A DNA stretch of 64,000 nt from Tahibacter harae. Lineage in GTDB: Bacteria > Pseudomonadota > Gammaproteobacteria > Xanthomonadales > Rhodanobacteraceae. Where the stretch lies: assembly GCF_024437735.1 (NCBI RefSeq), contig NZ_JANFQO010000002.1:124001-188000 (forward strand), read 5' to 3'. A program made the translations under genes and the position numbers. How positions within the stretch are numbered: the stretch's first letter is position 1; each line of letters begins with the position of its first letter. Of the stretch, positions 1 to 64,000 are shown piece by piece. A model generated the notes under the pieces. The model saw nothing but the letters and a program-made list of their open reading frames with translations, did no database searches and was not told where the DNA came from.

Positions 1-820
1 GGCCGTAGTGCGCATGGCGTCCGTCGTCCAGCGCCAGCGACAGGCTGTTGCCCTCGCGCAGCGTGAGCGTGTCCGACCGGCGCGCGCGCTCCGGCACATC
101 GTCGCGCACGCGGCTGACTACGCCATCGGCCACCGCGAGCACCGCCTGGCCATGGCTGTAGGCGCGCGCCGCCAGTTCCTCGCCGGGAGGTGCCTTGCGC
201 CCGGCCGCATCCAGCTTCACCCAGTCGACCGCGTAGCGTCCCGGCGTGCGCAGGCGTCCGTCCACGGCGTAGCCCACGCGGCGGTGGCCGCGCTCCCAGC
301 GCGCATCGTAGACGGCCGCCCAGGGACCGCCGCGCAGCGGCGGCGAAAGCACCGGCGTCCGGCCGGCGACGACGGCCGTGCTGCCGCCTTCGACAGGCTT
401 CGCCTCGCCGGCCGCATCCACGGCGCGGTAGTGGACGCGATGACGCAGCGCCGCAGGCGGTGCGCCGGCCAGCACCAGCTCGACGAAGACCACGCCGCGG
501 CGGCCGGAGGCAATCGCCTTGTAGGTATCGCCCTTCCACTGCACGCCGGACCGGTCCAGGCGCTGCTCCAGCGCGGCGCCCTGATACGACGCGAGCACGC
601 GCCCGTCTGCCGCATCCAGCACCTCCACCTGCACCGGCTGCAGATCGCGCCGGGCGAAGTTGTCCAGATGCAGCTCATAGATCAGCTCGGCGCCGCCGCC
701 GACCGCGCGCACCATCGGCGCGGCCGGCACGCGCAGATCGAAAGATTCCTCCGGCGCAGCCTGCGCAAGCGGCGCGGCCCAGAGGAAAACCAGGGACAGG
801 AGGGTGCTGCGAACCGACAT
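1..820 (-). CDS. M23-family metallopeptidase, 5' part (runs off left edge)
   Basis: Partial gene: 273 codons from its ATG are visible and the 3' end lies outside the window. The product starts with a cleavable signal peptide (hydrophobic stretch ending in AQA, about residue 22), so it acts in the periplasm or cell wall. A beta-rich N-terminal half of about 140 residues precedes a LytM/M23 peptidase fold: GRYAVDWV (the usual zinc-ligand Asp region), then VLAVADGVVSRV, then HAHYG at the edge, matching the HxH zinc motif of M23 enzymes. M23 enzymes cut peptide cross-links in peptidoglycan or related peptides. The subfamily reading rests on motifs only, and the last catalytic segment is cut off. 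Confidence 0.75.
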   Translation of the reverse strand, partial: MSVRSTLLSLVFLWAAPLAQAAPEESFDLRVPAAPMVRAVGGGAELIYELHLDNFARRDLQPVQVEVLDAADGRVLASYQGAALEQRLDRSGVQWKGDTYKAIASGRRGVVFVELVLAGAPPAALRHRVHYRAVDAAGEAKPVEGGSTAVVAGRTPVLSPPLRGGPWAAVYDARWERGHRRVGYAVDGRLRTPGRYAVDWVKLDAAGRKAPPGEELAARAYSHGQAVLAVADGVVSRVRDDVPERARRSDTLTLREGNSLSLALDDGRHAHYG

Positions 821-998
821 CGACAGGCTCCGAATGAAGGGATTCGTGCAGGAATCCGGACAGTTTCCGGCATCAACCGCAACGTGATTTTCGTGCGGGC
901 AAAAACAGGTATAGCATGCGCCGGCTCGCTGCCGGCAGGCCAGCAACGCTGTTTGAAAAAGCGCAATCTCGCCTGGCAGGAGAATCGACGGAGCAGTC

Positions 999-1310
999 AT
1001 GCGTGATCCGGCGCGACAGTTCCTGTTTGCATACCCAAGAACAACCGTCGGATTTCCGGAAAAAATCGCTGCCGTCGCAACACTGATCGTCGTCGCGCAG
1101 GCAGTGGCCGCTTTTGCGGCCGTGGCGGTTCTGTCCAGCGGATTCGCCTGGGTCTTCGTCATCGCAGGGCTGATCTCCTTTTTTGGCAGCCTGTGCCTGG
1201 CGATCTGGCGAAAGTCCCTGCGCTGGACGCTGGCGTTCGCCGCTTCGCTGCTCTGTTGGCTGGCAGCGTTCGCCGTGGCTCACGGCATGGCGATTTCACG
1301 GATGCATTGA
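999..1310 (+). CDS. Small membrane protein of unknown function
   Basis: A 103-residue protein with a GGAG ribosome-binding site 5 bases before the ATG. It has three hydrophobic stretches (about residues 22-45, 48-68 and 74-95) separated by short basic turns, so it is probably an inner-membrane protein. I recognise no family. It stands between the divergent M23-type gene and the convergent ABC permease gene and is not clearly part of an operon. Base composition is slightly lower in GC than its neighbours. It could be a small multidrug-type or stress-linked membrane protein, but nothing in the sequence shows this. Confidence 0.55.
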   Translation: MRDPARQFLFAYPRTTVGFPEKIAAVATLIVVAQAVAAFAAVAVLSSGFAWVFVIAGLISFFGSLCLAIWRKSLRWTLAFAASLLCWLAAFAVAHGMAISRMH

Positions 1311-1393
1311 GGCGGTATTGTCGTTGCGCCTTTGGCTGAGATACGGCCGGCGCGCCTCTCGCGATGGGCACAACGCCGCGCAGAAGCCGGCCT

Positions 1394-2176
1394 CTACCCT
1401 TTCTGCGCCTTGGTGGCGAAGACCACGTAGCCCGCCGCCGTCAGCAGCAGGAACCATCCCAGCGCCAGCCCGTGCATGCCGGAACTCACCACGGCCCGGC
1501 GCGCTTCCGGATTGTCCCGGAGGAAATCCAGCATGGTGTAGGCATACGGCACCAGGTTGGCGTGCTCCCAGGACAGGGCCGACAGCGCGGCCACCCAGGC
1601 CAGAAAGCCCATGCCGATCGGAGCCACGAAGTGGTTGAAGCGCAGGCTCAGCAGGTATTGCGCCGCGACGATGGGCAGGCAGTCGAGGTAGTACAGCGCC
1701 GTATCGGCGAAGAACTGGCGCAGCGGCGGCGCCGGCGGCACTGCCACGCCGCCGGGCAGCAGCGCCGGCAGCACGGCCGACAGCCATACGCCGAACACGA
1801 ACAGCAGCAGGAACTGCGCCAGCATCAGCAGGATCACCGCGAACTTGGCGAAGAAAATCGTCGCCGTGTGCAGCGGCAGCGCATGCACTTGTTTCCAGGC
1901 GTTGTTCCGCGTTTCGATCTGCACGACCAGGCTGGTGGCCAGGATGGCCGCCATCGGCATGAAGAAGATCGCCATGGACTCCCAGGCGTTGCGCCAGTGC
2001 AGGGTCCAGAACTGCGGATCCGCATAGAGCTGCGGCAATCCCGCACGGCGCACCAGCCGCACCAGGACGATGATGGCCGGCGTAAAGAAGGCGCCGGCGA
2101 TCACCAGCCAGGCCCCCAGGCTGCGGCGGCGCTTGAGCCACTCGCAACGCAATGCAGCGAGGAATACGCGGTTCAT
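1394..2176 (-). CDS. ABC-2 type transporter permease
   Basis: A 260-residue membrane protein with about six hydrophobic segments, forming the permease half of an ABC exporter with the ATPase encoded just upstream. The genes overlap by four bases (ATGA), which implies translational coupling. The family resembles lantibiotic-immunity and bacitracin-type (BcrB/NatB-like) permeases: an N-terminal cytoplasmic segment rich in Arg and Lys, a first membrane helix near residue 20, and a second near residue 60. What it exports (ions, antimicrobial peptides or lipids) cannot be told from the sequence. The start codon is fixed by the overlap. Confidence 0.8.
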   Translation of the reverse strand: MNRVFLAALRCEWLKRRRSLGAWLVIAGAFFTPAIIVLVRLVRRAGLPQLYADPQFWTLHWRNAWESMAIFFMPMAAILATSLVVQIETRNNAWKQVHALPLHTATIFFAKFAVILLMLAQFLLLFVFGVWLSAVLPALLPGGVAVPPAPPLRQFFADTALYYLDCLPIVAAQYLLSLRFNHFVAPIGMGFLAWVAALSALSWEHANLVPYAYTMLDFLRDNPEARRAVVSSGMHGLALGWFLLLTAAGYVVFATKAQKG

Positions 2177-3087
2177 GCGGCGCGGCTCCCGATCAGGTTC
2201 ATGAAGATGGATTCCAGGTCGCCGCCCTCGGCACCGATGGCATAGACCTCCACGCCCTGCTCGACCAGACGCCGGTTGAGCGCGGCGATATGCGGCGGCG
2301 GCATGGGCGGCAGCAACAACCCGTGTTCGCTGCCATGCGCGGCGATGCCGGCGTCGGCAAGCACGCGCAGGGCGTGGCTGTCGTCGGCGGTATGCAGGGC
2401 GACGCGCGCGGCGCCGTGGCGCTCGCGCCGCAGCGCCTCCAGCGTGCCCTGAAACAGCAGCCGCCCGCGGTGCACGATGCCGACATGGCTGGCCAGGCGC
2501 TCGACCTCGGCCAGCAGATGGCTGGAGACCAGGATGGTCGTGCCCTCCTCGCGGTTCAGCGCGGTCAGCAGCGCGCGGATCTCGATGATGCCGTTCGGAT
2601 CCAGGCCGTTGGTGGGCTCGTCCAGGATCAGCAGCGCCGGCCGGTGCAGCAGGGCCGCGGCAATGCCCAGGCGCTGCTTCATGCCCAGCGAGAACGCCCC
2701 GGCGCGCTTGTCGCGCGCGCCTCCCAGCCCTACCCGCTCCAGCACCTCGGCGATGCGCGCCGCCGGCACGCGGTGGATGCGCTGCAGCAGGGCGAGGTTC
2801 TCCGCGGCGGTCAGGTGCTCGTACAGCGAGGGGCTTTCGATCAGCGAGCCGACCTGGCGCAGGATCTCGACCCGGTGCGTATCCAGATTGCGCCCGAAAA
2901 TCGAGATCGAACCGCGTTGCTTGCGCATCAGCCCGAGCAGCAGCCGCAGCGTAGTGGTCTTGCCGGCGCCGTTGGGGCCGAGAAAGCCGTAGATGCTGGC
3001 CTGGGGCACGGCCAGGGCGATGTCGTGCAGCACGGCTTCGGCCGCCGAATAGCGGTGACACAGGTTGCTCGTTTCCAGGCACAGCAT
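2173..3087 (-). CDS. ABC transporter ATP-binding protein (CcmA/BcrA-like)
   Basis: A 304-residue ATPase subunit that pairs with the downstream permease. It has a Walker A motif (GPNGAGKTTT, about residue 35), a signature-like FSLGMKQRLGIA, Walker B (LLILDEPTNGLD) and the switch His in VSSHLL. The last 90 residues are an accessory domain typical of antibiotic and lantibiotic exporters. An in-frame TTG lies 36 bases upstream, but I chose the ATG because it begins right where the family's N-terminal strand starts (LETSNLCHRY). It is divergent from the DUF2975/Xre pair across a 102-base AT-rich gap, so Xre could control both directions. Confidence 0.85.
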   Translation of the reverse strand: MLCLETSNLCHRYSAAEAVLHDIALAVPQASIYGFLGPNGAGKTTTLRLLLGLMRKQRGSISIFGRNLDTHRVEILRQVGSLIESPSLYEHLTAAENLALLQRIHRVPAARIAEVLERVGLGGARDKRAGAFSLGMKQRLGIAAALLHRPALLILDEPTNGLDPNGIIEIRALLTALNREEGTTILVSSHLLAEVERLASHVGIVHRGRLLFQGTLEALRRERHGAARVALHTADDSHALRVLADAGIAAHGSEHGLLLPPMPPPHIAALNRRLVEQGVEVYAIGAEGGDLESIFMNLIGSRAA

Positions 3088-3189
3088 GGGGGCGATCCGT
3101 ACTGGGGACGAAAGGGACACCAAAAATTGGTGTTAGACTTACATTATCACGGCAAAAATTTAAGTTAAAGATAAATTCCTGACAATTCC
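3088..3189. promoter_or_regulatory. AT-rich divergent promoter region
   Basis: This 102-base gap between the ABC exporter and the DUF2975 gene is far richer in A and T than its surroundings, and AAAAATT occurs on both sides of a TTGGTGTTAGACTTACATTA segment. It must hold promoters for both directions and plausibly the operator of the Xre regulator encoded in the rightward pair. I cannot assign exact -35 and -10 hexamers with confidence. Confidence 0.4.
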
Positions 3190-3693
3190 ATGACAGACGT
3201 CCAGATCGCCCATATCCGTGCCCGCAGCGCCGCCCTGCTGCGCTTCGTCAGCCTGCTCGCTGCCGCGCTGTGGTTGACTTTCCTGCTGGAGCGTTTCGGC
3301 GCGGTCAGCCTGCGTCTGGTGGCGCAGGCCGGCGACGCCGCGGCCTGGCGCGCCTTCGCCGTGCAAGGCGTGCTGGCCATTCCCGAGCTGTTCTATCTGC
3401 TGGCCCTGGGCGGCGTGCGCCGCGCCCTGGCCGAGTTCGCCCGCGGCCAGCTCTATGTGCCCGCGGTCACGCGCATGCTCCACCGCATCGGCGTGCTGCT
3501 GGCGGCCGGCGCCTGCATCGGTGTATTCGTCGTGCCCGGACTGCAGCGCGCCCTCGGCGCTGCGCCCGGCTACTGGATTGCCTTCGACGTGTCGGCGCTG
3601 GTGCTGGGCGCGCTGGGGCTTTCGCTGACGGTCATCGCCCATGTCTTCGGCCGCGCCGCGGCGCTCGAAGCCGAACTCGACGAGATTTTCTGA
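3190..3693 (+). CDS. DUF2975-like membrane protein
   Basis: A 167-residue inner-membrane protein with four predicted membrane helices (about residues 18-35, 58-78, 98-118 and 128-150). Length, helix layout and the overlapping downstream Xre gene match the DUF2975 family, whose members are almost always co-transcribed with a small YozG-type helix-turn-helix protein. The function of the family is not known; a role as membrane partner of the regulator is a common inference. The ATG follows AT-rich DNA with only a weak ribosome-binding site. Its stop codon shares one base with the next start (TGATG). Confidence 0.75.
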   Translation: MTDVQIAHIRARSAALLRFVSLLAAALWLTFLLERFGAVSLRLVAQAGDAAAWRAFAVQGVLAIPELFYLLALGGVRRALAEFARGQLYVPAVTRMLHRIGVLLAAGACIGVFVVPGLQRALGAAPGYWIAFDVSALVLGALGLSLTVIAHVFGRAAALEAELDEIF

Positions 3694-3935
3694 TGCCGAT
3701 CCGGATCCGCCTCGACGAAGTACTCGCGGCCCGACAGCTCAAGGCGAAACAGATCGCCGCCCAGATCGGCGTCAGCGAGACCCACCTGTCCCTGTTCCGC
3801 TCCGGCAAGGTGCGCGGCGTGCGCTTCTCCACCCTGGCCAAGCTGTGCGCCGCACTGGACTGCCAGCCGGGCGATCTGATCGTCTACGAGTACAGCGAGG
3901 CGGATCTGGCCGAGGGCGGCGAGGAAGGCGAATAG
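3693..3935 (+). CDS. Small Xre-family HTH regulator (YozG-like)
   Basis: An 80-residue DNA-binding protein that is almost wholly one Xre/Cro helix-turn-helix: KQIAAQIGVSETHLSLFRSG (about residues 16-35) followed by STLAKLCAALDCQPGDLIVY, the hallmark of the YozG/HipB-like branch. The last residues are acidic (EEGE). It overlaps the DUF2975 gene by one base, so the two are translated together. It probably represses or activates its own operon and perhaps the divergent ABC exporter; no operator is proven. Confidence 0.85.
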   Translation: MPIRIRLDEVLAARQLKAKQIAAQIGVSETHLSLFRSGKVRGVRFSTLAKLCAALDCQPGDLIVYEYSEADLAEGGEEGE

Positions 3936-4253
3936 TCCCCGGCTGCTGCCGTCGGGTCCGCGTCCGCTTCCGCAGCTCGTTGTCAATAAGCGCTCATTAG
4001 ATACTTTAAGAAAAATTGCACATGCCACGCGCTGCACTCGGCCGGCCGCTGAGCCGCGTACGTGCAGCAGGCGGCATTACGCCGGTTTTCCCCGCCGCGC
4101 TGCCTGTGCTGCCCGCCGCCGGCGACCCATGCCGGCGGCATTGTGCGGCGGCGGTGCCATCGTCCACACGACGGACCACGCGGCTGCTTGATGCAGGTCA
4201 AGACCGCCGGACAGGACAGGCACTAGCGTGGGCACACCCCTCGGAGCCCCGCC
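3936..4253. other. Intergenic region with FNR-type box upstream of usp
   Basis: A gene-free stretch of 318 bases. The first third is followed by an AT-rich patch around 3980-4020 with no recognisable gene. The right end carries the FNR/FixK-type box at 4188-4201 and, 30 bases from the box centre, a CTAGCG element that fits a -10 position. No terminator with a T-tract follows the Xre gene. Confidence 0.5.
4188..4201 (+). promoter_or_regulatory. FNR/FixK-type box (TTGATGCAGGTCAA)
   Basis: Fourteen-base dyad matching TTGAT-N4-ATCAA except one base (G for A in the right half), which is the FixK/DNR form. The centre lies 59.5 bases before the usp start. A CTAG element centred 30 bases downstream fits the -10 of a class II promoter, which puts the predicted transcript start near 4236. 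Confidence 0.75.
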
Positions 4254-5078
4254 ATGAACGACGTGCTTGCCTATGCCAACGGCCATGACGACTGGGAGGC
4301 CGGCTTCGGCTTCGCCGCCCGCCTGGCCGCCCGGCTGGACGGCTGCCTCACAGGCCTGAACATCTTCCCCTCGCCCGCGGTGCCGGGCGGTTTCTACGGC
4401 GCCACGGAGACGTTCGCCGCGATCCTGGAAAGCGTGCGCAAGGCGGAGACCGCGGCTTATGCCGCCGGCGCCGGTTTCATCGCCTGGGCCGGCCGCCACG
4501 GCGTGCGCGCCGCTGCCTGGCAGGTGGCCGAGGGCAATGAGAGCAACGTATTGCAGCGCCTGGGCAACCGGCATGACCTGCTGGTGATGGCCCGCGACGC
4601 CCATGCGGCGGACGAGCATGTGCGGCTGGGCCAGATCCTGCTGCACAGCGGGCTGCCGCTGGTGCTGCTGCCGCCGGCCTGGACGCGGCCGCCCCGCTTC
4701 GATTGCATCGCCCTGGCGTGGAACGGCTCGGCGGAAGCCCTGCGCGCCATCCATGCCGCGCGGCCGCTGCTGCGGCGCGCACGCCGCATCGTGGTGCTGC
4801 GCGGCGAGTTGCGCGATGCGTACGCGGAGATCGGCTGGCTGCCGCCCTTCGATCTGGTGGACTACCTCGCCTGCCATGGCCTCGAAGCCGAGTTGCAGGG
4901 CATCGCCGAATCCGGCGATGCGGCCGGCCCGGCCCTGCTGGAGGCCGCGCACCTGCAGCGCGCCGACCTGCTCGTGATGGGCGGCTACGGACGCAGCCGT
5001 TTCAGCGAATGGATCCTGGGCGGCGCCACCCGTCATCTGCTCGGACATGCCAGCCTTCCGCTGTTCCTGCGCCATTGA
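4254..5078 (+). CDS. Universal stress protein, tandem UspA domains
   Basis: A 274-residue cytoplasmic protein with two UspA folds. The second is clearest: it opens at about residue 150 (FDCIALAWNGS) and ends in DLLVMGGYGRSRFSEWILGG, a form of the ATP-binding GxxG-x9-G(S/T) motif that is typical of two-domain UspE-like proteins. Such proteins support survival during energy limitation and hypoxia. The FNR/FixK-type box directly upstream predicts oxygen control. A second Usp of the same build lies at 13188-14006 on the other strand; both end in LPLFL(R/Q)H, so they are paralogues. The RNase gene follows after 58 bases and may be co-transcribed. Confidence 0.9.
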   Translation: MNDVLAYANGHDDWEAGFGFAARLAARLDGCLTGLNIFPSPAVPGGFYGATETFAAILESVRKAETAAYAAGAGFIAWAGRHGVRAAAWQVAEGNESNVLQRLGNRHDLLVMARDAHAADEHVRLGQILLHSGLPLVLLPPAWTRPPRFDCIALAWNGSAEALRAIHAARPLLRRARRIVVLRGELRDAYAEIGWLPPFDLVDYLACHGLEAELQGIAESGDAAGPALLEAAHLQRADLLVMGGYGRSRFSEWILGGATRHLLGHASLPLFLRH

Positions 5079-5136
5079 ACGCACCGGGACGCTGCGCCAT
5101 CGGACGCGGCGCGACGACACATCAGGAAAGTTCCGC

Positions 5137-6534
5137 ATGAGTGCACGCAAATCCCGGCCCGGGCGCAGCCAGTTCCGGCTCACGTTTCTCGGCGCCACCG
5201 GCACGGTGACCGGATCGCGCTACCTGGTCGAGGCCGGCGGCCGGCGCATCCTGGTCGATTGCGGCCTGTTCCAGGGCTACAAGCCGCTGCGGCTGCGCAA
5301 CTGGGCGGAGTTTCCGGTGGACCCGGCCAGCATCGAGGCCGTCGTGCTCACCCATGCCCATCTGGATCATTCCGGCTACCTGCCGCGCCTGGCGGCGCAG
5401 GGCTTCACCGGGAAAATCTGGGCTACCCGCGCCACGCGCTCCCTGTGCGGCATCCTGCTGCCGGATTCCGCACGTCTGCTCGAAGAAGACGCCGGCCACG
5501 CCAACCGCAAGGGCTACAGCAAGCATCATCCGGCCGAACCGCTCTACGACGAGGCACAGGCGCAGCAGGCGCTGCGCCTGTTCCAGCCCGCCGCCTGGGA
5601 GCGCAGCTTCGAACCCGTGCCCGGCCTGCGCGCGCGGCTGCATCCGCAAGGCCATATCCTCGGCGCCGCGGCGGTCACGCTGGAACACGCCGGCGCGCGC
5701 ATCACCTTCAGCGGCGACATCGGCCGCAACCATGATCCGGTGATGCGGCCGCCCGCGCCGCCGGCGCCGTCGGACTGGATCGTGGTCGAGTCGACCTACG
5801 GTAACCGCAGCCACGGCGGCGACCATCTGGAACAGGAACTGCTCAGCGTGTGCCGCCGCGTGCTGGCCCGCGGCGGCGCCATCGTGCTGCCGGCGTTCGC
5901 GGTCGGCCGCGCACAGCTGCTGTTGCTGCTCATCGCGCGCCTGCAGCAGCGCGGCGCGCTGCCGCGCGCGCCGTTGTATCTCAACAGCCCCATGGCCGCC
6001 GATGTCACCGCCCTGTACGAACGCTTCGCCGGCGAACACGCGCTGGGCCCCGAGGACTTCGCCCTGCTGCGCGAGCGCGTGCAGATCATCGGCACGGCCG
6101 ACGAATCGCGCGCGCTCAACGCCCGCAGCGGCCCGCTGATCGTGGTGTCGGCCAGCGGCATGCTGACCGGCGGGCGCGTACTGCACCATGTGCGCGCCTT
6201 CGGCCCGGACCCGCGCAATGCAATCGTGCTGGCCGGCTTCCAGGCCGGCGGCACCCGCGGCGCGGCGCTGGCCGGCGGCGCGCGCAGCCTGCGCATCCAC
6301 GGCGAGCAGGTCGCGATCAATGCGGAAGTGGTCGCGCTGCAGGCGGCCTCCGCCCACGCCGATTCGGACGAACTGCTGGCCTGGCTGCGCAGCGCGCCGG
6401 AACGCCCGCGCGGTGTCTTCGTCACCCACGGCGAGCCGGATGCGGCCGATGCCCTGCGTTTGCGCATCGAACACGAACTGGGCTGGCCGGCGCAGGTTCC
6501 CGAATACCGCGACAGCGTCGATCTGCTTGGCTGA
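5137..6534 (+). CDS. Beta-CASP metallo-beta-lactamase fold RNase
   Basis: A 465-residue enzyme of the CPSF73/RNase J-like group that cuts RNA with two zinc ions. The zinc motif HAHLDH is at residues 73-78, followed by HILGAAAV, SGDIGR and the beta-CASP motif A (VVESTYGNR); the late His of motif C lies in QAASAHADSDEL and a final VTHGEP supports the fold. Bacterial members of this length are often annotated as RNA-processing exonucleases and recur in proteobacterial hypoxia clusters beside Usp genes. I chose the ATG at 5137, which has an AGGAAAG ribosome-binding site, over in-frame codons upstream that overlap usp. It lacks its own FNR-type box and probably reads through from usp. Confidence 0.9.
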   Translation: MSARKSRPGRSQFRLTFLGATGTVTGSRYLVEAGGRRILVDCGLFQGYKPLRLRNWAEFPVDPASIEAVVLTHAHLDHSGYLPRLAAQGFTGKIWATRATRSLCGILLPDSARLLEEDAGHANRKGYSKHHPAEPLYDEAQAQQALRLFQPAAWERSFEPVPGLRARLHPQGHILGAAAVTLEHAGARITFSGDIGRNHDPVMRPPAPPAPSDWIVVESTYGNRSHGGDHLEQELLSVCRRVLARGGAIVLPAFAVGRAQLLLLLIARLQQRGALPRAPLYLNSPMAADVTALYERFAGEHALGPEDFALLRERVQIIGTADESRALNARSGPLIVVSASGMLTGGRVLHHVRAFGPDPRNAIVLAGFQAGGTRGAALAGGARSLRIHGEQVAINAEVVALQAASAHADSDELLAWLRSAPERPRGVFVTHGEPDAADALRLRIEHELGWPAQVPEYRDSVDLLG

Positions 6535-6588
6535 GCCGGGCCGGCGTCTGCCGGTGCGCTTCCCGCCGCGAATTCTCCGGAGTTTCCG

Positions 6589-7158
6589 ATGTCCGCCACC
6601 CATCCGCATTACCTGGATTCGGCCTCGCGCTGGTTCGGCCGGCGCTTCGCCGATCTCGACCACAGCACGCGGCGCGCCTTGAGCCACGCCGCGGAACGCC
6701 GCGCCATCGCCACCGCTCCGGCGACACAGCAGGACGTCGCCAGCTTCGGCGAGCGCATGGCCGACCGCGTCGCGCGCTTCGGCGGCTCGTGGGCCTTCAT
6801 CGGCCTGTTCGCCCTGTTCCTGGCCGGCTGGAGCCTGCTCAACACCCAGCTGCCGCGCGCGCTGGCGTTCGATCCCTACCCCTACATCTTCCTCAACCTG
6901 ATCCTGTCCATGCTGGCGGCGCTGCAGGCGCCGATCATCATGATGAGCCAGAACCGGCAGGCGGCCAAAGACCGCCAGATGGCCATCTACGATTACGAGG
7001 TCAACGTAAAGGCCGAGGTCGAGATCATGGCCCTGCACGACAAGCTGGACGCCCTGCGCAGCGAGCACCTGCTGGTGCTGTTGCAGCAGCAACAGGCGCA
7101 GATCGAACTGCTGACGCGCCTGGTGGCGGCACAGCCGCCGGCGCCCGCCGCGGACTGA
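6589..7158 (+). CDS. DUF1003 membrane protein
   Basis: A 189-residue inner-membrane protein. Two adjacent helices (about residues 68-86 and 98-118) carry the DUF1003 signature FGGSWAFIGLF and the run from YPYIFLNLILS to MMSQNRQ. The C-terminal 60 residues are a polar, probably coiled-coil tail (LLVLLQQQQAQIELLTRLV). The function of DUF1003 is unknown. The gene is 54 bases behind the RNase and 104 bases before the GNAT gene, in the same direction, which suggests a shared role in the putative hypoxia island. Confidence 0.85.
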   Translation: MSATHPHYLDSASRWFGRRFADLDHSTRRALSHAAERRAIATAPATQQDVASFGERMADRVARFGGSWAFIGLFALFLAGWSLLNTQLPRALAFDPYPYIFLNLILSMLAALQAPIIMMSQNRQAAKDRQMAIYDYEVNVKAEVEIMALHDKLDALRSEHLLVLLQQQQAQIELLTRLVAAQPPAPAAD

Positions 7159-7191
7159 ACGCGGCGCCGGCGCGCGGTCGTTGGCGGCGGA

Positions 7192-7205
7192 TTGATCCGC
7201 GTCAA
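7192..7205 (+). promoter_or_regulatory. FNR/FixK-type box (TTGATCCGCGTCAA)
   Basis: Dyad TTGAT-N4-GTCAA, centred 64.5 bases before the GNAT gene. A GCATGCTGGC segment lies 30 bases downstream of the centre, at the position of a -10 element. It predicts a transcript start near 7240 and separates the GNAT gene from the preceding usp-RNase-DUF1003 unit. Confidence 0.75.
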
Positions 7206-7262
7206 GTCGCGCCGCGCGGTCAGGCGCATGCTGGCAGCACCTGACCTGCAACGGAGTCTCCC

Positions 7263-7844
7263 ATGAACATCACCCGCAACAACGCCGGCGACGTGTCCGC
7301 GCAGAGCCTGACGGCCGCACCGATGAGCAGCACCTCGCCGCAGTGGACGCATACCCTGCGCAACGGCGTGCCAGTCGTGATCCGCCCGCTGGGCAAGGCG
7401 GATGCCGCACTGGAGCGCGCGTTCATCGCCGCGCTGTCGGCGCAGTCGCGCCGGTTCCGTTTCCTGGGCCAGATCGGCTGTCCCGGCGATGCGCTGATCC
7501 GCCGCCTCACCGACATCGACTATGTACACGATGTCGCTTTTGTCGCCCTTGCGGACAGCGCTGGTGCGCAGCAGGAAATCGGCGTCGCGCGCTACAGCGT
7601 CTCCGCCGATGGCAAGTCCTGCGAATGCGCGGTCGTCATCGCCGATGCGTTCCAGGGCCAGGGCCTGGGTACCCTGCTGATGAACCACCTGATCGCAATT
7701 GCGCGCAGCCGCGGCATCGGCGAGATGATCTCGCTGGATGCGGCGGAGAACTTCGCCATGCGCGACCTGGCCCAGGCACTGGGCTTCCGGCGCGAACCGG
7801 ACCCCGAGGACGGCAGCCAGGTCATACACCGCCTGACGCTGTAG
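7263..7844 (+). CDS. GNAT-family N-acetyltransferase
   Basis: A 193-residue enzyme. A 30-residue N-terminal extension leads into a GNAT fold: CECAVVIADAFQGQGLGTLL (about residues 120-139) is the acetyl-CoA pyrophosphate loop (Q/RxxGxG/A), followed by a long helix with HLIAIARSRG and the late strand EMISLDAAEN. It transfers an acetyl group to an amine; the acceptor could be a protein lysine, since GNATs with an RFRFLG motif resemble the acetyltransferase domain of Pat-type protein acetylases. An FNR-type box precedes it. The start ATG is preceded by ACGGAG. Confidence 0.85.
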   Translation: MNITRNNAGDVSAQSLTAAPMSSTSPQWTHTLRNGVPVVIRPLGKADAALERAFIAALSAQSRRFRFLGQIGCPGDALIRRLTDIDYVHDVAFVALADSAGAQQEIGVARYSVSADGKSCECAVVIADAFQGQGLGTLLMNHLIAIARSRGIGEMISLDAAENFAMRDLAQALGFRREPDPEDGSQVIHRLTL

Positions 7845-8075
7845 GCACCGCCACGCCGCGCGTCGATGAGGTTTCCGTCGCTCCGCCCGCATCCCGTCCC
7901 GCGGCGATGGTTGTACCGGACTGCCCGCACGGCGGCTTGTTGCGCATTGTGCCGGCGTGTGCGTGGCCGAAGTCCGCGGACCCGTGCAGCCGGGCGCCGT
8001 TTCCGCGGCCTCGGACATGCCTAAACCCAGCCTGTGCGCGTCTGCGCTCCCAGTCAGGATCCCCCCGCTGCTGGT

Positions 8076-10607
8076 TTATCTCCGTGCAGCGGCGGCCGCC
8101 GGACCGACCGGCTCACGCCGCGCGCGCGACAGCGCGACCAGCACGGTCGGCAGGGCCAATGCCGCCAGGGTCCACGCTGGCGGCGGCGGGGCGAAGCGGA
8201 AAAACGCGGCGAGCGCGGGAAGGTACAGGCCGAGGCCAAGCATCGTCAGTGCCGCCGCAGCAATAATCCAGAATGCCGCATTGTCCGCCCGCAGGGCGCC
8301 GCGCAGACCCGACTCGTTGCGGTTGAACGCCAGCAGGGCGAGATTGCCGGCGACGATGGCGGTGAAAGCCAGCGCCGCGACCGTCGCTGCATCGGCGCCG
8401 CGGCTCCAGGCCCACAGATAAACCAGGGCGGCGCCCAGCGTGGCCGCGGCGCCTTCCAGCAGGCTGGCGACCAGCAGGCGCCGCCCGATCAGGCGCTGGC
8501 CGGCCGGCCGCGGCGGCAGCGCCAGCGGATCGGAACGCGCGGGCTGGCGCTCAAACACCAGTGTGCAGGCGGGATCGATTACCAGTTCAAGGAATACGAT
8601 GTGCACCGGGGACAACACCAGCGGCCCGCCCAGCAGCAGCGGCAGCACGGCCATCGCCACTACGGGCACATGCACGGCGAGGATGTAGCGCAGGGCGCGG
8701 CGGATATTGGCGTAGATCTGCCGGCCGAGGCGGATGCCGTTGACCACCGAGACGAAATTGTCGTCCAGCAGCACGATCTGCGCGGCTTCGCGCGCAACGT
8801 CGGTGCCGCGCCGGCCCATGGCAATGCCCACATGTGCCGCCTTCAGCGCCGGCCCGTCGTTCACGCCGTCGCCGGTCATCGCCACCACATGGCTCTGGCT
8901 GCGCAGGGCGCGTACCAGGCGCAGCTTCTGATCGGCGGCGATGCGCGCAAACACCTGGCAGCGGCGCAGGCAGGCCGCCAGCTGGTCGTCGTCGAAAGTG
9001 GCCAGCTGTGCGCCGGTGGTGACCTCCGCCGCCGGCAGTCCGGCGGCAGCGGCGATGCTGGCGGCCGTGGCCGGATGATCGCCGGTGATCATGACGATGC
9101 GTATGCCCGCCGCCGTCGCCGCGGCGATCGCCGCCGTCACGCCGGTGCGCAACGGGTCGACGAAGCCCAGCCAGCCGCAGAACGCGAATCGCAGCTCGCG
9201 CGGCGATTCGGGCAGCATCGCCGCTGGCGCGATCTCGGCGCGGGCGACGGCCAGCAGCCGCAGGCCCTGTGCCGCCGCGGCGGCAACCTCGGCAAACAGT
9301 GTTTCCCGCGCCGCGGCGGACAGCCGGCACAGTTCCGCGACGGCTTCCGGCGCGCCCTTGCTGGCGATGAAACGGCTGCCGTCCGGCCGCAGCCAGGCGT
9401 GACTGGCGGCGAGCAGGCTCCGATCCAGCGGATAGGCGCGCAGGTGCCGCAGCGCCTCGGCCACCGCTGCCCCCCGGGCCTCGGCAATGGCGGTCTCCAT
9501 GGGGTCGACCGGCGTTTCCTCGCTGGCCCAGGCGGCGTAGCGCAGCAGATCGCCGAACAGCGCCGGCGGGCGCTGGTCCGGTCCGGCCGCGCGCCAGGCC
9601 TGCGTGGGCGTGGCGAGGGCGGCGATGCGCATGCGGTTTTGCGTCAGCGTTCCGGTCTTGTCCACGCACAGCACGCTGATGGCGCCCAGCGTCTCTATGG
9701 CCGGCGGCCGGCGCACCAGCACCTGCACCGCGGCCAGGCGCCAGGCGCCCAGAGCCAGGAACAGCGTGAGCACGACAGGAAATTCTTCCGGAATGTTGGC
9801 GATGGCCAGGGTGAGGCCGGCGAGCAGCGCGTCCAGCCAGCCGCCGCGGCCGGACCCGACATAGGCGAGCGTGACCAGGGTGCAGAAAGCCAGTCCCAGC
9901 GCCGCGAACAGGACCACCGCACGGTCAATCTCGCGCTGCATTGGCGTGCGTTCCGGCGCGATGTCGCGCAGCGCCGCACCGATACGCCCCACGCTGGTGG
10001 CGGCGCCGGTTGCGTCCACCCGCGCCAGGGCCTGGCCCGCAACGACCAGCGTGCCCGCAAACACCCGCGCTGCAGACAGCGTGCCGGCGTCCGCCGCCGC
10101 ATTCGTGGTTTCCGCACTGTGTTTTTCCGCTGCTACGGATTCTCCGCTGAGCAGGGATTCATCGACCCGCAGCCCGGCACTCTCGATCAGCACGGCATCG
10201 GCGGGTACCCGGTCGCCCGGCCCGAGCAGGATCACATCCTCGGGCACCAGCTCGCGCGCATCGCAGACAGTGGCGCGGCCGTCGCGCAAAACGCGCGCCT
10301 GCGGGCTGGACAGCTCGCGCAGGGCGGCCAGGGCCCTCTGGGTCTTGCCGGCCTGATACACGGTATTGGCCACGACCAGCGCGACCGAGCCGCCCAGCAC
10401 GGCCGCTTCGGCGGCGTCGCCCAGCAGCCAGTAGAGGCCCGCGGCGGTGGCCAGCAGGGCGAGCATGGGCTCGCGCAGGGCATCCACCAGCAAGGCCAGC
10501 GGCGAATGCGGCCGGTCCTGCGGCAGCACATTGGGACCGCAGCTGCGCAGGCGGCGCCGGGCCTCGGCCGTGCCGAGGCCGACAGGAGGCTGAGGCGGAA
10601 TGTTCAT
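8076..10607 (-). CDS. P-type cation-transporting ATPase (P2-like)
   Basis: An 843-residue membrane pump. It has the N-terminal cation-ATPase domain (GTAEARRRLRSCGPNVL), an actuator-domain SGES (usual TGES), a membrane motif PEEFP where P2 calcium pumps have PEGLP, the phosphorylation site DKTGTLT with Asp316, a KGAPEAV nucleotide-domain motif and the hinge TGDGVNDGPALK. Six C-terminal helices complete the P2 topology. The substrate is probably a divalent or monovalent cation; PEEFP differs from classical Ca2+ pumps, so I leave the ion open. Two FNR-type boxes lie upstream. The centre of the nearer box is 41.5 bases from the ATG, so a transcript from that box would be leaderless. Confidence 0.9.
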   Translation of the reverse strand: MNIPPQPPVGLGTAEARRRLRSCGPNVLPQDRPHSPLALLVDALREPMLALLATAAGLYWLLGDAAEAAVLGGSVALVVANTVYQAGKTQRALAALRELSSPQARVLRDGRATVCDARELVPEDVILLGPGDRVPADAVLIESAGLRVDESLLSGESVAAEKHSAETTNAAADAGTLSAARVFAGTLVVAGQALARVDATGAATSVGRIGAALRDIAPERTPMQREIDRAVVLFAALGLAFCTLVTLAYVGSGRGGWLDALLAGLTLAIANIPEEFPVVLTLFLALGAWRLAAVQVLVRRPPAIETLGAISVLCVDKTGTLTQNRMRIAALATPTQAWRAAGPDQRPPALFGDLLRYAAWASEETPVDPMETAIAEARGAAVAEALRHLRAYPLDRSLLAASHAWLRPDGSRFIASKGAPEAVAELCRLSAAARETLFAEVAAAAAQGLRLLAVARAEIAPAAMLPESPRELRFAFCGWLGFVDPLRTGVTAAIAAATAAGIRIVMITGDHPATAASIAAAAGLPAAEVTTGAQLATFDDDQLAACLRRCQVFARIAADQKLRLVRALRSQSHVVAMTGDGVNDGPALKAAHVGIAMGRRGTDVAREAAQIVLLDDNFVSVVNGIRLGRQIYANIRRALRYILAVHVPVVAMAVLPLLLGGPLVLSPVHIVFLELVIDPACTLVFERQPARSDPLALPPRPAGQRLIGRRLLVASLLEGAAATLGAALVYLWAWSRGADAATVAALAFTAIVAGNLALLAFNRNESGLRGALRADNAAFWIIAAAALTMLGLGLYLPALAAFFRFAPPPPAWTLAALALPTVLVALSRARREPVGPAAAAARR

Positions 10608-10641
10608 GCGGCCACGCTAGCGGTTCGGCCTGCGGCTCGGC

Positions 10642-10655
10642 TTGATCTGGGTCAA
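10642..10655 (-). promoter_or_regulatory. FNR/FixK-type box (TTGATCTGGGTCAA) toward P-type ATPase
   Basis: First of two boxes in the ATPase/phasin-like divergent gap. On the ATPase strand a CTAGCGTGG segment is centred 30 bases from the box centre, the same element and spacing as at the first usp gene. This arrangement predicts transcript initiation at or very close to the ATPase start codon. Confidence 0.75.
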
Positions 10656-10669
10656 TGCCCGCGGCCGGG

Positions 10670-10683
10670 TTGACGCCGGTCAA
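10670..10683 (+). promoter_or_regulatory. FNR/FixK-type box (TTGACGCCGGTCAA) toward phasin-like gene
   Basis: Second box of the divergent pair, 28 bases from the first (centre to centre). A CTATGCTGCC segment lies 30 bases beyond its centre on the plus strand, at the -10 position, and predicts a transcript start near 10718, 25 bases before the phasin-like gene. The left half has C in place of T at the fifth position. Confidence 0.7.
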
Positions 10684-10742
10684 GGCGCCGCCCGGCCGGC
10701 GGTCTATGCTGCCGTCATCCTGTACAGCGCGAGGATGATCCC

Positions 10743-11087
10743 ATGGCCCGATCCACGATCGCAGCGACGACGCCGGCCGGCGCATTGGCGCCGCGCACGG
10801 AAATTCCCTGCTCCCCGTTTGCCGCCTTGTTTCCCGCCTGGCTGCAGCCGGCCGCGCAATGCCAGCGCGAATGGCTGCAGTTCGCCATGCGGCGCTGGCG
10901 CAAGGACATGGACACCCTGGTCCAGCTTGCCTGCTGCGGCAGCGCCGCGGAACTGGTCTGCGTGCAGTACGAAGCGGCCGCCGATGCCGCCGCGGACTAC
11001 CTCGGCGATTTGCACCGGCAGCTGGCCAATCTGGAGCAGGCCGTACGGCCGCGGGCATACAGCGTCGCGGCCGTGCACGGCGGCTGA
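10743..11087 (+). CDS. Phasin-like small protein
   Basis: A 114-residue protein. After a 28-residue leader comes a helical segment (LQPAAQCQREWLQFAMRRW, about residues 36-54) and a second helix with repeated Ala and polar residues (VQYEAAADAAADYLGDLHRQ). This layout resembles phasins, which coat polyhydroxyalkanoate granules, and the small phasin-like proteins of anaerobic or dormancy regulons in proteobacteria. The gene is divergent from the P-type ATPase and has its own FNR-type box. The family call is by pattern only; a role unrelated to granules is possible. Confidence 0.6.
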   Translation: MARSTIAATTPAGALAPRTEIPCSPFAALFPAWLQPAAQCQREWLQFAMRRWRKDMDTLVQLACCGSAAELVCVQYEAAADAAADYLGDLHRQLANLEQAVRPRAYSVAAVHGG

Positions 11088-11132
11088 AATCCACCGGCTG
11101 AGCCGGTGCCGCCGTCACGCGGCGGCGCCGGC

Positions 11133-12161
11133 TCAGGTCAGGTCCAGCACCACGCGCCCATCCACGCGGCCCTGCCGCAGCCGCTCGAACACCGGGTTGA
11201 TGTCCGCCAGCGGCGCGCAATGGTAATGCGCACGCACTTTCCCCTGTGCCGCCAGCGCAAGCGCCTCGGCCAGATCGTTGCGCGTGCCGACGATGGAGCC
11301 GCGCAGCGTGATGCGCTTGAGGACCACGTCGAACACGGGCGTGGCGAATTCCCCCGGCGGCAAGCCAACCAGGCTCACCGTGCCGCGCCGGCGTGCCAGT
11401 TGCAGCGCCTGGCGGAACGCCGGCAGCGACACTGCGGTGACCAGCACGCCGTGAGCGCCGCCGCCGGTGGCCTTGAGCACCTGCGCCACAGCGTCGGGGG
11501 CGGCGGCATCGACGGTCAGATCGGCTCCCAGAGCCCGCGCCAGGGCGAGTTTGTCCTCGCCGAGGTCCAGCGCGGCCACCAGCAGGCCCATGGCCTTGGC
11601 GTATTGCACCGCGATATGGCCCAGTCCTCCGATGCCGGAAATGGCGAGCCATTCGCCCGGCCGGGCCTCGGTTTCGCGGATGCCTTTGTAGGTGGTGACA
11701 CCCGCGCACAGGATGGGCGCCAGCGCGTGGAAATCCGGCTGTGGCGGCAGCCGCGCGACGTAGTCCGCCGCGCCGATCGCATACTGTGCGAAGGTGCCGT
11801 TCACGCTATAGCCGCTGTTGTGCTGCGCCTCGCACAGCGTTTCCCAGCCGCCCACGCAATGCTCGCAGCGGCCGCAGGCGTCATGCAGCCAGGCCACGCC
11901 GACGGCATCGCCTTCGCGCAGGTTCTTCACGCCCTGGCCCAGCGCCGCCACTACGCCGGTGCCTTCGTGGCCGGGGATGAAGGGCAGCACCGGCCTGACC
12001 GGCCAGTCGCCGTCGGCGGCATGCAGGTCGGTATGACAGACGCCGCTGGCGCGCAGCCGTATCAGCACCTCGCCAGGTCCCGGTACCGGCACCTTCAGCG
12101 ACTCGATCTGCAGCGGCTGGCCGAACTGGCGCACGACGGCGGCTTGCATCGTTGTGGACAT
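11133..12161 (-). CDS. adhP: Zinc-dependent alcohol dehydrogenase (AdhP-like)
   Basis: A 342-residue MDR-family NAD(P)+-dependent alcohol dehydrogenase that interconverts primary alcohols and aldehydes. Catalytic zinc ligands are in GVCHTDLH, GHEGTG and the late LCAGVTTYKG; the structural zinc site is CGRCEHCVGGWETLC (four Cys). The Rossmann motif GIGGLGHIAVQYAK follows. Length and motifs match the propanol-preferring AdhP branch, which often serves fermentation under low oxygen. The start MSTTMQAAVV is the ATG that fits the family; an upstream in-frame extension is unlikely. A perfect FNR consensus box lies 57 bases before it. Confidence 0.9.
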   Translation of the reverse strand: MSTTMQAAVVRQFGQPLQIESLKVPVPGPGEVLIRLRASGVCHTDLHAADGDWPVRPVLPFIPGHEGTGVVAALGQGVKNLREGDAVGVAWLHDACGRCEHCVGGWETLCEAQHNSGYSVNGTFAQYAIGAADYVARLPPQPDFHALAPILCAGVTTYKGIRETEARPGEWLAISGIGGLGHIAVQYAKAMGLLVAALDLGEDKLALARALGADLTVDAAAPDAVAQVLKATGGGAHGVLVTAVSLPAFRQALQLARRRGTVSLVGLPPGEFATPVFDVVLKRITLRGSIVGTRNDLAEALALAAQGKVRAHYHCAPLADINPVFERLRQGRVDGRVVLDLT

Positions 12162-12218
12162 GATCTCGCTCCGCAATGATCCGACAGGGCCACCGTAGCC
12201 AAATGCCGGCGGCGGCGC

Positions 12219-12232
12219 TTGATCGAAATCAA
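12219..12232. promoter_or_regulatory. Perfect FNR box (TTGATCGAAATCAA) between adh and DUF2238
   Basis: This is the exact FNR consensus TTGAT-N4-ATCAA, symmetrical and therefore able to serve both directions. Toward adh, a GCTACGGTGG segment lies about 29 bases from the centre; toward the DUF2238 gene a GGATGCTGGC segment lies 30 bases away. Both fit -10 positions. Confidence 0.8.
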
Positions 12233-12352
12233 TACCGGCAATCGCGCAGGGCGGATGCTGGCCGCAGCACCGCCGGCGCTGGCGCCGTCTGCACGCCGCC
12301 GGCGGCAAGGCGGTGCACAAGTCCGCACAGAGCGGAGGCTTACAGGAGGCTC

Positions 12353-12970
12353 ATGAACGCATCGATCCGGCAAATCCCGTCGCGCTATCCGCTGTTGCTG
12401 CTGGGCGTGTTCGTCGCCGTCTGGATCGCGCTCGGCATCGCTCCCCGATACCGCCAGGACTGGCTGCTGGAAAACGTGCTGGTGCTGATCGCGGTGCCGC
12501 TGCTGATCCTGGGCCATCGGCGCCTGCGTTTTTCCGACGCCACCTGTACCTGCCTGTTCGTCTTTCTGCTGCTGCACGAGATCGGCGCGCATTACACGTA
12601 TTCCGAGGTGCCCTTGCCGGCCTGGCTGGACGGCGCGCTGCAGCAGGTCATGCTCACGCCGTCGCGCAACCATTTCGACCGCCTGGTGCATTTCCTCTAC
12701 GGCGTGCTGATCACGCCCCTGGCGGTGGAGCTGCTCGACGCCCGCGCGCCGCAACAGGGCATTTGGCGCTGGCTGCTGCCCTGGCTGTTCGTCGTCTCCC
12801 ACGCGACCCTGTTCGAGATCGTCGAGGCCGCCGCGGCTGGCGCGTTCGGCGGCGATCTGGGCCAAGCCTACCTGGGTATGCAGGGCGATATCTGGGACTC
12901 GCAGAAAGACTCGGCCCTGGCCGCCGCCGGCGCCGCACTCAGCGTCGTTTTCCTGCGCCGGCGCGCATAG
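12353..12970 (+). CDS. DUF2238 (YjdF-like) membrane protein
   Basis: A 205-residue inner-membrane protein with about six helices. The conserved DUF2238 features are LLHEIGAHYTYSEVP (about residues 75-89), the NHFDRLVHFLYG segment (about residues 105-116) and the GDIWDSQKDSALA near the C-terminus (about 183-195). The His and Asp residues in these loops are the family hallmark; the biochemical role is not known. A strong AGGAGG ribosome-binding site fixes the ATG. Divergent from adh and probably driven from the shared FNR box, with a leader of roughly 85 bases. Confidence 0.88.
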   Translation: MNASIRQIPSRYPLLLLGVFVAVWIALGIAPRYRQDWLLENVLVLIAVPLLILGHRRLRFSDATCTCLFVFLLLHEIGAHYTYSEVPLPAWLDGALQQVMLTPSRNHFDRLVHFLYGVLITPLAVELLDARAPQQGIWRWLLPWLFVVSHATLFEIVEAAAAGAFGGDLGQAYLGMQGDIWDSQKDSALAAAGAALSVVFLRRRA

Positions 12971-13187
12971 CGTCCGGCGCGTCCCCGCGACGCTCGATCA
13001 CGTACGCAAGCTGGCGGCGGCGCATCCGCGCTATGCCGGGTTCGCCGACTACGGCGATGCAGGCTTGGCAACGACACCGCGGGACTGCGGCGCAAGCAGT
13101 GCAAATAGCCTTGCGCTGCCGCCGGTTGTGCCCGATGCGACGGTACGCCGTCCGGAGCCGATCGGACCGCGCAGCCGCGCCGGTCTG

Positions 13188-14006
13188 TCAATGCTGCAGG
13201 AACAACGGCAGCGGACAGTGCTGCAGCAGGTACCGCGTCGCGCCGCCCAGCATCCATTCGCTGAAGCGGTTGTGGCCGTAGGCGCCCATCACCAGCAGGT
13301 CCGCGCCCGCCGCTGCCGCGGCCTGGGCCAGGGACGCACCCGCATCGTCGGGATCGATGCGCTGGCGCGAAACGGCCAGCGGCACGCCCTTGCCGCGCAG
13401 ATAGCCGGCGATGCCGCCGGGCGGTTCGACGCTGCCGCGGCGGCGGCCGGGTGCCGCATCGCCGAGCAGGACCACTTCATCGGCGCGCAGCAGCAGTCCC
13501 AGCGCCGAGCGGAGAGCGCGGATGCATTCGGCCGAGGCGTTCCAGGCCACGGCGATACGCCGCGGCGGCGCGAATACGGCGTCGCTGCGTACGATCAGGC
13601 AGGGGCGCCGGCTGGTCAGCACGATCTGGCCCAGCGCAGCCACGTCCATGCATTCATTGCTCTCGTCGGCCTCCAGCACGACAAGGTCGTGCCAGTCGGC
13701 GGCGGCGGCAATGGTCGCCGCGAACGGCGCCTCCGCCGATTGCCAGCGGAAGCCGTCCAGTCCGCGCGACCGGGCCCATTCGGCGAAGGCCGTGCCGCCC
13801 TCGCCCGCCGCGCGGCGCTGCTGCAGCAGATAGTCGATGGCATCGGCGATGGCGGCCGGCGAATCGAAGGCCGGGCCGCCGAGGAAAGGCTGAACCAGGT
13901 ACAGGGCGGTGAGCGGCGCATCGAACTGCGCACTCAGCCAGGCGGCGTATTCAAAACTGGCGGGCCGCGCGTGGCAGCGCGTGAAGGGAAGCAGCAGGTC
14001 GCGCAT
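13188..14006 (-). CDS. Universal stress protein, tandem UspA domains (paralogue)
   Basis: A 272-residue two-domain Usp. The second domain opens at RRIAVAWNASAE and closes with DLLVMGAYGHNRFSEWMLGG. It is clearly related to the usp at 4254-5078 across its whole length. I chose the ATG that has GGAG eight bases upstream; two further ATGs lie 12 and 6 bases before it. No FNR-type box is visible in the 290 bases before it, so it may be under different control, possibly the 10-bp repeats at 14231-14260 that it shares with the divergent response-regulator gene. Confidence 0.9.
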   Translation of the reverse strand: MRDLLLPFTRCHARPASFEYAAWLSAQFDAPLTALYLVQPFLGGPAFDSPAAIADAIDYLLQQRRAAGEGGTAFAEWARSRGLDGFRWQSAEAPFAATIAAAADWHDLVVLEADESNECMDVAALGQIVLTSRRPCLIVRSDAVFAPPRRIAVAWNASAECIRALRSALGLLLRADEVVLLGDAAPGRRRGSVEPPGGIAGYLRGKGVPLAVSRQRIDPDDAGASLAQAAAAAGADLLVMGAYGHNRFSEWMLGGATRYLLQHCPLPLFLQH

Positions 14007-14230
14007 GGACATCTCCATCGGAGGGATACGGTGCGTGGTCGGCACGGCGATACCGCGTCGGGCTGCCGCTGCTGCCATGCCGCGCACCCGCCGGGATCGC
14101 AGGTGCCTCGCTGCAGCGCGGCGGGCCGCGGGCCAGAAAGCGGGTACGCAGCAGCCCGGCTACCCGCGGGAACAGCATCGCCGCCGTGGTCACAGGCTAA
14201 CGCCGCGCGGCGGCGCCGCGACGACGCGCC

Positions 14231-14260
14231 GGCAACCGTCGGTAACGGTCGGTAACAGGG
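14231..14260 (+). promoter_or_regulatory. Triple 10-bp direct repeat (GGYAACNGTC), candidate OmpR-type operator
   Basis: Three consecutive decamers, GGCAACCGTC, GGTAACGGTC and GGTAACAGGG, in perfect 10-bp phase. OmpR-family regulators bind such face-aligned direct repeats. The repeats lie about 100 bases upstream of the response-regulator start and upstream of a candidate TATGAT -10 at 14299-14304. The same array recurs before the Crp/Fnr gene. Confidence 0.65.
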
Positions 14261-14332
14261 CGCGATATCCGGCATGGCAACGGCAGGCCGGGCGCGCTTA
14301 TGATGGCAAGGGATCCACCACCGCCGCCGCCG

Positions 14333-15064
14333 ATGGATGCAACTATTCCACATGTCCTGTGTGTGGACGACGAGGAAGAAATCCGCACCCTGCTCGAACG
14401 CTATCTGAGCCGCCAGGGACTGCGCGTGAGCCTGGCCGCCAACGGCGCCGACATGCGCAGCGTCATCGCCCAGGGCGGCGTGGACGTGGTGCTGCTCGAT
14501 CTGGGCCTGCCCGGCGATGACGGCCTCGGCCTGGTGCGCCATCTGCGCGAGCACTGGGACGGCGCGGTAATCATCGTCAGCGGCCGCGCCGATGCAGTCG
14601 ACCGCATCGTCGGGCTGGAGCTGGGCGCCGACGACTACGTGACCAAGCCCTTCGACCTGCGCGAACTGCTGGCGCGCGTGCGCAGCGTGCTGCGGCGCCT
14701 GGCGGCGGCGCGCACGCCGGCTCCGGCGGCCGCAGCGTCCCGCCCGGTCGCCCGCTTCGCCGGCTTCCAGCTGGATCTCGCCGCGCGCACGCTGCACGGC
14801 CGCGACGGCGCCAGCGTGGAGCTGACCAGCGGCGAGTTCGAACTGCTGCGCGCCTTCGTCCAGCGGCCCAACGAAGTGCTGTCGCGCGACACCCTGATGA
14901 ACAGCCTCTACGGCCGCGACGCCGGCCCTTACGACCGCGCCATCGACATGCAGATCGGCCGCCTGCGGCGCAAGATCGAGGCCGAACCCGAGCGTCCGGC
15001 GCTGATCAAGTCGGTGCGCGGCGCCGGCTATCTGTTCGTGCCGGCCGTGGAGCACGGTTCATGA
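14333..15064 (+). CDS. OmpR-family response regulator
   Basis: A 243-residue two-component regulator. The receiver domain has the acidic pair in VDDEEE (about residues 10-14), the phospho-acceptor Asp56 in LLDLGLPG, Ser/Thr switch VSGRA and Lys in TKPFD. The C-terminal winged helix ends in RRKIE and VRGAGYLF, typical of OmpR/PhoB. Two in-frame ATGs at 14300 and 14303 could add 11 residues of poly-proline; I prefer 14333 because it sits just before the receiver fold and because TATGAT at 14299-14304 looks like a -10. The stop overlaps the kinase start by four bases. It probably regulates itself and the Crp/Fnr gene through the 10-bp repeats. Confidence 0.9.
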   Translation: MDATIPHVLCVDDEEEIRTLLERYLSRQGLRVSLAANGADMRSVIAQGGVDVVLLDLGLPGDDGLGLVRHLREHWDGAVIIVSGRADAVDRIVGLELGADDYVTKPFDLRELLARVRSVLRRLAAARTPAPAAAASRPVARFAGFQLDLAARTLHGRDGASVELTSGEFELLRAFVQRPNEVLSRDTLMNSLYGRDAGPYDRAIDMQIGRLRRKIEAEPERPALIKSVRGAGYLFVPAVEHGS

Positions 15065-17064
15065 GCCTGAGCCCCGACAGCGGCGCCGCACTCTACCGCG
15101 CCTTGTTCGAGACCGCGCCCGATGCCATGGTCGTGGTCGCCCGCGACGGGCGCATCGTGCTGGCCAATCCGCAGGCCGCGCGCCTGTTCGGCTATGCGCT
15201 GGATGAACTCATCGGGCAGCCGATGGAGCTGCTCATGCCCGAACACGTGCGCGAGCGCCATCATTCGCATCGCGCCGGCTACATGGAACGGCCGCGCGTG
15301 CGCCCCATGGGCGCGGGGCAGGAACTGGTCGGGCAGCGGCGCAACGGCGACCAGTTTGCCGTGGAGATCGCGCTCAGCCCGGTCGACAGCGGCAGGGAAA
15401 TCCTGTTTGCCGCCTCGATACGGGATATTTCCGAAACCCAGCGCCAGCGCCAGGCGCTGGCGCGCGCGCGCTTTGACGCCTATACCGCCCAGATCGGCCA
15501 GGCCGCGCTGCAGACCGGCAACTTCGACAAGCTCGGCGAACGCACCGCGGCGCTGCTGCGCGAGGCGCTGGGCGCCTGCGCCGTGGGCATAGTCCTGTTC
15601 CAGTCGCCGCACGGACGCCTGCTGAGCAGCGCCACGGAAGCCGCGCAGGACGATATCGTGGAACGCGCCTGCGCCTTGTTGAACCTGGGGCCGGAGAACT
15701 GTCCGCGCGAACCCGCCGACTGGCTGCAACGCCTCGGCGCCCACGCCGACTGGCCGCGGACGGATATCGGCGGCGCGCGCATCCAGCCCATACTCGATCA
15801 CGAACTTCCCCTGGGCGCGCTGATCGTGCTGAGCGCTTCGCCCTGGCGCGCCGACCGCGATATCGAACACTTCCTCGGCATCGTGGCCAACATGCTGGCC
15901 ACGGCGGCGCTGCGCCATCACGCGCAGGAGCAGCTCGCCCATTCCCAGCGCCTGGAAGCCGTGGGCCAGCTGACCGGCGGCATCGCCCACGACTTCAACA
16001 ATCTGCTGACGGTGATCTCCGGCAACCTGCAATTGCTGGAAGACCTGGTCGCGCAGGATCCGCTTGCCGGCGACGCGGTCACCCGCGCGCTGCGCGCCGT
16101 CGGGCGCGGCGCCGAACTCACACGCAAGCTGCTGGCTTTCGCCCGCCGCCAGCGCCTCAGCCCCGATGCGGTGGCGCCGGCCGAACTGCTGCGCGAACTG
16201 GGCCGCATGCTGGAACGCACGCTGGGCGAAACCATCCAGGTACGCATCGACTGCGCGCCGGGCCTGCCGGCGGTATTCGCCGATCCTTCCCAACTGGAAG
16301 GCGCGCTGCTGAACCTCGCCCTGAACGCCCGCGACGCCATGCCCCGCGGCGGCGTGCTCTCGATCGGCGCCGCCGAGCATGTCGTCGCCCCTGGCAGCGA
16401 CGGCACCGAGCTGGCGCCCGGCCGCTATATCTGCTTCACCATCGCCGATACCGGCCTGGGCATGCCGCCGGAGGTGCTGGCGCGCGCCTTCGAGCCGTTT
16501 TTCACCACCAAGGAATCCGGCAAGGGCAGCGGCCTGGGTCTGAGCATGGCCTACGGCTTCGTCAAGCAATCCGGCGGCCATCTGATGGCGCAGAGCCAGC
16601 TCGGCTACGGCACGCAGATGGAATTGTTCCTGCCGCTGGCGCCGTCGGCCGCCGCGAATGCGTCGCCGCTGCCGGCGGCTTCGGACATGAGCGGCCACGA
16701 GACCGTGCTGGTGGTCGAGGACGAGCCCGAAGTGCGCGGCATCGCCGTGGCCTTCCTGCGCGCGCTGGGCTATCGCGTGCACGAGGCCGCCGACGCCGCC
16801 GGCGCCCTGCAGCACCTGCAAGAGGACGCGGCCATCGCCCTGCTCTTCAGCGATGTGGTGCTGGGCGGCGGTGCCAACGGCATCGAGCTGGCGCAGATGG
16901 CGCGTGCGCTGCGCCCGGCGCTGCCGGTGCTGCTGACCTCGGGCTACGAACTGGGCAGCAGCGACATGCCGCACGAGTTCCCGCTGCTGCGCAAACCCTA
17001 CCGCAAGGAAGAACTGGCCGGCGCCGCGCGCGCGGCGCTGCTGCGCCAGCGCCCGCCGGACTGA
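15061..17064 (+). CDS. Hybrid sensor histidine kinase (PAS-GAF-HisKA-HATPase-REC)
   Basis: A 667-residue soluble kinase without membrane helices, so it senses a cytoplasmic signal. Order: PAS (about 5-120), GAF-like (about 140-290), HisKA with His310 in [11 protein letters not shown], HATPase with [17 protein letters not shown] and [13 protein letters not shown], then a C-terminal receiver with Asp598 in LLFSDVVL and Lys in RKPYRK. The PAS segment [11 protein letters not shown] places His67 where FixL has its haem-ligating His (RSRHDSYISRY), although the FixL distal Arg (GIGRIV) is Gln here (GAGQEL). It is translationally coupled to the response regulator. The stop abuts the convergent Crp/Fnr gene with no gap. 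Confidence 0.9.
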
Positions 17065-17781
17065 TCAGGCGGCCTGCTGCACCAGCTCCGCGCCGTTGGC
17101 GCAGACGGCCAGGCGCTCGGTGCAGACGATGCGGATTTCCCGGCGCTCCACCGTGATGACACCGGCGGCGGCCAGTTGCGACAGGGCGCGGGTCACGGTC
17201 TCGTGCTTGAGGGCGAGGAAACTGGCGATGTCGCTGCGGCTCATGCGCAGCACGAAATGGCTGGCGGAGAAACCCAGCGCGCGATGGCTGGCCGCCACTT
17301 CCTGCAGAAAGGCCGCGACACGCTGGTTGGCGCTCAGCGTGGCCACGGCCAGGCGCCAGTACTGGTCGCGGCGCAGTTCCTGCGCCAGGGCCTGGGTCAG
17401 CGCGGCCTGCAGCACCGGCAACGCTGCGCAGGCCTGCAGCACGGCCGGATAGGCCAGCTCGACCACTTCGCAATCTTCCAGGGCGATCACGTCGGCGGTG
17501 TAGTGGGCGCTGCCTATCGATTCCACGCCGAGCAGTTCGCCGCGCATGGGAAAGCCTGTCACCAGCTCGCGGCCGTCGGCGGCGGCGACGCTGCGGCGCA
17601 GGAAGCCGGCGTGGACGAAGAACAGGGCGCGGAACGGCTGGCCGCTGCGATAGACCGGCTTGCCGGCGCGGATGCGCCGGCGCTGCACCGTCATGTGCGC
17701 GGACAGGGCCTCGATATCCAGGGCATCCGGCACCAGGCGCAGCGCCGGTGTGCAGGGCGGAACGAAGGCGGCGGTGTTCAT
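17065..17781 (-). CDS. Crp/Fnr-family regulator without Fe-S cysteines (FixK/DNR-like)
   Basis: A 238-residue transcription factor: a cyclic-nucleotide-binding-like beta barrel (about 35-130), a dimer helix and a Crp-type helix-turn-helix. The recognition helix reads HETVTR (Glu194, Thr197, Arg198), matching FNR E-x-x-S-R and predicting TTGAT half-sites. Unlike FNR it has only one N-terminal Cys (Cys10), so it cannot hold a 4Fe-4S cluster; FixK and DNR share this trait. An AGGAG site fixes the ATG. Upstream are three 10-bp repeats and a TTGAC-N4-CTCAA box, which suggests control by the adjacent response regulator and by itself. It is the best local candidate to bind the six FNR/FixK-type boxes. 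Confidence 0.9.
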   Translation of the reverse strand: MNTAAFVPPCTPALRLVPDALDIEALSAHMTVQRRRIRAGKPVYRSGQPFRALFFVHAGFLRRSVAAADGRELVTGFPMRGELLGVESIGSAHYTADVIALEDCEVVELAYPAVLQACAALPVLQAALTQALAQELRRDQYWRLAVATLSANQRVAAFLQEVAASHRALGFSASHFVLRMSRSDIASFLALKHETVTRALSQLAAAGVITVERREIRIVCTERLAVCANGAELVQQAA

Positions 17782-17858
17782 GGCGGCTCCTGTCGGCAGT
17801 CGGGCATCGGCGTTGGGACAAAGCCTAGCGAGCGGCCTGCGTGCCCTGAGCACACCCC

Positions 17859-17888
17859 GGCAACGGCGGGTAACAGTGTGTAACGACG
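17859..17888 (+). promoter_or_regulatory. Triple 10-bp direct repeat upstream of crp/fnr gene
   Basis: Decamers GGCAACGGCG, GGTAACAGTG and TGTAACGACG in perfect 10-bp phase, matching the array at 14231-14260 in core (GYAAC) and spacing. They lie 78 bases before the Crp/Fnr start and overlap the position where a -10 driven by the neighbouring FixK-type box would fall, so the regulator bound here could activate or block. Confidence 0.65.
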
Positions 17889-17895
17889 CGGGGAA

Positions 17896-17909
17896 TTGAC
17901 CTGGCTCAA
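17896..17909. promoter_or_regulatory. FNR/FixK-type box (TTGACCTGGCTCAA)
   Basis: Weaker dyad with C at the fifth position of the left half and C at the matching position of the right half. It sits between the divergent Crp/Fnr gene and the RNR-like gene. The centre is 42.5 bases from the RNR-like ATG, and CATAGT at 17933-17938 fits a -10, which predicts a leaderless transcript. Confidence 0.65.
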
Positions 17910-17944
17910 CACCGCCGCCCCGGCATCGCCCGCATAGTGCGTCC

Positions 17945-18970
17945 ATGGACTATGGGTTTCGCTATCGCAGCGGCGTGCATGCAACGCCGACCACGTTCGT
18001 CGATCCGGTCGCAGTCGAAGCCTGGGACGCCTGGTTCCGCTGGCGCGAAGGCAATGCGCTGCGCGACCTGACCATAGACGCCACCTGGTCGCGCGTCACC
18101 GGCGCGCTGTGCGCGCTGACGGCGGGCCAGCCGGCGCGGCACGAACAGCAGATCGGCGACGCCATCAGCAGCTGGCGGCTGCTGCCGGACGAACGCATTC
18201 TCGCCGGCGCCGGCACGCGCGGATTCGCCTGGCCCGCACGCGGCCTCAACGCCACCATCAACCTGGCGCGCTTCGTGTCCCTGCCGTTTACCGAACGCGC
18301 CAGCCTCCACACCGATTCGCTCGCGGCGACCGTGCTGCTGGCGCTGCGCCTGCTCGACGATATCCGCCATGCCGCCGGCTGTCCCGAGGCGCAGCCACGG
18401 CTGGGCATTATCGGCCTGGCCGACGCCCTGGCCATGCTGGGAACCGACTACACCGCCGCCAGCGGCTGCGCCGCGGCCGCCGAAACCGTGCGCCTGTTCG
18501 CCACGGCGACACTGCTCGCCAGTGCCCAGCTCGCCCAGGAACGCGGCGCCGCCAACGGTGCTGCGCAGACGGCCGCGGCCCAGCCGCGCTTGGACGGATA
18601 CCTGTGCAGCACCGACGCCAACGCGATCCGCACCTCCGGACTGCGCTTCGGCCCGCTCACCGCCGCCGATTCCCAGCCGCGCCTGGCCTTGCTCGCCAAC
18701 AACGTCGCCGATGCGCTGAGCCCGCTGCGCGGCGAGCGGCAGACCTACGACATCAAGGGACCGCAGGGCGAACGCCAGGTCACAGGCTCGGGTTTCGCCC
18801 TCACCCTGTGGCGCCAGCTGGGCGCGCGTTCCGGTGCGCGGGCCTTTCCCTATCCGACCGCCGCGGCCACGACGGAGGCAGACAGGGCACGCATTGCCGC
18901 CGCGGTACAGCCCTGGCTGGACTTTCCGGTGGCGGCGCAGGCGGTTGCCTCACCCTGTACTGCCGCCTGA
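17945..18970 (+). CDS. Shortened class II ribonucleotide-reductase-like protein
   Basis: A 341-residue protein. Residues 20-90 (VAVEAWDAWFRWREGNALRD and following) resemble the N-terminus of B12-dependent NrdJ. Residues about 100-200 resemble the segment with LNATINLARFV, RLLDDI and LGIIGLADALAMLG, which in full enzymes lies well past the radical-bearing Cys. The intervening barrel with the NxCxE active site is absent, and full-length NrdJ exceeds 700 residues, so it is unlikely to reduce ribonucleotides alone. It could regulate or assist a complete NrdJ encoded elsewhere, or bind nucleotides. The internal junction is in frame, with intact codon bias, so the gene looks functional rather than decayed. 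The FNR-type box and a -10 close to the ATG suggest leaderless, oxygen-controlled expression. Confidence 0.6.
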   Translation: MDYGFRYRSGVHATPTTFVDPVAVEAWDAWFRWREGNALRDLTIDATWSRVTGALCALTAGQPARHEQQIGDAISSWRLLPDERILAGAGTRGFAWPARGLNATINLARFVSLPFTERASLHTDSLAATVLLALRLLDDIRHAAGCPEAQPRLGIIGLADALAMLGTDYTAASGCAAAAETVRLFATATLLASAQLAQERGAANGAAQTAAAQPRLDGYLCSTDANAIRTSGLRFGPLTAADSQPRLALLANNVADALSPLRGERQTYDIKGPQGERQVTGSGFALTLWRQLGARSGARAFPYPTAAATTEADRARIAAAVQPWLDFPVAAQAVASPCTAA

Positions 18971-19205
18971 TGCGCGGCGCAGCTGCAAGGAAGATCAGGA
19001 CATCCGCGCGCGCATTGCACCGGCGGGCGCCGCGATCTGCGCCGCTGCGCTGACCCGACCCGCCGCCATCGCCGCGTCCGCCCGATCCCGCCGCCACCGG
19101 ATCCGCTGTTGACGCCGGCCACCGTGCATGCCCTGATACGCGGTTCCTGTCGCCGGGCGCGCCTGCGCAGTCCCGGCATTGTTTCCGATCTCCCGCGATG
19201 ACCTC

Positions 19206-19814
19206 ATGACCACAGCCCCCCTGCGCACCTTCGTACTGAGAGCCCGCGCCGCGCCCACCGACAGCCGCAAGCTGCTGGCTGGGGTCGGCCAGGAGGCGCA
19301 TACCGAGATCCTGGCGCATACGCTGATGAACGCGATCTTCGTGGCGCAGTCGCACCGCGAGGACGTGGTGGTCTACCTGGTGCTGGAGAGCACGGCGGAT
19401 TTCTCCCGCACCCTCCGTTTCGACGCCAATGCGATGCAGGACATCGGCGGCTTCCACGAACAGGCGCTGCTGGGCAAGGTCGCCAGGGCGCTGGACGTGT
19501 CCGTGGGCATGGGCAAGGAAGAGACGCGGCCGGTCGAGGCCGGCCTCAGCGTGCGCACCGTGAGCTTCGAGCATCTGGTGGCGGAACTGGCGCAGACGCA
19601 TGCGCTGTATGTGATGGACAGGAAAGGCACGCCGATGCGCGAGCAGGCGTTCGAGGCCGCCCCCTGCTTCCTGCTGACCGATCATATCCCCATGCCGAAA
19701 AAGACCTTTCACAGCCTCGAACGCCTGGGCGCGAAGAAGATCTCGCTCGGTTCGAGAATGTTGTTCGCATCGCAATGCGTGGTGCTGATCCATCATGAAC
19801 TGGACCAGCGCTAG
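19206..19814 (+). CDS. TrmY-family SPOUT methyltransferase (DUF358)
   Basis: A 202-residue protein of the TrmY family. The start RTFVLRARAAPTDS, the VVVYLVLES strand and the C-terminal knot AKKISLGSRMLFASQCVVLI match archaeal TrmY, the SAM-dependent enzyme that N1-methylates pseudouridine 54 of tRNA. Bacterial members are scattered and their target is unproven. I chose the ATG at 19206 over an in-frame TTG 27 bases upstream because archaeal members begin directly at this strand. The gene stands alone, followed by a 16-bp hairpin. Confidence 0.75.
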   Translation: MTTAPLRTFVLRARAAPTDSRKLLAGVGQEAHTEILAHTLMNAIFVAQSHREDVVVYLVLESTADFSRTLRFDANAMQDIGGFHEQALLGKVARALDVSVGMGKEETRPVEAGLSVRTVSFEHLVAELAQTHALYVMDRKGTPMREQAFEAAPCFLLTDHIPMPKKTFHSLERLGAKKISLGSRMLFASQCVVLIHHELDQR

Positions 19815-19848
19815 CGCTTTCCTGCGTACCGCTTGCGGGCGGTTTCGC

Positions 19849-19887
19849 CGCCGGCGCGGCCGCTGCACTGAAGCGGCCGCGCCGGCG
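19849..19887 (+). terminator. Strong GC hairpin after TrmY-family gene
   Basis: Perfect 16-bp inverted repeat (CGCCGGCGCGGCCGCT and its complement) with a 7-base loop, 34 bases after the stop codon. There is no T-run, so it may act as an RNA 3'-end stabiliser or a Rho-assisted terminator. Confidence 0.5.
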
Positions 19888-20082
19888 CCTGGCATCGGCT
19901 GCGACAAGCGCGCCGCGCCCCGAGGCGCGCGCTGAACCCGCAGGCGTACGCAACCGGACGCAAGCGCCCGGCACGCAAGGCTCCCGGCCACGGCCGCCGG
20001 CCCGCCGCCCCCGACGACCGGCACATTTTTATCGAAGTGGACAAGGCCATCCTGCGGCATCCGCCCCGCTGCCGAGGTGCCC

Positions 20083-21585
20083 ATGTTCCCCGCCGCCCGC
20101 CGCTGTCGTTGGTTGCCGTATTCCGCGCTCTATGCCGTCCTTGCCTGCGCCGCGCTGTCCGTGCCGGACGGCCTCGCCGCCGCGGGTGACCCGCCCCCCG
20201 CTCCGGCGCTGCCGCTGACTCCCTGCACCCTGCCCAAGGTCGCCGCGCCGGCGCGCTGCGGCACGCTGGAGGTGGCGGAGAATCCAGCCAGGCCCGAAGG
20301 GCGCCGGCTGGCGCTGAAAATCGTCGTCATCCCGGCGCGCAGCGGCAAGAGCCTGCCGGATCCCGTGGTCTTCCTCAGCGGCGGGCCGGGCCAGGCGGCG
20401 ACGCAGGACGCGGACTTCGTGAGCGAGATCCTGGCCGCTATCAACGAACACCGCGACCTGCTGCTGGTCGACCAGCGCGGCACCGGCGCTTCCGCGCCGC
20501 TGGCCTGTCCGCTGCTGGATACGGCCGACCCGGCGGCGAATCTGCGCGATATCTTTCCGCCGGCGGCGGTCCGGCGCTGCCTGCGCACGCTCACGGCCAA
20601 GGCCGATCTCGCGCAGTACTCGCTGCGCCATTTCGCCCGGGATCTGGAAGCGGTCCGTGTCGCGCTGGGTTATTCCTCGCTCAATCTGTTCGGCTTTTCC
20701 TACGGCACGCGCTCGGCGCAGATCTACCTGCGCGAATATCCCAGGTCCGCGCGCACGGCCTTCCTGGTCAGCATGGCGCCAATCGACGCGAATGTGCTGA
20801 TGGAATTTTCCAGCGCGGCGGAAGCCGCATTGCAGGCCACCTTCGACGCCTGCGCCGCCGACGCAGCCTGCCACGCGGCGTTTCCGGCACTGCGCGAGGA
20901 GTTCGCTGCCTTGCTGGAGCGGCTGGACAGCGGCAGCGTCGTGGTGACGGCGCCGGGCTCCACGGAGAAAGTCACACTGAGCCGCGGGCGCTTCGCCGAG
21001 CGCCTGCGCGGGCTGCTGTATTCGACCGAGAACGCTGCCACGGTGCCCTGGGTGTTGCATCAGGCGCATGCGGGAAACTGGCAGCCGTTTGTCGACGGCC
21101 TCTTTGATTTCACGCGCATGATGGATGAGCAACTGAGCATGGGCCTGTTCTTCACCATCACCTGCAGCGAAGACGTGGCCTTCCTGCGCGAGGCCGAGAT
21201 CCGCGCCCGCGTCACGCCCACCCCGTTCGGCGACGGCCGCGTGCGCAGCCAGCAGGCGGCCTGTGCGCAATGGCCGCGCTATCGCGTGCCGGCCGGCTAT
21301 CACCAGCCCCTGCGCACGCCGGTGCCTACCCTGCTGGTCTCCGGCGACTTCGATCCCGCCACGCCGGCCAGACTGGCTGCGCAGGCCGCACCGGGCTATG
21401 CCAACCATGTAGAGCTGCGGCTGCGCGGCCAGGGCCACAGCGGCTGGAGCGACTGCATCGGCGAGCGCTATGGCCAGCTGCTGCGCCAGGGCTCGGTGCA
21501 GGGCATCGCCGACGACTGCCCGGCGACGCCGCGGCCAGCGTTCAAACTCCAGGCCGAAGCGGCCGCGGGCACGCCGGCGGGCTGA
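20083..21585 (+). CDS. Exported alpha/beta hydrolase (TAP/proline iminopeptidase-like)
   Basis: A 500-residue secreted or periplasmic hydrolase with a signal peptide (hydrophobic core about residues 15-30, cleavage after GLAAA). The alpha/beta fold has VVFLSGGPGQA (oxyanion loop), LLVDQRGTG, the nucleophile elbow FGFSYGTRSA with its Ser, a late Asp in VSGDFDPATP and a His in GQGHSGW. These motifs match tripeptidyl aminopeptidases and proline iminopeptidases of the S33 group, which release N-terminal residues or tripeptides. The C-terminal domain has paired Cys typical of secreted forms. A GTG lies six bases upstream; I prefer the ATG, preceded by GAGG. Confidence 0.85.
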   Translation: MFPAARRCRWLPYSALYAVLACAALSVPDGLAAAGDPPPAPALPLTPCTLPKVAAPARCGTLEVAENPARPEGRRLALKIVVIPARSGKSLPDPVVFLSGGPGQAATQDADFVSEILAAINEHRDLLLVDQRGTGASAPLACPLLDTADPAANLRDIFPPAAVRRCLRTLTAKADLAQYSLRHFARDLEAVRVALGYSSLNLFGFSYGTRSAQIYLREYPRSARTAFLVSMAPIDANVLMEFSSAAEAALQATFDACAADAACHAAFPALREEFAALLERLDSGSVVVTAPGSTEKVTLSRGRFAERLRGLLYSTENAATVPWVLHQAHAGNWQPFVDGLFDFTRMMDEQLSMGLFFTITCSEDVAFLREAEIRARVTPTPFGDGRVRSQQAACAQWPRYRVPAGYHQPLRTPVPTLLVSGDFDPATPARLAAQAAPGYANHVELRLRGQGHSGWSDCIGERYGQLLRQGSVQGIADDCPATPRPAFKLQAEAAAGTPAG

Positions 21586-21890
21586 TCTACGCGCGGCAGT
21601 CACGGACGCGCCCGCCGGCCGACCGCGGCAGACGGACGGCTTGCGGCAGCCGAGCCGGCGGATTCGCAGCATCAGGCCGAGGTTTCGCGCAGTCACGCTT
21701 CACCGGCGCAGCCGGGCCATGCGATCCGCCTGACGCGTCTGCATAGCAACACGCCGCACATTCGCGCCGGCCACGCGGCGCGCTTCTGCCGATCCGCGCG
21801 CGCCGGCGGGTGCTGTGCTCCCGTCCGCCTTGTCAGTTGTGTCCGAAGACCGAGTGCGGTGTGATACCGGCCCAGTTTGCGGAGCGCGTC
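21586..21890. other. Gene-free stretch
   Basis: A 305-base spacer between the hydrolase and the next exported-protein gene. It is GC-rich with no clear promoter hexamers, hairpin or small reading frame with a ribosome-binding site. The GGAG at about 21879 is the ribosome-binding site of the following gene. Confidence 0.4.
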
Positions 21891-23297
21891 ATGGACGACA
21901 TCTCAGCTATCGGGTTCGACCAGAGGGCGGCGCAGGCCTTGCGCGGGCCGGTTGCCGGCGCGCAGACAGGTCCTGCGCCCGGTCCCCGGGCCCCGCGCCA
22001 GGTCCGCGCGCAACCGTCATTGAACACTCCCCGCCGCGCGCGCCGCGGCCTTTGCGGCGGGCTCGTCGCTTTCGCGGCGGTGCTCTGCCTTGGTACCGCC
22101 CTGCCCGCCGCCGCGGCGCCGGACAAACCCACCGCAACGCCCGATGCCGTCGCCGCCACGGTGGCCGCACAAGCCTGCAAGGCCATGAAAAGCCGGGTCG
22201 ACGCGGTTCCAGGCAGCGCGCCCTTGCTGCTGCGCAGCTACGACGAGGTCGGCGGCGCCGCGGAGATCGATCTGCCGGCCCTGCGCACGGCCGCATTCAC
22301 CTACGACAACGCGCTGGCCGTCATCGCCCTGCTCGCCTGCGGGCACCGCGACCAGGCACTGCGCCTGGGCACCGCGCTGGAGCGCGCGGCGCTGCTGGAT
22401 ACGCGGCTGCGCAATACCTATCGCGCCGGCGCCGTGGGCGACAAAGTGCTGCCCAACGGCTGGTGGGACGCAGCGCAGAACCGCTGGGTCGAAGATGCCT
22501 ACCAGTCCGGCACGGCTACGGGCAATGCCGCCTGGAGCGCACTCGCCCTGCTTGCCCTGCACGACGCAACCCGCGACGCACGCTGGCGCGACGCCGCCGG
22601 CAAGCTCGCCAGCTGGATCGTGGCCAATACCCGCGACCCGGACGCCGGCGGCGGTTTCAGCGGCGGCGTGGACGGCTTCGATGCCGCGCCGGTGAAGCTG
22701 GGCTGGAAATCCAGCGAACACGCCATCGACCTGGTCGCCGTGTTCAGCTGGCTCGCCGATGCCAGGCTGGCCGGCGACTGGCAGGGACACGCCGCGCACG
22801 CGCGCCGCTTTCTCGACCGTCAGTGGGACGAAGCCGGCGGCCGTTTCCTGATCGGCACCCAGCCCGACGGCCGCACGCCGAACTACGTCACCTCCGCGCT
22901 GGACGTGCAATGGTGGGCGCAGATGCTGCCCGGCGCGCCGAAAAACTGGCGCCGCGCCCTGCGCTACGCCGAACGGGTGCATGCGGTCGGCGCCGGCTTC
23001 GATTTCAACGACGACCGCGACGGCGAATGGCTGGAAGGCACGGCCCAGGCCGCCCTGGCCTACCGCATCGCCGGCGAACCCGCCGCGGCACAGCGCTGCC
23101 TCAGCGAAGTCGCCAGGCAGTTCAGTCCCGGCGGTTACGTCTACGCCACGCGCGAACCGCGCATCACGACCGGGCTGGCCATAGGTCCCGCCAGCACCTC
23201 GGCCGACGCCTACTACTATCGCCGGCCGCACCTGGGCGCCACCGCCTGGGCGGCGCTGGCGGCCTTGCAGCGCAATCCGTTCCGCGCGCCGCGGTGA
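21891..23297 (+). CDS. Exported (alpha/alpha)-barrel-like protein of unknown function
   Basis: A 468-residue protein. An 80-residue basic, proline-rich leader precedes one membrane-like segment (LVAFAAVLCLGTALPAAAAP, about residues 62-81 from this start), so it is exported or anchored. The rest looks like a six-hairpin glycosidase-type barrel: repeated helix pairs such as TYDNALAVIALLACG, GNAAWSALALLAL, KSSEHAIDLVAVFSWL and GEWLEGTAQAALAYRIAG. Acidic residues in these loops could act on glycans, but I recognise no specific family. A GGAG site supports this ATG; an in-frame codon 81 bases earlier is less likely. Confidence 0.65.
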   Translation: MDDISAIGFDQRAAQALRGPVAGAQTGPAPGPRAPRQVRAQPSLNTPRRARRGLCGGLVAFAAVLCLGTALPAAAAPDKPTATPDAVAATVAAQACKAMKSRVDAVPGSAPLLLRSYDEVGGAAEIDLPALRTAAFTYDNALAVIALLACGHRDQALRLGTALERAALLDTRLRNTYRAGAVGDKVLPNGWWDAAQNRWVEDAYQSGTATGNAAWSALALLALHDATRDARWRDAAGKLASWIVANTRDPDAGGGFSGGVDGFDAAPVKLGWKSSEHAIDLVAVFSWLADARLAGDWQGHAAHARRFLDRQWDEAGGRFLIGTQPDGRTPNYVTSALDVQWWAQMLPGAPKNWRRALRYAERVHAVGAGFDFNDDRDGEWLEGTAQAALAYRIAGEPAAAQRCLSEVARQFSPGGYVYATREPRITTGLAIGPASTSADAYYYRRPHLGATAWAALAALQRNPFRAPR

Positions 23298-23334
23298 TCT
23301 TGCCCGCGCAGGCGTGAGGCCAGCCGGCCGCTCC

Positions 23335-23375
23335 GGCGCCCGCCCGGGCCAGGATGTTCAGCCCGGGCGGGCGCC
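23335..23375. terminator. Bidirectional GC hairpin between convergent genes
   Basis: Perfect 15-bp inverted repeat (GGCGCCCGCCCGGGC and complement) with an 11-base loop, between the stop codons of two convergent genes. No T-run follows on either strand. Confidence 0.55.
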
Positions 23376-23398
23376 GCGACCACCGGGTGCTGGCGCCG

Positions 23399-26300
23399 TC
23401 AGTCAATCTCGAACCGCTGCAATTGCACCGGCGTTGTCGTGGTCGCAGTGCTCGTGTTGTTGTTCGGCGTCGGATCGCCGGTGCCGTTGGGCGGCGCGAC
23501 GCTCGCGGTATTCGCCAGCATCTGGGTGGGACCGGCCGGCGCATTGCCGTCGATCGTCACAGTGACTGTGCCGCCCGGCGGCAGCACGCTCACCGTGCCG
23601 TCGACGACGTAGCCGGCGATGTCCGAGCCCGTCACCGCCGGCGCCGTGCAGCTCGCGCCGCCGGTCGGGCTGCCGCAGGTTGCCGTCACGCCGGTGATGC
23701 CGGCCGGCAAGGCGTCGTGATACGCCGCGCCGTCCGCCGCGCTGGGCCCGGTGTTCGTGATGAGCAGCGTGTAGCTCATCGGCGCGCCGCCCGCGATGGT
23801 CGGCGGACCGGTCTTGACGATGGACAGATCGGCGAGCGCGCCGCGCGTGTCGCTGTCGCTGCCGTTCGCGCCGCCGGCCGCATCCGGATCGCTCGCGGTG
23901 GCCGTGTTGACGAGCGGATCGGCGGTCAAATCCGGCGCGAACTGCACCGGCACGCTGAACTGCAGCTGGTTCCCCGCGCCGGCGGCGATGCTCGCGCTGC
24001 TCGCGCTGAAACTGCCTCCGCCGACCGTACTCGTCACGGTGCCGCAATTGGCGCTGCCGGACGGCGTGCAGCTCACCAGCCCGGTCAGCACGACGCCGGC
24101 CGGCAAGGTGTCGGCGACGCTGACATCGGCCGCGTTGCCGCTGCCCGCATTGGTGACGGTGATGACGTAGGTCGCGGTGCCGCCCGGCGTGTAGGCCGCG
24201 CTGCCGTCGGTCTTGGTCACCTGCAACACCACGCTGCCGCCGGCGCGCACGTTGCTGTCGCTGCCGACGGCGGGGGTGGGATCCGACGGATCGGTCGCGA
24301 TCGCCGTGTTCACGAGCGGATCGGCGGTCAGTCCTGCCGAGTACGCGACCGGCAGGCTGTAGGTCAGCCCGTTCGGCGGCCCGGCCGGCAGGGTTGCGCC
24401 GGCCACGCTGAAGGCGCCGCCGCCTGCGCTGCCCGTGATCGTGCCGCAGGTCGCCGTGCCGACCGGCAGACAGGCCGGCACGCCAGTCAGCGTGACGCCG
24501 GCCGGCAGGTTGTCGGTCAGGCTGACGGCGTTCGCATTGGACGGGCCCGCGTTGGTCAGCGTCAGCACATACGTCGCCGTGCCGCCCGGCACATAAGTCG
24601 CGGCACCGTCGTCCTTGGTCAGGGTGAGGCCCGCGCTCGCGAGCAGCACGTCGCTGTCGCTCGCAGCGGCGCCGTCGGCGTCGCCGGGATCGCTCGCGGC
24701 TGCCGTGTTCACCAGCGGATCGGTCGTGAGGCCAGGCGCAAAGCTGACCGGCAGGGTGATCGTCAGCGTATTGCCGGCACCGGCCGGCACGCGCGCGCCG
24801 ACCGCCGAGAACGCCGAACCGCCGGCGCTGCCGCTCACCGTACCGCAGTTCGCCGCGCCGGCCGCGACGCAGCCCGGCGCGCCGCTCAAGGTCACGCCCG
24901 GCGGCAGGTTGTCGCTCACGCGGGTGTCCAGCGCGTCGCTGGGACCGTCGTTGGACACGACGACGGTATAGGTCGCACCGCCGCCCGGCGTGTAGCTGAG
25001 GCTGCCGTCGGTCTTGCTCACGCCCAGTGCGACCTGCGCGGCGCGCACGTTGCTGTCCGTCGCCGTGGCGGGTGTCGGGTCGGTCGGATCGCTGACCGTC
25101 ACCGCGTTCGCCAGCGGGTCGGCGAGGAGATCCGGCGCGAACGCGACGGGCACGCTGTAGCGCAGTTCATTGCCGGGCCCCGCGGCCAGGCTCGCGCCGC
25201 TGACGCCGAAGCTCGTACCACCGGCGCCGCCGGTGATCGCGCCGCAGGCCGCGCTGCCGACCGCGATGCAGGTCGGTGTCGCCGTGAGCGTGACGCCGGC
25301 GGGCAGCGGATCGGCAAGCGTCAGCGCGTTCGCGTTCGACGGCCCGGCGTTCCTGACCACGACGAGATAGGTCGCCGTGCCGCCCGGTACGTAGCTCGCC
25401 GCGCCGTCATCCTTGGTGAGGCTGAGGCCGGACAGGGCCGCCAGCGCATCGCTGTCCTGCGCCTGGGCGCCGTCCGGATCGGCACTGTCGTCCGCCGTCG
25501 CCGTGTTGATGAGCGGATTCACGCTGAGATCCGCAGCGAAGCTCACCGGCAGCGACAGCACGAGACTGTCGCCTGCCTGCGCACCGAGTGTCGCGCCGGC
25601 AAGGCCGGCACTGCTGCCGCCGGCCGTGCCGCTGACGCTGCCGCAGGCCGCATTGCCGTTGGCCGTGCAGCTCGGCGGCGCCGACAGCGTGACGCCGGCC
25701 GGCAGGGTGTCGGCAATCGCGACGGCCGTCGCGTCGCTCGGTCCATTGTTGGTCAGCGTCAGCACGTAGGTGGCCGTCGTGCCCGGTGTGTAGTTCGCGC
25801 TGCCGTCGGTCTTGGCCAGTACGAGATCGGTCAGCGCGCTGCGCGTATCGCTGTCGCTGGCGGTGCTCGGCGACGGCGCAGCCGGATCGTTCGCCGTTGC
25901 CGTGTTCACGAGCGGGCTCGTCAGCAGATCCGCCGCGAACTGCACCGGCAGCGAGTACGTCAGGCGGTTGCCCGCGCCGGCGGCCAGCGTCGCGCCGCTG
26001 ACGCTGACGGTCGAACCGCCCGCGCTGCCGCTCAGGCTGCCGCAGAAGGCGGTGCCGGCGGCCGTGCACGATGGCGAACCCGCGAGCGTGACGCCCGCCG
26101 GCAAGGTATCGGTGACGGTGACCGCGTTCGCATCCGACGGCCCGGCGTTATCGAGCACGAGCGTGTAGACCGCGCTGCCGCCCGGCGTATAGGTCGGACT
26201 GCCGTCGGTCTTGGCCAGCGTGAGGCCGGTCACGCCAAGCAGGGTGTCGCTGTCGCTCGCGCTCACCGGCGCCGCCAGATCGGGACCATTCACGCTCGCG

Positions 26301-29300
26301 CTGTTCACGAGCGGATTCGTGGTCATGCCCGAGGCGAACTGCACCGGCAGCGAATAGACGAGGCTGTTGCCCGCGCCGGCGGCGAGACTCGCGCCGCTGA
26401 CCGAGAAGGCCGAACCGCCGGCTGCTCCCGTGACCGATCCGCAGCTCGCGCCGCCGGTCGCGGTACAGCCCGGCGCGGCAGTCAACGTGACGCCGGCCGG
26501 CAAGGTGTCGGCAAGGCTCACGCCGGTGGCGTCGCCAGGACCTGAGTTGCCGACCGTCAGCAGATACGTCGCCGTACCGCCCGGCGTGTAGATGGCCTGG
26601 CCGTCGTCCTTGCTCAGGGTCAGCGCGGTCTGCGCGAGGCGCGCGTTACTGTCGGTGGCCGCATGCGGGCTGTCCGGATCGGCGGAATCCGACGTTTCCG
26701 CGCTATTCACGAGCGGATCCGCGGCCAGGTTCGCCGCGAACGCCACCGGCAGCAGATAGCTCAGCGAATGGCCCGCGCCCGGCGCGAGGGTCGCGCCGCT
26801 CGCGCTGAAGCTGCCCGTCCCCACCGCGCCGCTGACCGTGCCGCAGCTGGCCGTGCCGGTCACGATGCAGGTCGGCGTGCCCGACAGGGTGACGCCGGCC
26901 GGCAAGGTGTCGGTGACGTTCACCGCGGCCGCGGTCGACGGGCCGGCATTGGTGACGACCAGCGCATAGGTCGCCGTGCCGCCCGGCGTATAAGTCGTCG
27001 AACCGTCGCTCTTGCTGATGGCCAGGCTCGTCGCGCGGAGAACGGGCGTGGTCGGCGGGGTTGGATCGGCGCAGGGCGTGGCGACCGTGCAGGCCGGATC
27101 GCCGCCGCCGCGGAGGCTTGCCGGATTGGTCACGCTGGACGGCGCGTCCGCAGCGACCGCGACGCTGAAACCGAACACGCTGCTGCCCGCCGCGCCGATC
27201 GCGACGCTGCTGGTGCAGGTGATCGTGTTGGACGCGGCCGTGCACGACCAGTCCGCCGCATTCGCGCCGGTCGGCGCAACCGGCCCGTTGGCAACGCTCA
27301 GGCCCGCGGGCAGCACGTCGGTCACGGTGATCGTGCCGCTGCTCGCGACGGCGCCGGTATTGGCGACGGTCAGCGTGTAGCCGCCGCTGCCCCCGGCAGT
27401 GAAATTGGCGGCATTGGCAACTTTGTCGACCGCGAGCAGCGGCGCCGCCAGCACGGTAACCGCGTTCGGCGGGCACGCATTGTTGGCGTCGCTGATCTCC
27501 GGCAGCACGTTGCCGGAATCCACACTGCAGGCGCCGCCGCTGCGCGGATTCGCCAGCGGGCCGGGCGCTGTCGCCGTCGTCGCGATCGCGAGCGAGAAAC
27601 CGCCGCCCGGCGGCAGCACGACGGCGCCGGCCGCCGTGCAGGTGACGGTGCCGGCCGCGAGCGCGCAGTTGATCGTGCCGCTGGTGCCGCCCGTGGTTGT
27701 CGCCGTCGGCGCCGCCGCATAGCTCGCGCCGGCGATCGGCAGGTCGTCGACAAGCAGTACCTGGCCGCTCGAAAACGCGGCGCTGCCGGCGCTGGCGGCA
27801 TTGGTCGCGGCGAGCGTCCAGTTGAACGTACCGCCAAGCGCGACTGCGCCGCCGACATCGTTGCTCTTGGCCACGCTGAGGTCGGGCGCGAGCGGCACGC
27901 TGACGCTTGCCGGCGGCGAGGCCGCGCCGCCGGCAGCGGCGGAGGCCGTGTTGGTGACGACGCGCGCAGTCACGTCGGCCGCGACCACGCTGTAGCTCGC
28001 GCTGCAGACGATGACTTCGCCCGGATCGAAGAACGCATCGAGATCGCCCACCGTCGTGAGTGCCGGACAGGTGACCGGCGTGCGGTCGTCGGCGACGGTC
28101 ACCGGGCCGCTGAGCACCGCCGCGCCGGTGTTGGTCACGGTATAGCTGTAGTCGAGCGTATCGCCGGCCGCGCGGAAGAAGGCCTGCGCCGCCGTCTTGA
28201 CGATGCTCAGGCCCGTAGTGCCGTAGACCGCGTTCGAATCGGGCGACGTGTACGGGGTCGCCGCATAGCTGCCGCTGGCGCGCGCGACGTTGGTGTGCTC
28301 GCCGGTGGTCGCCGCAACGGGGCCGACCACGCAGGTGACGATATGGTTGTCGTTTGCGGCGACCGCTACCGGCAGGGTCAGGCCGGTAAACGCCGTATTG
28401 CAGGCCGACACATTCAGCCTGCCGTCGGCCAGGCTGACCGGCGTCAGCGGCACATCGCCGGTGTTCTCGACCGTGAACCGGTAGTACACCGGCGCGCCCG
28501 TCGTGACGGCGATGTAGTCCGCCCACGGCCCGGCCGCGGCCGGGCCGATCTGCTTGAGCAGACCGATCGACGGATGCGGCGGGGTGACGCCGAGCGTCGC
28601 CGACGCGGTGTTGCCGTTGACCGTCTGTGCGTTGATGAGATGCGAGACGTTGCCGCTGACGTTGGCGTAGTTGCCGGGCGTGTTCGAGGTCACGGCCACG
28701 CTGACGGTGCAGCTCGCACCGCCGGCCAGGGTTCCGCCGCTCAGACTGAAGCCGCTGCCTCCGGCCGCGGCAGTGAACGAACCGCCGCAGCCGTTGACCA
28801 CGCCGGGCGTCGCCGCGTTGACGAGATTCGCCGGATAGGTGTCGCTGAACGCAATACCTGCGAGCGCGGCGTTCTGGTTCGGATTCGTGATCGTGAACGT
28901 CAGGATCGCACTGCCGCCGGCGAGAATCGGATTCGGCGCGAACTGTTTCGCGATCGCCGGCGGCAGTACGCCGGTGACCGAGGCAACCGGCACGCTGCCG
29001 GTGTTCGTGCCGCCCTCGGTCGTCGAGAGGAAGCCGCCGACATTGGTCTTGGGGCCGGCCGTGGTCACGGCCGTATTGACGCTGACCGTGCACGAGCTGC
29101 CGGCCGGAATGACGCCGCCGCTGAAGTTCAGCGTGGTCGCGCCCGCGGCCGGAGCCCAGGTGCCGCCGCAGGTCGTCGCGGCCGCCGGAACCGCCGCGAC
29201 CTGCACGCCGGCCGGCAGCGTATCGGCGAATGCCGCGCCGCTGAGCGCAGCCGCGTTCGTGTTCGCAAGCGTGAAGGTCAGCGTGGAGACGCCGTTGACC

Positions 29301-31249
29301 GCAACCGCCGCCGGCACGAACGCCTTGGCCAGGGTCGGCTGCACCGGACTGCCGCAGCCCGTGAACAGCACGTTGTCGAGGTTGATGTCGGAGCCGCTGT
29401 TGGTATTGCCGGAGTTGAAGCCGTAGATGCGGAAATAGGTGTTGCCGCCAGCGTTGAGCCCGGATGTAAAGGCGATGCTGTTGCCCGCGCCGAACGCGCT
29501 CCAGACATTCTGCGTCGACAGCGCGGTCGCATTGTTGAAGACGGAGGTGCCGGTTTCAGGGCGCGTATTCGTCGTGCCGTAGTAGACAGCCAGGCCGCGC
29601 GGGCCGTTCGGCGTCTTGAACAGCGCGTCGAACCGCAGGTAGACGGCGGAAATGCCGGTCGTATTCAGCGCGAACTCGAAGTAATCGTTGTTCGTCGTCG
29701 CCAGCGGGGTTCCTACCGCCACCGCGCCATTGGACCCCCAGGACCCGGTTCCCGCCGGCGTGATCGTGTTGTCGCCGCTGCTGAAGACCGGCACCACGCC
29801 GGCGCCGGCCGCAGCCGCGGCGGTTACATTGGAGACCGTCGGCAGCGGCGCTGTAGTGCTCATGCCGGTCGGAAAATTCCAGCTCGCCAGGGTCAGACCG
29901 CACAGCCCGGTACCCGGTGGCGGAGCGCTGTTGACGGTGAGTGTCGCCGTCGCGGTCTTGCCGGTGTCGACGCCGCCGACGAACAGCGGATTCGTCGTGT
30001 TGACGAGCGTGCCCGTCGTCGTCGGCGTGACGTCGACCTTGATCACGCAGCTGCTGTTCGCGGCGACCGCTGCATCGGCGATGGTGATGGTCGAGCCGCC
30101 GGGCGGCGCGGTGACGGTCGGCGCACCGCAGCCCGCGGTCGTGACGCCGCTGGGCGAACGCACGACCAGCCCGACCGGCAGGTTGTCCACGACGCTGTAG
30201 CCGCCGACCGGCGCTGCATTCGGGTTGCCCAGGGTAAAGCTCAGCGCCGCCACGCCGTTCAGGCTGCTCGGATTGGGGCTGAAGCTCTTGGCGATCGTGG
30301 CCGCGCCGGGATCAATGATGTTGGCGATGCGCGCGCCGACGGCGTAGTCGGCGTTGTAGTGGAAACTCGACCCGGAGAAATCGTAGAGCAGCGTGTTGAG
30401 CGTCTGCGCCGTGCCGCCGCCGCCGAGGATCCGTACCGTGTAGGTCGTGACGACGTTCGCGCCGCCGGTCTTCCCCGTCACGCCGGCGCAGGACCGGTAG
30501 TTCGGGCTGTTCGGATCGTTCTGCCAGAGGCACGCATCGGCGTAGAGCTTGTCGCTGGGCGACGTCACGTAAATCGACGTGTTCGCGGAATAGGTCGTGC
30601 TGACCGACAGGATCTGGAAGATCGTGTTGGAGAAATTGATGAAGGCTTCGAACTGTTCGTAGCCCTGGGTCGCCGTGCCGCCGGAAAGTTCGATCGTATA
30701 AGTATTGCCGACCACCAGATTGAGCGCGCCGCCCGCGGGAACGGCGGTCAGGCTGGCCGGCGTCGGGCCGTAGCGGACATTGGTGATGGCATTGCGGTTC
30801 TGCGAGATCAGGCGTTCGACGAACAGCTCGCGCGGCAGCGGCGTCGAGGCGGTACCGCTGCCGTCGGTCGCGGTGATGTGGTAGCGGCGGGTAGTGCCGT
30901 AGGCGGCAGCGGTCTGGGTTACCTCGGCTTCAAAATAGGCGTCCTGGCAGGTGCCGGCAGCGATGGAAGGTATCACCAGGCTTGATTGCGAACCCGGCCG
31001 CAGGTTGATGTTCGCGTTTGCGGAATCCCATACGAAGGCCACGGCGACGTTCGTTGTAGCCACGTTGCTGCAGATGTGCGCCCCGACGGGAAAATTCCGC
31101 GGCCCCGCCGCCGGACTGTTGCTGTCGAGTCCGATAATGTTCCACGTGATCGGCGTAGCCGTGAGCGCGGCCTGCGCCCCCGGGCAAACCCCCATCGCGA
31201 GGCCGATGGTCACGGCGACGTACTTGACGAGTGCTTTCCAACTGTCCAT
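23399..31249 (-). CDS. Giant exported DUF11-repeat surface protein
   Basis: A protein of about 2616 residues. The signal peptide (VAVTIGLAMGVCPGAQA) is followed by a 330-residue unique region, a first set of Ig-like DUF11 domains, a jelly-roll-like insert near residues 450-620 (FEFALNTTGISAVYLRFDA), more DUF11 domains, then eight close repeats of about 134 residues (each opening like KTDGSxTYTPGGTATY) near residues 1410-2476, and a final DUF11 domain ending TPVQLQRFEID. DUF11 proteins are cell-surface or secreted adhesive stalks. I start at the ATG with GAGGA six bases upstream; another ATG lies six bases before it. Its strand is fixed by codon bias and domain content, since long open frames on the other strand are shadows. 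Confidence 0.88.
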   Translation of the reverse strand: MDSWKALVKYVAVTIGLAMGVCPGAQAALTATPITWNIIGLDSNSPAAGPRNFPVGAHICSNVATTNVAVAFVWDSANANINLRPGSQSSLVIPSIAAGTCQDAYFEAEVTQTAAAYGTTRRYHITATDGSGTASTPLPRELFVERLISQNRNAITNVRYGPTPASLTAVPAGGALNLVVGNTYTIELSGGTATQGYEQFEAFINFSNTIFQILSVSTTYSANTSIYVTSPSDKLYADACLWQNDPNSPNYRSCAGVTGKTGGANVVTTYTVRILGGGGTAQTLNTLLYDFSGSSFHYNADYAVGARIANIIDPGAATIAKSFSPNPSSLNGVAALSFTLGNPNAAPVGGYSVVDNLPVGLVVRSPSGVTTAGCGAPTVTAPPGGSTITIADAAVAANSSCVIKVDVTPTTTGTLVNTTNPLFVGGVDTGKTATATLTVNSAPPPGTGLCGLTLASWNFPTGMSTTAPLPTVSNVTAAAAAGAGVVPVFSSGDNTITPAGTGSWGSNGAVAVGTPLATTNNDYFEFALNTTGISAVYLRFDALFKTPNGPRGLAVYYGTTNTRPETGTSVFNNATALSTQNVWSAFGAGNSIAFTSGLNAGGNTYFRIYGFNSGNTNSGSDINLDNVLFTGCGSPVQPTLAKAFVPAAVAVNGVSTLTFTLANTNAAALSGAAFADTLPAGVQVAAVPAAATTCGGTWAPAAGATTLNFSGGVIPAGSSCTVSVNTAVTTAGPKTNVGGFLSTTEGGTNTGSVPVASVTGVLPPAIAKQFAPNPILAGGSAILTFTITNPNQNAALAGIAFSDTYPANLVNAATPGVVNGCGGSFTAAAGGSGFSLSGGTLAGGASCTVSVAVTSNTPGNYANVSGNVSHLINAQTVNGNTASATLGVTPPHPSIGLLKQIGPAAAGPWADYIAVTTGAPVYYRFTVENTGDVPLTPVSLADGRLNVSACNTAFTGLTLPVAVAANDNHIVTCVVGPVAATTGEHTNVARASGSYAATPYTSPDSNAVYGTTGLSIVKTAAQAFFRAAGDTLDYSYTVTNTGAAVLSGPVTVADDRTPVTCPALTTVGDLDAFFDPGEVIVCSASYSVVAADVTARVVTNTASAAAGGAASPPASVSVPLAPDLSVAKSNDVGGAVALGGTFNWTLAATNAASAGSAAFSSGQVLLVDDLPIAGASYAAAPTATTTGGTSGTINCALAAGTVTCTAAGAVVLPPGGGFSLAIATTATAPGPLANPRSGGACSVDSGNVLPEISDANNACPPNAVTVLAAPLLAVDKVANAANFTAGGSGGYTLTVANTGAVASSGTITVTDVLPAGLSVANGPVAPTGANAADWSCTAASNTITCTSSVAIGAAGSSVFGFSVAVAADAPSSVTNPASLRGGGDPACTVATPCADPTPPTTPVLRATSLAISKSDGSTTYTPGGTATYALVVTNAGPSTAAAVNVTDTLPAGVTLSGTPTCIVTGTASCGTVSGAVGTGSFSASGATLAPGAGHSLSYLLPVAFAANLAADPLVNSAETSDSADPDSPHAATDSNARLAQTALTLSKDDGQAIYTPGGTATYLLTVGNSGPGDATGVSLADTLPAGVTLTAAPGCTATGGASCGSVTGAAGGSAFSVSGASLAAGAGNSLVYSLPVQFASGMTTNPLVNSASVNGPDLAAPVSASDSDTLLGVTGLTLAKTDGSPTYTPGGSAVYTLVLDNAGPSDANAVTVTDTLPAGVTLAGSPSCTAAGTAFCGSLSGSAGGSTVSVSGATLAAGAGNRLTYSLPVQFAADLLTSPLVNTATANDPAAPSPSTASDSDTRSALTDLVLAKTDGSANYTPGTTATYVLTLTNNGPSDATAVAIADTLPAGVTLSAPPSCTANGNAACGSVSGTAGGSSAGLAGATLGAQAGDSLVLSLPVSFAADLSVNPLINTATADDSADPDGAQAQDSDALAALSGLSLTKDDGAASYVPGGTATYLVVVRNAGPSNANALTLADPLPAGVTLTATPTCIAVGSAACGAITGGAGGTSFGVSGASLAAGPGNELRYSVPVAFAPDLLADPLANAVTVSDPTDPTPATATDSNVRAAQVALGVSKTDGSLSYTPGGGATYTVVVSNDGPSDALDTRVSDNLPPGVTLSGAPGCVAAGAANCGTVSGSAGGSAFSAVGARVPAGAGNTLTITLPVSFAPGLTTDPLVNTAAASDPGDADGAAASDSDVLLASAGLTLTKDDGAATYVPGGTATYVLTLTNAGPSNANAVSLTDNLPAGVTLTGVPACLPVGTATCGTITGSAGGGAFSVAGATLPAGPPNGLTYSLPVAYSAGLTADPLVNTAIATDPSDPTPAVGSDSNVRAGGSVVLQVTKTDGSAAYTPGGTATYVITVTNAGSGNAADVSVADTLPAGVVLTGLVSCTPSGSANCGTVTSTVGGGSFSASSASIAAGAGNQLQFSVPVQFAPDLTADPLVNTATASDPDAAGGANGSDSDTRGALADLSIVKTGPPTIAGGAPMSYTLLITNTGPSAADGAAYHDALPAGITGVTATCGSPTGGASCTAPAVTGSDIAGYVVDGTVSVLPPGGTVTVTIDGNAPAGPTQMLANTASVAPPNGTGDPTPNNNTSTATTTTPVQLQRFEID
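23820..27020 (-). repeat. Eight tandem coding repeats of about 400 bp (DUF11)
   Basis: In-gene tandem array, period about 395-402 bp (131-134 codons). Each unit carries DTLPAGVTL, ATYxLxVxNxGPSxA and SLPVxFAxDLxxxPLVN-type motifs. Units have diverged in sequence but keep length and order, so the array is old with continued homogenisation. Confidence 0.85.
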
Positions 31250-32068
31250 GAGCATTCCTCGAGACAGTGATCCTGAAGGCCGGGCACGATCAAAGGCAAG
31301 AATGCGATAAATGTACCTCGATTCCATAACGCCGTCGCGCGAACAGCGCGTTGCTTCAGGAGCCAAGGAATACGCGCGGGATACCGATGTGTCGAAAGCG
31401 GCGCCCGGTAGCGGCGGTCGCGCAGGTTTCGCCATCGACCGAAAAGACGAACCGTTCCAGTGCGGTGAATGCACTGTGCATGACTGAGCGCGCGGTCATT
31501 CCCGCTGACGCGGCAGCCTGCAACATCGCCGCAACGAAGCCGACAGGGTGGTCTTCAACGTCATACCGAGAAACTGCCTCATGGCTGACTTCCAACGCAG
31601 ACGTTTGCGATCGCAGCGCGTCCGTGAAATCCGCCCCGGGACGGACCCCGTTTTTGTGCGTACGGACAGTGAGGACGGTATCGGGATTTTGCGGTACTGA
31701 CAACGAGTTTCCGCGGCCGGCACTGCCCCGGCGGCAGTGCGACGGCGATGGCAGCGCGCCACCCGGCCCCGGGCTTTCCGGAATGGCAAACTCAGCCAGC
31801 GTCGCAGCCGTGCTGCCGCGGATTTCACGGATCCGCAGGCGGCCGATTCGCGCGGGTTGCGCGATGCCGCCTGGGTGCAAGTCCGGCATCGGTATGCCGG
31901 CAACGCCCGGCCGGGCCGCACAGCCGGCATTCCATGCCAGCCGCCGGCGCCTCGCCGGCTTCCCGCCCGGCCCGTCCCGGACTTCCGCCGCCAAATCGCA
32001 TTGCGGCGAAAGTGGACAAATCCCCAGGCCGCCGCCGCCAGCGCAGCGGCGGCCGTCACGCGCTCCGC
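31250..32068. other. Long gene-poor gap upstream of the DUF11 gene
   Basis: An 819-base stretch. From about 31260 to 31720 GC is visibly lower than around it. Minus-strand codons between about 31356 and 31700 read in part like protein (HPVGFVAAMLQAAASAG and on), but no ribosome-binding site, consistent codon bias or family supports a gene; it may be a decayed remnant. The promoter of the giant DUF11 gene should lie here; I cannot place it. Confidence 0.4.
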
Positions 32069-32941
32069 TCAGCCTTCCAGGCCGGTCACATCGTCCAGTT
32101 CCAGGTGCACCTGCTTGCCGTACCAGTGGCCCTCGACCAGCACCAGGTCATGCTCGGCCCAGACCGGCGCACCGAAGACGGTGACGGTGGTGCGCACGCG
32201 GGCGGTGGTCTGGCCGCGTTCCAGCACATCGACGCGGAGCGAATCGGCCACGGCGTCCAGGTCCAGGCCGTAGTTGCGCGCGGCGTCCTTGGCCGCGGCC
32301 AGCAGCGGGCCGGTGCGTTCCAGCACACCTTCCAGCGGCAGGGCCTTGAGCTGGTCGATATCGGTGATGCCGGTACGGCGCACGGCGTCGGTCAGCGTGG
32401 TCAGCGCGCGGCGCGCGGTCGCGGCGCTGAGGAAGTCGGTGGTCGCGGCCCACTGCTGCACTGCCGGCATAGCGCTGCGCAGGGACTGGCGCTGGGCCTC
32501 GGTGAGTTCGGTTTCCGGCGAATTGATCGCCACCTGCAGCGCGCCGAAGCCCATCAGCAGCATGCCGGGCAGCTGCGGGCGGGCCTTGGCCATCTCCGGC
32601 TCCAGCTTGGCCATGATCTGGTCGACCGCATCAGGTGCGGTCAGGCGCTGCATTTTCTCGGCGAAGCGGGCGCGGTCCTCGGCGCTGGTCGGCTTGTGGC
32701 GCTGGGTCTCGAAGGCGGCCCGGGCCGCCTCCCAGCGCGAGCGCGGCGTCAGCGCCTGGGCCAGACCGGATACGTCGCCCGCACGGAAAAGCTGTGCCAA
32801 CTGCTTGATTTCGATGGCAGGATCCGGCGCGCTTTGGCTGGCGGCGACGGTGGCCGCGGCCGTAGCCGGCGCTGCGAGCACGGCCCCAGGCCCCGTCAGG
32901 GCGGCGGCAAGCAGGGTCAGGGAAAGCAGCCTCGTCTTCAT
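32069..32941 (-). CDS. Exported protein of unknown function
   Basis: A 290-residue protein with a clear signal peptide (LLSLTLLAAALTGPGAVLAAP). The mature part is mostly helical (many Ala, Leu, Gln and Arg, residues 40-230), then a C-terminal beta segment with ARVRTTVTVFGAPVWAEHDLVLVEGHWYGKQVHLEL. It resembles periplasmic proteins with a late strand-rich domain, but I recognise no named family. An AGGAG ribosome-binding site is placed correctly. It stands alone, with an AT-richer promoter region to its right. Confidence 0.7.
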   Translation of the reverse strand: MKTRLLSLTLLAAALTGPGAVLAAPATAAATVAASQSAPDPAIEIKQLAQLFRAGDVSGLAQALTPRSRWEAARAAFETQRHKPTSAEDRARFAEKMQRLTAPDAVDQIMAKLEPEMAKARPQLPGMLLMGFGALQVAINSPETELTEAQRQSLRSAMPAVQQWAATTDFLSAATARRALTTLTDAVRRTGITDIDQLKALPLEGVLERTGPLLAAAKDAARNYGLDLDAVADSLRVDVLERGQTTARVRTTVTVFGAPVWAEHDLVLVEGHWYGKQVHLELDDVTGLEG

Positions 32942-33225
32942 GCGGTACTCCTCTCGTTGGGAGCTTTAGTGTGCTAGTGACCTACAACACCAATAAGTGA
33001 CAAAAGTCATTGCAGCGCGCCGCGGCGTTCCAGTGCCGGGATTGCCGGAATCCGCCGGGCGCCGGACCCGGACCGGATTGCCGCCAGCGGCCGCCAGGCA
33101 CGAGATATACAAATCAATAAATGCCACGGACATCGCCGCCACCGCGCCACGGCCGCCGCGGCAACGCCGCCCCCGCCGCATGGCCACATTGCTAGACTGG
33201 CCTCCCCAGGCCCGGAGCCCATGCC

Positions 33226-33657
33226 ATGGCCAGCGCCGTCCGCTCGCTGCTGTTGCCGGCCCTGGCCCTGCTGATCGCCCTGCTCGCCCTGGGCCATTCC
33301 GCCCTGCTCTACGACGAAAGCCGTCAGGTCGAGCAGCGCGGATTGCCCGCGCCGGTGCAGGCGGTGGAGAACGGCAAGAAGATCAAGCGCAGCGGCGACC
33401 ACGTCACCTTCCGCGCCGACATCACCTACGCCGCACCGGACGGCCGCATCATCACGGCCAAGGCGCCGATCTCGGCTACGGCGCTGGACGCCTTCCACGC
33501 CGGCCGGCCGCTGCAGGTGCGCTATCTGCCGGACGCGCCGGCCGTGATCCGCATTGCCGGCGAAGAGTACGAAGGCGGCAGCTGGCTGCTGGTGACACTC
33601 GGCGCGATGGCGCTGGGCTACGCGGCCTTCGGCCTGCTGCGCCTGCTCCGGCGCTGA
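33226..33657 (+). CDS. DUF3592-like membrane protein
   Basis: A 143-residue protein with an N-terminal helix (about residues 8-27), a beta-rich extracytoplasmic domain (KIKRSGDHVTFRADITYAAP and LQVRYLPDAPAVIRI) and a C-terminal helix (about 118-138). The order helix, beta domain with VRYxPxxP, helix is the hallmark of DUF3592, a family of unknown role. It is divergent from the exported protein gene and convergent with the GAF-protein gene. Confidence 0.75.
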   Translation: MASAVRSLLLPALALLIALLALGHSALLYDESRQVEQRGLPAPVQAVENGKKIKRSGDHVTFRADITYAAPDGRIITAKAPISATALDAFHAGRPLQVRYLPDAPAVIRIAGEEYEGGSWLLVTLGAMALGYAAFGLLRLLRR

Positions 33658-33740
33658 AGTGCAAGCCGCGCGGCGGAATGCGCCGCCGCGGGCGCGCGGG
33701 CGGCATCGCCGCCGGCGCCGCGGCGGACACGGATTCCGCG

Positions 33741-34664
33741 TCAGGCCGCCGCGTCCTTGGCCCGGGTCAGCGCCTCGTCCGCGCGCAGGAAGACCTGCTC
33801 TATGCGTTCCGTCGCGCCGGCTGCCTCGGCACTGCCGCTCCGCACCTCGATCCCGCTGCGCGCGGTAAATTCCCCGACAATGCCACGCAAGGCCTGTTCC
33901 GTGGCCGGCGCGGCGGCACCGTGCAGCACGGCGATGAAGTCGGGACTCAGGCTGGTACGGTTGATGCTGTCGCCGCTGTGCGGTGCCAGCGCGGCCTGCA
34001 GCTGGCGCTCCAGTTCCTGCAGCTGCCGTTCCAGCGTGCGCTCGCCCAGGCGCAGCGCATGGCCGGCCAGGTCCTGTATCTGCAGGATCACGACCGAATA
34101 CCGGCCGCCGGCGGCCGGAGCGGCGCCGGTTTCCGCTTTCGCCGCTTCCGCGAACAGCACGGCGCGCTCCAGCTGCTGTTCGTGCTGGCGCGCTTCGATC
34201 AGCGTCATGGTCAGCCGCGCCAGGGCCTCCAGGCCGGCGCGCTGGCGCGCGTCCAGCTCCCGCGGCTGCTTGTCCAGCACGCAGACCGTGCCTATCGCCG
34301 CGCCGCCTTCGGCCACCAGCGGCATGCCGGCATAGAAGCGCAGCGACAGGTCGCCGGTCACCAGGGGATTAGCCTGGAAGCGGCTGTCGCGGCGCGCATC
34401 CGGTACTTCCATCAGCTGCGCCGGCGCCTCGATGGCGTGATTGCAGAAGGCCTCGTCGCGGCGCGTGCCGGTGGTTTCCAGGCCGCGGCTGGCCTTGAAC
34501 CATTGGCGGTCGCGGTCGACCAGGGAAACCAGGGCGATCGGCGTGTCGCACAAGGTCGAGGCCAATTCCACAATGTCGCGGTAAGCGGCTTCGGGCAGGC
34601 TGTCGACGATGCGGTAAGTGTCGAGCACGCGCTGGCGGGTAGCTTCGTCCATCGGTTCAGCCAT
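33741..34664 (-). CDS. GAF-domain protein with degenerate GGDEF domain
   Basis: A 307-residue cytoplasmic protein. Residues 1-165 are a GAF domain of the sort seen in diguanylate cyclases (LVDRDRQWFKASRGL, RDEAFCNHAI and AGMPLV). The C-terminal 120 residues follow the GGDEF fold in outline (YSVVILQIQDL, late ADEALTRAKDAA), but the active-site GG(D/E)EF loop is replaced by SLSPDF and the metal and substrate residues are missing. It should therefore not make cyclic di-GMP; it may bind a ligand or partner. The AAGGA site precedes the first ATG. No operon partners. Confidence 0.8.
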   Translation of the reverse strand: MAEPMDEATRQRVLDTYRIVDSLPEAAYRDIVELASTLCDTPIALVSLVDRDRQWFKASRGLETTGTRRDEAFCNHAIEAPAQLMEVPDARRDSRFQANPLVTGDLSLRFYAGMPLVAEGGAAIGTVCVLDKQPRELDARQRAGLEALARLTMTLIEARQHEQQLERAVLFAEAAKAETGAAPAAGGRYSVVILQIQDLAGHALRLGERTLERQLQELERQLQAALAPHSGDSINRTSLSPDFIAVLHGAAAPATEQALRGIVGEFTARSGIEVRSGSAEAAGATERIEQVFLRADEALTRAKDAAA

Positions 34665-34849
34665 GGGATGTCCTTGTCAGGGGAGGAGACGGCCAAAAAA
34701 ACCGGCGCTATCCTCCCGCAGGCTGTGTCAACCGACTGCGATGAAACCCTGCGCCGCAGGCCCCGGGGCCGCTCCGGCCCGGCCGCGGCTCCGGCGGCGC
34801 GGCCGCTGCCCTTCCCGTGATCGGCGATCGCAAGGCCGCCGCCGCGGCT

Positions 34850-35638
34850 TCATTGCGCATCCGGCTGCGGAAACGACACCAGCAGCTCGCCCACCGACAG
34901 TAGCCTGCCCTGGCGCGGATAGCGCTTGTCGTCGCTGCGGAATTCGCCGTCGCCCAGCGGAATGGCGCCGTCATCGACTGCATCGCCATGGGTCAGCGTG
35001 ACGGCGCGGAACACCGTGTCGCCTTCACGCGGCGCGAGCCGGCCCTGGTGCCAGTCGCGGATGCCGCCGCCGTAGTCCCAGTCCAGCCCGCTGAAGCTGA
35101 CCGGCTTGCCGTTGGCCGCGACCAGCTCGGCCAGACTCATGCCCAGGTGCACGCCGTTGTCCAGGCGCCAGCGCGACTGGCTGCCGCGCACGCGGACGGT
35201 CGCGATGCCGCGCAGCGTGGTTTCGTCCTGCACGAAGATCTCGGCCCGGCGCGCCGGGTCGGTGCCGAACAGTACGATGCCGCGGGAGGTCTCGCCTTCC
35301 GCGCCGTCCAGCGTTTCCGCGCTGACATTGGCCTTGCCGAAGCGCTGGCGCAGTTCTTCCAGCGAACTGTCCGCCCGCAGCAATCCCGGCAGACGATAGG
35401 TGGCCTCGGCAGCGGGATCGGCCGGCGGCGCGTCCTGGTCGTGGATGACACCGGCCAGCGAGGCCGAGCCGGCGGCATCGGCCGCTTCCGGCGCCCGCGG
35501 CGCATCCTGTGCGGGTTTCTGCGGCGCCGCGGACACGGCTGTGCCGACCAGCAGAGCCAGCGCAATGCCGCGGCGCAGCAGGCCTGCGGCATTGCCGCGT
35601 GCGCCGCCGGCGCGGTGGGGTACGGAGTTCGGTGTCAT
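34850..35638 (-). CDS. Exported protein of unknown function
   Basis: A 262-residue protein with a signal peptide (hydrophobic LLRRGIALALLVGTAVSA). The mature protein has a proline- and alanine-rich linker of about 40 residues, then a beta-rich domain with SLEELRQRFGKANVS, RWRLDNGVHLGMSLAELVAANGKPVSF, and DWDYGGGIRDW. The GMSLAELVAANGKP phrase resembles the short substrate- or ligand-binding unit found in several periplasmic proteins. I recognise no named family and infer only a periplasmic location. Confidence 0.65.
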   Translation of the reverse strand: MTPNSVPHRAGGARGNAAGLLRRGIALALLVGTAVSAAPQKPAQDAPRAPEAADAAGSASLAGVIHDQDAPPADPAAEATYRLPGLLRADSSLEELRQRFGKANVSAETLDGAEGETSRGIVLFGTDPARRAEIFVQDETTLRGIATVRVRGSQSRWRLDNGVHLGMSLAELVAANGKPVSFSGLDWDYGGGIRDWHQGRLAPREGDTVFRAVTLTHGDAVDDGAIPLGDGEFRSDDKRYPRQGRLLSVGELLVSFPQPDAQ

Positions 35639-35741
35639 GCGCCAGGCCCGAAAAAGAAAGCCGCATCCTCGACGCTGCCGCGCCCGCGCGCAAGACGCCG
35701 GCCGCGTCGATAGGCGCGGCAGGAAATGCTAGGGTCGCCGC

Positions 35742-36530
35742 ATGGGCATACTCGACATCGAACGCCGCGGCGAGATCGCCGTAGTGCGGCTGAACCGGCC
35801 GGAAAAGCGCAATGCGGTCAGCTTCCAGCTGCTGCGCGAACTGCATGCCGCGGCGAAGGCGCTGCGGCGCGAACGCCGCCTGCGTGCGGTGGTGCTGTGC
35901 GGTGCGGGCGAATCGTTCTGCTCCGGCATCGATCTGGCCGACCTGGCCGATCCGCGCCAGCGTCTCTGGGCCGCCTGGCAATTGCTCAAGCCTGGCCGCA
36001 GCCTGTTCCAGCAGGCATTCCTGATCTGGCAGGAGCTGCCCGTGCCGGTGCTCGCCGCGCTGCACGGCCACTGCTTCGGCGCCGGCCTGCAGCTCGCGCT
36101 GGCCGCGGATATCCGCTACGCCACGCCGGACTGCCAGCTGTCGGTGATGGAAGCACGCTGGGGCCTGGTGCCCGACATGGGCCTGAGCCGCAGCCTGCGC
36201 GGCCTGCTGCGCGCGGACGCGGCCAAGGAACTGACCTTCACCGCACGCCTCCTGCGCGGCGAGGAAGCCCAGCCGCTGGGCCTGGTCACCCACCTCGCCG
36301 ACGATCCGCTCGCCGCCGCGCTGATCCTGGCCGAGGAAATCACTGCACGCTCTCCCGATGCCGTGCTGGCCGCCAAGCGCGTGCTCGACGCCATGCAGCA
36401 CAACCCGCAGCACGCCCTGCGCCTGGAAAAAACTTGGCAATTGCGCCTGCTGCGCGGACGCAACGCCGCCATCGCCCGCCAGCGCGCCAAGGCGCCGGAC
36501 ACGCCGTTTCTGCCGCGCGAGTTTGATTGA
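35742..36530 (+). CDS. Enoyl-CoA hydratase/isomerase (crotonase) family protein
   Basis: A 262-residue acyl-CoA enzyme. Crotonase features include FCSGIDLADL (oxyanion-hole loop), HGHCFGAGLQLALAADIRYA and MEARWGLVPDMG with a Glu at the usual catalytic position. The second catalytic Glu of true hydratases is less clear, so the reaction may be hydration, isomerisation or hydrolysis of an acyl-CoA. It starts without a strong ribosome-binding site, 103 bases from the divergent exported-protein gene. A GGGATTC-type palindrome begins right after its stop codon. Confidence 0.85.
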   Translation: MGILDIERRGEIAVVRLNRPEKRNAVSFQLLRELHAAAKALRRERRLRAVVLCGAGESFCSGIDLADLADPRQRLWAAWQLLKPGRSLFQQAFLIWQELPVPVLAALHGHCFGAGLQLALAADIRYATPDCQLSVMEARWGLVPDMGLSRSLRGLLRADAAKELTFTARLLRGEEAQPLGLVTHLADDPLAAALILAEEITARSPDAVLAAKRVLDAMQHNPQHALRLEKTWQLRLLRGRNAAIARQRAKAPDTPFLPREFD

Positions 36531-36620
36531 GCCGGGATTCGATATGCGGGATCTGAGATCCGGGAGCGAGATGCGGGAACGGAAAACTCCGCCCGCCGCG
36601 GTCGCATCCCCGATCCCGGC
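36531..36620. repeat. GGGATTC-type palindromic repeat block
   Basis: Starts at the base after the crotonase stop codon with GCCGGGATTCG, continues with related GCGGGAT and CCGGGAG units and closes with the inverted ATCCCGGC at 36613-36620. A similar block directly follows the stop codon at 58247. Confidence 0.6.
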
Positions 36621-36685
36621 CTTTAAACGCTGCGCAAGCCAGCCGCATCCACATGGCCTTCTTCCCCGGCGACAAGGAAAACGGC

Positions 36686-37750
36686 ATGAATCGGCGCTAC
36701 GCGGTAGTTGGACTTTCCCTGGCACTGTGCGCTTTGAGCGCGCAGGCGCAGCAGCCGCTGCCGGTGCTGGACAAGCAACTGGCCGGGCCGCGCACCCAGG
36801 TGCTGGTGCTGGGTTCCACACACCTCTCGCAGATCAAGCAGCCTATTGCGCCCAGGCAGCTGGAACCCGTGCTCGACCGGCTCGCGGCGTTCAAGCCCGA
36901 CATCATCACCGTCGAAAGCCTGGGCGGCGAGCAATGCGACCTGATGGCGCGCCATCCCACGGTGTATGCGCCGGCCGACGTGGAGCAATACTGCGTCGAT
37001 ACCGCGCCGGCGAAAGCCGCGACGGGTCTGGACGTGCCGACGGCCATCGCCGCGTTCCACAAGACCCTGCGCGAATGGCCGGCCAGGCCCACGCCGGCGC
37101 AGCGCCGGCAGCTGGCGGCGCAGTTCCTGGCCGCGGGCGAGCATCCCTCGGCCCTGGTGCAATGGCTGCAGCTTGCCGACGGCGAACGCCGCACCGGCGA
37201 CGGCCTGGATACGGCACTGGTGGCGCGGCTGGAAAAGCTCGGCGCCAGCAACAACGAAAGCTACAGCGTGGGCGCACGGCTGGCGGCGCGTCTTGGCCTG
37301 CAGCGCGTCTACAACGTTGACGACCACACGGGCGACAACATCGCCATCGACGACATCAAAGCCTTCGGCGCCGCCGTCCAGGGCGCCTGGGATGCCGCCG
37401 CCGGCAAGGCAAGGGAAGTCCGCGCCCGCCAGGAAGAACTGACCAGGTCCGGCGACCTGCTCGCGCTGTACCGCTACATCAACCGGCCCGAAGTGCAGCG
37501 CATCGCCATCGAAAGCGACTTCGGCGCCGCGGTGAGCGAAGCGTCGCCGCAGCGCTACGGCCGCCTCTACGTCTCCGGCTGGGAGGCACGCAATCTGCGC
37601 ATGGTGGCGAATATCCGCGTGGCTTTCGGCAACAAGCCCGGCGGCCGCGTGCTGTCGATCGTCGGCAGCTCGCACAAGCCCTGGTTCGACGGCCTGCTCG
37701 GCCAGATGCAGGGCGTGGATGTGGTCGATGCGGTGGAAACGCTGAAATGA
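36686..37750 (+). CDS. Exported DUF5694-like protein
   Basis: A 354-residue protein with a signal peptide (VVGLSLALCALSAQAQ). The mature part matches DUF5694: QVLVLGSTHLSQ near the start, KPDIITVESLGGEQCDLM, a helical middle, VYNVDDHTGDN, and the late VLSIVGSSHKPWFDGLL. The pattern (early GSxH, ExxxG, late GxxH) parallels TraB/PrgY proteins, which are thought to be metal-dependent hydrolases. The substrate is unknown. I chose the ATG preceded by AAGGAAAA over one 33 bases earlier because it puts the signal peptide at the N-terminus. Confidence 0.8.
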   Translation: MNRRYAVVGLSLALCALSAQAQQPLPVLDKQLAGPRTQVLVLGSTHLSQIKQPIAPRQLEPVLDRLAAFKPDIITVESLGGEQCDLMARHPTVYAPADVEQYCVDTAPAKAATGLDVPTAIAAFHKTLREWPARPTPAQRRQLAAQFLAAGEHPSALVQWLQLADGERRTGDGLDTALVARLEKLGASNNESYSVGARLAARLGLQRVYNVDDHTGDNIAIDDIKAFGAAVQGAWDAAAGKAREVRARQEELTRSGDLLALYRYINRPEVQRIAIESDFGAAVSEASPQRYGRLYVSGWEARNLRMVANIRVAFGNKPGGRVLSIVGSSHKPWFDGLLGQMQGVDVVDAVETLK

Positions 37751-37876
37751 TGCGCGCCGCGGCGTGCATCCCCGCCGCCCCATCGCGCCGCCCGTGGCCC
37801 TGCCTCAGGGCAAGGCCCTACGGCGACCCGCGGCGGACGCATGCTGCCGGTTTCGCCGCCCGCCCGCGGCGGCGCA

Positions 37877-40800
37877 TCAATGCAAGGGCTGCCGCTGTGC
37901 GGCCAGCGCTTCTGCCGGCGCCGGCGCCAGTCCGCGCAGCAGCCGCTGCGCCTTGTATTCGTCCTCGGGCGCCAGCGGTTCCAGCAACACCGGCTCGCCA
38001 GCGATCAGCGCGGCCACCGGCAGTCCGTCGCGGTAAAGCACGCGCTGGCCGGGAATGCGCGCAACCTTGTCGCCGGGCAGCACACTCCCGAGCAGGTTGG
38101 CCGGATCGGTCGCGGCCACGGCGATCCACTGGTCTTCCCTGCCCTCGCGGCGTACGCGGCGCAGCGCGGCGATGGCGTCGGGCAGGGCGAACTGTTCGCC
38201 GGGAATGCCGGTGATGAAACGGCCGCCGCGGATCTCGCCGCGCGCTTCCAGGCGCTGGTAGACGCGCACCAGCTCGCGCCAGGGCGGCAGCCAGGCGGCT
38301 TCGCGTTCGAGCAGGCGCCAGCAGACGACGCCATAGCGGCGCAGCAGCACGCGCGCAACGTGTTCGCGTTCTTCCGCCTGCGTCGCGTCGGCGGGCGGCG
38401 GTGTGCGCAGCGGCGCCCAGCGGCCGGCGTCCTGGATGCCGAACAGCGCCGGCTTGCGCCGGCGCTGGCGCGAACCGGTGCCATCGCGCTTGGAGGCCGG
38501 CACCAGCAGTGCGCGCAGTCCGCCGAAGCTGTCGCAGTGGGCGCGGCCGCGTACCACCAGTTCGGCCAGGGCGTCTTCCAGCTCGGTACGCAGCAGGCGC
38601 GCGCCGTCGCTGATCTCGTCGAAGAACGAGGCACCGTGGGCCGCGAGATAGTCGGCCACGCGCTGCGCGCGCGAACTCAGCTCCGGCGCATCCTCGCTGC
38701 GCGGCGCCAGGCGCGCCCACAGCGCCACATTGCGCCGCGGCAGCAGCAGTATGGGCGTGGCGCGCAGCGACGGATTGCCGCGCCCGCCTCCGTCGCCGGC
38801 GCTGGGCCGCAGCCGTGTCCACAGGGTGCGGCCGGCGGTGCAGAGTTCGTCCAGCCAGGTGATGGAATAGTCGCGCACGCGCGCCGGCAGCAGTTCCGCT
38901 TCCCAGGCCGCAGCCGGCGCCTCGAAGCCTTCGAGCTGGCCGAGCACGCTGGCCAGGGCTTCCGGGCCGCGCGCGCGTTCGCCTTCGCTCAGGCGCTGCC
39001 AGTCGAACAGGAAGCGCTGGAAATCGCGCGGCGAAACCGGTTCGATCTCGCGCCGCAGCTGCTGGATGGTGTAGCGGTGGATGCGCGCCAGCAGATGGCG
39101 TTCGCACCATTCCAGTCCGGCTGCGCCAGGGCTGAAACGGCCCTGCAGCACATAGCCCTCGTTCTGCAGGGCGAGCAGGGCCACTTCGATTTCCGCCGCC
39201 GGCAAGCCCAGCGATTGCGCCAGCGCGTCCGCCGGCGTCGGTCCCAGGCAGGTCAGGCGCGCGCGCAGCAGCTCGCGCAGCGCGGTCTCGCGCGACCATT
39301 CGGCCTGGGCGTATTCCTCCGGCACCTCGACTTCGGGCGCGCAGGCCGCGTCCGGATACAGCGTGCGCAGCAGCGGCAGCTGTTCGGTGGCGAGCCAGAA
39401 CTGCGGTGCAGCCTTCGGCTCCGCCGCACCCAGCCGCGTCGCACGGCCGTCCGCGGCCAGCGCACGCAGCCATTCGTCCCAGCCGGGGTTGGCCTGTGCT
39501 TCAACGACAGTGACCAGGCCGGTGCAGACCAGGGCCTCGTGCATCTCGTCCGGATTGCGCGGCTGCGGCCAGGCTTCCGCGCGCACCAGGGCGATCGCAG
39601 CCGCATCGAGCTGGCCCAGTTCATCGGCGGATTCGGCTTCGCGGTACAGACGGCTCTGCACCGCCTGGGTGCGGCGTTCCTCCAGCGGCGCATCGTCGAG
39701 GAAGGCATAAGGCCGCGCGTTGATTACCTCGGCCGCCAGCGGCGACGGCAGCGGCAGATCGCGCGCGATCACGTCGACGGCGCCCTGCTCCAGCCGGCGC
39801 AGCAGGGCCAGCCAGCCTTCGGTGTCCATGGCTTCGTGCAGGCAGTCGTCCAGGGTCTGGGCGACCAGCGGATGATCGGGAATCTCGCGCTCGCCGACGA
39901 TGTTCTCCAGGCAGGCCACCTGGTCCGGGAACACCGTGGCCAGCAGGTCCTCGGACTTCATGCGCTGCAATTGCGGCGGCACCTTGCGGCCGCCGACGAA
40001 GCGCGGCAACGCGAGCGCGGTGGTCGCGTTCCAGCGCCAGCGCACGCCGAACAGCGGCGCATCCAGCAAGGCCTGTATCAGCACATCGCGCGCGGTGGCC
40101 GAATGCAGATAGTGCGACACCTCGATCAGCGGAAAGCTGTGGCTGGTCGAGAGCGAAAGAATGATCGCGTCCTCGGTCGCGGCCGCCTGCAGCTCGAAAT
40201 TGAACTGGCGGCAGAAGCGCTTGCGCAGGGCCAGGCCCCAGGCGCGGTTGAGGCGGCTGCCGTAGGGCGAATGGATCACCAGCTGGGTGCCGCCGGATTC
40301 ATCGAAGAAGCGTTCCAGCACGATGCGCGACTGGGTCGGCAGCGCGCCCAGCGCGGCCACGGCCTTGCCCAGGTAATCGACGATCTGGCGCGCGGCTTCC
40401 TCGTCCAGGCCGGCTTCCTGCGTCAGCCAGCGCAGCGCGGCATCGCTGCCGCCTTCGGCCAGGGCCGCGGCCACGTCTTCGCGCAGGCGCGCCACGCCCA
40501 GGGAAAGTTCGTCGCTGCGGCCCGGCGCCTCGCCCAGCCAGAACGGGATATTCGGCGGCGCGCCTTTGGCGTCTTCCACGCGCACCCGGCCCGGTTCCAC
40601 CCGCAGGATGCGGTAACTCGCGTTGCCGAGCTGGAACACATCGCCGGACAGGCTCTCGATGGCGAAGTCTTCGTTGACCGTGCCTATGGTGTGGGCTTCG
40701 GGTTCCAGGATCACGGCGTAGTCGCCGGTATCGGGAATGGTGCCGCCGGACATCAGCGCCGTCATGCGCGCGCCCTTGCGCTCGCGCAGGCGGCGGTGCA

Positions 40801-42235
40801 CGGCATCGCGGTGCACATAGCCGGCGCGGGCGCCGCGGCGGGTGCTGTAGCCCTCGGCCAGCATGCGCACCACGGCGTTGTAGTCGGCGCGGCTGAGCTG
40901 CGCATACGGCGCGGCGCGGCGCACCAGCGCGTAGAGTTCGTCCTCGTCCCAGTCGCGGCTGGCGGTCTCGGCCACCAGCTGCTGCGCGAGCACATCCAGC
41001 GGTGCGACGGGGATGCGCAGCGCATCCAGTTCGCCGCGGCGCACGCAGTCGAGCAAGGCGGCGCATTCGACCAGTTCATCGCGCGATTGCGGGAACAGGC
41101 GCGCCTTGGGCACACCGCCGACGGCGTGCCCGGAGCGGCCCGCGCGCTGCAGGAAGGCGGCGATGGAACGCGGCGTGCCGAGCTGGCAGACCAGGTTCAC
41201 ATCGCCGATGTCCAGGCCCAGCTCCAGCGAGGCCGTGGCGACCAGCACGCGCAACTCGCCGCGCTTGAGGCGCTGCTCCGCCTCCAGGCGCGCCTCGCGC
41301 GCGAGGCTGCCATGGTGTGCGGCGACGGCGTCCTTGCCCAGGCGCTCGCCGAGATGACGCGCGGCGCGCTCGGCCATGCGCCGGGTGTTGACGAACACCA
41401 GGGTGGTCGCATGCGCGCGAACCAGTTCGGCGACACGGTCGTAGACCTGCTCCCACTGATCGTTGGACATCACCGCGCCCAGCGGCGTGGGCGGCAGTTC
41501 CAGCGCGAGGTCGCGCTGCTTGCCGTAGCCTATGTCGACGACGGCGCAATCGGCCGGTACGGTCGACGCATCGCCGCTGCCGCCGACCAGGAAGCGCGCC
41601 ACCGCGGCGATGGGTTTCTGCGTGGCGGAAAGGCCGATGCGCACCAGCGGCTGCGCGCACAGCGCCTGCAGCCGCTCCAGCGACAGCGCCAGATGACTGC
41701 CGCGCTTGCTCGCGGCCACGGCGTGGATCTCGTCCACGATCACGCTGCGCACGCCGGACAGCAGACTGCGGCCGGATTCCGAACCCAGCAGCACGTACAG
41801 CGATTCCGGCGTGGTGACGAGGATATGCGGCGGCTTGCGGAAAACTTTCTGCCGCTCGGCGCCGGGCGTGTCGCCGGTGCGCACGGCGCTGCGGATTTCC
41901 ACGTCGGGCAGGCCCAGCGCGGCCAGTTCCTCGCGGATGCCGGCCAGCGGCGCTTCCAGGTTGAGGCGTATGTCGTTGGACAGAGCCTTGAGCGGCGAGA
42001 CATAGACCACCGCAGTCTCGTCCGGCAGCCCGCCCTGCGCCAGGCCGCGCCGCACCAGGTCGTCCAGCGCGGCGAGAAACGCGGTCAGGGTCTTGCCGGA
42101 ACCGGTGGGCGCGGCGACCAGGGTATGGCGGCCGGCGCGGATCTGCGGCCAGGCCGCAATCTGCGCCGGCGTGGGGCCGGGAAACGTGCGCTCGAACCAG
42201 CGGGCGACGGCAGGATGGAAATGCGCCAGGGGCAT
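37877..42235 (-). CDS. lhr: Large ATP-dependent helicase Lhr
   Basis: A 1452-residue superfamily 2 helicase. Walker A (AAPTGSGKT, about residues 41-49), VDEIHA, SATQ and the late RAGRSGH form the two RecA domains; a winged helix and the Lhr core domain follow, then a C-terminal extension of several hundred residues, as in full-length Lhr (about 1500 residues). Lhr unwinds DNA and RNA:DNA hybrids with 3'-5' polarity and takes part in DNA repair. I chose the ATG right before the first domain ([12 protein letters not shown]), because the upstream frame is low in sense. The gene is divergent from the BON-domain gene across 624 bases. Confidence 0.93.
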
Positions 42236-42638
42236 GGAATCGACGGGCGGCACGGCGGCCGCGGCAAGGTATGGACGATGGCATATGGGGCTGCGCCGGT
42301 GGATTTCCATGCGCCGCGCAGCTGCTGTGCGCGGCATTCTGCCACCCGCGCGGCGGACAGGGAAAAGCCGCGCAGCGCGCCGGAACGTGTTCGGCGACGG
42401 CGGCCGCGGCGGCAGGTCTGGTGGACCGCCGCACGGACGCATGCCGGCCTGCGGCAACCGTGGCGCAAACGCCGCGCGACGCGAACGACCGTAGCTGAAC
42501 GAAGCGATCGCCGCGCGATCCGCTATGGCGGTGTGCGAATCGCCGCCCGTGCCGCGCCGCCCGCGCGACCGCATGACGGCGCGGTGTGCGTCCTGCGCCG
42601 CCCGCCGCGCTGAGACCGCTGAGGCTTACTGCAAGGTC

Positions 42639-42652
42639 CAGTCTGCAGACTG
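42639..42652. promoter_or_regulatory. Perfect 14-bp palindrome, candidate enhancer site
   Basis: CAGTCTGCAGACTG. The sequence ACTGCAAGG occurs on its left (42628-42636) and again overlapping its right end (42649-42657), 21 bases apart, which is two helix turns. It lies about 140 bases upstream of the sigma-54 motif, a usual distance for an activator of sigma-54 RNA polymerase. Confidence 0.45.
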
Positions 42653-42778
42653 CAAGGAACGGCCCCGTCTGCGGCGCAACGGCGCGACACCGTGCGGTGC
42701 ACTGCGCCGTCGCCCTAAGCCTGCGCTGGCGCGGCCGGCGCCATGCGCAGTCCTGCAAATGTGAACATTCCGCTGCGC

Positions 42779-42794
42779 TGGCACATGGGTTGCT
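42779..42794 (+). promoter_or_regulatory. Sigma-54 promoter (TGGCACATGGGTTGCT)
   Basis: Near-perfect match to TGGCAC-N5-TTGCW with the invariant GG and GC separated by exactly 10 bases. Predicted start near 42805, which leaves a leader of about 55 bases before the BON-domain gene. Confidence 0.75.
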
Positions 42795-42859
42795 GTGTCC
42801 AGGCGCCCATGCCGCTTGGGCATCCCTCCCTTGAATCACGAGCAATCAGGAGCAGCACC

Positions 42860-44143
42860 ATGCAGAATCCGAATCAGCGCGGACCGTATGGCCGAGGCCG
42901 CGACTTCGACCGTCCGCAGAACCTGCGCCAAGGCCGCAACGAAGACCGCTGGGACGAGGGCCGCTATGGCGGCGCCTACGGCAGCGCGGAGCGCGGCTAC
43001 GACGAACAGGACTATGGCCAGGAAGCCTCGGGCTACCGCGACTCGGACGAGCGCGGCGGCTACCAGGGCTATCGCGGCGGCCAGTCCACCCGCGGTTTCG
43101 ACCAGGACCGTTTTGAACGCGGCGCCTATTACGGCGGCGCGCGCGACTACGGCAGCGGCAGCCGCCAGTACCGCGACGAGGAGCCCGGCCGCGAGCTGTA
43201 TTCCAGCGGATCGCGCGGCGGCCAGCCGTATGGCGGCCAGTCCTACGAGTGGCGCCAGGGCCAGGGCCGCCAGCCCGGCAACCGGCAGAACTGGCAGAGC
43301 CAGAGCGGCTACTACCGCGAACGCGACGATGACTACTACGGCAGCCGCTATCAGGCCGGCGACTACGGCAGCGACCAGGGCAGCCGCTACGGCGGCGGCT
43401 ACGGCCGGCAGGACAGCGACTACAGCGGCAACCGCTACAGCAGCGAATACGGCCGCAGCCAGGGTGCCTACAGCCAGCGCGACTACGGTCAGCGTGACTA
43501 CGGCGGCGGCTATGGCCAGCGCGGCTATGGCAGCAGCGGCGCCGAAGGTGTCTACGGTTACGGCAGCTCGTCCTATGGCCGTTCCGGCATGAACCAGGAT
43601 CCCTACGGCCGCGAGTACGGCAACCAGGGCCGCTACCCGGGCGGCGCCGGCTATCCGGCGCAGAGCTACGGCGGCCAGGATTACCAGGGCGGCTATCAGG
43701 GCCAGAGCTATCAGGGCCAGGCCTACCAGGGCCAAGGCAGCTACAGCCAGGGCGGCTACCGCGGCCAGGACAGCGGCTACCAGGGCCAGAGCTATCGCGG
43801 CCGCGGGCCGAAGAACTACACGCGCTCGGACGAGCGCATCCGCGAAGACCTCAGCGAAAAGCTGTCCAATCACCACTACATCGACGCCAGCGACGTCAAT
43901 GTCGAGGTCAAGAATGGCGTGGTCACCCTCACCGGCTCGGTGGAACAGCGCCATCTCAAGCACGAGATCGAGGACATGGCGGAGAACTGCAGCGGCGTGA
44001 AGGACGTGGAAAATCGCCTGACGGTAAGCATGCGCAACCAGTCCGGCAACAAGAGCGGCCAGCAATCCGGCCAGCAGGGCACGCAGCAGACCGGTGGCAA
44101 GAACGAAACTCTGGGCAGCGACAACGCCAGCAAGAAGCACTGA
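42860..44143 (+). CDS. BON-domain protein with long FUS-like low-complexity region
   Basis: A 427-residue protein. Residues 1-315 are Gly-, Tyr-, Gln-, Ser- and Arg-rich, with YGG, YGS and repeated YQGQ units, so they should be disordered. Residues about 322-390 are one BON domain (RSDERIREDLSEKLSNHHYI to VKDVENRLTVSM), preceded by RGRGPKNYTRSDERI, a common entry to such domains. The tail is Gln-, Gly- and Ser-rich. BON domains bind phospholipids or envelope partners, yet there is no signal peptide, so the protein may be cytoplasmic. An AGGAG site precedes the ATG, and the promoter is of the sigma-54 type. A strong intrinsic terminator ends the unit. Confidence 0.8.
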   Translation: MQNPNQRGPYGRGRDFDRPQNLRQGRNEDRWDEGRYGGAYGSAERGYDEQDYGQEASGYRDSDERGGYQGYRGGQSTRGFDQDRFERGAYYGGARDYGSGSRQYRDEEPGRELYSSGSRGGQPYGGQSYEWRQGQGRQPGNRQNWQSQSGYYRERDDDYYGSRYQAGDYGSDQGSRYGGGYGRQDSDYSGNRYSSEYGRSQGAYSQRDYGQRDYGGGYGQRGYGSSGAEGVYGYGSSSYGRSGMNQDPYGREYGNQGRYPGGAGYPAQSYGGQDYQGGYQGQSYQGQAYQGQGSYSQGGYRGQDSGYQGQSYRGRGPKNYTRSDERIREDLSEKLSNHHYIDASDVNVEVKNGVVTLTGSVEQRHLKHEIEDMAENCSGVKDVENRLTVSMRNQSGNKSGQQSGQQGTQQTGGKNETLGSDNASKKH

Positions 44144-44183
44144 CCGGTCGGCAAGCCGTCAACCACACCAGCTGCCACCCCGG

Positions 44184-44213
44184 CGCCCTCTCCGTTCAGG
44201 AGAGGGCGTTTTT
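44184..44213 (+). terminator. Intrinsic terminator of BON gene
   Basis: Perfect 10-bp stem (CGCCCTCTCC / GGAGAGGGCG), 5-base loop and TTTTT directly after the stem. It sits 40 bases past the stop codon. Confidence 0.9.
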
Positions 44214-44450
44214 GCGTCTGTGCCCTCCGGTGCCGGCGCCGCGCCGCAGCTGGCATCGTGCACGGCCGCCGCGGGCCGGCATGCAGGCTGCGCGGTGGCA
44301 GGCCGCCGGCACCGGCGCGCATGGCGCCGGCATACCGCCGCACCGGCACGGCCTCGCCGCCGCTCCGGCCCCGCTGCGCCGCGGTGCGGCGGCCTTTGCG
44401 CGCCAGCAGCCTCAGGAATGCCGCTTTTATATTTGTAAATTAATCGTTCC

Positions 44451-44466
44451 TGGCACGCGGACTGCA
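44451..44466 (+). promoter_or_regulatory. Sigma-54 promoter (TGGCACGCGGACTGCA)
   Basis: Match to TGGCACG-N4-TTGCA with one mismatch (C for the first T of TTGC); invariant GG and GC are 10 bases apart. Predicted start near 44477, about 58 bases before the ATG, the same geometry as at the BON gene. Confidence 0.7.
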
Positions 44467-44534
44467 ATCAATATCAGGCAGGGAAGCCTGCAACGGCACG
44501 GCTCGCCATTTCACAACTGTTCGAGGAAAACGTC

Positions 44535-44699
44535 ATGCCCAACAACAATCCCCGTGGTGACAACCAGTACAAGAATCCGCCGAACAAGGGTCAGCAGCAG
44601 CAAGGCAACGACAAGCAGGCCAAGCGCGACATGCAGGACAAGCAGAGCGCCGGCGGCAACCAGCGTTCCGACAACGACAACAACAGCAGCAACCGCTGA
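44535..44699 (+). CDS. 54-residue hydrophilic, disordered small protein
   Basis: A tiny protein made almost only of Asn, Gln, Lys, Asp, Gly, Arg and Ser (for example PPNKGQQQQGNDKQAKRD), without hydrophobic core or Cys. It has a GAGG ribosome-binding site, its own sigma-54 promoter and a following hairpin, so it is a real gene despite its size. Composition resembles hydrophilins or stress-protective disordered proteins. The link to the preceding low-complexity BON gene (matching promoter, similar residues) suggests a joint role. No family is recognised. Confidence 0.7.
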   Translation: MPNNNPRGDNQYKNPPNKGQQQQGNDKQAKRDMQDKQSAGGNQRSDNDNNSSNR

Positions 44700-44719
44700 G
44701 GTTGCGGCGGTGTAAGCGC

Positions 44720-44745
44720 GGCCGGCGCCGTTTGCGGCGCCGGCC
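44720..44745 (+). terminator. Terminator-like hairpin after small hydrophilic gene
   Basis: Perfect 11-bp stem (GGCCGGCGCCG / CGGCGCCGGCC) with TTTG loop, followed by ATTTCT. Weak T-run, 20 bases past the stop. Confidence 0.6.
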
Positions 44746-44825
44746 ATTTCTGTCCCCTGCTGCGGCAAACGGAACATTCCGCACCGCGGTGCCGGTCATG
44801 CCATGCAAGGAGAACGCGGCGGACC

Positions 44826-45434
44826 ATGTCCTCACGCACACCGCTGAAAGCGCCGCAGCAGCCCCGCCGGGCCGCGGCGCTGCTGCTGATCGACTGGATC
44901 AGCGACTGGCGCATGGCCGGCGGCGCGCAGCTGCGGCGCCAGGCCGAACAGGTACTGCCGGCAGCCGCGCAGCTGCTCGCCGGCGCGCGCCGCCACGGCG
45001 TGCCGGTGATCTATGCCAATGACAACCGCGGCCAGTGGCGCTCGGATTTCCGCACCGTGCTGGCCGAATCCCGCGCCGCCGGAACGGCAGCGGCGGCGAT
45101 CACCGACGGCCTCGCGCCCGCGCCGGAAGACTATTTCGTCCTCAAGCCCAAGCATTCGGCTTTTCATGCCACGCCGCTGGCCCTGCTGCTGCAGCATCTG
45201 CATACCGAAGTCGTGGTGCTGGCCGGCGTGGCCGGCAATCAATGCGTGCTGGCGAGCGCCATCGATGCGCATATGCGCGATCTGCGCGTGATCGTCGCGG
45301 CCGACGCCTGCGCCTCGCTCACCGCCGCGGCCAACACCGCCGCCATGACCCAATGCCGCGCCTTCGGCTGCGGCGTGCAGCGCAGTGCTTCCGTGCGCTG
45401 GCGCAGCCTCGCCCGCCGCGGCAAGACCGACTGA
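44826..45434 (+). CDS. Isochorismatase-family cysteine hydrolase
   Basis: A 202-residue enzyme of the isochorismatase-like hydrolase fold. The Asp-Lys-Cys triad is visible: Asp23 in LLLIDWISDW, Lys in VLKPKHSAF and Cys in VAGNQCVLAS with the preceding cis-peptide region. Such enzymes hydrolyse amides such as nicotinamide or biuret, or enol ethers; the substrate cannot be told. It is probably in one unit with the DUF421 gene, 10 bases downstream. Confidence 0.87.
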   Translation: MSSRTPLKAPQQPRRAAALLLIDWISDWRMAGGAQLRRQAEQVLPAAAQLLAGARRHGVPVIYANDNRGQWRSDFRTVLAESRAAGTAAAAITDGLAPAPEDYFVLKPKHSAFHATPLALLLQHLHTEVVVLAGVAGNQCVLASAIDAHMRDLRVIVAADACASLTAAANTAAMTQCRAFGCGVQRSASVRWRSLARRGKTD

Positions 45435-45444
45435 GGCCCCTGCC

Positions 45445-45918
45445 ATGTTCTCGCTGTCCCAGCCCTGGTGGGAATTCATCGTCCGCGGCGCCCTGATCTA
45501 TGTCGCCATCCTGTTTCTGGTGCGCCTGTCGGGCAAGCGCACGGTCGGCGAGTTCACGCCGTTCGATCTGGTGCTGGTCATCCTGATCGGCGAATCCACC
45601 CAGGGTGCGCTGACCGGCGGCGACGAATCGGTCCTGGGTGCGCCGCTGGTGGCCGCGACCCTGATCGCGCTGAACCAGCTGCTGGGCTATCTCAGCGCGC
45701 GCAGCAAGACGGTGGACCGCCTGCTCGAAGGCGAGCCGGTGCTGCTGGTGCGCGACGGCCGTGTGCTGCACAAGGCACTGCGTGCGAACAATCTGCCGAT
45801 TTCCGATCTGAAGGAAGCCGTGCGCAAGCAGGGACTGCGCCATGTGGACGAGGTGGCCCTGGCTGTGCTGGAAACCAACGGCGAGATCACCGTGGTTCCC
45901 GTCCGCCACGAGGAATGA
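45445..45918 (+). CDS. DUF421 (YetF-like) membrane protein
   Basis: A 157-residue protein. Three membrane segments fill the first 85 residues, with the conserved RLSGKRTVGEFTPFDLVLVILIG motif region between the first two; a small beta-rich cytoplasmic domain (VLLVRDGRVLHKALRANNLPISDL) follows. This is a typical DUF421 protein; the role is unknown, although relatives in spore formers affect spore cores. I start at the ATG 10 bases after the hydrolase stop. Confidence 0.85.
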   Translation: MFSLSQPWWEFIVRGALIYVAILFLVRLSGKRTVGEFTPFDLVLVILIGESTQGALTGGDESVLGAPLVAATLIALNQLLGYLSARSKTVDRLLEGEPVLLVRDGRVLHKALRANNLPISDLKEAVRKQGLRHVDEVALAVLETNGEITVVPVRHEE

Positions 45919-45987
45919 ACAAGTCCCCCCGCACGGCGCACGGATTGCGCGCTATGCCGCGGCGCGAAACCGCCGCGTCCCGGCAAT

Positions 45988-46128
45988 ACTGAAAGCGCGG
46001 AGACGCGGCCAGCAACCGCCGCGCCTCAGCGATGCCGGAAGTGCGGGAGACGCGGCCTGCAACTGCCGCGCCTCTACGGGACCGGAAGTGCGGGAGACGC
46101 GGCCTGCAACTGCCGCGCCTCCCGCGAA
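45988..46128. repeat. Three tandem 47-bp palindromic repeats
   Basis: Three copies with exactly 47-bp period (AGACG at 46001, 46048 and 46095). Each contains GCGGGAGACGCGGC and, after an 8-base loop (CTGCAACT), GCCGCGCCTC, so each can fold into a hairpin with one mismatch. The copies lie between convergent genes. Copies two and three are almost identical, the first is more divergent. Confidence 0.75.
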
Positions 46129-46142
46129 CGCCCCCTCCGGCG

Positions 46143-49100
46143 TTACTTGGTACGCACCAGCGCGGTACTCACCAGATTCGACCCAGGGCTGCCGCCGCTG
46201 CCGGTCGTGGTCAAGGTGGCCGTCTGGCCTGCGGCCACGGCGAAGCGGGTATAGCGCGTGCCGCCGCCGGGACCCAGCGAGTAATTCGCCATCGTGTTGT
46301 CGCTCAGCAGGTTCACAGCCAGCGGGTAGTTGGTCACCAGCGCAATGAAGACGCTGCGGTAGTTCCAGGTCGGCGCGGTGTACGCCGGCGCGGCCGCGGC
46401 GACGGCATCGTCGGTATACATGGCGACGAGGAAATCGCGCGCCCACTCGTCGGGGTCGACGCCCAGCACCGCCTGCAGATTGGCCTTCCCGCTCAGCGTG
46501 GAGTTCATCAGCGCCGACAGGATGGCCGCATCGCCGGTCGCCTTGCGATCCAGGGCATAGCGCAGGAAGAACGCCGAGATGGTGTGATGCGGCCACTGGT
46601 AATCGTGGTTTCCGGGAGCGAGCGCGTTCGTCCGCAGCGGCCCCATGCGCTCGCCGCCGAGCAGTTGCAGGAAATAGCTGCGCACACCGCCGAACATGAT
46701 GTTCTCGTACATGTTGAACAGCTGCACCCGCTGGCTGGCCTGGGGCCCGGTGGTTAGCGCGGTTACAGGCAGGTTGCTGCGCACCGCCAGGCCCGCGGCC
46801 TTGAAGAAGGACAGCTCCTGCAACTGCCCGGAAAGGGCTTCGTCCAGCCAGCGTTCCTCCAGCGAGGGAGCGGCGTTGACGTATATCCGGCGCGAGGCGT
46901 TGCTGAGGTGCTGCAGCTGGTGAATGATGGCTGCCGGCGCGTTGTTGTAGACGCTCGACAGCGTCCGCACGTTGCTGTTCACGACGCCGGTCGGGTCCGG
47001 CTGCATCACGTAGATGATCTCGCCTTCATTGCTGTTCGGGCAGTTGCCCGGCGCGGACGAGAACAGGTCGCGCGGCAGGAAAGCGGCGTAGAGCAGGGTC
47101 GACGAAGCCGGCGGCGACATCGCGTTGACCGCGCTGGTGAAGAAGATCACCACGCCGTTGTTGGCGTCGACATCGGCCGGCAAGCCGAAGTTGTCGGCAA
47201 GCGCGTCCACTGCGCCGGTGTACCACAGGGCCGGCGTGCCCGTGGAGCCGGCGCTGCCGAGCGGCGTCTGGCCGGGCGGGTTCATGGCCACCACGTTGAT
47301 GATGTTCTGGAAGTCGGTGGTGCTGAAACCGCCCGGGAGGGCTGGCACCCACACGCCGGAACCGGTAGTCGTCTCCTTCACCTCCTGCACCGCGTAGAGC
47401 ACGGCCTGGCCCGCGTGCTGCGGCGTGGTGACGGCTTCCACACGGCCCTTGCGCCCATTCAGCGTGCTGCTGCAGCCGTCGCCGATGCCGCCGTTCAAAT
47501 CGATCAGCTGGCCTACGGTCAACGGCCCCTGCGGAATCTTCTTGGCGCGGGAAATCAACTTGCTGCGGTCGATGGGTTCGCCGCCCGCGGAGGCGGGGAA
47601 AACGCCCTGGTCGTGCAGATCGGTCAGCGCCGGCTCGGCCAGCGCAAGCAAACCGGCCGCAGCGGCGGCGCTGTCGCCGCCCGGCCGCGGTGTCGGTGGG
47701 CCGGTCACCGCGACAACGTTGCTGGCGGTCACTTCCACCGCGATGTTGCCGACACTGCTGTGGTTGATCGGCAGATAGGTGAACTCCATCGCCGCGCCCG
47801 AGTTGTTCTCGATACATAGTTCGCTGTTGTCGGGCAGGCGGCCCTTGACGACTTCGCCCAGGGCCGGCGTAAGGCAGGCGGCCGCCGCCAGCACCTCGAC
47901 GCTCTGCTGGGCCTGCGGCGCCGCGTTCCAATTCGCATCGCCGGGCTGGTCGGCGTTTATCAGGCAGGTGCCCTCGGCGCTGAAGCTGACCACGTCACCG
48001 GCCACGGAGCAGATGCCGTCGGCGGTCGAATCAATGGAGAACGTCACGGCCAGGCCCGAGCTGGCTGTCGCGGCGACGGTATAGCTTGCACCCACGGCGG
48101 GCGTGGCCGGCGCGGAGGTGAAGGTGATGGTCTGGCCGGCCTTGGCCACGGCCACCGTCTGGGTGGCATCGGAGGCCGCGATCCAGTCGGCGTTGCCGGG
48201 CTGCGAGGCGATGATTTCGCAAGCGCCCGCACCGATGAAACTCACCGTGCTGCCGCTGATCGCACACACGCCGGCATCGTCCGCGTGGATGGCGAAGCTC
48301 ACCGGCAGGCCTGAGCTGGCCGTCGCCGCGACGGTATAGCCCGGCCCCTGGTTGACCGCAGCCGGCGGCGTCGAGGTGAAGGTGATGAACTGCAGGCCCG
48401 GTTGCACGGCGAAGGACTGCTGCGCCTGCGGCGCCGCGTTCCAGTTCGCATCGCCCGCCTGGTTGGCGTTGACGATGCAGGTGCCCACATGCAGGAACGA
48501 CACAGTCGATCCGCTCAGCGCACATACACCGGCGGCCGCGGCATCGATGCTGAAGCTCACCGGCAGGCCGGAGCTGGCGACTGCACCGGCCGGATACGCC
48601 GGCCCGCCCACGGCGGCGCCCAGCGGCGCGACCGAGGTGAATGTCACGGTCTGGCTGCCCTTGCCCACCGCGAAGCTCTGCTGGATCTGCGGCGCCGCGT
48701 TGTAATTCGCATCGCCGGCCTGGTTGGCGTTGATGACGCAGGTGCCGGCGCCGAGGAAGCTGACCGTGGAACCCGCGATTGCGCAGACGCCGCCGGCACT
48801 GGCGTCGATGCTGAAGCTCGCGCTCAGGCCCGAGCTGGCCGTGGCGGCGACCGTATACGTGGCGCCGGCAACGGCGGCGCTGGCGGGAGCGGTCGACGTG
48901 AAGCTCAGGGTCTGGCTGCCCTTGCCCACCGCGAAGCTCTGCTGGATCTGCGGTGCGGCGTTGTAGTTCGCATCGCCGGCCTGGTTGGCGTTGATGACGC
49001 AGGTGCCTGCGCCCTGGAAGCTGACCGTGGCACCGCTGAGCGTGCAGATGCTGCTGGCGCTGGCGTCGATGCTGAGGCTCACCGTCAGGCCCGAGCTGGC

Positions 49101-50852
49101 CGTGGCCGCCACCGTATACGTCGCCCCGGCGACTGCCGCGGCAGCAGGCGCGGTCGAGGTGAAGGTCAAGGTTTGATTACCCTTGCCCACCGCGAAACTC
49201 TGCTGGATCTGCGGCGCGGCGCTGTAGTTCGCATCGCCGGCCTGGTTGGCGTTGATGACGCAGATGCCCACGCCCTGGAATGTGACCGAGGAACCCGCCA
49301 GCGCACACACGCTGCCCGCGCTCGCGTCGATGCTGAAATTCACGGCCAAACCCGACGTCGCAGTCGCCGCGACGGTGTAGGCCGCACCGCCGAACTGCGC
49401 ATTGGAAGGCGCGGTCGAGGTGAAGCTGACGGTCTGGCTGGCCTTGCCCACGGCGAAGCTCTGCTGCACCTGCGGCGCCGCGTTGTAGTTGGCGTTGCCG
49501 GGCTGATTCGCGTTGATGACGCAGGTGCCCACGCCCTGGAATGTGAGCGAGGAACCCGCCAGCGCACACACGCCGGCCGCGCTCGCGTCGATGCTGAAAC
49601 TTACGGCCAAACCGGACGTCGCAGTCGCCGCGACGGTGTAGGCCGCACCGCCGAACTGCGCATTGGCCGGCGCGGTCGAGGTGAAGCTGACGGTCTGGCT
49701 GGCCTTGCCCACGGCGAAGCTCTGCTGCACCTGCGGTGCGGCGTTGTGGTTGGCATCGCCGGCCTGGTTGGCGTTGATGACGCAGGTGCCCACGCCCTGG
49801 AATGTGACCGAGGAACCCGCCAGCGCACACACGCCGGCCGCACTCGCGTCGATGCTGAAATTCACCGCCAGACCGGACGTCGCAGTCGCCGCAACGGTGT
49901 AGGCCGCACCGCCGAACTGCGCATTGACCGGCGCCGTCGAGGTGAAGCCGAGCGTCTGATCCGCCTTGCCGACGGCGAAACTCTGCTGCACCTGCGGCGC
50001 GATACCGTAGCTGGCGTCGCCGGCCTGGTTCGCGTTTATCACGCAGGTGCCCACCCCCTGGAACGTGACCGAAGCGCCTGCGATGGCGCAGACGCCGGCC
50101 GCGCTCGCGTCGATGCTGAAACTCACCGGCAAGCCCGAGGTCGCGCTGGCCGCGACCGTATAGGCCGGGCCGCCGAACTGCGCATTCGCCGGCGCTGTGG
50201 AGGTGAAGCTGATGGTCTGGCTGGCCAGGCCTATGCTGAAGCTCTGCTGGGCCGGCGCGGCCGCGAGCCAGTTTGCGTCGCCGGGCTGGCTCGCATTGAT
50301 GACGCAGTTGCCGGTGCCCTGCAGCGCAATCGTGCTGAAAATGCCGTCGAAACCGGTGATGGCGCAGACGCCGCTGGACGCGGCGGCGATGGCCACCGTC
50401 ACCGGCAGGGCCGAGGTCGCGCTGACGCCGAGCTGGTACGGCGCGCCGCCGACCTGGGCGTTCGCCGGCGGCGTGGTGCTGAAGTTGATGCTCTGGCTGC
50501 CCTGGGCCACGCTGAGCGGATAAACGCGGCCGCCGCTGCAGCCGGCGCTGTCGGTCGCGGTGACGGTAATCAGATAGTTGCCGGCCAGCAGCGGCTTGCC
50601 GGACAGCTGGCCGTTTGCGCTGCCCAGCGTAAGGCCGCTGCCCGCAGGCAGGCCGCCGGTGACGGCGTAGCTGAAAGGCGGCGCGGTGTTGCTGTTGGCG
50701 GCGCTGAAACTGTGCGTATAGAGCGCGCCCACCATGGCCGCCGGCGGCGCGGTGATCGGCGCCAGCGACGTGGGTGGACAGTTGGCGGCCTGGGCGGCGC
50801 CGGTGCCGGCGAGCAAGGCGAGTGCGGCGAGGCGCAGGAGACTAGGGGTCAT
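46143..50852 (-). CDS. Exported repeat protein with inactivated M30-like peptidase domain
   Basis: A 1569-residue secreted protein with a signal peptide (LAALALLAGTGAAQA). An N-terminal Ig-like unit (residues 30-115) is followed by ten repeats of about 87 residues (QTxxFTSTAPANAQFGGAAY and VCALAGSSVTFQGVGTCVIN types, near residues 120-985), a linker, and a C-terminal domain that matches M30-like secreted metallopeptidases (VVIFFTSAVNAMSPP, RRIYVN, EERWLDEALS). The zinc motif HExxH is HQLQH at residues 1311-1315, so the catalytic Glu is Gln. It is nine bases downstream of the gene for a small exported protein and should share its transcript. It may be a binding rather than cutting protein. Confidence 0.85.
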   Translation of the reverse strand: MTPSLLRLAALALLAGTGAAQAANCPPTSLAPITAPPAAMVGALYTHSFSAANSNTAPPFSYAVTGGLPAGSGLTLGSANGQLSGKPLLAGNYLITVTATDSAGCSGGRVYPLSVAQGSQSINFSTTPPANAQVGGAPYQLGVSATSALPVTVAIAAASSGVCAITGFDGIFSTIALQGTGNCVINASQPGDANWLAAAPAQQSFSIGLASQTISFTSTAPANAQFGGPAYTVAASATSGLPVSFSIDASAAGVCAIAGASVTFQGVGTCVINANQAGDASYGIAPQVQQSFAVGKADQTLGFTSTAPVNAQFGGAAYTVAATATSGLAVNFSIDASAAGVCALAGSSVTFQGVGTCVINANQAGDANHNAAPQVQQSFAVGKASQTVSFTSTAPANAQFGGAAYTVAATATSGLAVSFSIDASAAGVCALAGSSLTFQGVGTCVINANQPGNANYNAAPQVQQSFAVGKASQTVSFTSTAPSNAQFGGAAYTVAATATSGLAVNFSIDASAGSVCALAGSSVTFQGVGICVINANQAGDANYSAAPQIQQSFAVGKGNQTLTFTSTAPAAAAVAGATYTVAATASSGLTVSLSIDASASSICTLSGATVSFQGAGTCVINANQAGDANYNAAPQIQQSFAVGKGSQTLSFTSTAPASAAVAGATYTVAATASSGLSASFSIDASAGGVCAIAGSTVSFLGAGTCVINANQAGDANYNAAPQIQQSFAVGKGSQTVTFTSVAPLGAAVGGPAYPAGAVASSGLPVSFSIDAAAAGVCALSGSTVSFLHVGTCIVNANQAGDANWNAAPQAQQSFAVQPGLQFITFTSTPPAAVNQGPGYTVAATASSGLPVSFAIHADDAGVCAISGSTVSFIGAGACEIIASQPGNADWIAASDATQTVAVAKAGQTITFTSAPATPAVGASYTVAATASSGLAVTFSIDSTADGICSVAGDVVSFSAEGTCLINADQPGDANWNAAPQAQQSVEVLAAAACLTPALGEVVKGRLPDNSELCIENNSGAAMEFTYLPINHSSVGNIAVEVTASNVVAVTGPPTPRPGGDSAAAAAGLLALAEPALTDLHDQGVFPASAGGEPIDRSKLISRAKKIPQGPLTVGQLIDLNGGIGDGCSSTLNGRKGRVEAVTTPQHAGQAVLYAVQEVKETTTGSGVWVPALPGGFSTTDFQNIINVVAMNPPGQTPLGSAGSTGTPALWYTGAVDALADNFGLPADVDANNGVVIFFTSAVNAMSPPASSTLLYAAFLPRDLFSSAPGNCPNSNEGEIIYVMQPDPTGVVNSNVRTLSSVYNNAPAAIIHQLQHLSNASRRIYVNAAPSLEERWLDEALSGQLQELSFFKAAGLAVRSNLPVTALTTGPQASQRVQLFNMYENIMFGGVRSYFLQLLGGERMGPLRTNALAPGNHDYQWPHHTISAFFLRYALDRKATGDAAILSALMNSTLSGKANLQAVLGVDPDEWARDFLVAMYTDDAVAAAAPAYTAPTWNYRSVFIALVTNYPLAVNLLSDNTMANYSLGPGGGTRYTRFAVAAGQTATLTTTGSGGSPGSNLVSTALVRTK
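47890..50500 (-). repeat. Ten tandem coding repeats of about 261 bp
   Basis: Repeat units of about 87 codons. Copies at about 49380-49960 are almost identical at the DNA level (GCCGCACCGC recurs at 49381, 49642 and 49903, exactly 261 bp apart), which indicates recent duplication or gene conversion. Outer copies are more diverged. Confidence 0.85.
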
Positions 50853-50861
50853 GATGCGTCC

Positions 50862-51575
50862 TCAGTCGACGGAGAATTGCAGCAGCTCGACCGGCGTCGT
50901 GCTGTTGAGTACGAGCAGGAAATGGTCGAGGTCTACCGCGTAGCCGGCCTGGCTGGCTGGGGCGCCGGTCTGGCGCAGGTAGCCGCGTATCTGCACGCTG
51001 GCGGCGGTGACGGGCGCGCCCGGCGGCACGAAGCCGCTGTCGGCCAGGCGGTTCCAGCTGCCGGCGACTACGCCCGGCGCGCTGAGGCTCTGCCCTTGCG
51101 TGCCGCCGGCAATGAAGCCGTTGCAGCCCGCGGCGGAGAACAGGCGTACTTCCACCGTGGCCGCGACAGCGCCGTCGGCCGGCGTGCCCGCGGGCAGGCG
51201 GAAGGCCATGCCGTAGTTGACGAAGCTCACCGGCGCGGGACCGCCGGCGAAGTCGAAGCATTGGGCAATGCCCGAGGCGGCGTTGGCCGCCGGCACAGTG
51301 GTCGCGATATGTATGAGGCTGGAGCCCGAGGCCGGGTTGCCGTCGACATCCGGTGCGGCCTGCCACAGCGGCGCGTTGCCGCTGCCGGCGGGATCCGGCG
51401 CGGCGGAAACGAAGCTCGCCCACGGCGTCAGCGCCGTATCGAGGTGGGCGTTGGGCACCACTGTCTGGGCCTGTGGGCTGGACATGCCGGCAAGCAACAG
51501 CAGCGCCGCCGCCGTCCCTGCGCCGCGGCGCAAGCTCGAAGACAGGCCGCCGCGACGGCGGTCAGGACTGGACAT
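50862..51575 (-). CDS. Small exported protein with TPVELLQFSVD tail
   Basis: A 237-residue protein with a signal peptide (GTAAALLLLAGMSSPQAQ). The mature part is a beta-sandwich-like domain of a type found in carbohydrate-binding and adhesive proteins (TALTPWASFVSAAPDPAGSG, GSSLIHIATTVPAANAASG, LDHFLLV). Its last residues TPVELLQFSVD resemble the end of the giant DUF11 protein (TPVQLQRFEID). It is first in a two-gene unit with the 1569-residue repeat protein. I chose the ATG with AGGGG nine bases upstream, 30 bases inside a longer frame. Confidence 0.7.
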   Translation of the reverse strand: MSSPDRRRGGLSSSLRRGAGTAAALLLLAGMSSPQAQTVVPNAHLDTALTPWASFVSAAPDPAGSGNAPLWQAAPDVDGNPASGSSLIHIATTVPAANAASGIAQCFDFAGGPAPVSFVNYGMAFRLPAGTPADGAVAATVEVRLFSAAGCNGFIAGGTQGQSLSAPGVVAGSWNRLADSGFVPPGAPVTAASVQIRGYLRQTGAPASQAGYAVDLDHFLLVLNSTTPVELLQFSVD

Positions 51576-51911
51576 CGTGGTTTCCCCTATCCCATGGAAG
51601 CGCAAGCGGAGGCAAGAAATGCGCCATGCTGCAGAACGGCGGACATAATCTTCCCCTGCCGGCAGTAGCGCGAATTCGGGTCTTTGCCTATCAGGCTGGC
51701 GTCAGGGAATGGACGATACGGAATCGGCGCGGCGCGGCGGACGGCAGGTTTGTACGGCGGTCTGTCGGCCAGGAACAGTGCGCCGAAGAAGCAGCGCAGC
51801 AGCACGCGCGACTGCGCGGCCGATCGCCACGGTGCGCGCCGCGGCGGTGTGCGCGCGAGGCCGACGCTGCAAACGCTGCGGCGGCCCGGCCCTTGCGCCG
51901 CGCATCCCGCG
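51576..51911. other. Gene-free stretch
   Basis: A 336-base gap between the start of the exported-protein operon and the 3' end of the YbdK gene. It should carry the promoter of the operon. I see no convincing hexamers, hairpin or small gene. Confidence 0.4.
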
Positions 51912-53057
51912 CTACTGCAGATCCGCCGCCTGCGCCGTGGTGACGATCAGCCAGTCCACCACATGGCGCAGCGCCTCGGTGCGGCTGGCGCCGCGGGCAC
52001 GGTGGCGGTGGTAGATCGCCAGTTGCGCATCGGCGCTGGAACCGGCGCGGGCGAGCTGGCGCAGATGGCGGATTTCCGCGGCGCAGTCCAGCGCGGCGAT
52101 ATCCGGTTCGATCAGCGCGATCAGCCGGTCCACGCTGTCGGCGAAGGAAACGCAGCGCCCCGCCGCCTCGTCGATGAACTGGGCCGCGGTGCCGTAGCGC
52201 TTGGCGCGCCAGCGGTTCTCGTCGATCACGCGCCGCGTCAGCGGCGTCCATTCCCGCGCCAGTCCGGGCCGGCAGGTGTAGGCGCGCACCAGGCAGCGGT
52301 AGGCCGCGGCAATGGCCAGGCTGTCGGCCAGGCGCGGGCAGGAATCGGCGATACGCAGTTCCAGCGTCGGATAGCGCTGCGAAGGCCGTATCGCCCACCA
52401 CAGGAAACTGCCGTCCGGCACCGCACCGCAGCGCGCCAGCAGGGCGACAAAATCCGCATATTCGCTTTCGTCGCGGAAATGATCCGGAATGCCGGTGCGC
52501 GGCCATTCGTCATAGGCCGCCTGGCGGTAGCTCAGCAGACCGGTGCGCTGGCGGTTCCAGAACGGCGAGGACGTGGACAGCGCCAGGAACAGCGGCAGCC
52601 AGCCCATCAGCCGGTTCATCAGCACCACCCGGTCCACGCCGGCCGGCACCGCCACGTGCACATGCAGCGCGCACAGCAGATTGCGCCGGCCTATCATCTG
52701 GAAATCGTCGATCAGGGCATCGTAGCGCGGCTTGTCGGTATGGCGCTGCTCGTGCCAGCCCGCCAGCGGATGCGTGCCCGCGGCGACCACGCGCAGATCC
52801 ATGTCCTCGGCCACGCGCACCACGCCGTGGCGCAGCCGCTCCAGCGTGGCGCGGGCTTCGTCGGCCGAGCCCAGCACCGGCGTGGAGATCTCCACCTGCG
52901 ATTGCAGCATCTCGTGATGCACATGCGCGCCGTAGCGCGCCTGGCAGGTGCGCACCAGTTGCTTGGGCACCTGCGGCACGGCGTTGCGGGTGATCGGATT
53001 GACCAGGAAGAACTCTTCCTCGATACCGAAGTGGTAGGCGTAGCGCTGGTAGGGCAT
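51912..53057 (-). CDS. ybdK: YbdK-type carboxylate-amine ligase (GCS2 family)
   Basis: A 381-residue ATP-dependent ligase of the glutamate-cysteine ligase 2 family. Landmarks are GIEEEFFLVN at the start, HHEMLQSQVEISTPV, AAGTHPLAGW, ALHVHVAVP, SSPFWNRQRTG, TLELRIADSCP and DENRWRAKRYG. E. coli YbdK shows weak gamma-glutamylcysteine synthetase activity; the true substrate here may be another acid and amine. The start is set at the conserved N-terminal strand, and an 84-codon in-frame extension upstream has no family match. It is divergent from the AraC gene. Confidence 0.9.
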   Translation of the reverse strand: MPYQRYAYHFGIEEEFFLVNPITRNAVPQVPKQLVRTCQARYGAHVHHEMLQSQVEISTPVLGSADEARATLERLRHGVVRVAEDMDLRVVAAGTHPLAGWHEQRHTDKPRYDALIDDFQMIGRRNLLCALHVHVAVPAGVDRVVLMNRLMGWLPLFLALSTSSPFWNRQRTGLLSYRQAAYDEWPRTGIPDHFRDESEYADFVALLARCGAVPDGSFLWWAIRPSQRYPTLELRIADSCPRLADSLAIAAAYRCLVRAYTCRPGLAREWTPLTRRVIDENRWRAKRYGTAAQFIDEAAGRCVSFADSVDRLIALIEPDIAALDCAAEIRHLRQLARAGSSADAQLAIYHRHRARGASRTEALRHVVDWLIVTTAQAADLQ

Positions 53058-53410
53058 CGCTTCTCGCTGTTCGGGCGGACCGGCGGACACGTGCGCGCGC
53101 CGGCATCCGCGGGGCGGACGGCAGTACAGACGGCCGGAAGAATGAGTCGACGCGGCGACTCGGCGTGAACCCCGATCATTGTCGATGGCGTGTTCCCGAT
53201 TCGTTAAGCACGCCGCGTGCGCAGCGGCGCACAGCGAACGCAGGCGTTGCGCGCACGGCGGGAATACACCGTTGCGCCAGGCCGGAAATCCGCGGTGCAC
53301 ATCCGCCACATTGTGATGGTTTGTGCAATTCCACCGCCGCGTTCGCGCCCGCGCCGGATCGTCGCCAGCGCAGGCTTGAGCGCCCCGCAGCGAACTGGCA
53401 GCATCGCCCG
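53058..53410. other. Divergent gap between ybdK and AraC gene
   Basis: A 353-base region that should hold both promoters. It has somewhat lower GC around 53165-53220 and 53300-53340 but no clear hexamers or repeats that I can defend. Confidence 0.4.
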
Positions 53411-53842
53411 ATGACCCGGCACGCCGACGCCACCGTACTGCGCGACCTCGCCCGCCTGCGCCGCGTGCGCGATCGCATCGACCGCGACTACGCGCGGCCG
53501 CTGGATGTGGAATCGCTGGCCCGCGACATCGGCATGTCGGCCGGCCACCTGAGCCGGCAGTTCCGCCTGGCCTACGGCGAATCGCCCTATTCCTACCTGA
53601 TGACGCGGCGCATAGAACGCGCCATGGCCCTGCTGCGCCGCGGCGACCTGAGCATCACCGAGATCTGCTTCAGCGTCGGCTGTGCCTCCCTGGGCACGTT
53701 CAGCACGCGCTTCACCGAACTGGTCGGCGTCTCGCCCAGCGTCTACCGCCGCGACAGTGCGCAGGCGGCCGCCGGCATTCCTTCCTGCCTGGCCAAGCAG
53801 GTCATGCGACCGATCAGGAATCGAGAAGCCGCCGAGTCCTGA
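53411..53842 (+). CDS. Short AraC-family regulator
   Basis: A 143-residue protein that is almost wholly the AraC DNA-binding domain: two helix-turn-helices, DVESLARDIGMSAGHLSRQF and ITEICFSVGCASLGTFSTRF, followed by GVSPSVYR. It lacks a sensor domain. Such stand-alone AraC proteins often lie next to, and regulate, a VOC-family gene, as here (45 bases downstream). Confidence 0.88.
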   Translation: MTRHADATVLRDLARLRRVRDRIDRDYARPLDVESLARDIGMSAGHLSRQFRLAYGESPYSYLMTRRIERAMALLRRGDLSITEICFSVGCASLGTFSTRFTELVGVSPSVYRRDSAQAAAGIPSCLAKQVMRPIRNREAAES

Positions 53843-53887
53843 CCCGGCTAGCATGCCTGCCGTCACCGCCAACCGCACAGGACCGCC

Positions 53888-54301
53888 ATGGACATCACCA
53901 TTCACGCCAGTTTTCTGCCGCACAACGATCCCGAGGCCGCACTGGGCTTCTACCGCGACGCACTGGGCCTGGAAGTGCGCAACGACGTCGGCTACCAGGG
54001 CCGGCGCTGGATCACCGTAGGCCCCGCCGGCCAGCCCGACACCAGCATCGTGCTGCACCCGGTCGACGCCATGCCCGGCCTCACCGAGGACGAGCGCCGC
54101 ACCGTCACCGAGATGATGGCCAAGGGCACCCTGGCCAACCTGCTGCTGGCCACGCCGGATCTGGCCGGCGTGTTCGCCAAGCTGGAAGCCGCCGGCGCCG
54201 AGATCGCCCAGGAACCCGCCGACCAGCCCTACGGCGTGCGCGACTGCGCCGTGCGCGATCCGGCCGGCAACATGATCCGCATACAGCAGAAAGCCCGCTG
54301 A
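53888..54301 (+). CDS. VOC-family (glyoxalase-like) protein
   Basis: A 137-residue protein with a vicinal-oxygen-chelate fold: ITIHASFLPHNDPEAALGFY at the start, RWITVGP, DTSIVLHP, and the second unit ending in YGVRDCAVRDPAGNMIRI. It may carry out isomerisation, dioxygenation or sequestration of a reactive or antibiotic molecule. It lies just behind the AraC gene, a common pair, and is followed 19 bases later by a small membrane protein. Confidence 0.85.
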   Translation: MDITIHASFLPHNDPEAALGFYRDALGLEVRNDVGYQGRRWITVGPAGQPDTSIVLHPVDAMPGLTEDERRTVTEMMAKGTLANLLLATPDLAGVFAKLEAAGAEIAQEPADQPYGVRDCAVRDPAGNMIRIQQKAR

Positions 54302-54320
54302 TCCCCGCCGAGGACCTGCC

Positions 54321-54539
54321 ATGAAATGGAACAAGTGGATAAGGCAGTTGCACCGCTGGCTCTCCGTCCTGTTCACCCTGAGCGTGATCGCCTGCTTCGC
54401 CGCGCTGGGCCTGGGCAAGCCGCCGGCCTGGGTGTTCTACCTGCCGCTGCCGCCGCTGGCCCTGCTCACTTTCAGCGGCCTGTACCTGTTCGCCCTGCCC
54501 TATTTCAGCCGCGGCCAGCGCGCGGCGGGCGGCGCCTGA
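54321..54539 (+). CDS. Small two-helix membrane protein
   Basis: A 72-residue protein: a basic N-terminal stretch (MKWNKWIRQLHRWL), one membrane helix (about residues 14-32), a short loop with KPPAW and a second helix (about 38-60), then a basic end. The N-terminal His-Trp pattern resembles the first helix of PepSY-type membrane proteins. Function unknown. It is part of the AraC-VOC unit and 82 bases before the UvrA-like gene. Confidence 0.65.
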   Translation: MKWNKWIRQLHRWLSVLFTLSVIACFAALGLGKPPAWVFYLPLPPLALLTFSGLYLFALPYFSRGQRAAGGA

Positions 54540-54621
54540 TTCCCTCCCGCCCAGTTCCGCCCGGCGCCGGCGCGGCGCCGGGCCTGGCGTGCCCGCCATT
54601 CCCTCCGCCGACGGAGCAGTC

Positions 54622-57012
<2,391 letters not shown>

Positions 57013-57152
57013 AGAGCAGAGCGGCAGCTTGCGGACGCGGCGTTTTTCTCGCAAGGCATCCACGCCGACTGCGGCTGCCGCGCAGCCCGCTGCAACCGCC
57101 GGCCGTGCCGCCGTATCTCCGGGGCCATCGACAACCCGCCCCAGGAAAGATC

Positions 57153-58247
57153 ATGAAGCGCATCGCCCGCCTGCCCGCCCTCGCCGGTTTCGCCTTGGCC
57201 CTGTTCGCCGCCGCGGTCCAGGGCGCAGCACCATCGGCCGGTGCCGGCCCGCAGCAGCGGCTGCAGGCCGCACTTCCCGCGCTGCTGGCGCAGCAGCGCA
57301 TCGCCAGCGTCTCCATCGCGCATATTGAAAATCGCCGGCTGGTTTTCAGCATTGCCCAGGGCGAGGCCGGCCCTGGCAGCGCTGCCACGCCGGCGACGCT
57401 GTACAACGTCGCCTCCCTGGCCAAGCCGCTCTCGGCCGAGACCGTGCTGCGGCTGGCCGCCCGGCAGAACGTGGATCTGGACGAGCCCATGTACACGCAC
57501 TGGCTGGATCCGGATATCGCCGGGGATCCGCGCGCGCGCCTGCTGACGCCGCGCCTGTCCCTGAGCCACCGCACCGGATTTCCCAACTGGCGCGACGGCA
57601 AACTGGCCTTCCAGCAGCAGCCCGGCACGCGCATCGGCTATTCCGGCGAAGGCTTTGAATACCTGGCCCGCTTCGTCGCCAACAAGACCGGAACGCCGCT
57701 GGACCAATGGGCGCAGCAGCTGGTGTTCGGGCCGGCCGGCATGCAGGAGACCGCCTACACGCGCCAGCCCTGGTTCGACGGCCGCCTGGCCTTGCCTCAC
57801 GATGGCGACGGCAAGGTGCTGCCCTTGCAGATCCGCACGCAGGCACTGGCTTCCGACGATGTGTTCTCCACCCCGCGCGACTACGCCCGCTTCCTGATCG
57901 CGCTGATGCAGGGCCAGGGACTGACGCCCGCGCTGGCAGCGGAACGCGCGCGCATCCAGTCCGACCGCCGCGCCGACTTCTGCAAGCCGCCGCGCGCGAA
58001 CGACTGCCCGCAGGAAATAGGCTTCGGCCTGGGCTGGGAATCCTTCCTGATCGACGGCCGCCGCTACCTGCTGCATACCGGCAAGGACGAAGGCACCTTC
58101 ACCCTGGCCTACTTCTCGCCGGATAGCGGCAACGGCACGGTGATCTTCACCAACAGCAACAACGGCGCGCAGGCGGTGCTGCCCGTACTCGACCTGATCG
58201 GCCAGGATGCGGCGTTCGTGGCGCTGCTGCGGCGCATGGCGGGTTGA
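57153..58247 (+). CDS. Exported serine hydrolase (class C beta-lactamase-like)
   Basis: A 364-residue periplasmic enzyme with a signal peptide (FALALFAAAVQGAAP). The serine beta-lactamase and penicillin-binding fold is indicated by Ser88-x-x-Lys91 (SLAK), YSGEG in the Tyr-x-Asn position, and HTGKDEGT near the end. It may be a D-Ala peptidase, esterase or beta-lactamase. The Asn of the second motif is replaced by Gly-Glu, so beta-lactamase activity is doubtful. AGGAAAG precedes the ATG. Confidence 0.85.
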   Translation: MKRIARLPALAGFALALFAAAVQGAAPSAGAGPQQRLQAALPALLAQQRIASVSIAHIENRRLVFSIAQGEAGPGSAATPATLYNVASLAKPLSAETVLRLAARQNVDLDEPMYTHWLDPDIAGDPRARLLTPRLSLSHRTGFPNWRDGKLAFQQQPGTRIGYSGEGFEYLARFVANKTGTPLDQWAQQLVFGPAGMQETAYTRQPWFDGRLALPHDGDGKVLPLQIRTQALASDDVFSTPRDYARFLIALMQGQGLTPALAAERARIQSDRRADFCKPPRANDCPQEIGFGLGWESFLIDGRRYLLHTGKDEGTFTLAYFSPDSGNGTVIFTNSNNGAQAVLPVLDLIGQDAAFVALLRRMAG

Positions 58248-58356
58248 GCCGGGATCCGGGATTCGTGGAAGCCCGCAATTCACGGCGCTTTTGCCAATCC
58301 CGGATCATGAATCCCGTCGCTGCCGCAAATCCCGAATCGCCAATCCCGAATCCCGT
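58248..58356. repeat. GGGATTC-type palindromic repeat block
   Basis: Begins on the base after the serine-hydrolase stop with GCCGGGATCCGGGATTCG and ends in a series of AATCCCG units up to CGAATCCCG at 58347-58355. The CGGGATTCG at 58257-58265 is the exact inverse of that last unit, so a large hairpin can form. Similar to the block at 36531-36620. Confidence 0.65.
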
Positions 58357-58409
58357 CGCTCACTGCTACAGTCTCCGGCCCAGCCAGCCCTCAGCGAGCG
58401 ACCCAGCCC

Positions 58410-59333
58410 ATGACCGAACACGCTTTCTATCCCATCGGAACCCCCGGCCAGCCCTGGGGCGCGGCGGAAAAGGCCGAATGGCTGTCGCGCCAGCAGCGCC
58501 AGCGCAGTTATGCCGAGGATGTGCTGGCCGCGATCGAGCCGCTGCGCGCACGCTTCGATGTGAGCGAATACGGCCGCCTGGATTACGCGCCCGACACCTA
58601 TCCCCTGCTCGCCGTGCGCAGCCGCGACTGGCGCGAGGAACTGCCCGTGGTGCTGGTCACCGGCGGCGTGCACGGCTACGAGACCAGCGGCGTGCACGGC
58701 GCGCTGCGTTTCCTGCGCGAGCATGCGCAGGACTATGCCGGCCGGGTCAACCTGCTGGTCGCGCCGTGCATCAGCCCCTGGGCCTATGAGCGCATCCACC
58801 GCTGGAACCGCGATGCGGTCGATCCCAACCGCTCGTTTCGCCCCGATAGCCCGGCCGGCGAATCCGCGGCGCTGCTGCGCCTGGTCGCACCGCTGCAGGG
58901 CCGCGTGCTGGTGCATATCGACCTGCACGAGACCACCGACAGCGACGAGAGCGAATTCCGCCCCGCCCTGGCCGCCCGCGACGGCAAGCCCTATGAGCCG
59001 GACAGCATTCCCGACGGCTTCTACCTGGTCGGCGACACGGACAATCCGCAGCCCGAGTTCCAGCAGGCGGTGATCGCCGCCGTTGAAAAAATCACCCATA
59101 TTGCACCGGCCGATGCGGCCGGCCAGATCATTGGCTCGCCGGTGGTCGCGCACGGCGTGATCAACTATCCGGTGAAACAGCTGGGCCTGTGCGCCGGCAT
59201 CACCGACGCGCGCTATACGACGACGACCGAGGTCTATCCCGACAGCCCGCGCGCCAGCCCCGAGCAGTGCAATGCCGCCCAGGCCGCGGCCGTCTGCGCG
59301 GCAATCGACTTTGCGCTGGCGCGGCAGGGCTAG
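58410..59333 (+). CDS. M14-family zinc carboxypeptidase-like protein
   Basis: A 307-residue metallopeptidase. The HxxE zinc motif is in GGVHGYETSG (His88, Glu91), followed by the substrate-site DPNRSF and the third zinc ligand in HIDLHE; the late TTTEVYP may carry the general-base Glu. It is cytoplasmic (no signal peptide). M14 enzymes cut C-terminal residues, and related ones deacylate succinylated amino acids. The ATG lies 53 bases behind the GGGATTC block, and the gene is convergent with the S41 gene. Confidence 0.87.
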   Translation: MTEHAFYPIGTPGQPWGAAEKAEWLSRQQRQRSYAEDVLAAIEPLRARFDVSEYGRLDYAPDTYPLLAVRSRDWREELPVVLVTGGVHGYETSGVHGALRFLREHAQDYAGRVNLLVAPCISPWAYERIHRWNRDAVDPNRSFRPDSPAGESAALLRLVAPLQGRVLVHIDLHETTDSDESEFRPALAARDGKPYEPDSIPDGFYLVGDTDNPQPEFQQAVIAAVEKITHIAPADAAGQIIGSPVVAHGVINYPVKQLGLCAGITDARYTTTTEVYPDSPRASPEQCNAAQAAAVCAAIDFALARQG

Positions 59334-59354
59334 CGCCCACGCCATGGAAACCAC

Positions 59355-59386
59355 CGCGGCGGCGGCCATCCGATACCGCCGCCGCG
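59355..59386 (+). terminator. GC hairpin after M14 gene
   Basis: Perfect 11-bp stem (CGCGGCGGCGG / CCGCCGCCGCG) with a 10-base loop, 21 bases after the stop; no T-run. Confidence 0.5.
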
Positions 59387-59553
59387 ACGCCAGGCAATCC
59401 GTGCCGTCACAGCATCGCATGCCGGCGGACTGAAACCCGCGCAACACCAGGCAGGCCGGCGACCGCCGCATGCCCCGGGGCGCGCAAGCGCCGGAGAACA
59501 GCGTGCCTGGGATGGCCGTCGCGCCGGCGCGGCCCTGCCCTGGCCGCGCGCAA

Positions 59554-60567
59554 CTACGGCGCCGCCTGCCCCAGCTTTGCGCACAACAGCGCCAGCGCCT
59601 GCTCCAGGCACTGCTGCGCCGCGCAGGCGATATCCGGCGTCACGCCGCGGCCTTCCCAGTTGCCGCCGGTCAGGCGATGGCGCGGGCTGAGGTAGGGCAC
59701 GCTCAGCGCAAATCCCTGCGGCAGTTCCAGCAAGCGCGTGGGATTGGCCGCACCGCCGCTGGTCTCGCCCAGCAGCACGGCGCGGCCGTAGGCCTTGAGA
59801 TCGTAGGCCAGCGCCTCGCCGCCGGAAAACGTCTGCGCGGAAATCAGCACCGCCATCGGCGCCGGTTCGGGCAGATGCCAGCCGGGCCGGTCGCTGGCGA
59901 TGCGGTTCTCGCCGACGACCTGGCCGCGAGCCAGGAAATCCATGCTGACGAAGGCCGGCCGCGCGAACAGATAGCCCTGCAACTGCGCCACGCTGAGCGG
60001 GTCGCCGCCGCGGTTGCCGCGCAGGTCGATCAGCAGCGCGCGTGCGCTGTGCAGGCTGGCCATGGCGGCCGCGTAGGCTTGGCGGCTCTGCGCCGTATCG
60101 GCCGGGAAATGCGCCAGCACCAGCCGGCCCACGCCGTCGCCGTCGACCCGCGCCTCCAGGATGCCGCTGGCCGCGGCCGCGCCGGCTTCCTCCGCCGCGG
60201 CGGCGGGCGCGCCTGGCGCCGGCGCCGCGGACGGTGCCAGATCGGCTTCGCGCAGGACGCGGAAATGGCGGTCGCCGCTGATCTCGCGCAAGGTGGCGGT
60301 CAGGACGCGGCTCAGCCCGGCGGCGTCGAAATGCTGCTCCGGCCGCGCCGCCTGCCAGGCCTGCAGCGCCGCGGCAATGCGGCGGCCCTCGTCCGTATCG
60401 AAATGGTTGCCGCGGATCTGCGCGGCGGCGGCGTTCACGACCTCAGCCACCTGGGCCGGCGTCAACGGCGGCTCCGCCTGCACCGGCGGCAACAGGCCGG
60501 ACAAGAACACGCTGCACAGGAGGACGCTGCCGCAACGGCGCAGCAGCAGGGACGAAAACAGACGCAT
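59554..60567 (-). CDS. Exported S41-family peptidase
   Basis: A 337-residue protein with a signal peptide (VLLCSVFLSGLLPPVQA). It has an N-terminal helical part, an alanine-rich linker (PAPGAPAAAAEEAGAAAAS), then the tail-specific protease core: ALLIDLRGNRGG, the catalytic Ser in SAQTFSGGE and GETSGGAANP. No PDZ domain is apparent, so it belongs to the short IRBP/tricorn-like S41 group. It acts in the periplasm on unknown peptides. The start is the ATG right before the signal peptide. Confidence 0.85.
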   Translation of the reverse strand: MRLFSSLLLRRCGSVLLCSVFLSGLLPPVQAEPPLTPAQVAEVVNAAAAQIRGNHFDTDEGRRIAAALQAWQAARPEQHFDAAGLSRVLTATLREISGDRHFRVLREADLAPSAAPAPGAPAAAAEEAGAAAASGILEARVDGDGVGRLVLAHFPADTAQSRQAYAAAMASLHSARALLIDLRGNRGGDPLSVAQLQGYLFARPAFVSMDFLARGQVVGENRIASDRPGWHLPEPAPMAVLISAQTFSGGEALAYDLKAYGRAVLLGETSGGAANPTRLLELPQGFALSVPYLSPRHRLTGGNWEGRGVTPDIACAAQQCLEQALALLCAKLGQAAP

Positions 60568-60758
60568 GACGGCTCGCAGGACAAAAACGGGGCGTGAACT
60601 GTCGCCGCGCCGCGGCACGGCGTCCTGACGGAATGCTTACGAAAAGCTCCGTGCGCGGCGCGGCCGCCGCACGGCCCGGGCTCCGCCCGCCTGCTACACT
60701 CGCCCGCCGCCGTCAGGTGCCTGCACTGCGCCCGGCGGTACTTGCAGAGGGATGCCCC

Positions 60759-61121
60759 ATGAGCGGATTCAGCCGGCGTATCCGCGCCGATGTCGAGCAC
60801 GAGCTGGCCCTGGCGCAACAGGCCGAACAGGCCGGTGCGGCGGCACGCGCCTTCCGTCATCTGGAGCGCGCCCATGTGCTGGGACAGGCCTCCACCCGCC
60901 ATCACGTGCGGGTGCACTGGCGCATGCTGTGCTGGGGCTGGCGCCGGCGCGACTGGCGCGAATGCTGCGGCCAGCTGCTGCGTCTGGCCGGCGCGGCGGG
61001 CAAGACCGCGCTGGGCTGGGTGCCGCGCGGCAATACCGGCGGCGCGAACATCAGCCCGTTCAAGCCGCTGCCGGTGCCGGCGGATCTGGCGGCCACAATT
61101 GCGCGGGCGCGGCGGCGCTGA
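60759..61121 (+). CDS. DUF3703-family protein
   Basis: A 120-residue protein that matches DUF3703 along its length: AFRHLERAHVLGQASTRHHV, VHWRMLCWGWRRRDWREC, and the hallmark LGWVPRGNTGGANISPFKPL. The many His, Cys and Trp residues suggest metal or haem contact, and relatives are often linked to metal-response genes, but the role is unknown. Two ATGs upstream are out of frame; AGAGGG precedes the chosen start. Confidence 0.85.
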   Translation: MSGFSRRIRADVEHELALAQQAEQAGAAARAFRHLERAHVLGQASTRHHVRVHWRMLCWGWRRRDWRECCGQLLRLAGAAGKTALGWVPRGNTGGANISPFKPLPVPADLAATIARARRR

Positions 61122-61205
61122 GTCCAACGCCGATTGCATTTCGCCAACGGTGGGCGATGCGATGCGTACCGGTCCGGTATCAGGCCCGCGCCATGGGCAT
61201 GCCCG

Positions 61206-61640
61206 CTACGGCGCTATCCGCGTTATCTGCACCGCCACCACGCGCCATTCGCCGTTCTCGCGCACATAGGTATCGATATAGCGGTAATGGCTGGTGAAGG
61301 GCTTGCCGTCGTAGCGGCCGGTCATGCGCGTGCTGCCGCTCAGCAGCGCGGTGTCGCCATACTGGCGGACTTCCAGATCGGGCACGGTATACGGATCGAT
61401 CTGCAGCCGGGCATCCAGCAGCGAGGCGACGAATTCGGCGCGCTCGTGGCGCGTGCCCTCGCCGTCGATCTGGAAGAAACGCGCGTGCAGGTTGTTTTCC
61501 ACTGCCGCGCGGTCCTTGCGCACGATGGCCTCGTCCCAGGCCGCGGCCTGGGCACGCAGCGCAGCGGCCGCGTCGTCGGCCCGGGCCGGTACCGCCGCAG
61601 CGAACAGGACGGGCAGGAACAGCAGGCGTCTTGCAGACAT
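61206..61640 (-). CDS. Exported DUF4440/NTF2-like protein
   Basis: A 144-residue protein with a signal peptide (LLFLPVLFAAAVPARA). The mature part has the SnoaL/NTF2-like cone: AAWDEAIVRKDRAAVENNL, FFQIDGEGTRHERAEFVASL, RQYGDTALLSGSTRMTG, RYIDTYVRENGEWRVVAVQ. Such domains bind small hydrophobic ligands; in DUF4440 the role is usually unknown. The gene is divergent from the LprI-like gene. Confidence 0.8.
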   Translation of the reverse strand: MSARRLLFLPVLFAAAVPARADDAAAALRAQAAAWDEAIVRKDRAAVENNLHARFFQIDGEGTRHERAEFVASLLDARLQIDPYTVPDLEVRQYGDTALLSGSTRMTGRYDGKPFTSHYRYIDTYVRENGEWRVVAVQITRIAP

Positions 61641-61775
61641 GGCAGGTTTCCGTAAAGGGCGGCCGGCGGATTCTTCCACGCCGTCGCCGCGCCGGCCATG
61701 CAATGGCGGCGAACGCGCCAGCACGGAGAAACCGGCGCGATCCTGCGTATACGGGTTCATCACCGGAGAACGCCC

Positions 61776-62225
61776 ATGTCCGCACCGCTGCCCGCCGCAA
61801 CCACCCTGCTGCTCGCCCTGCTCTGCACCCCGGCGCCGGCACAGGAACCGTTCTGCGGCCGCGCCACGCCGCATCCCATTGACCGCGAACTGGCCGAAGC
61901 CTCTGCCCGCAGCGGCGGCGTCACGGTCGATCTGCGCGATGCCCAGTCCGCCGCCTACGCCGCCTGGGACAAGGAACTCAACCGCGTCTATGCCGAACTG
62001 CTGCGGGCCGCGGCGCCGGCCGACCGCGAGCTGCTGCGCAAGGCACAGCGCGCGTGGCTGGCCTTCGACCAGGCCCAGGCCGATTGGGATGCCAGCGGCT
62101 CGCGCCACGGCAACGAAGGCACCTCGGCCGCGCTGAATATCGCCGACGCGGCGCTGCAACGGCGGCGGGCGCGGGTCTGCGACCTGGAAGGCGATCTGCA
62201 CGGCCTGCGCGAAATGGCCGAATGA
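61776..62225 (+). CDS. Exported LprI-like (DUF1311) protein
   Basis: A 149-residue protein with a signal peptide (ATTLLLALLCTPAPAQ). The mature part carries the DUF1311 pattern: DAQSAAYAAWDKELNRVYAE, RELLRKAQRAWLAFDQAQAD, and a paired Cys (one after the signal peptide, one in RRRARVCDLEGD). LprI-like proteins inhibit lysozyme in mycobacteria. A GGAGAA site precedes the ATG. Confidence 0.8.
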   Translation: MSAPLPAATTLLLALLCTPAPAQEPFCGRATPHPIDRELAEASARSGGVTVDLRDAQSAAYAAWDKELNRVYAELLRAAAPADRELLRKAQRAWLAFDQAQADWDASGSRHGNEGTSAALNIADAALQRRRARVCDLEGDLHGLREMAE

Positions 62226-62307
62226 AACCGGCGCGGCGCGAAATCCGTGTCAGCTTTGCGCCGCAAGCGCGCAAGTCCGTCGCAGGACCCTGCCTGCGGA
62301 ACCCACC

Positions 62308-62957
62308 ATGCGCCGCCTCGCCTTCTGCACCCTGCTCGCCCTGCACAGCACCGCGGCGCCGGCCGCCGCACTCCTGGTGGATACGACCAGCGACAACGGC
62401 AGCGCGCCGTTCCAGCTCTGCGACGGCGACGGCAGCAACGGCAACGGCTCGCTGCGCGGCACCACCCTGCGCGCGAATGCGAGCAGCGGCGCCGACACGA
62501 TCACCTTCGCCATCCCGGCCGCCGATCCCGGCTATGTCGCCGCGACCGCGCACTGGGCATCGCCCCGGCCAGCAGCCTGCCGCCGATTTCCGACGACCTG
62601 AGCATCGACGGCTACAGCCAGCCCGGCGCGCTGCCAAACACCCTCGCGCCGGAGGCCGGCGGCAGCAATGCGCAGCTGCGCATAGAACTGCACGGCTACG
62701 GCAACACGTCCCAGGCCGGGCTGGACGTGGGCAACGGCAATCCGCGGCTCAGCCTGCGCGGGCTGGCGATCAACAATTTCCGCACCAACCTGCAACTGCT
62801 CTCGGCCGGGCCGCACCGGGTCGAAGGCTGTTTCATAGGCACCGACATCCGCGGCCAGCTGGGCATCAGCGCCAACGCCACTGCGAACGGCATACGCCTG
62901 CGCGGCGCGGCGCCTGCCGCGCCGCCTACGAAGCCGGGGGCTGCAATCCGTCCTTGA
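62308..62957 (+). pseudogene. Frameshifted, truncated beta-helix protein gene
   Basis: The first frame gives a signal peptide and a CSLREA-like start (VDTTSDNGSAPFQLCDGDGS to TITFAIPA), then breaks; the reading continues one base earlier in the next frame from about 62557 with IAPASSLPPISDDLSIDGYSQPGA and beta-helix repeats (RIELHGYGNTSQAGLDVGNG, LRGLAINNF). One base has been lost near 62553-62560. The 3' part stops after about 130 residues, where full proteins of this kind are several hundred residues longer, and its end overlaps the convergent kelch gene. So both a frameshift and a 3' truncation are visible. Confidence 0.75.
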
Positions 62958-63945
62958 AGATGCGGTCGCCGGCTGCAGCGAAACTGCCGCTGTTGGGGTC
63001 GTATTCCTCGGTCGCGGCGATGGCGATGGTGCCGGTACTGCGCCGGCCGCCCACGATCAGCACGCGGCCCGAGGCAAGCAGCGTCGCCGTATGGTTGTAG
63101 CGGCCCAGCGCCAGCCCGGCGACATTGCGCCAGGTTGCCGTCGCCGGGTCGTACACCTGCGACAGGATGGCGCCGTCGCCGCCGGCGATCAGTACCTTGC
63201 CGGAGACCAGCAGCGTTGCCGTCTGGATCACGCGCGTGGTGGAAAGCGAACTGGCCGCGCTCCAGCTGTTGATGGTCGGGTCGTAAAGCTCGGCCGACGA
63301 CTGCGGAATGACATTGGAACCGGCCACGGCCAGCACCAGCCCCGAGGGCAGCAAGGTAGCCGTATGGCTGGCGCGCGGGCTGATCAGGTTGCCTGCCGCG
63401 TTCCAGTTGCCTGTGGCAGGATCGTACAGCTCGGCCGTGGCCAGCGCGGCGGTGTTGCTGCCGCCGCTGCCGGTGCGGCCGCCGGCCACCAGCACGCGGC
63501 CGTTGGCAAGCACGGTCGCAGTGTGCTCGTAGCGCGCATTGGCGAGCGAGCCGGTGGTGTTCCACTGGCCGGTGGCCGGATCGTACAACTGGGCAGTGGC
63601 CAACGCCGTGCCCGAAGCATTCGCGCCGCCGGCCACCAGCACGCGGCCGTTGCCGAGCAAGGTCGCCGTATGCGCCGAACGCGCCGTGGTCAGCGAACCG
63701 GTCGCGCTCCAGCTGGCGCTGGCCGGGTCGTAGAGTTCGGCGCTGGCCAAGGCACTCTGGTTCTCATTGAAGCCGCCGGCGACCAGCACCTGGCCGGACA
63801 GCAGACGGGTCGCGCTGTGATTCTGCCTGGCCGTAATCAAGGCCTGTGCCGCCGCCTCGCCGGCTGCGGCCGCGGCGAACAACCACAGCGCCAGCGCCGC
63901 GGCACCGCGGCGCAATGGAATCCGCACTAGGGTAATCGCTTTCAC
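62926..63945 (-). CDS. Exported kelch-repeat protein
   Basis: A 339-residue protein with a signal peptide (AALALWLFAAAAAGEAAAQ). The rest is six kelch repeats with the HTATLLxxGRVLVAGG and AELYDPATGxW signatures, which form a beta-propeller. Secreted kelch proteins bind carbohydrates or proteins. It starts with GTG: the ATG two bases upstream runs at once into TGA, and GGGGAG precedes the GTG. The 3' end overlaps the remnant of the beta-helix pseudogene by 32 bases, so the two genes collided in an old rearrangement. Confidence 0.85.
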   Translation of the reverse strand: MKAITLVRIPLRRGAAALALWLFAAAAAGEAAAQALITARQNHSATRLLSGQVLVAGGFNENQSALASAELYDPASASWSATGSLTTARSAHTATLLGNGRVLVAGGANASGTALATAQLYDPATGQWNTTGSLANARYEHTATVLANGRVLVAGGRTGSGGSNTAALATAELYDPATGNWNAAGNLISPRASHTATLLPSGLVLAVAGSNVIPQSSAELYDPTINSWSAASSLSTTRVIQTATLLVSGKVLIAGGDGAILSQVYDPATATWRNVAGLALGRYNHTATLLASGRVLIVGGRRSTGTIAIAATEEYDPNSGSFAAAGDRIFKDGLQPPAS

Positions 63946-64000
63946 ATCGGCTCCCCTGGACGCGGCGCGTCCGCAAACTGCGCATCAGCCGGGGAGCAAA

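Follow-up and report, generated by a model that had tools for sequence, protein, structure and literature searches.

The analysed window (the whole stretch of 64,000 nucleotides from Tahibacter harae) contains a set of stress-type genes together with a sensor kinase, a response regulator and a Crp/Fnr-family regulator. The universal stress gene usp1 (4254–5078, plus strand; Pfam PF00582, 3.4e-09) likely forms an operon with genes for an MBL/beta-CASP/RMMBL RNase-type protein (5137–6534, plus; frame 5047–6534) and a DUF1003 protein (6589–7158, plus), and is followed by genes for a GNAT acetyltransferase (7263–7844, plus), a P-type cation ATPase (8076–10607, minus), a 114-aa protein (10743–11087, plus), an AdhP-like Zn alcohol dehydrogenase (11133–12161, minus; PRK09422 at 332.7 bits, below the cut-off of 344), a DUF2238 membrane protein (12353–12970, plus; start codon chosen, frame 12176–12970) and a second universal stress protein, usp2 (13188–14009, minus). 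The 114-aa protein had been called phasin-like in an earlier note on this DNA, a label not borne out by Pfam, in which no family scored over the cut-off. Further along lie an OmpR-type, FxkR-like response regulator (14300–15064, plus), a hybrid histidine kinase with PAS, HisKA, HATPase and receiver domains (15061–17064, plus), a FixK-like regulator of the Crp/Fnr family with ETVTR in its HTH (17065–17781, minus; start codon chosen) and a 341-aa ribonucleotide-reductase-like (RNR-like) protein with a partial barrel match only (17945–18970, plus).

Boxes and promoter architecture

Six FNR/FixK-type dyads had been claimed for this region, and we found all of them: TTGATGCAGGTCAA upstream of the usp1 operon (4188–4201, plus), TTGATCCGCGTCAA upstream of the GNAT gene (7192–7205, plus), TTGATCTGGGTCAA for the ATPase (10642–10655, minus), TTGACGCCGGTCAA for the 114-aa protein (10670–10683, plus), TTGATCGAAATCAA between adhP and the DUF2238 gene (12219–12232, on neither strand in particular) and the asymmetric TTGACCTGGCTCAA upstream of the RNR-like gene (17896–17909, plus). 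No box of its own was found for usp2. The earlier note had also described the boxes as intergenic, which holds for all six with the chosen start codons but not for the last two with the longest possible starts, where the box at 12219 falls inside the extended DUF2238 frame and that at 17896 inside the extended crp/fnr frame.

Overall, the window contained six copies of TTGAN6TCAA against 0.13 expected, a number reached in none of 100 shuffles, and five copies of the stricter TTGAYN4RTCAA against 0.06 expected. Across the 5.99 Mb genome the looser pattern occurred 37 times, compared to 18 for the reversed control pattern, and the stricter one 24 times, compared to 6; one contig-start repeat, TTGATCATTCTCAA, accounts for five of the 37. 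Six of the 37 lie within 13.7 kb, that is, 0.23% of the genome, where about 0.09 would fall if they were evenly spread. Boxes outside the cluster lie upstream of genes whose products are a Cu-oxidase/cytochrome c protein, a radical SAM protein of the HemN type, a copper protein of the azurin type and a member of the ODP family, as well as upstream of an Hsp20/Usp/BON cluster, and the box regulon thus extends beyond this cluster.

A -10-like element near most of the boxes had been proposed as well, and we confirmed that TANNNT lies 31–32 bases from the box centre at four promoters: usp1 (TAGCGT at 32), the ATPase (TAGCGT at 32, minus strand), the 114-aa gene (TATGCT at 31) and adhP (TACGGT at 31). 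Near matches were seen at the other three, namely GNAT (CATGCT at 31), DUF2238 (GATGCT at 31) and the RNR-like gene (CATAGT at 33), box TTGATCGAAATCAA having an element towards adhP and another towards DUF2238. From the position of its -10 element, the ATPase transcript is predicted to start at its ATG. The claims of the earlier note on recurring elements held up less well: CTAGCGTGG was indeed restricted to the two promoters named (usp1 and ATPase), but 5 of 100 shuffles also gave at least two copies, and the window holds 15 copies of ATGCTGSC where 10.8 are expected, which leaves only its position as meaningful.

Similar patterns were obtained in relatives. In 65 related loci (1.16 Mb) there were 277 boxes, whereas shuffles gave 6.2 and the reversed pattern 3. 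With these loci and the first 26 kb of the window taken together, TANNNT stood at 31–32 bases on 65 of the 566 box sides, with 0–5 at each other distance, in loci that are related and hence not independent. Boxes and repeats (see below) stand out as conserved in promoters aligned with same-genus genomes; the boxes at GNAT (G004 and T. soli, G007), the ATPase, the 114-aa gene and the adhP–DUF2238 gap (all three in G004) are kept, and an adhP upstream box is also present in G002 and G007. Given this enrichment and the fixed -10 spacing, the boxes look like class II FNR/FixK-type promoters and are predicted to act as such. The compact dormancy-type regulon proposed earlier is therefore well supported by enrichment, spacing and conservation, although it is not confined to the cluster, whose stress-survival genes the six boxes probably control.

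Kinase, response regulator, Crp/Fnr protein and triple repeats

The earlier note had missed that a kinase, a response regulator and a Crp/Fnr protein are encoded in the cluster itself, where K-box-like operators are also present. Rhizobial hFixL9 found its best match in the genome in the window kinase (312 versus 114 bits), and FxkR9 in the window regulator (212.5 versus 200.3 bits), with which it may group in a tree (support of only 87/11). The first PAS domain of the kinase is FixL-like and matches FixL structures (8.5e-21), and the haem-ligand (proximal) position holds His in the kinase and in all 54 aligned relatives. The Crp/Fnr protein is 28–29% identical to rhizobial FixK9a/b. An N-terminal FNR cysteine cluster was found neither in this protein nor in the orthologues read, and we rejected its assignment as an FNR because the Fe-S cysteine cluster is missing. 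Any oxygen signal would consequently have to arrive via the FixL-like kinase or via two Cys-type (CxxCx5C) FNR proteins encoded on contig C11 of the same genome, which may read the same boxes.

Triples of G(T/C)AAC with a period of 10 precede both the regulator operon (14232–14256, plus; GCAAC-N5-GTAAC-N5-GTAAC) and the crp/fnr gene (17860–17884, plus). The K-boxes of pRL9 show GTTAC with the same period of 10; compared to the K-box GTTACA-N4-GTTACA, core and period are the same, but the base at position six is variable and there is usually a third unit. Among related loci with both kinase and regulator, all 53 that could be assessed had K-box-like repeats upstream of crp (46 triple, 7 double), two further such loci with less than 200 bases upstream of crp lying outside this count. 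Of the 21 loci whose covered sequence contained no kinase and no regulator, 6 likewise had repeats upstream of crp/fnr (two of the six on contigs shorter than 11 kb), and one locus with a regulator had no repeat upstream of crp. Elsewhere in 1.38 Mb we counted five K-box-like pairs. Crp identity was below 43.5%, a cut chosen after the data were seen, in 15 of 80 loci, all without kinase match, regulator match or repeat. The repeat upstream of the regulator itself was present in only 3 of 56 assessable relatives. As all these counts come from related loci, they are not independent.

As a genome marker, the GTAAC pair alone was discarded as weak (3 exact pairs in this genome versus 2 for the reversed control); the triple, with 3 versus 0, was the better marker. 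The triple occurred in 7 of 398 genomes of the phylum, of which G000, G002 and G012 are module genomes and G170, G179, G207 and G371 are the others. No clear target gene was found for the third triple of this genome (C2:61187–61211). The strict K-box pattern was absent from the Variovorax and S. meliloti loci, where only degenerate repeats were visible by eye.

A candidate low-oxygen relay and its alternatives

We think it likely that these genes form a regulon for survival at low oxygen, served by a relay that the cluster itself encodes and that runs from kinase to regulator to Crp/Fnr protein to boxes. At low oxygen, the hybrid kinase, with a FixL-like haem PAS domain, would phosphorylate the OmpR-type regulator, which would bind the tripled K-box-like repeats and turn on both the operon it belongs to and crp/fnr. 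The Crp/Fnr protein would then act like FixK, without an Fe-S cluster, binding TTGA-N6-TCAA boxes centred near -41.5 and activating the usp1-RNase-DUF1003 operon and the genes for GNAT, the P-type ATPase, AdhP, DUF2238, the 114-aa protein and the RNR-like protein; the Cys-type FNRs encoded elsewhere would probably read these boxes too. Boxes, spacing, repeats, conservation and domain content were observed computationally, and we infer that oxygen is the signal (and with it the label oxygen-responsive), that haem is bound, that phosphate is passed on, that each protein binds DNA and that the effect is activation, not repression.

That the dyads are chance or coding-bias artefacts is highly improbable and was rejected; several other genomic boxes do lie inside predicted genes without a -10 element, but six dyads against 0.13 expected, the fixed -10 spacing in relatives and the conservation of the promoters argue against it. 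A more serious alternative is that the boxes belong mainly to a global Cys-type FNR/Anr regulon, with the local kinase, regulator and Crp/Fnr protein controlling something else or fine-tuning. The two FNR proteins on contig C11 are consistent with this, as are 5 of 10 genomes in which no close orthologue of the FixK-like protein was found (G010, G014, G024, G029, G035) and in which boxed GNAT or Usp homologues adjoin a Cys-type FNR, indicating that the boxes can do without that protein. The same-genus genome G001 (95% complete) likewise keeps two boxes upstream of usp1, yet no close crp orthologue was found there. We nevertheless consider a mainly global regulon rather unlikely. In many loci of Rhodanobacteraceae and Lysobacteraceae the module lies in the midst of box genes, and in T. 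soli the TTGAYN4RTCAA boxes are found almost exclusively near the module (5 of 6 at no more than 20 kb from its proteins), although their total of 6 equals that of the reversed control. Of the T. soli proteins, only the two of the module match the FixK-like query at E ≤ 1e-20, an FNR-type cysteine cluster is absent from the four further Crp_2-type matches that pass the Pfam cut-off, and a search of this genome for a Cys-type FNR yielded none; the Crp-family loci L184 and L185 hold a Crp-type protein without an N-terminal cysteine cluster and a small HTH protein.

It is also conceivable that the relay exists but responds to something other than oxygen, the PAS haem having an altered ligand (NO, CO or redox) or being absent, and the cluster serving a general stress response. 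The distal Arg of FixL steadies bound oxygen, and this position is Gln in the window kinase and Tyr (27), Gln (18), Met (5) or one of four other residues (once each) in the 54 relatives; moreover, His at the haem-ligand position also occurs in haem-free PAS domains. However, FixL haem domains score best among the solved relatives of the PAS domain, DosP haem domains following further down, and the other genomic box genes (HemN-type, azurin-type, Cu-oxidase/cytochrome c, ODP) are consistent with low oxygen, and we regard a non-oxygen signal as unlikely.

Relation to known systems

The preferred reading, a local low-oxygen relay, has its closest counterpart in the hFixL-FxkR-FixK relay of Rhizobium, with its K-box GTTACA-N4-GTTACA and anaerobox TTGAT-N4-ATCAA. 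Shared features are a hybrid FixL-like kinase, a regulator matched best by FxkR9, a cysteine-free Crp/Fnr protein, period-10 GTTAC repeats upstream of crp/fnr and TTGA dyads downstream. In contrast to the rhizobial relay, the repeats here are mostly tripled, the host belongs to the Gammaproteobacteria (Tahibacter, Lysobacterales), the box genes of the cluster have stress functions (Usp, ATPase, ADH) instead of encoding cbb3 oxidase, the Crp/Fnr protein shares little more than a quarter of its residues with FixK and the distal PAS Arg is replaced. This type of relay has so far been described mainly in nitrogen-fixing root bacteria.

FNR/Anr regulons share the dyad, the class II spacing and, in this genome, two Cys-type FNRs, but the local regulator lacks their Fe-S cysteine cluster. 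The DosR dormancy regulon of Mycobacterium tuberculosis includes a P-type ATPase and RNR-like members, as does the window cluster, and DosR binds another motif. It also includes several Usp proteins, according to the available part of PMC6127331, and DosR is a NarL-subfamily regulator in the portion of PMC3029386 at hand, whereas the window regulator is OmpR-type. As far as the accessible parts of PMC6127331 and PMC9104464 go, the low-oxygen-induced lxa locus of Burkholderia cenocepacia similarly clusters Usp proteins with metabolic, stress and transport genes, and FixLJ and fixK are mentioned in Burkholderia; for the window cluster, induction at low oxygen is a prediction.

The available part of PMC4999443 places the origin of the relay in the ancestor of Rhizobiaceae. 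No report of a K-box/FixL-FixK relay in Lysobacterales was found among the papers listed in searches of the open-licence literature, and the FxkR/hFixL papers, in the parts available, concern rhizobia, legume symbiosis or plant microbiomes. The locus described here resembles the rhizobial relay, and would be a case of the K-box relay beyond the Rhizobiaceae, with the box in triplicate and a universal-stress cluster under its control. Whether such relays form a wider proteobacterial low-oxygen survival switch rather than a nitrogen-fixation invention of Rhizobiaceae, with tripled K-boxes, a Gln/Tyr-pocket FixL-like sensor and a Usp-centred dormancy set in Lysobacterales, seems to us evenly balanced. 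If the local relay is real, a single locus in Lysobacterales would bring together a DNA motif, its set of targets and a putative haem sensor, a triple GTAAC repeat next to genes for such a kinase, regulator and Crp/Fnr protein would provide a readable signature for such regulons, and a sensor with a changed oxygen pocket would be predicted.

Dyad boxes and the promoters they probably mark

The six TTGA-N6-TCAA dyads described in the earlier note were all found at 4188, 7192, 10642, 10670, 12219 and 17896 (6 matches to TTGAN6TCAA versus 0.13 expected, a number reached by 0 of 100 shuffles). A pattern search across all of T. harae (79 contigs totalling 5.99 Mb, with the window at C12:124001-188000) returned 37 matches compared to 18 for the reversed pattern, and the presence of six of these 37 within 13.7 kb is far over the expectation for an even spread. 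Five of the 37 represent a single repeat at contig starts: TTGATCATTCTCAA is common to the starts of contigs C4, C8, C22, C25 and C34, 20-39 bases in, and probably belongs to a repeat at which the assembly broke. The claim that all boxes are intergenic held with the chosen start codons but not with the longest starts, which place 12219 and 17896 inside extended frames.

Pfam and NCBIfam were used to call the gene families of the cluster, which comprise a first Usp, an MBL/beta-CASP RNase-type protein, a DUF1003 protein, a GNAT, a P-type cation ATPase, an AdhP-like dehydrogenase, a DUF2238 protein, a second Usp, an OmpR-type response regulator, a hybrid PAS kinase with a receiver domain and a Crp/Fnr regulator. 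For the 114-aa protein first labelled “phasin-like”, no family scored over its cut-off. The RNR-like protein (17945-18970; 341 aa) matches the RNR barrel profile partially (positions 230-347 of 523) and may be a non-catalytic RNR relative; it adjoins the GTAAC-type repeats described below in many relatives. Nearby, 19179-19814 encodes a TrmY-type tRNA methyltransferase (NCBIfam PRK02135, over its cut-off), a mainly archaeal family, and 1394-3123 carries ABC transporter genes resembling lantibiotic-protection transporters, with scores under curated cut-offs. Two very long open frames, 23399-31474 (2691 aa) and 46143-50852 (1569 aa), have a coding-like base composition.

For comparison, 80 named related loci were considered, of which 15 without kinase, regulator or repeats were set aside, a choice made after seeing the data; the same 15, and no others, have a crp match below 43.5% identity. 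The 65 loci kept contained 277 boxes (6.2 in shuffles, 3 in the reversed control) and the 15 set aside contained 28 (4.6 and 2, respectively). The loci are mutually related, so that the counts are not independent events. A -10 element about 30 bases from most box centres, as first proposed, was seen in strict form (TANNNT at 31-32) for usp1, the ATPase, the 114-aa gene and adhP, the others having near-matches, at 31 for gnat and DUF2238 and at 33 for the RNR-like gene. Over 566 box sides (from the 65 loci and the window's first 26 kb), TANNNT occurred 41 times at 31 bases, 24 times at 32 and 0-5 times at each other distance from 10 to 65. For the ATPase (10607) and the RNR-like gene (17945), transcription is predicted to begin at or close to the ATG, so that these two transcripts may be leaderless. 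In promoter alignments with same-genus genomes (gnat, ATPase/114-aa, adhP/DUF2238, crp/RNR-like and regulator), the boxes and the GTAAC units were the best-conserved stretches. Boxes also lie upstream of usp1 in four other genomes (G001, G002, G003 and G007, the last being T. soli).

A probable control layer marked by repeats

The first reading missed a layer formed by the kinase, the response regulator and the Crp/Fnr protein together with their repeats. Triple GTAAC-type repeats with 10-base spacing lie upstream of the response regulator gene (14232-14256) and of crp/fnr (17860-17884), and such repeats are also found in relatives having the same three genes. The pattern was derived from the window, and the relatives served as the test set. 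Kinase and regulator were both present in 55 of the 80 loci, with 46 triple and 7 double repeats upstream of crp; in the remaining two, the upstream sequence covered less than 200 bases, too few for a judgement. Four loci had one of the two genes (3 triple, 1 without repeat). Both genes were absent from the stretch examined in 21 loci, 15 of them without repeat, 4 with a triple and 2 with a double; two of these six repeat-bearing loci are on contigs shorter than 11 kb, so that kinase and regulator may lie beyond the contig end, and four are not. The background amounted to 5 repeat pairs in 1.38 Mb outside the searched upstream regions. Of 57 loci, one of which could not be assessed, 3 have a repeat upstream of the regulator gene itself. 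A third triple in T. harae, at C2:61187-61211, had no clear target gene near it in the stretch read (L196).

The putative sensor end of this layer resembles FixL, which gave the best structure matches to the first PAS of the window kinase (1d06, 8.5e-21). Of 57 relatives with a strong kinase match, 54 could be aligned, the other three starting too late. At the position that we take to be that of the haem His, His is present in the window and in 54/54 relatives; at the presumed distal Arg position, with numbering and roles likewise assumed, the window has Gln and the relatives have Tyr (27), Gln (18), Met (5) or Phe, Thr, Leu and Ile (1 each). On this evidence, haem binding by this PAS is plausible.

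Candidate readers of the boxes

No FNR cysteine cluster is present in the local Crp/Fnr protein, and two Cys-type FNR proteins are encoded on contig C11 of the same genome. T. soli speaks for the local protein as reader. There, the matches to the Crp/Fnr query at E<=1e-20 are the two module proteins only, and the six Crp_2-type matches over the Pfam cut-off are these two plus four others, in none of which an FNR-type Cys cluster was found. Five of the six TTGAYN4RTCAA sites in T. soli are less than 20 kb away from the module proteins; the total of six is not above the reversed control, and it is the placing that counts.

Exclusive reading by the local protein is argued against by genomes in which no close crp orthologue was found, but which have GNAT or Usp. 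Ten were examined (nine of eleven such genomes with GNAT, plus G001), and in five of them boxed effector homologues adjoin a Cys-type FNR. G001, G003 and G032 have boxes with no FNR within the stretch examined, and no box was found in the stretches examined of G020 and G022. The assembly of G003 is fragmented and contains a triple repeat, so that the module of this genome was probably overlooked. The boxes are likely read by FNR/FixK-class proteins generally, with the local Crp/Fnr protein as the probable main activator here.

Likeness to a rhizobial relay and the wider gene set

In rhizobia, fixK is preceded by a K-box (GTTACA-N4-GTTACA) to which FxkR binds, and anaeroboxes with the sequence TTGAT-N4-ATCAA are the binding sites of FixK (PMC7888657, PMC4999443). 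K-boxes with the same GTTAC period are present in the stretch of pRL9 examined. With hFixL9 as query, the window kinase is by far the best match in this genome; with FxkR9, the window regulator leads narrowly. The Crp/Fnr protein is only 28-29% identical to FixK9a/b. In a tree of 31 regulators, the module regulators and Variovorax form one group (99/98), next to which FxkR9 and a S. meliloti regulator are placed with poor support (87/11). Variovorax and a Sinorhizobium plasmid likewise have the kinase-regulator-Crp trio among Usp, MBL and related genes, and the strict K-box pattern had no match in these loci. By analogy, the window cluster would work like the hFixL-FxkR-FixK relay, and would belong to it in the strict sense in part. 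The origin of the relay is placed in the ancestor of Rhizobiaceae by PMC4999443. The open-licence FxkR/fixK and hFixL literature, going by titles and the first lines of abstracts, concerns rhizobia or consists of reviews of legume symbiosis and plant microbiomes; among the matches listed for K-box/OmpR and for FixL/FixK with Lysobacterales, no title placed the relay outside rhizobia.

Elsewhere in T. harae, a second box-rich stretch (L179, C12:40000-56000) has five boxes in 11.4 kb, with genes for Hsp20, Usp, BON, cyclopropane synthase-type and PAS-GGDEF proteins. Other boxes precede genes for a Cu-oxidase/cytochrome c protein, presumably nirK-like, and for HemN-type radical SAM, azurin-type and ODP-family proteins, and several further boxes lie within genes or have no -10. 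This wider set of box genes fits an lxa/Dos-type low-oxygen programme as described in PMC6127331 and PMC9104464.
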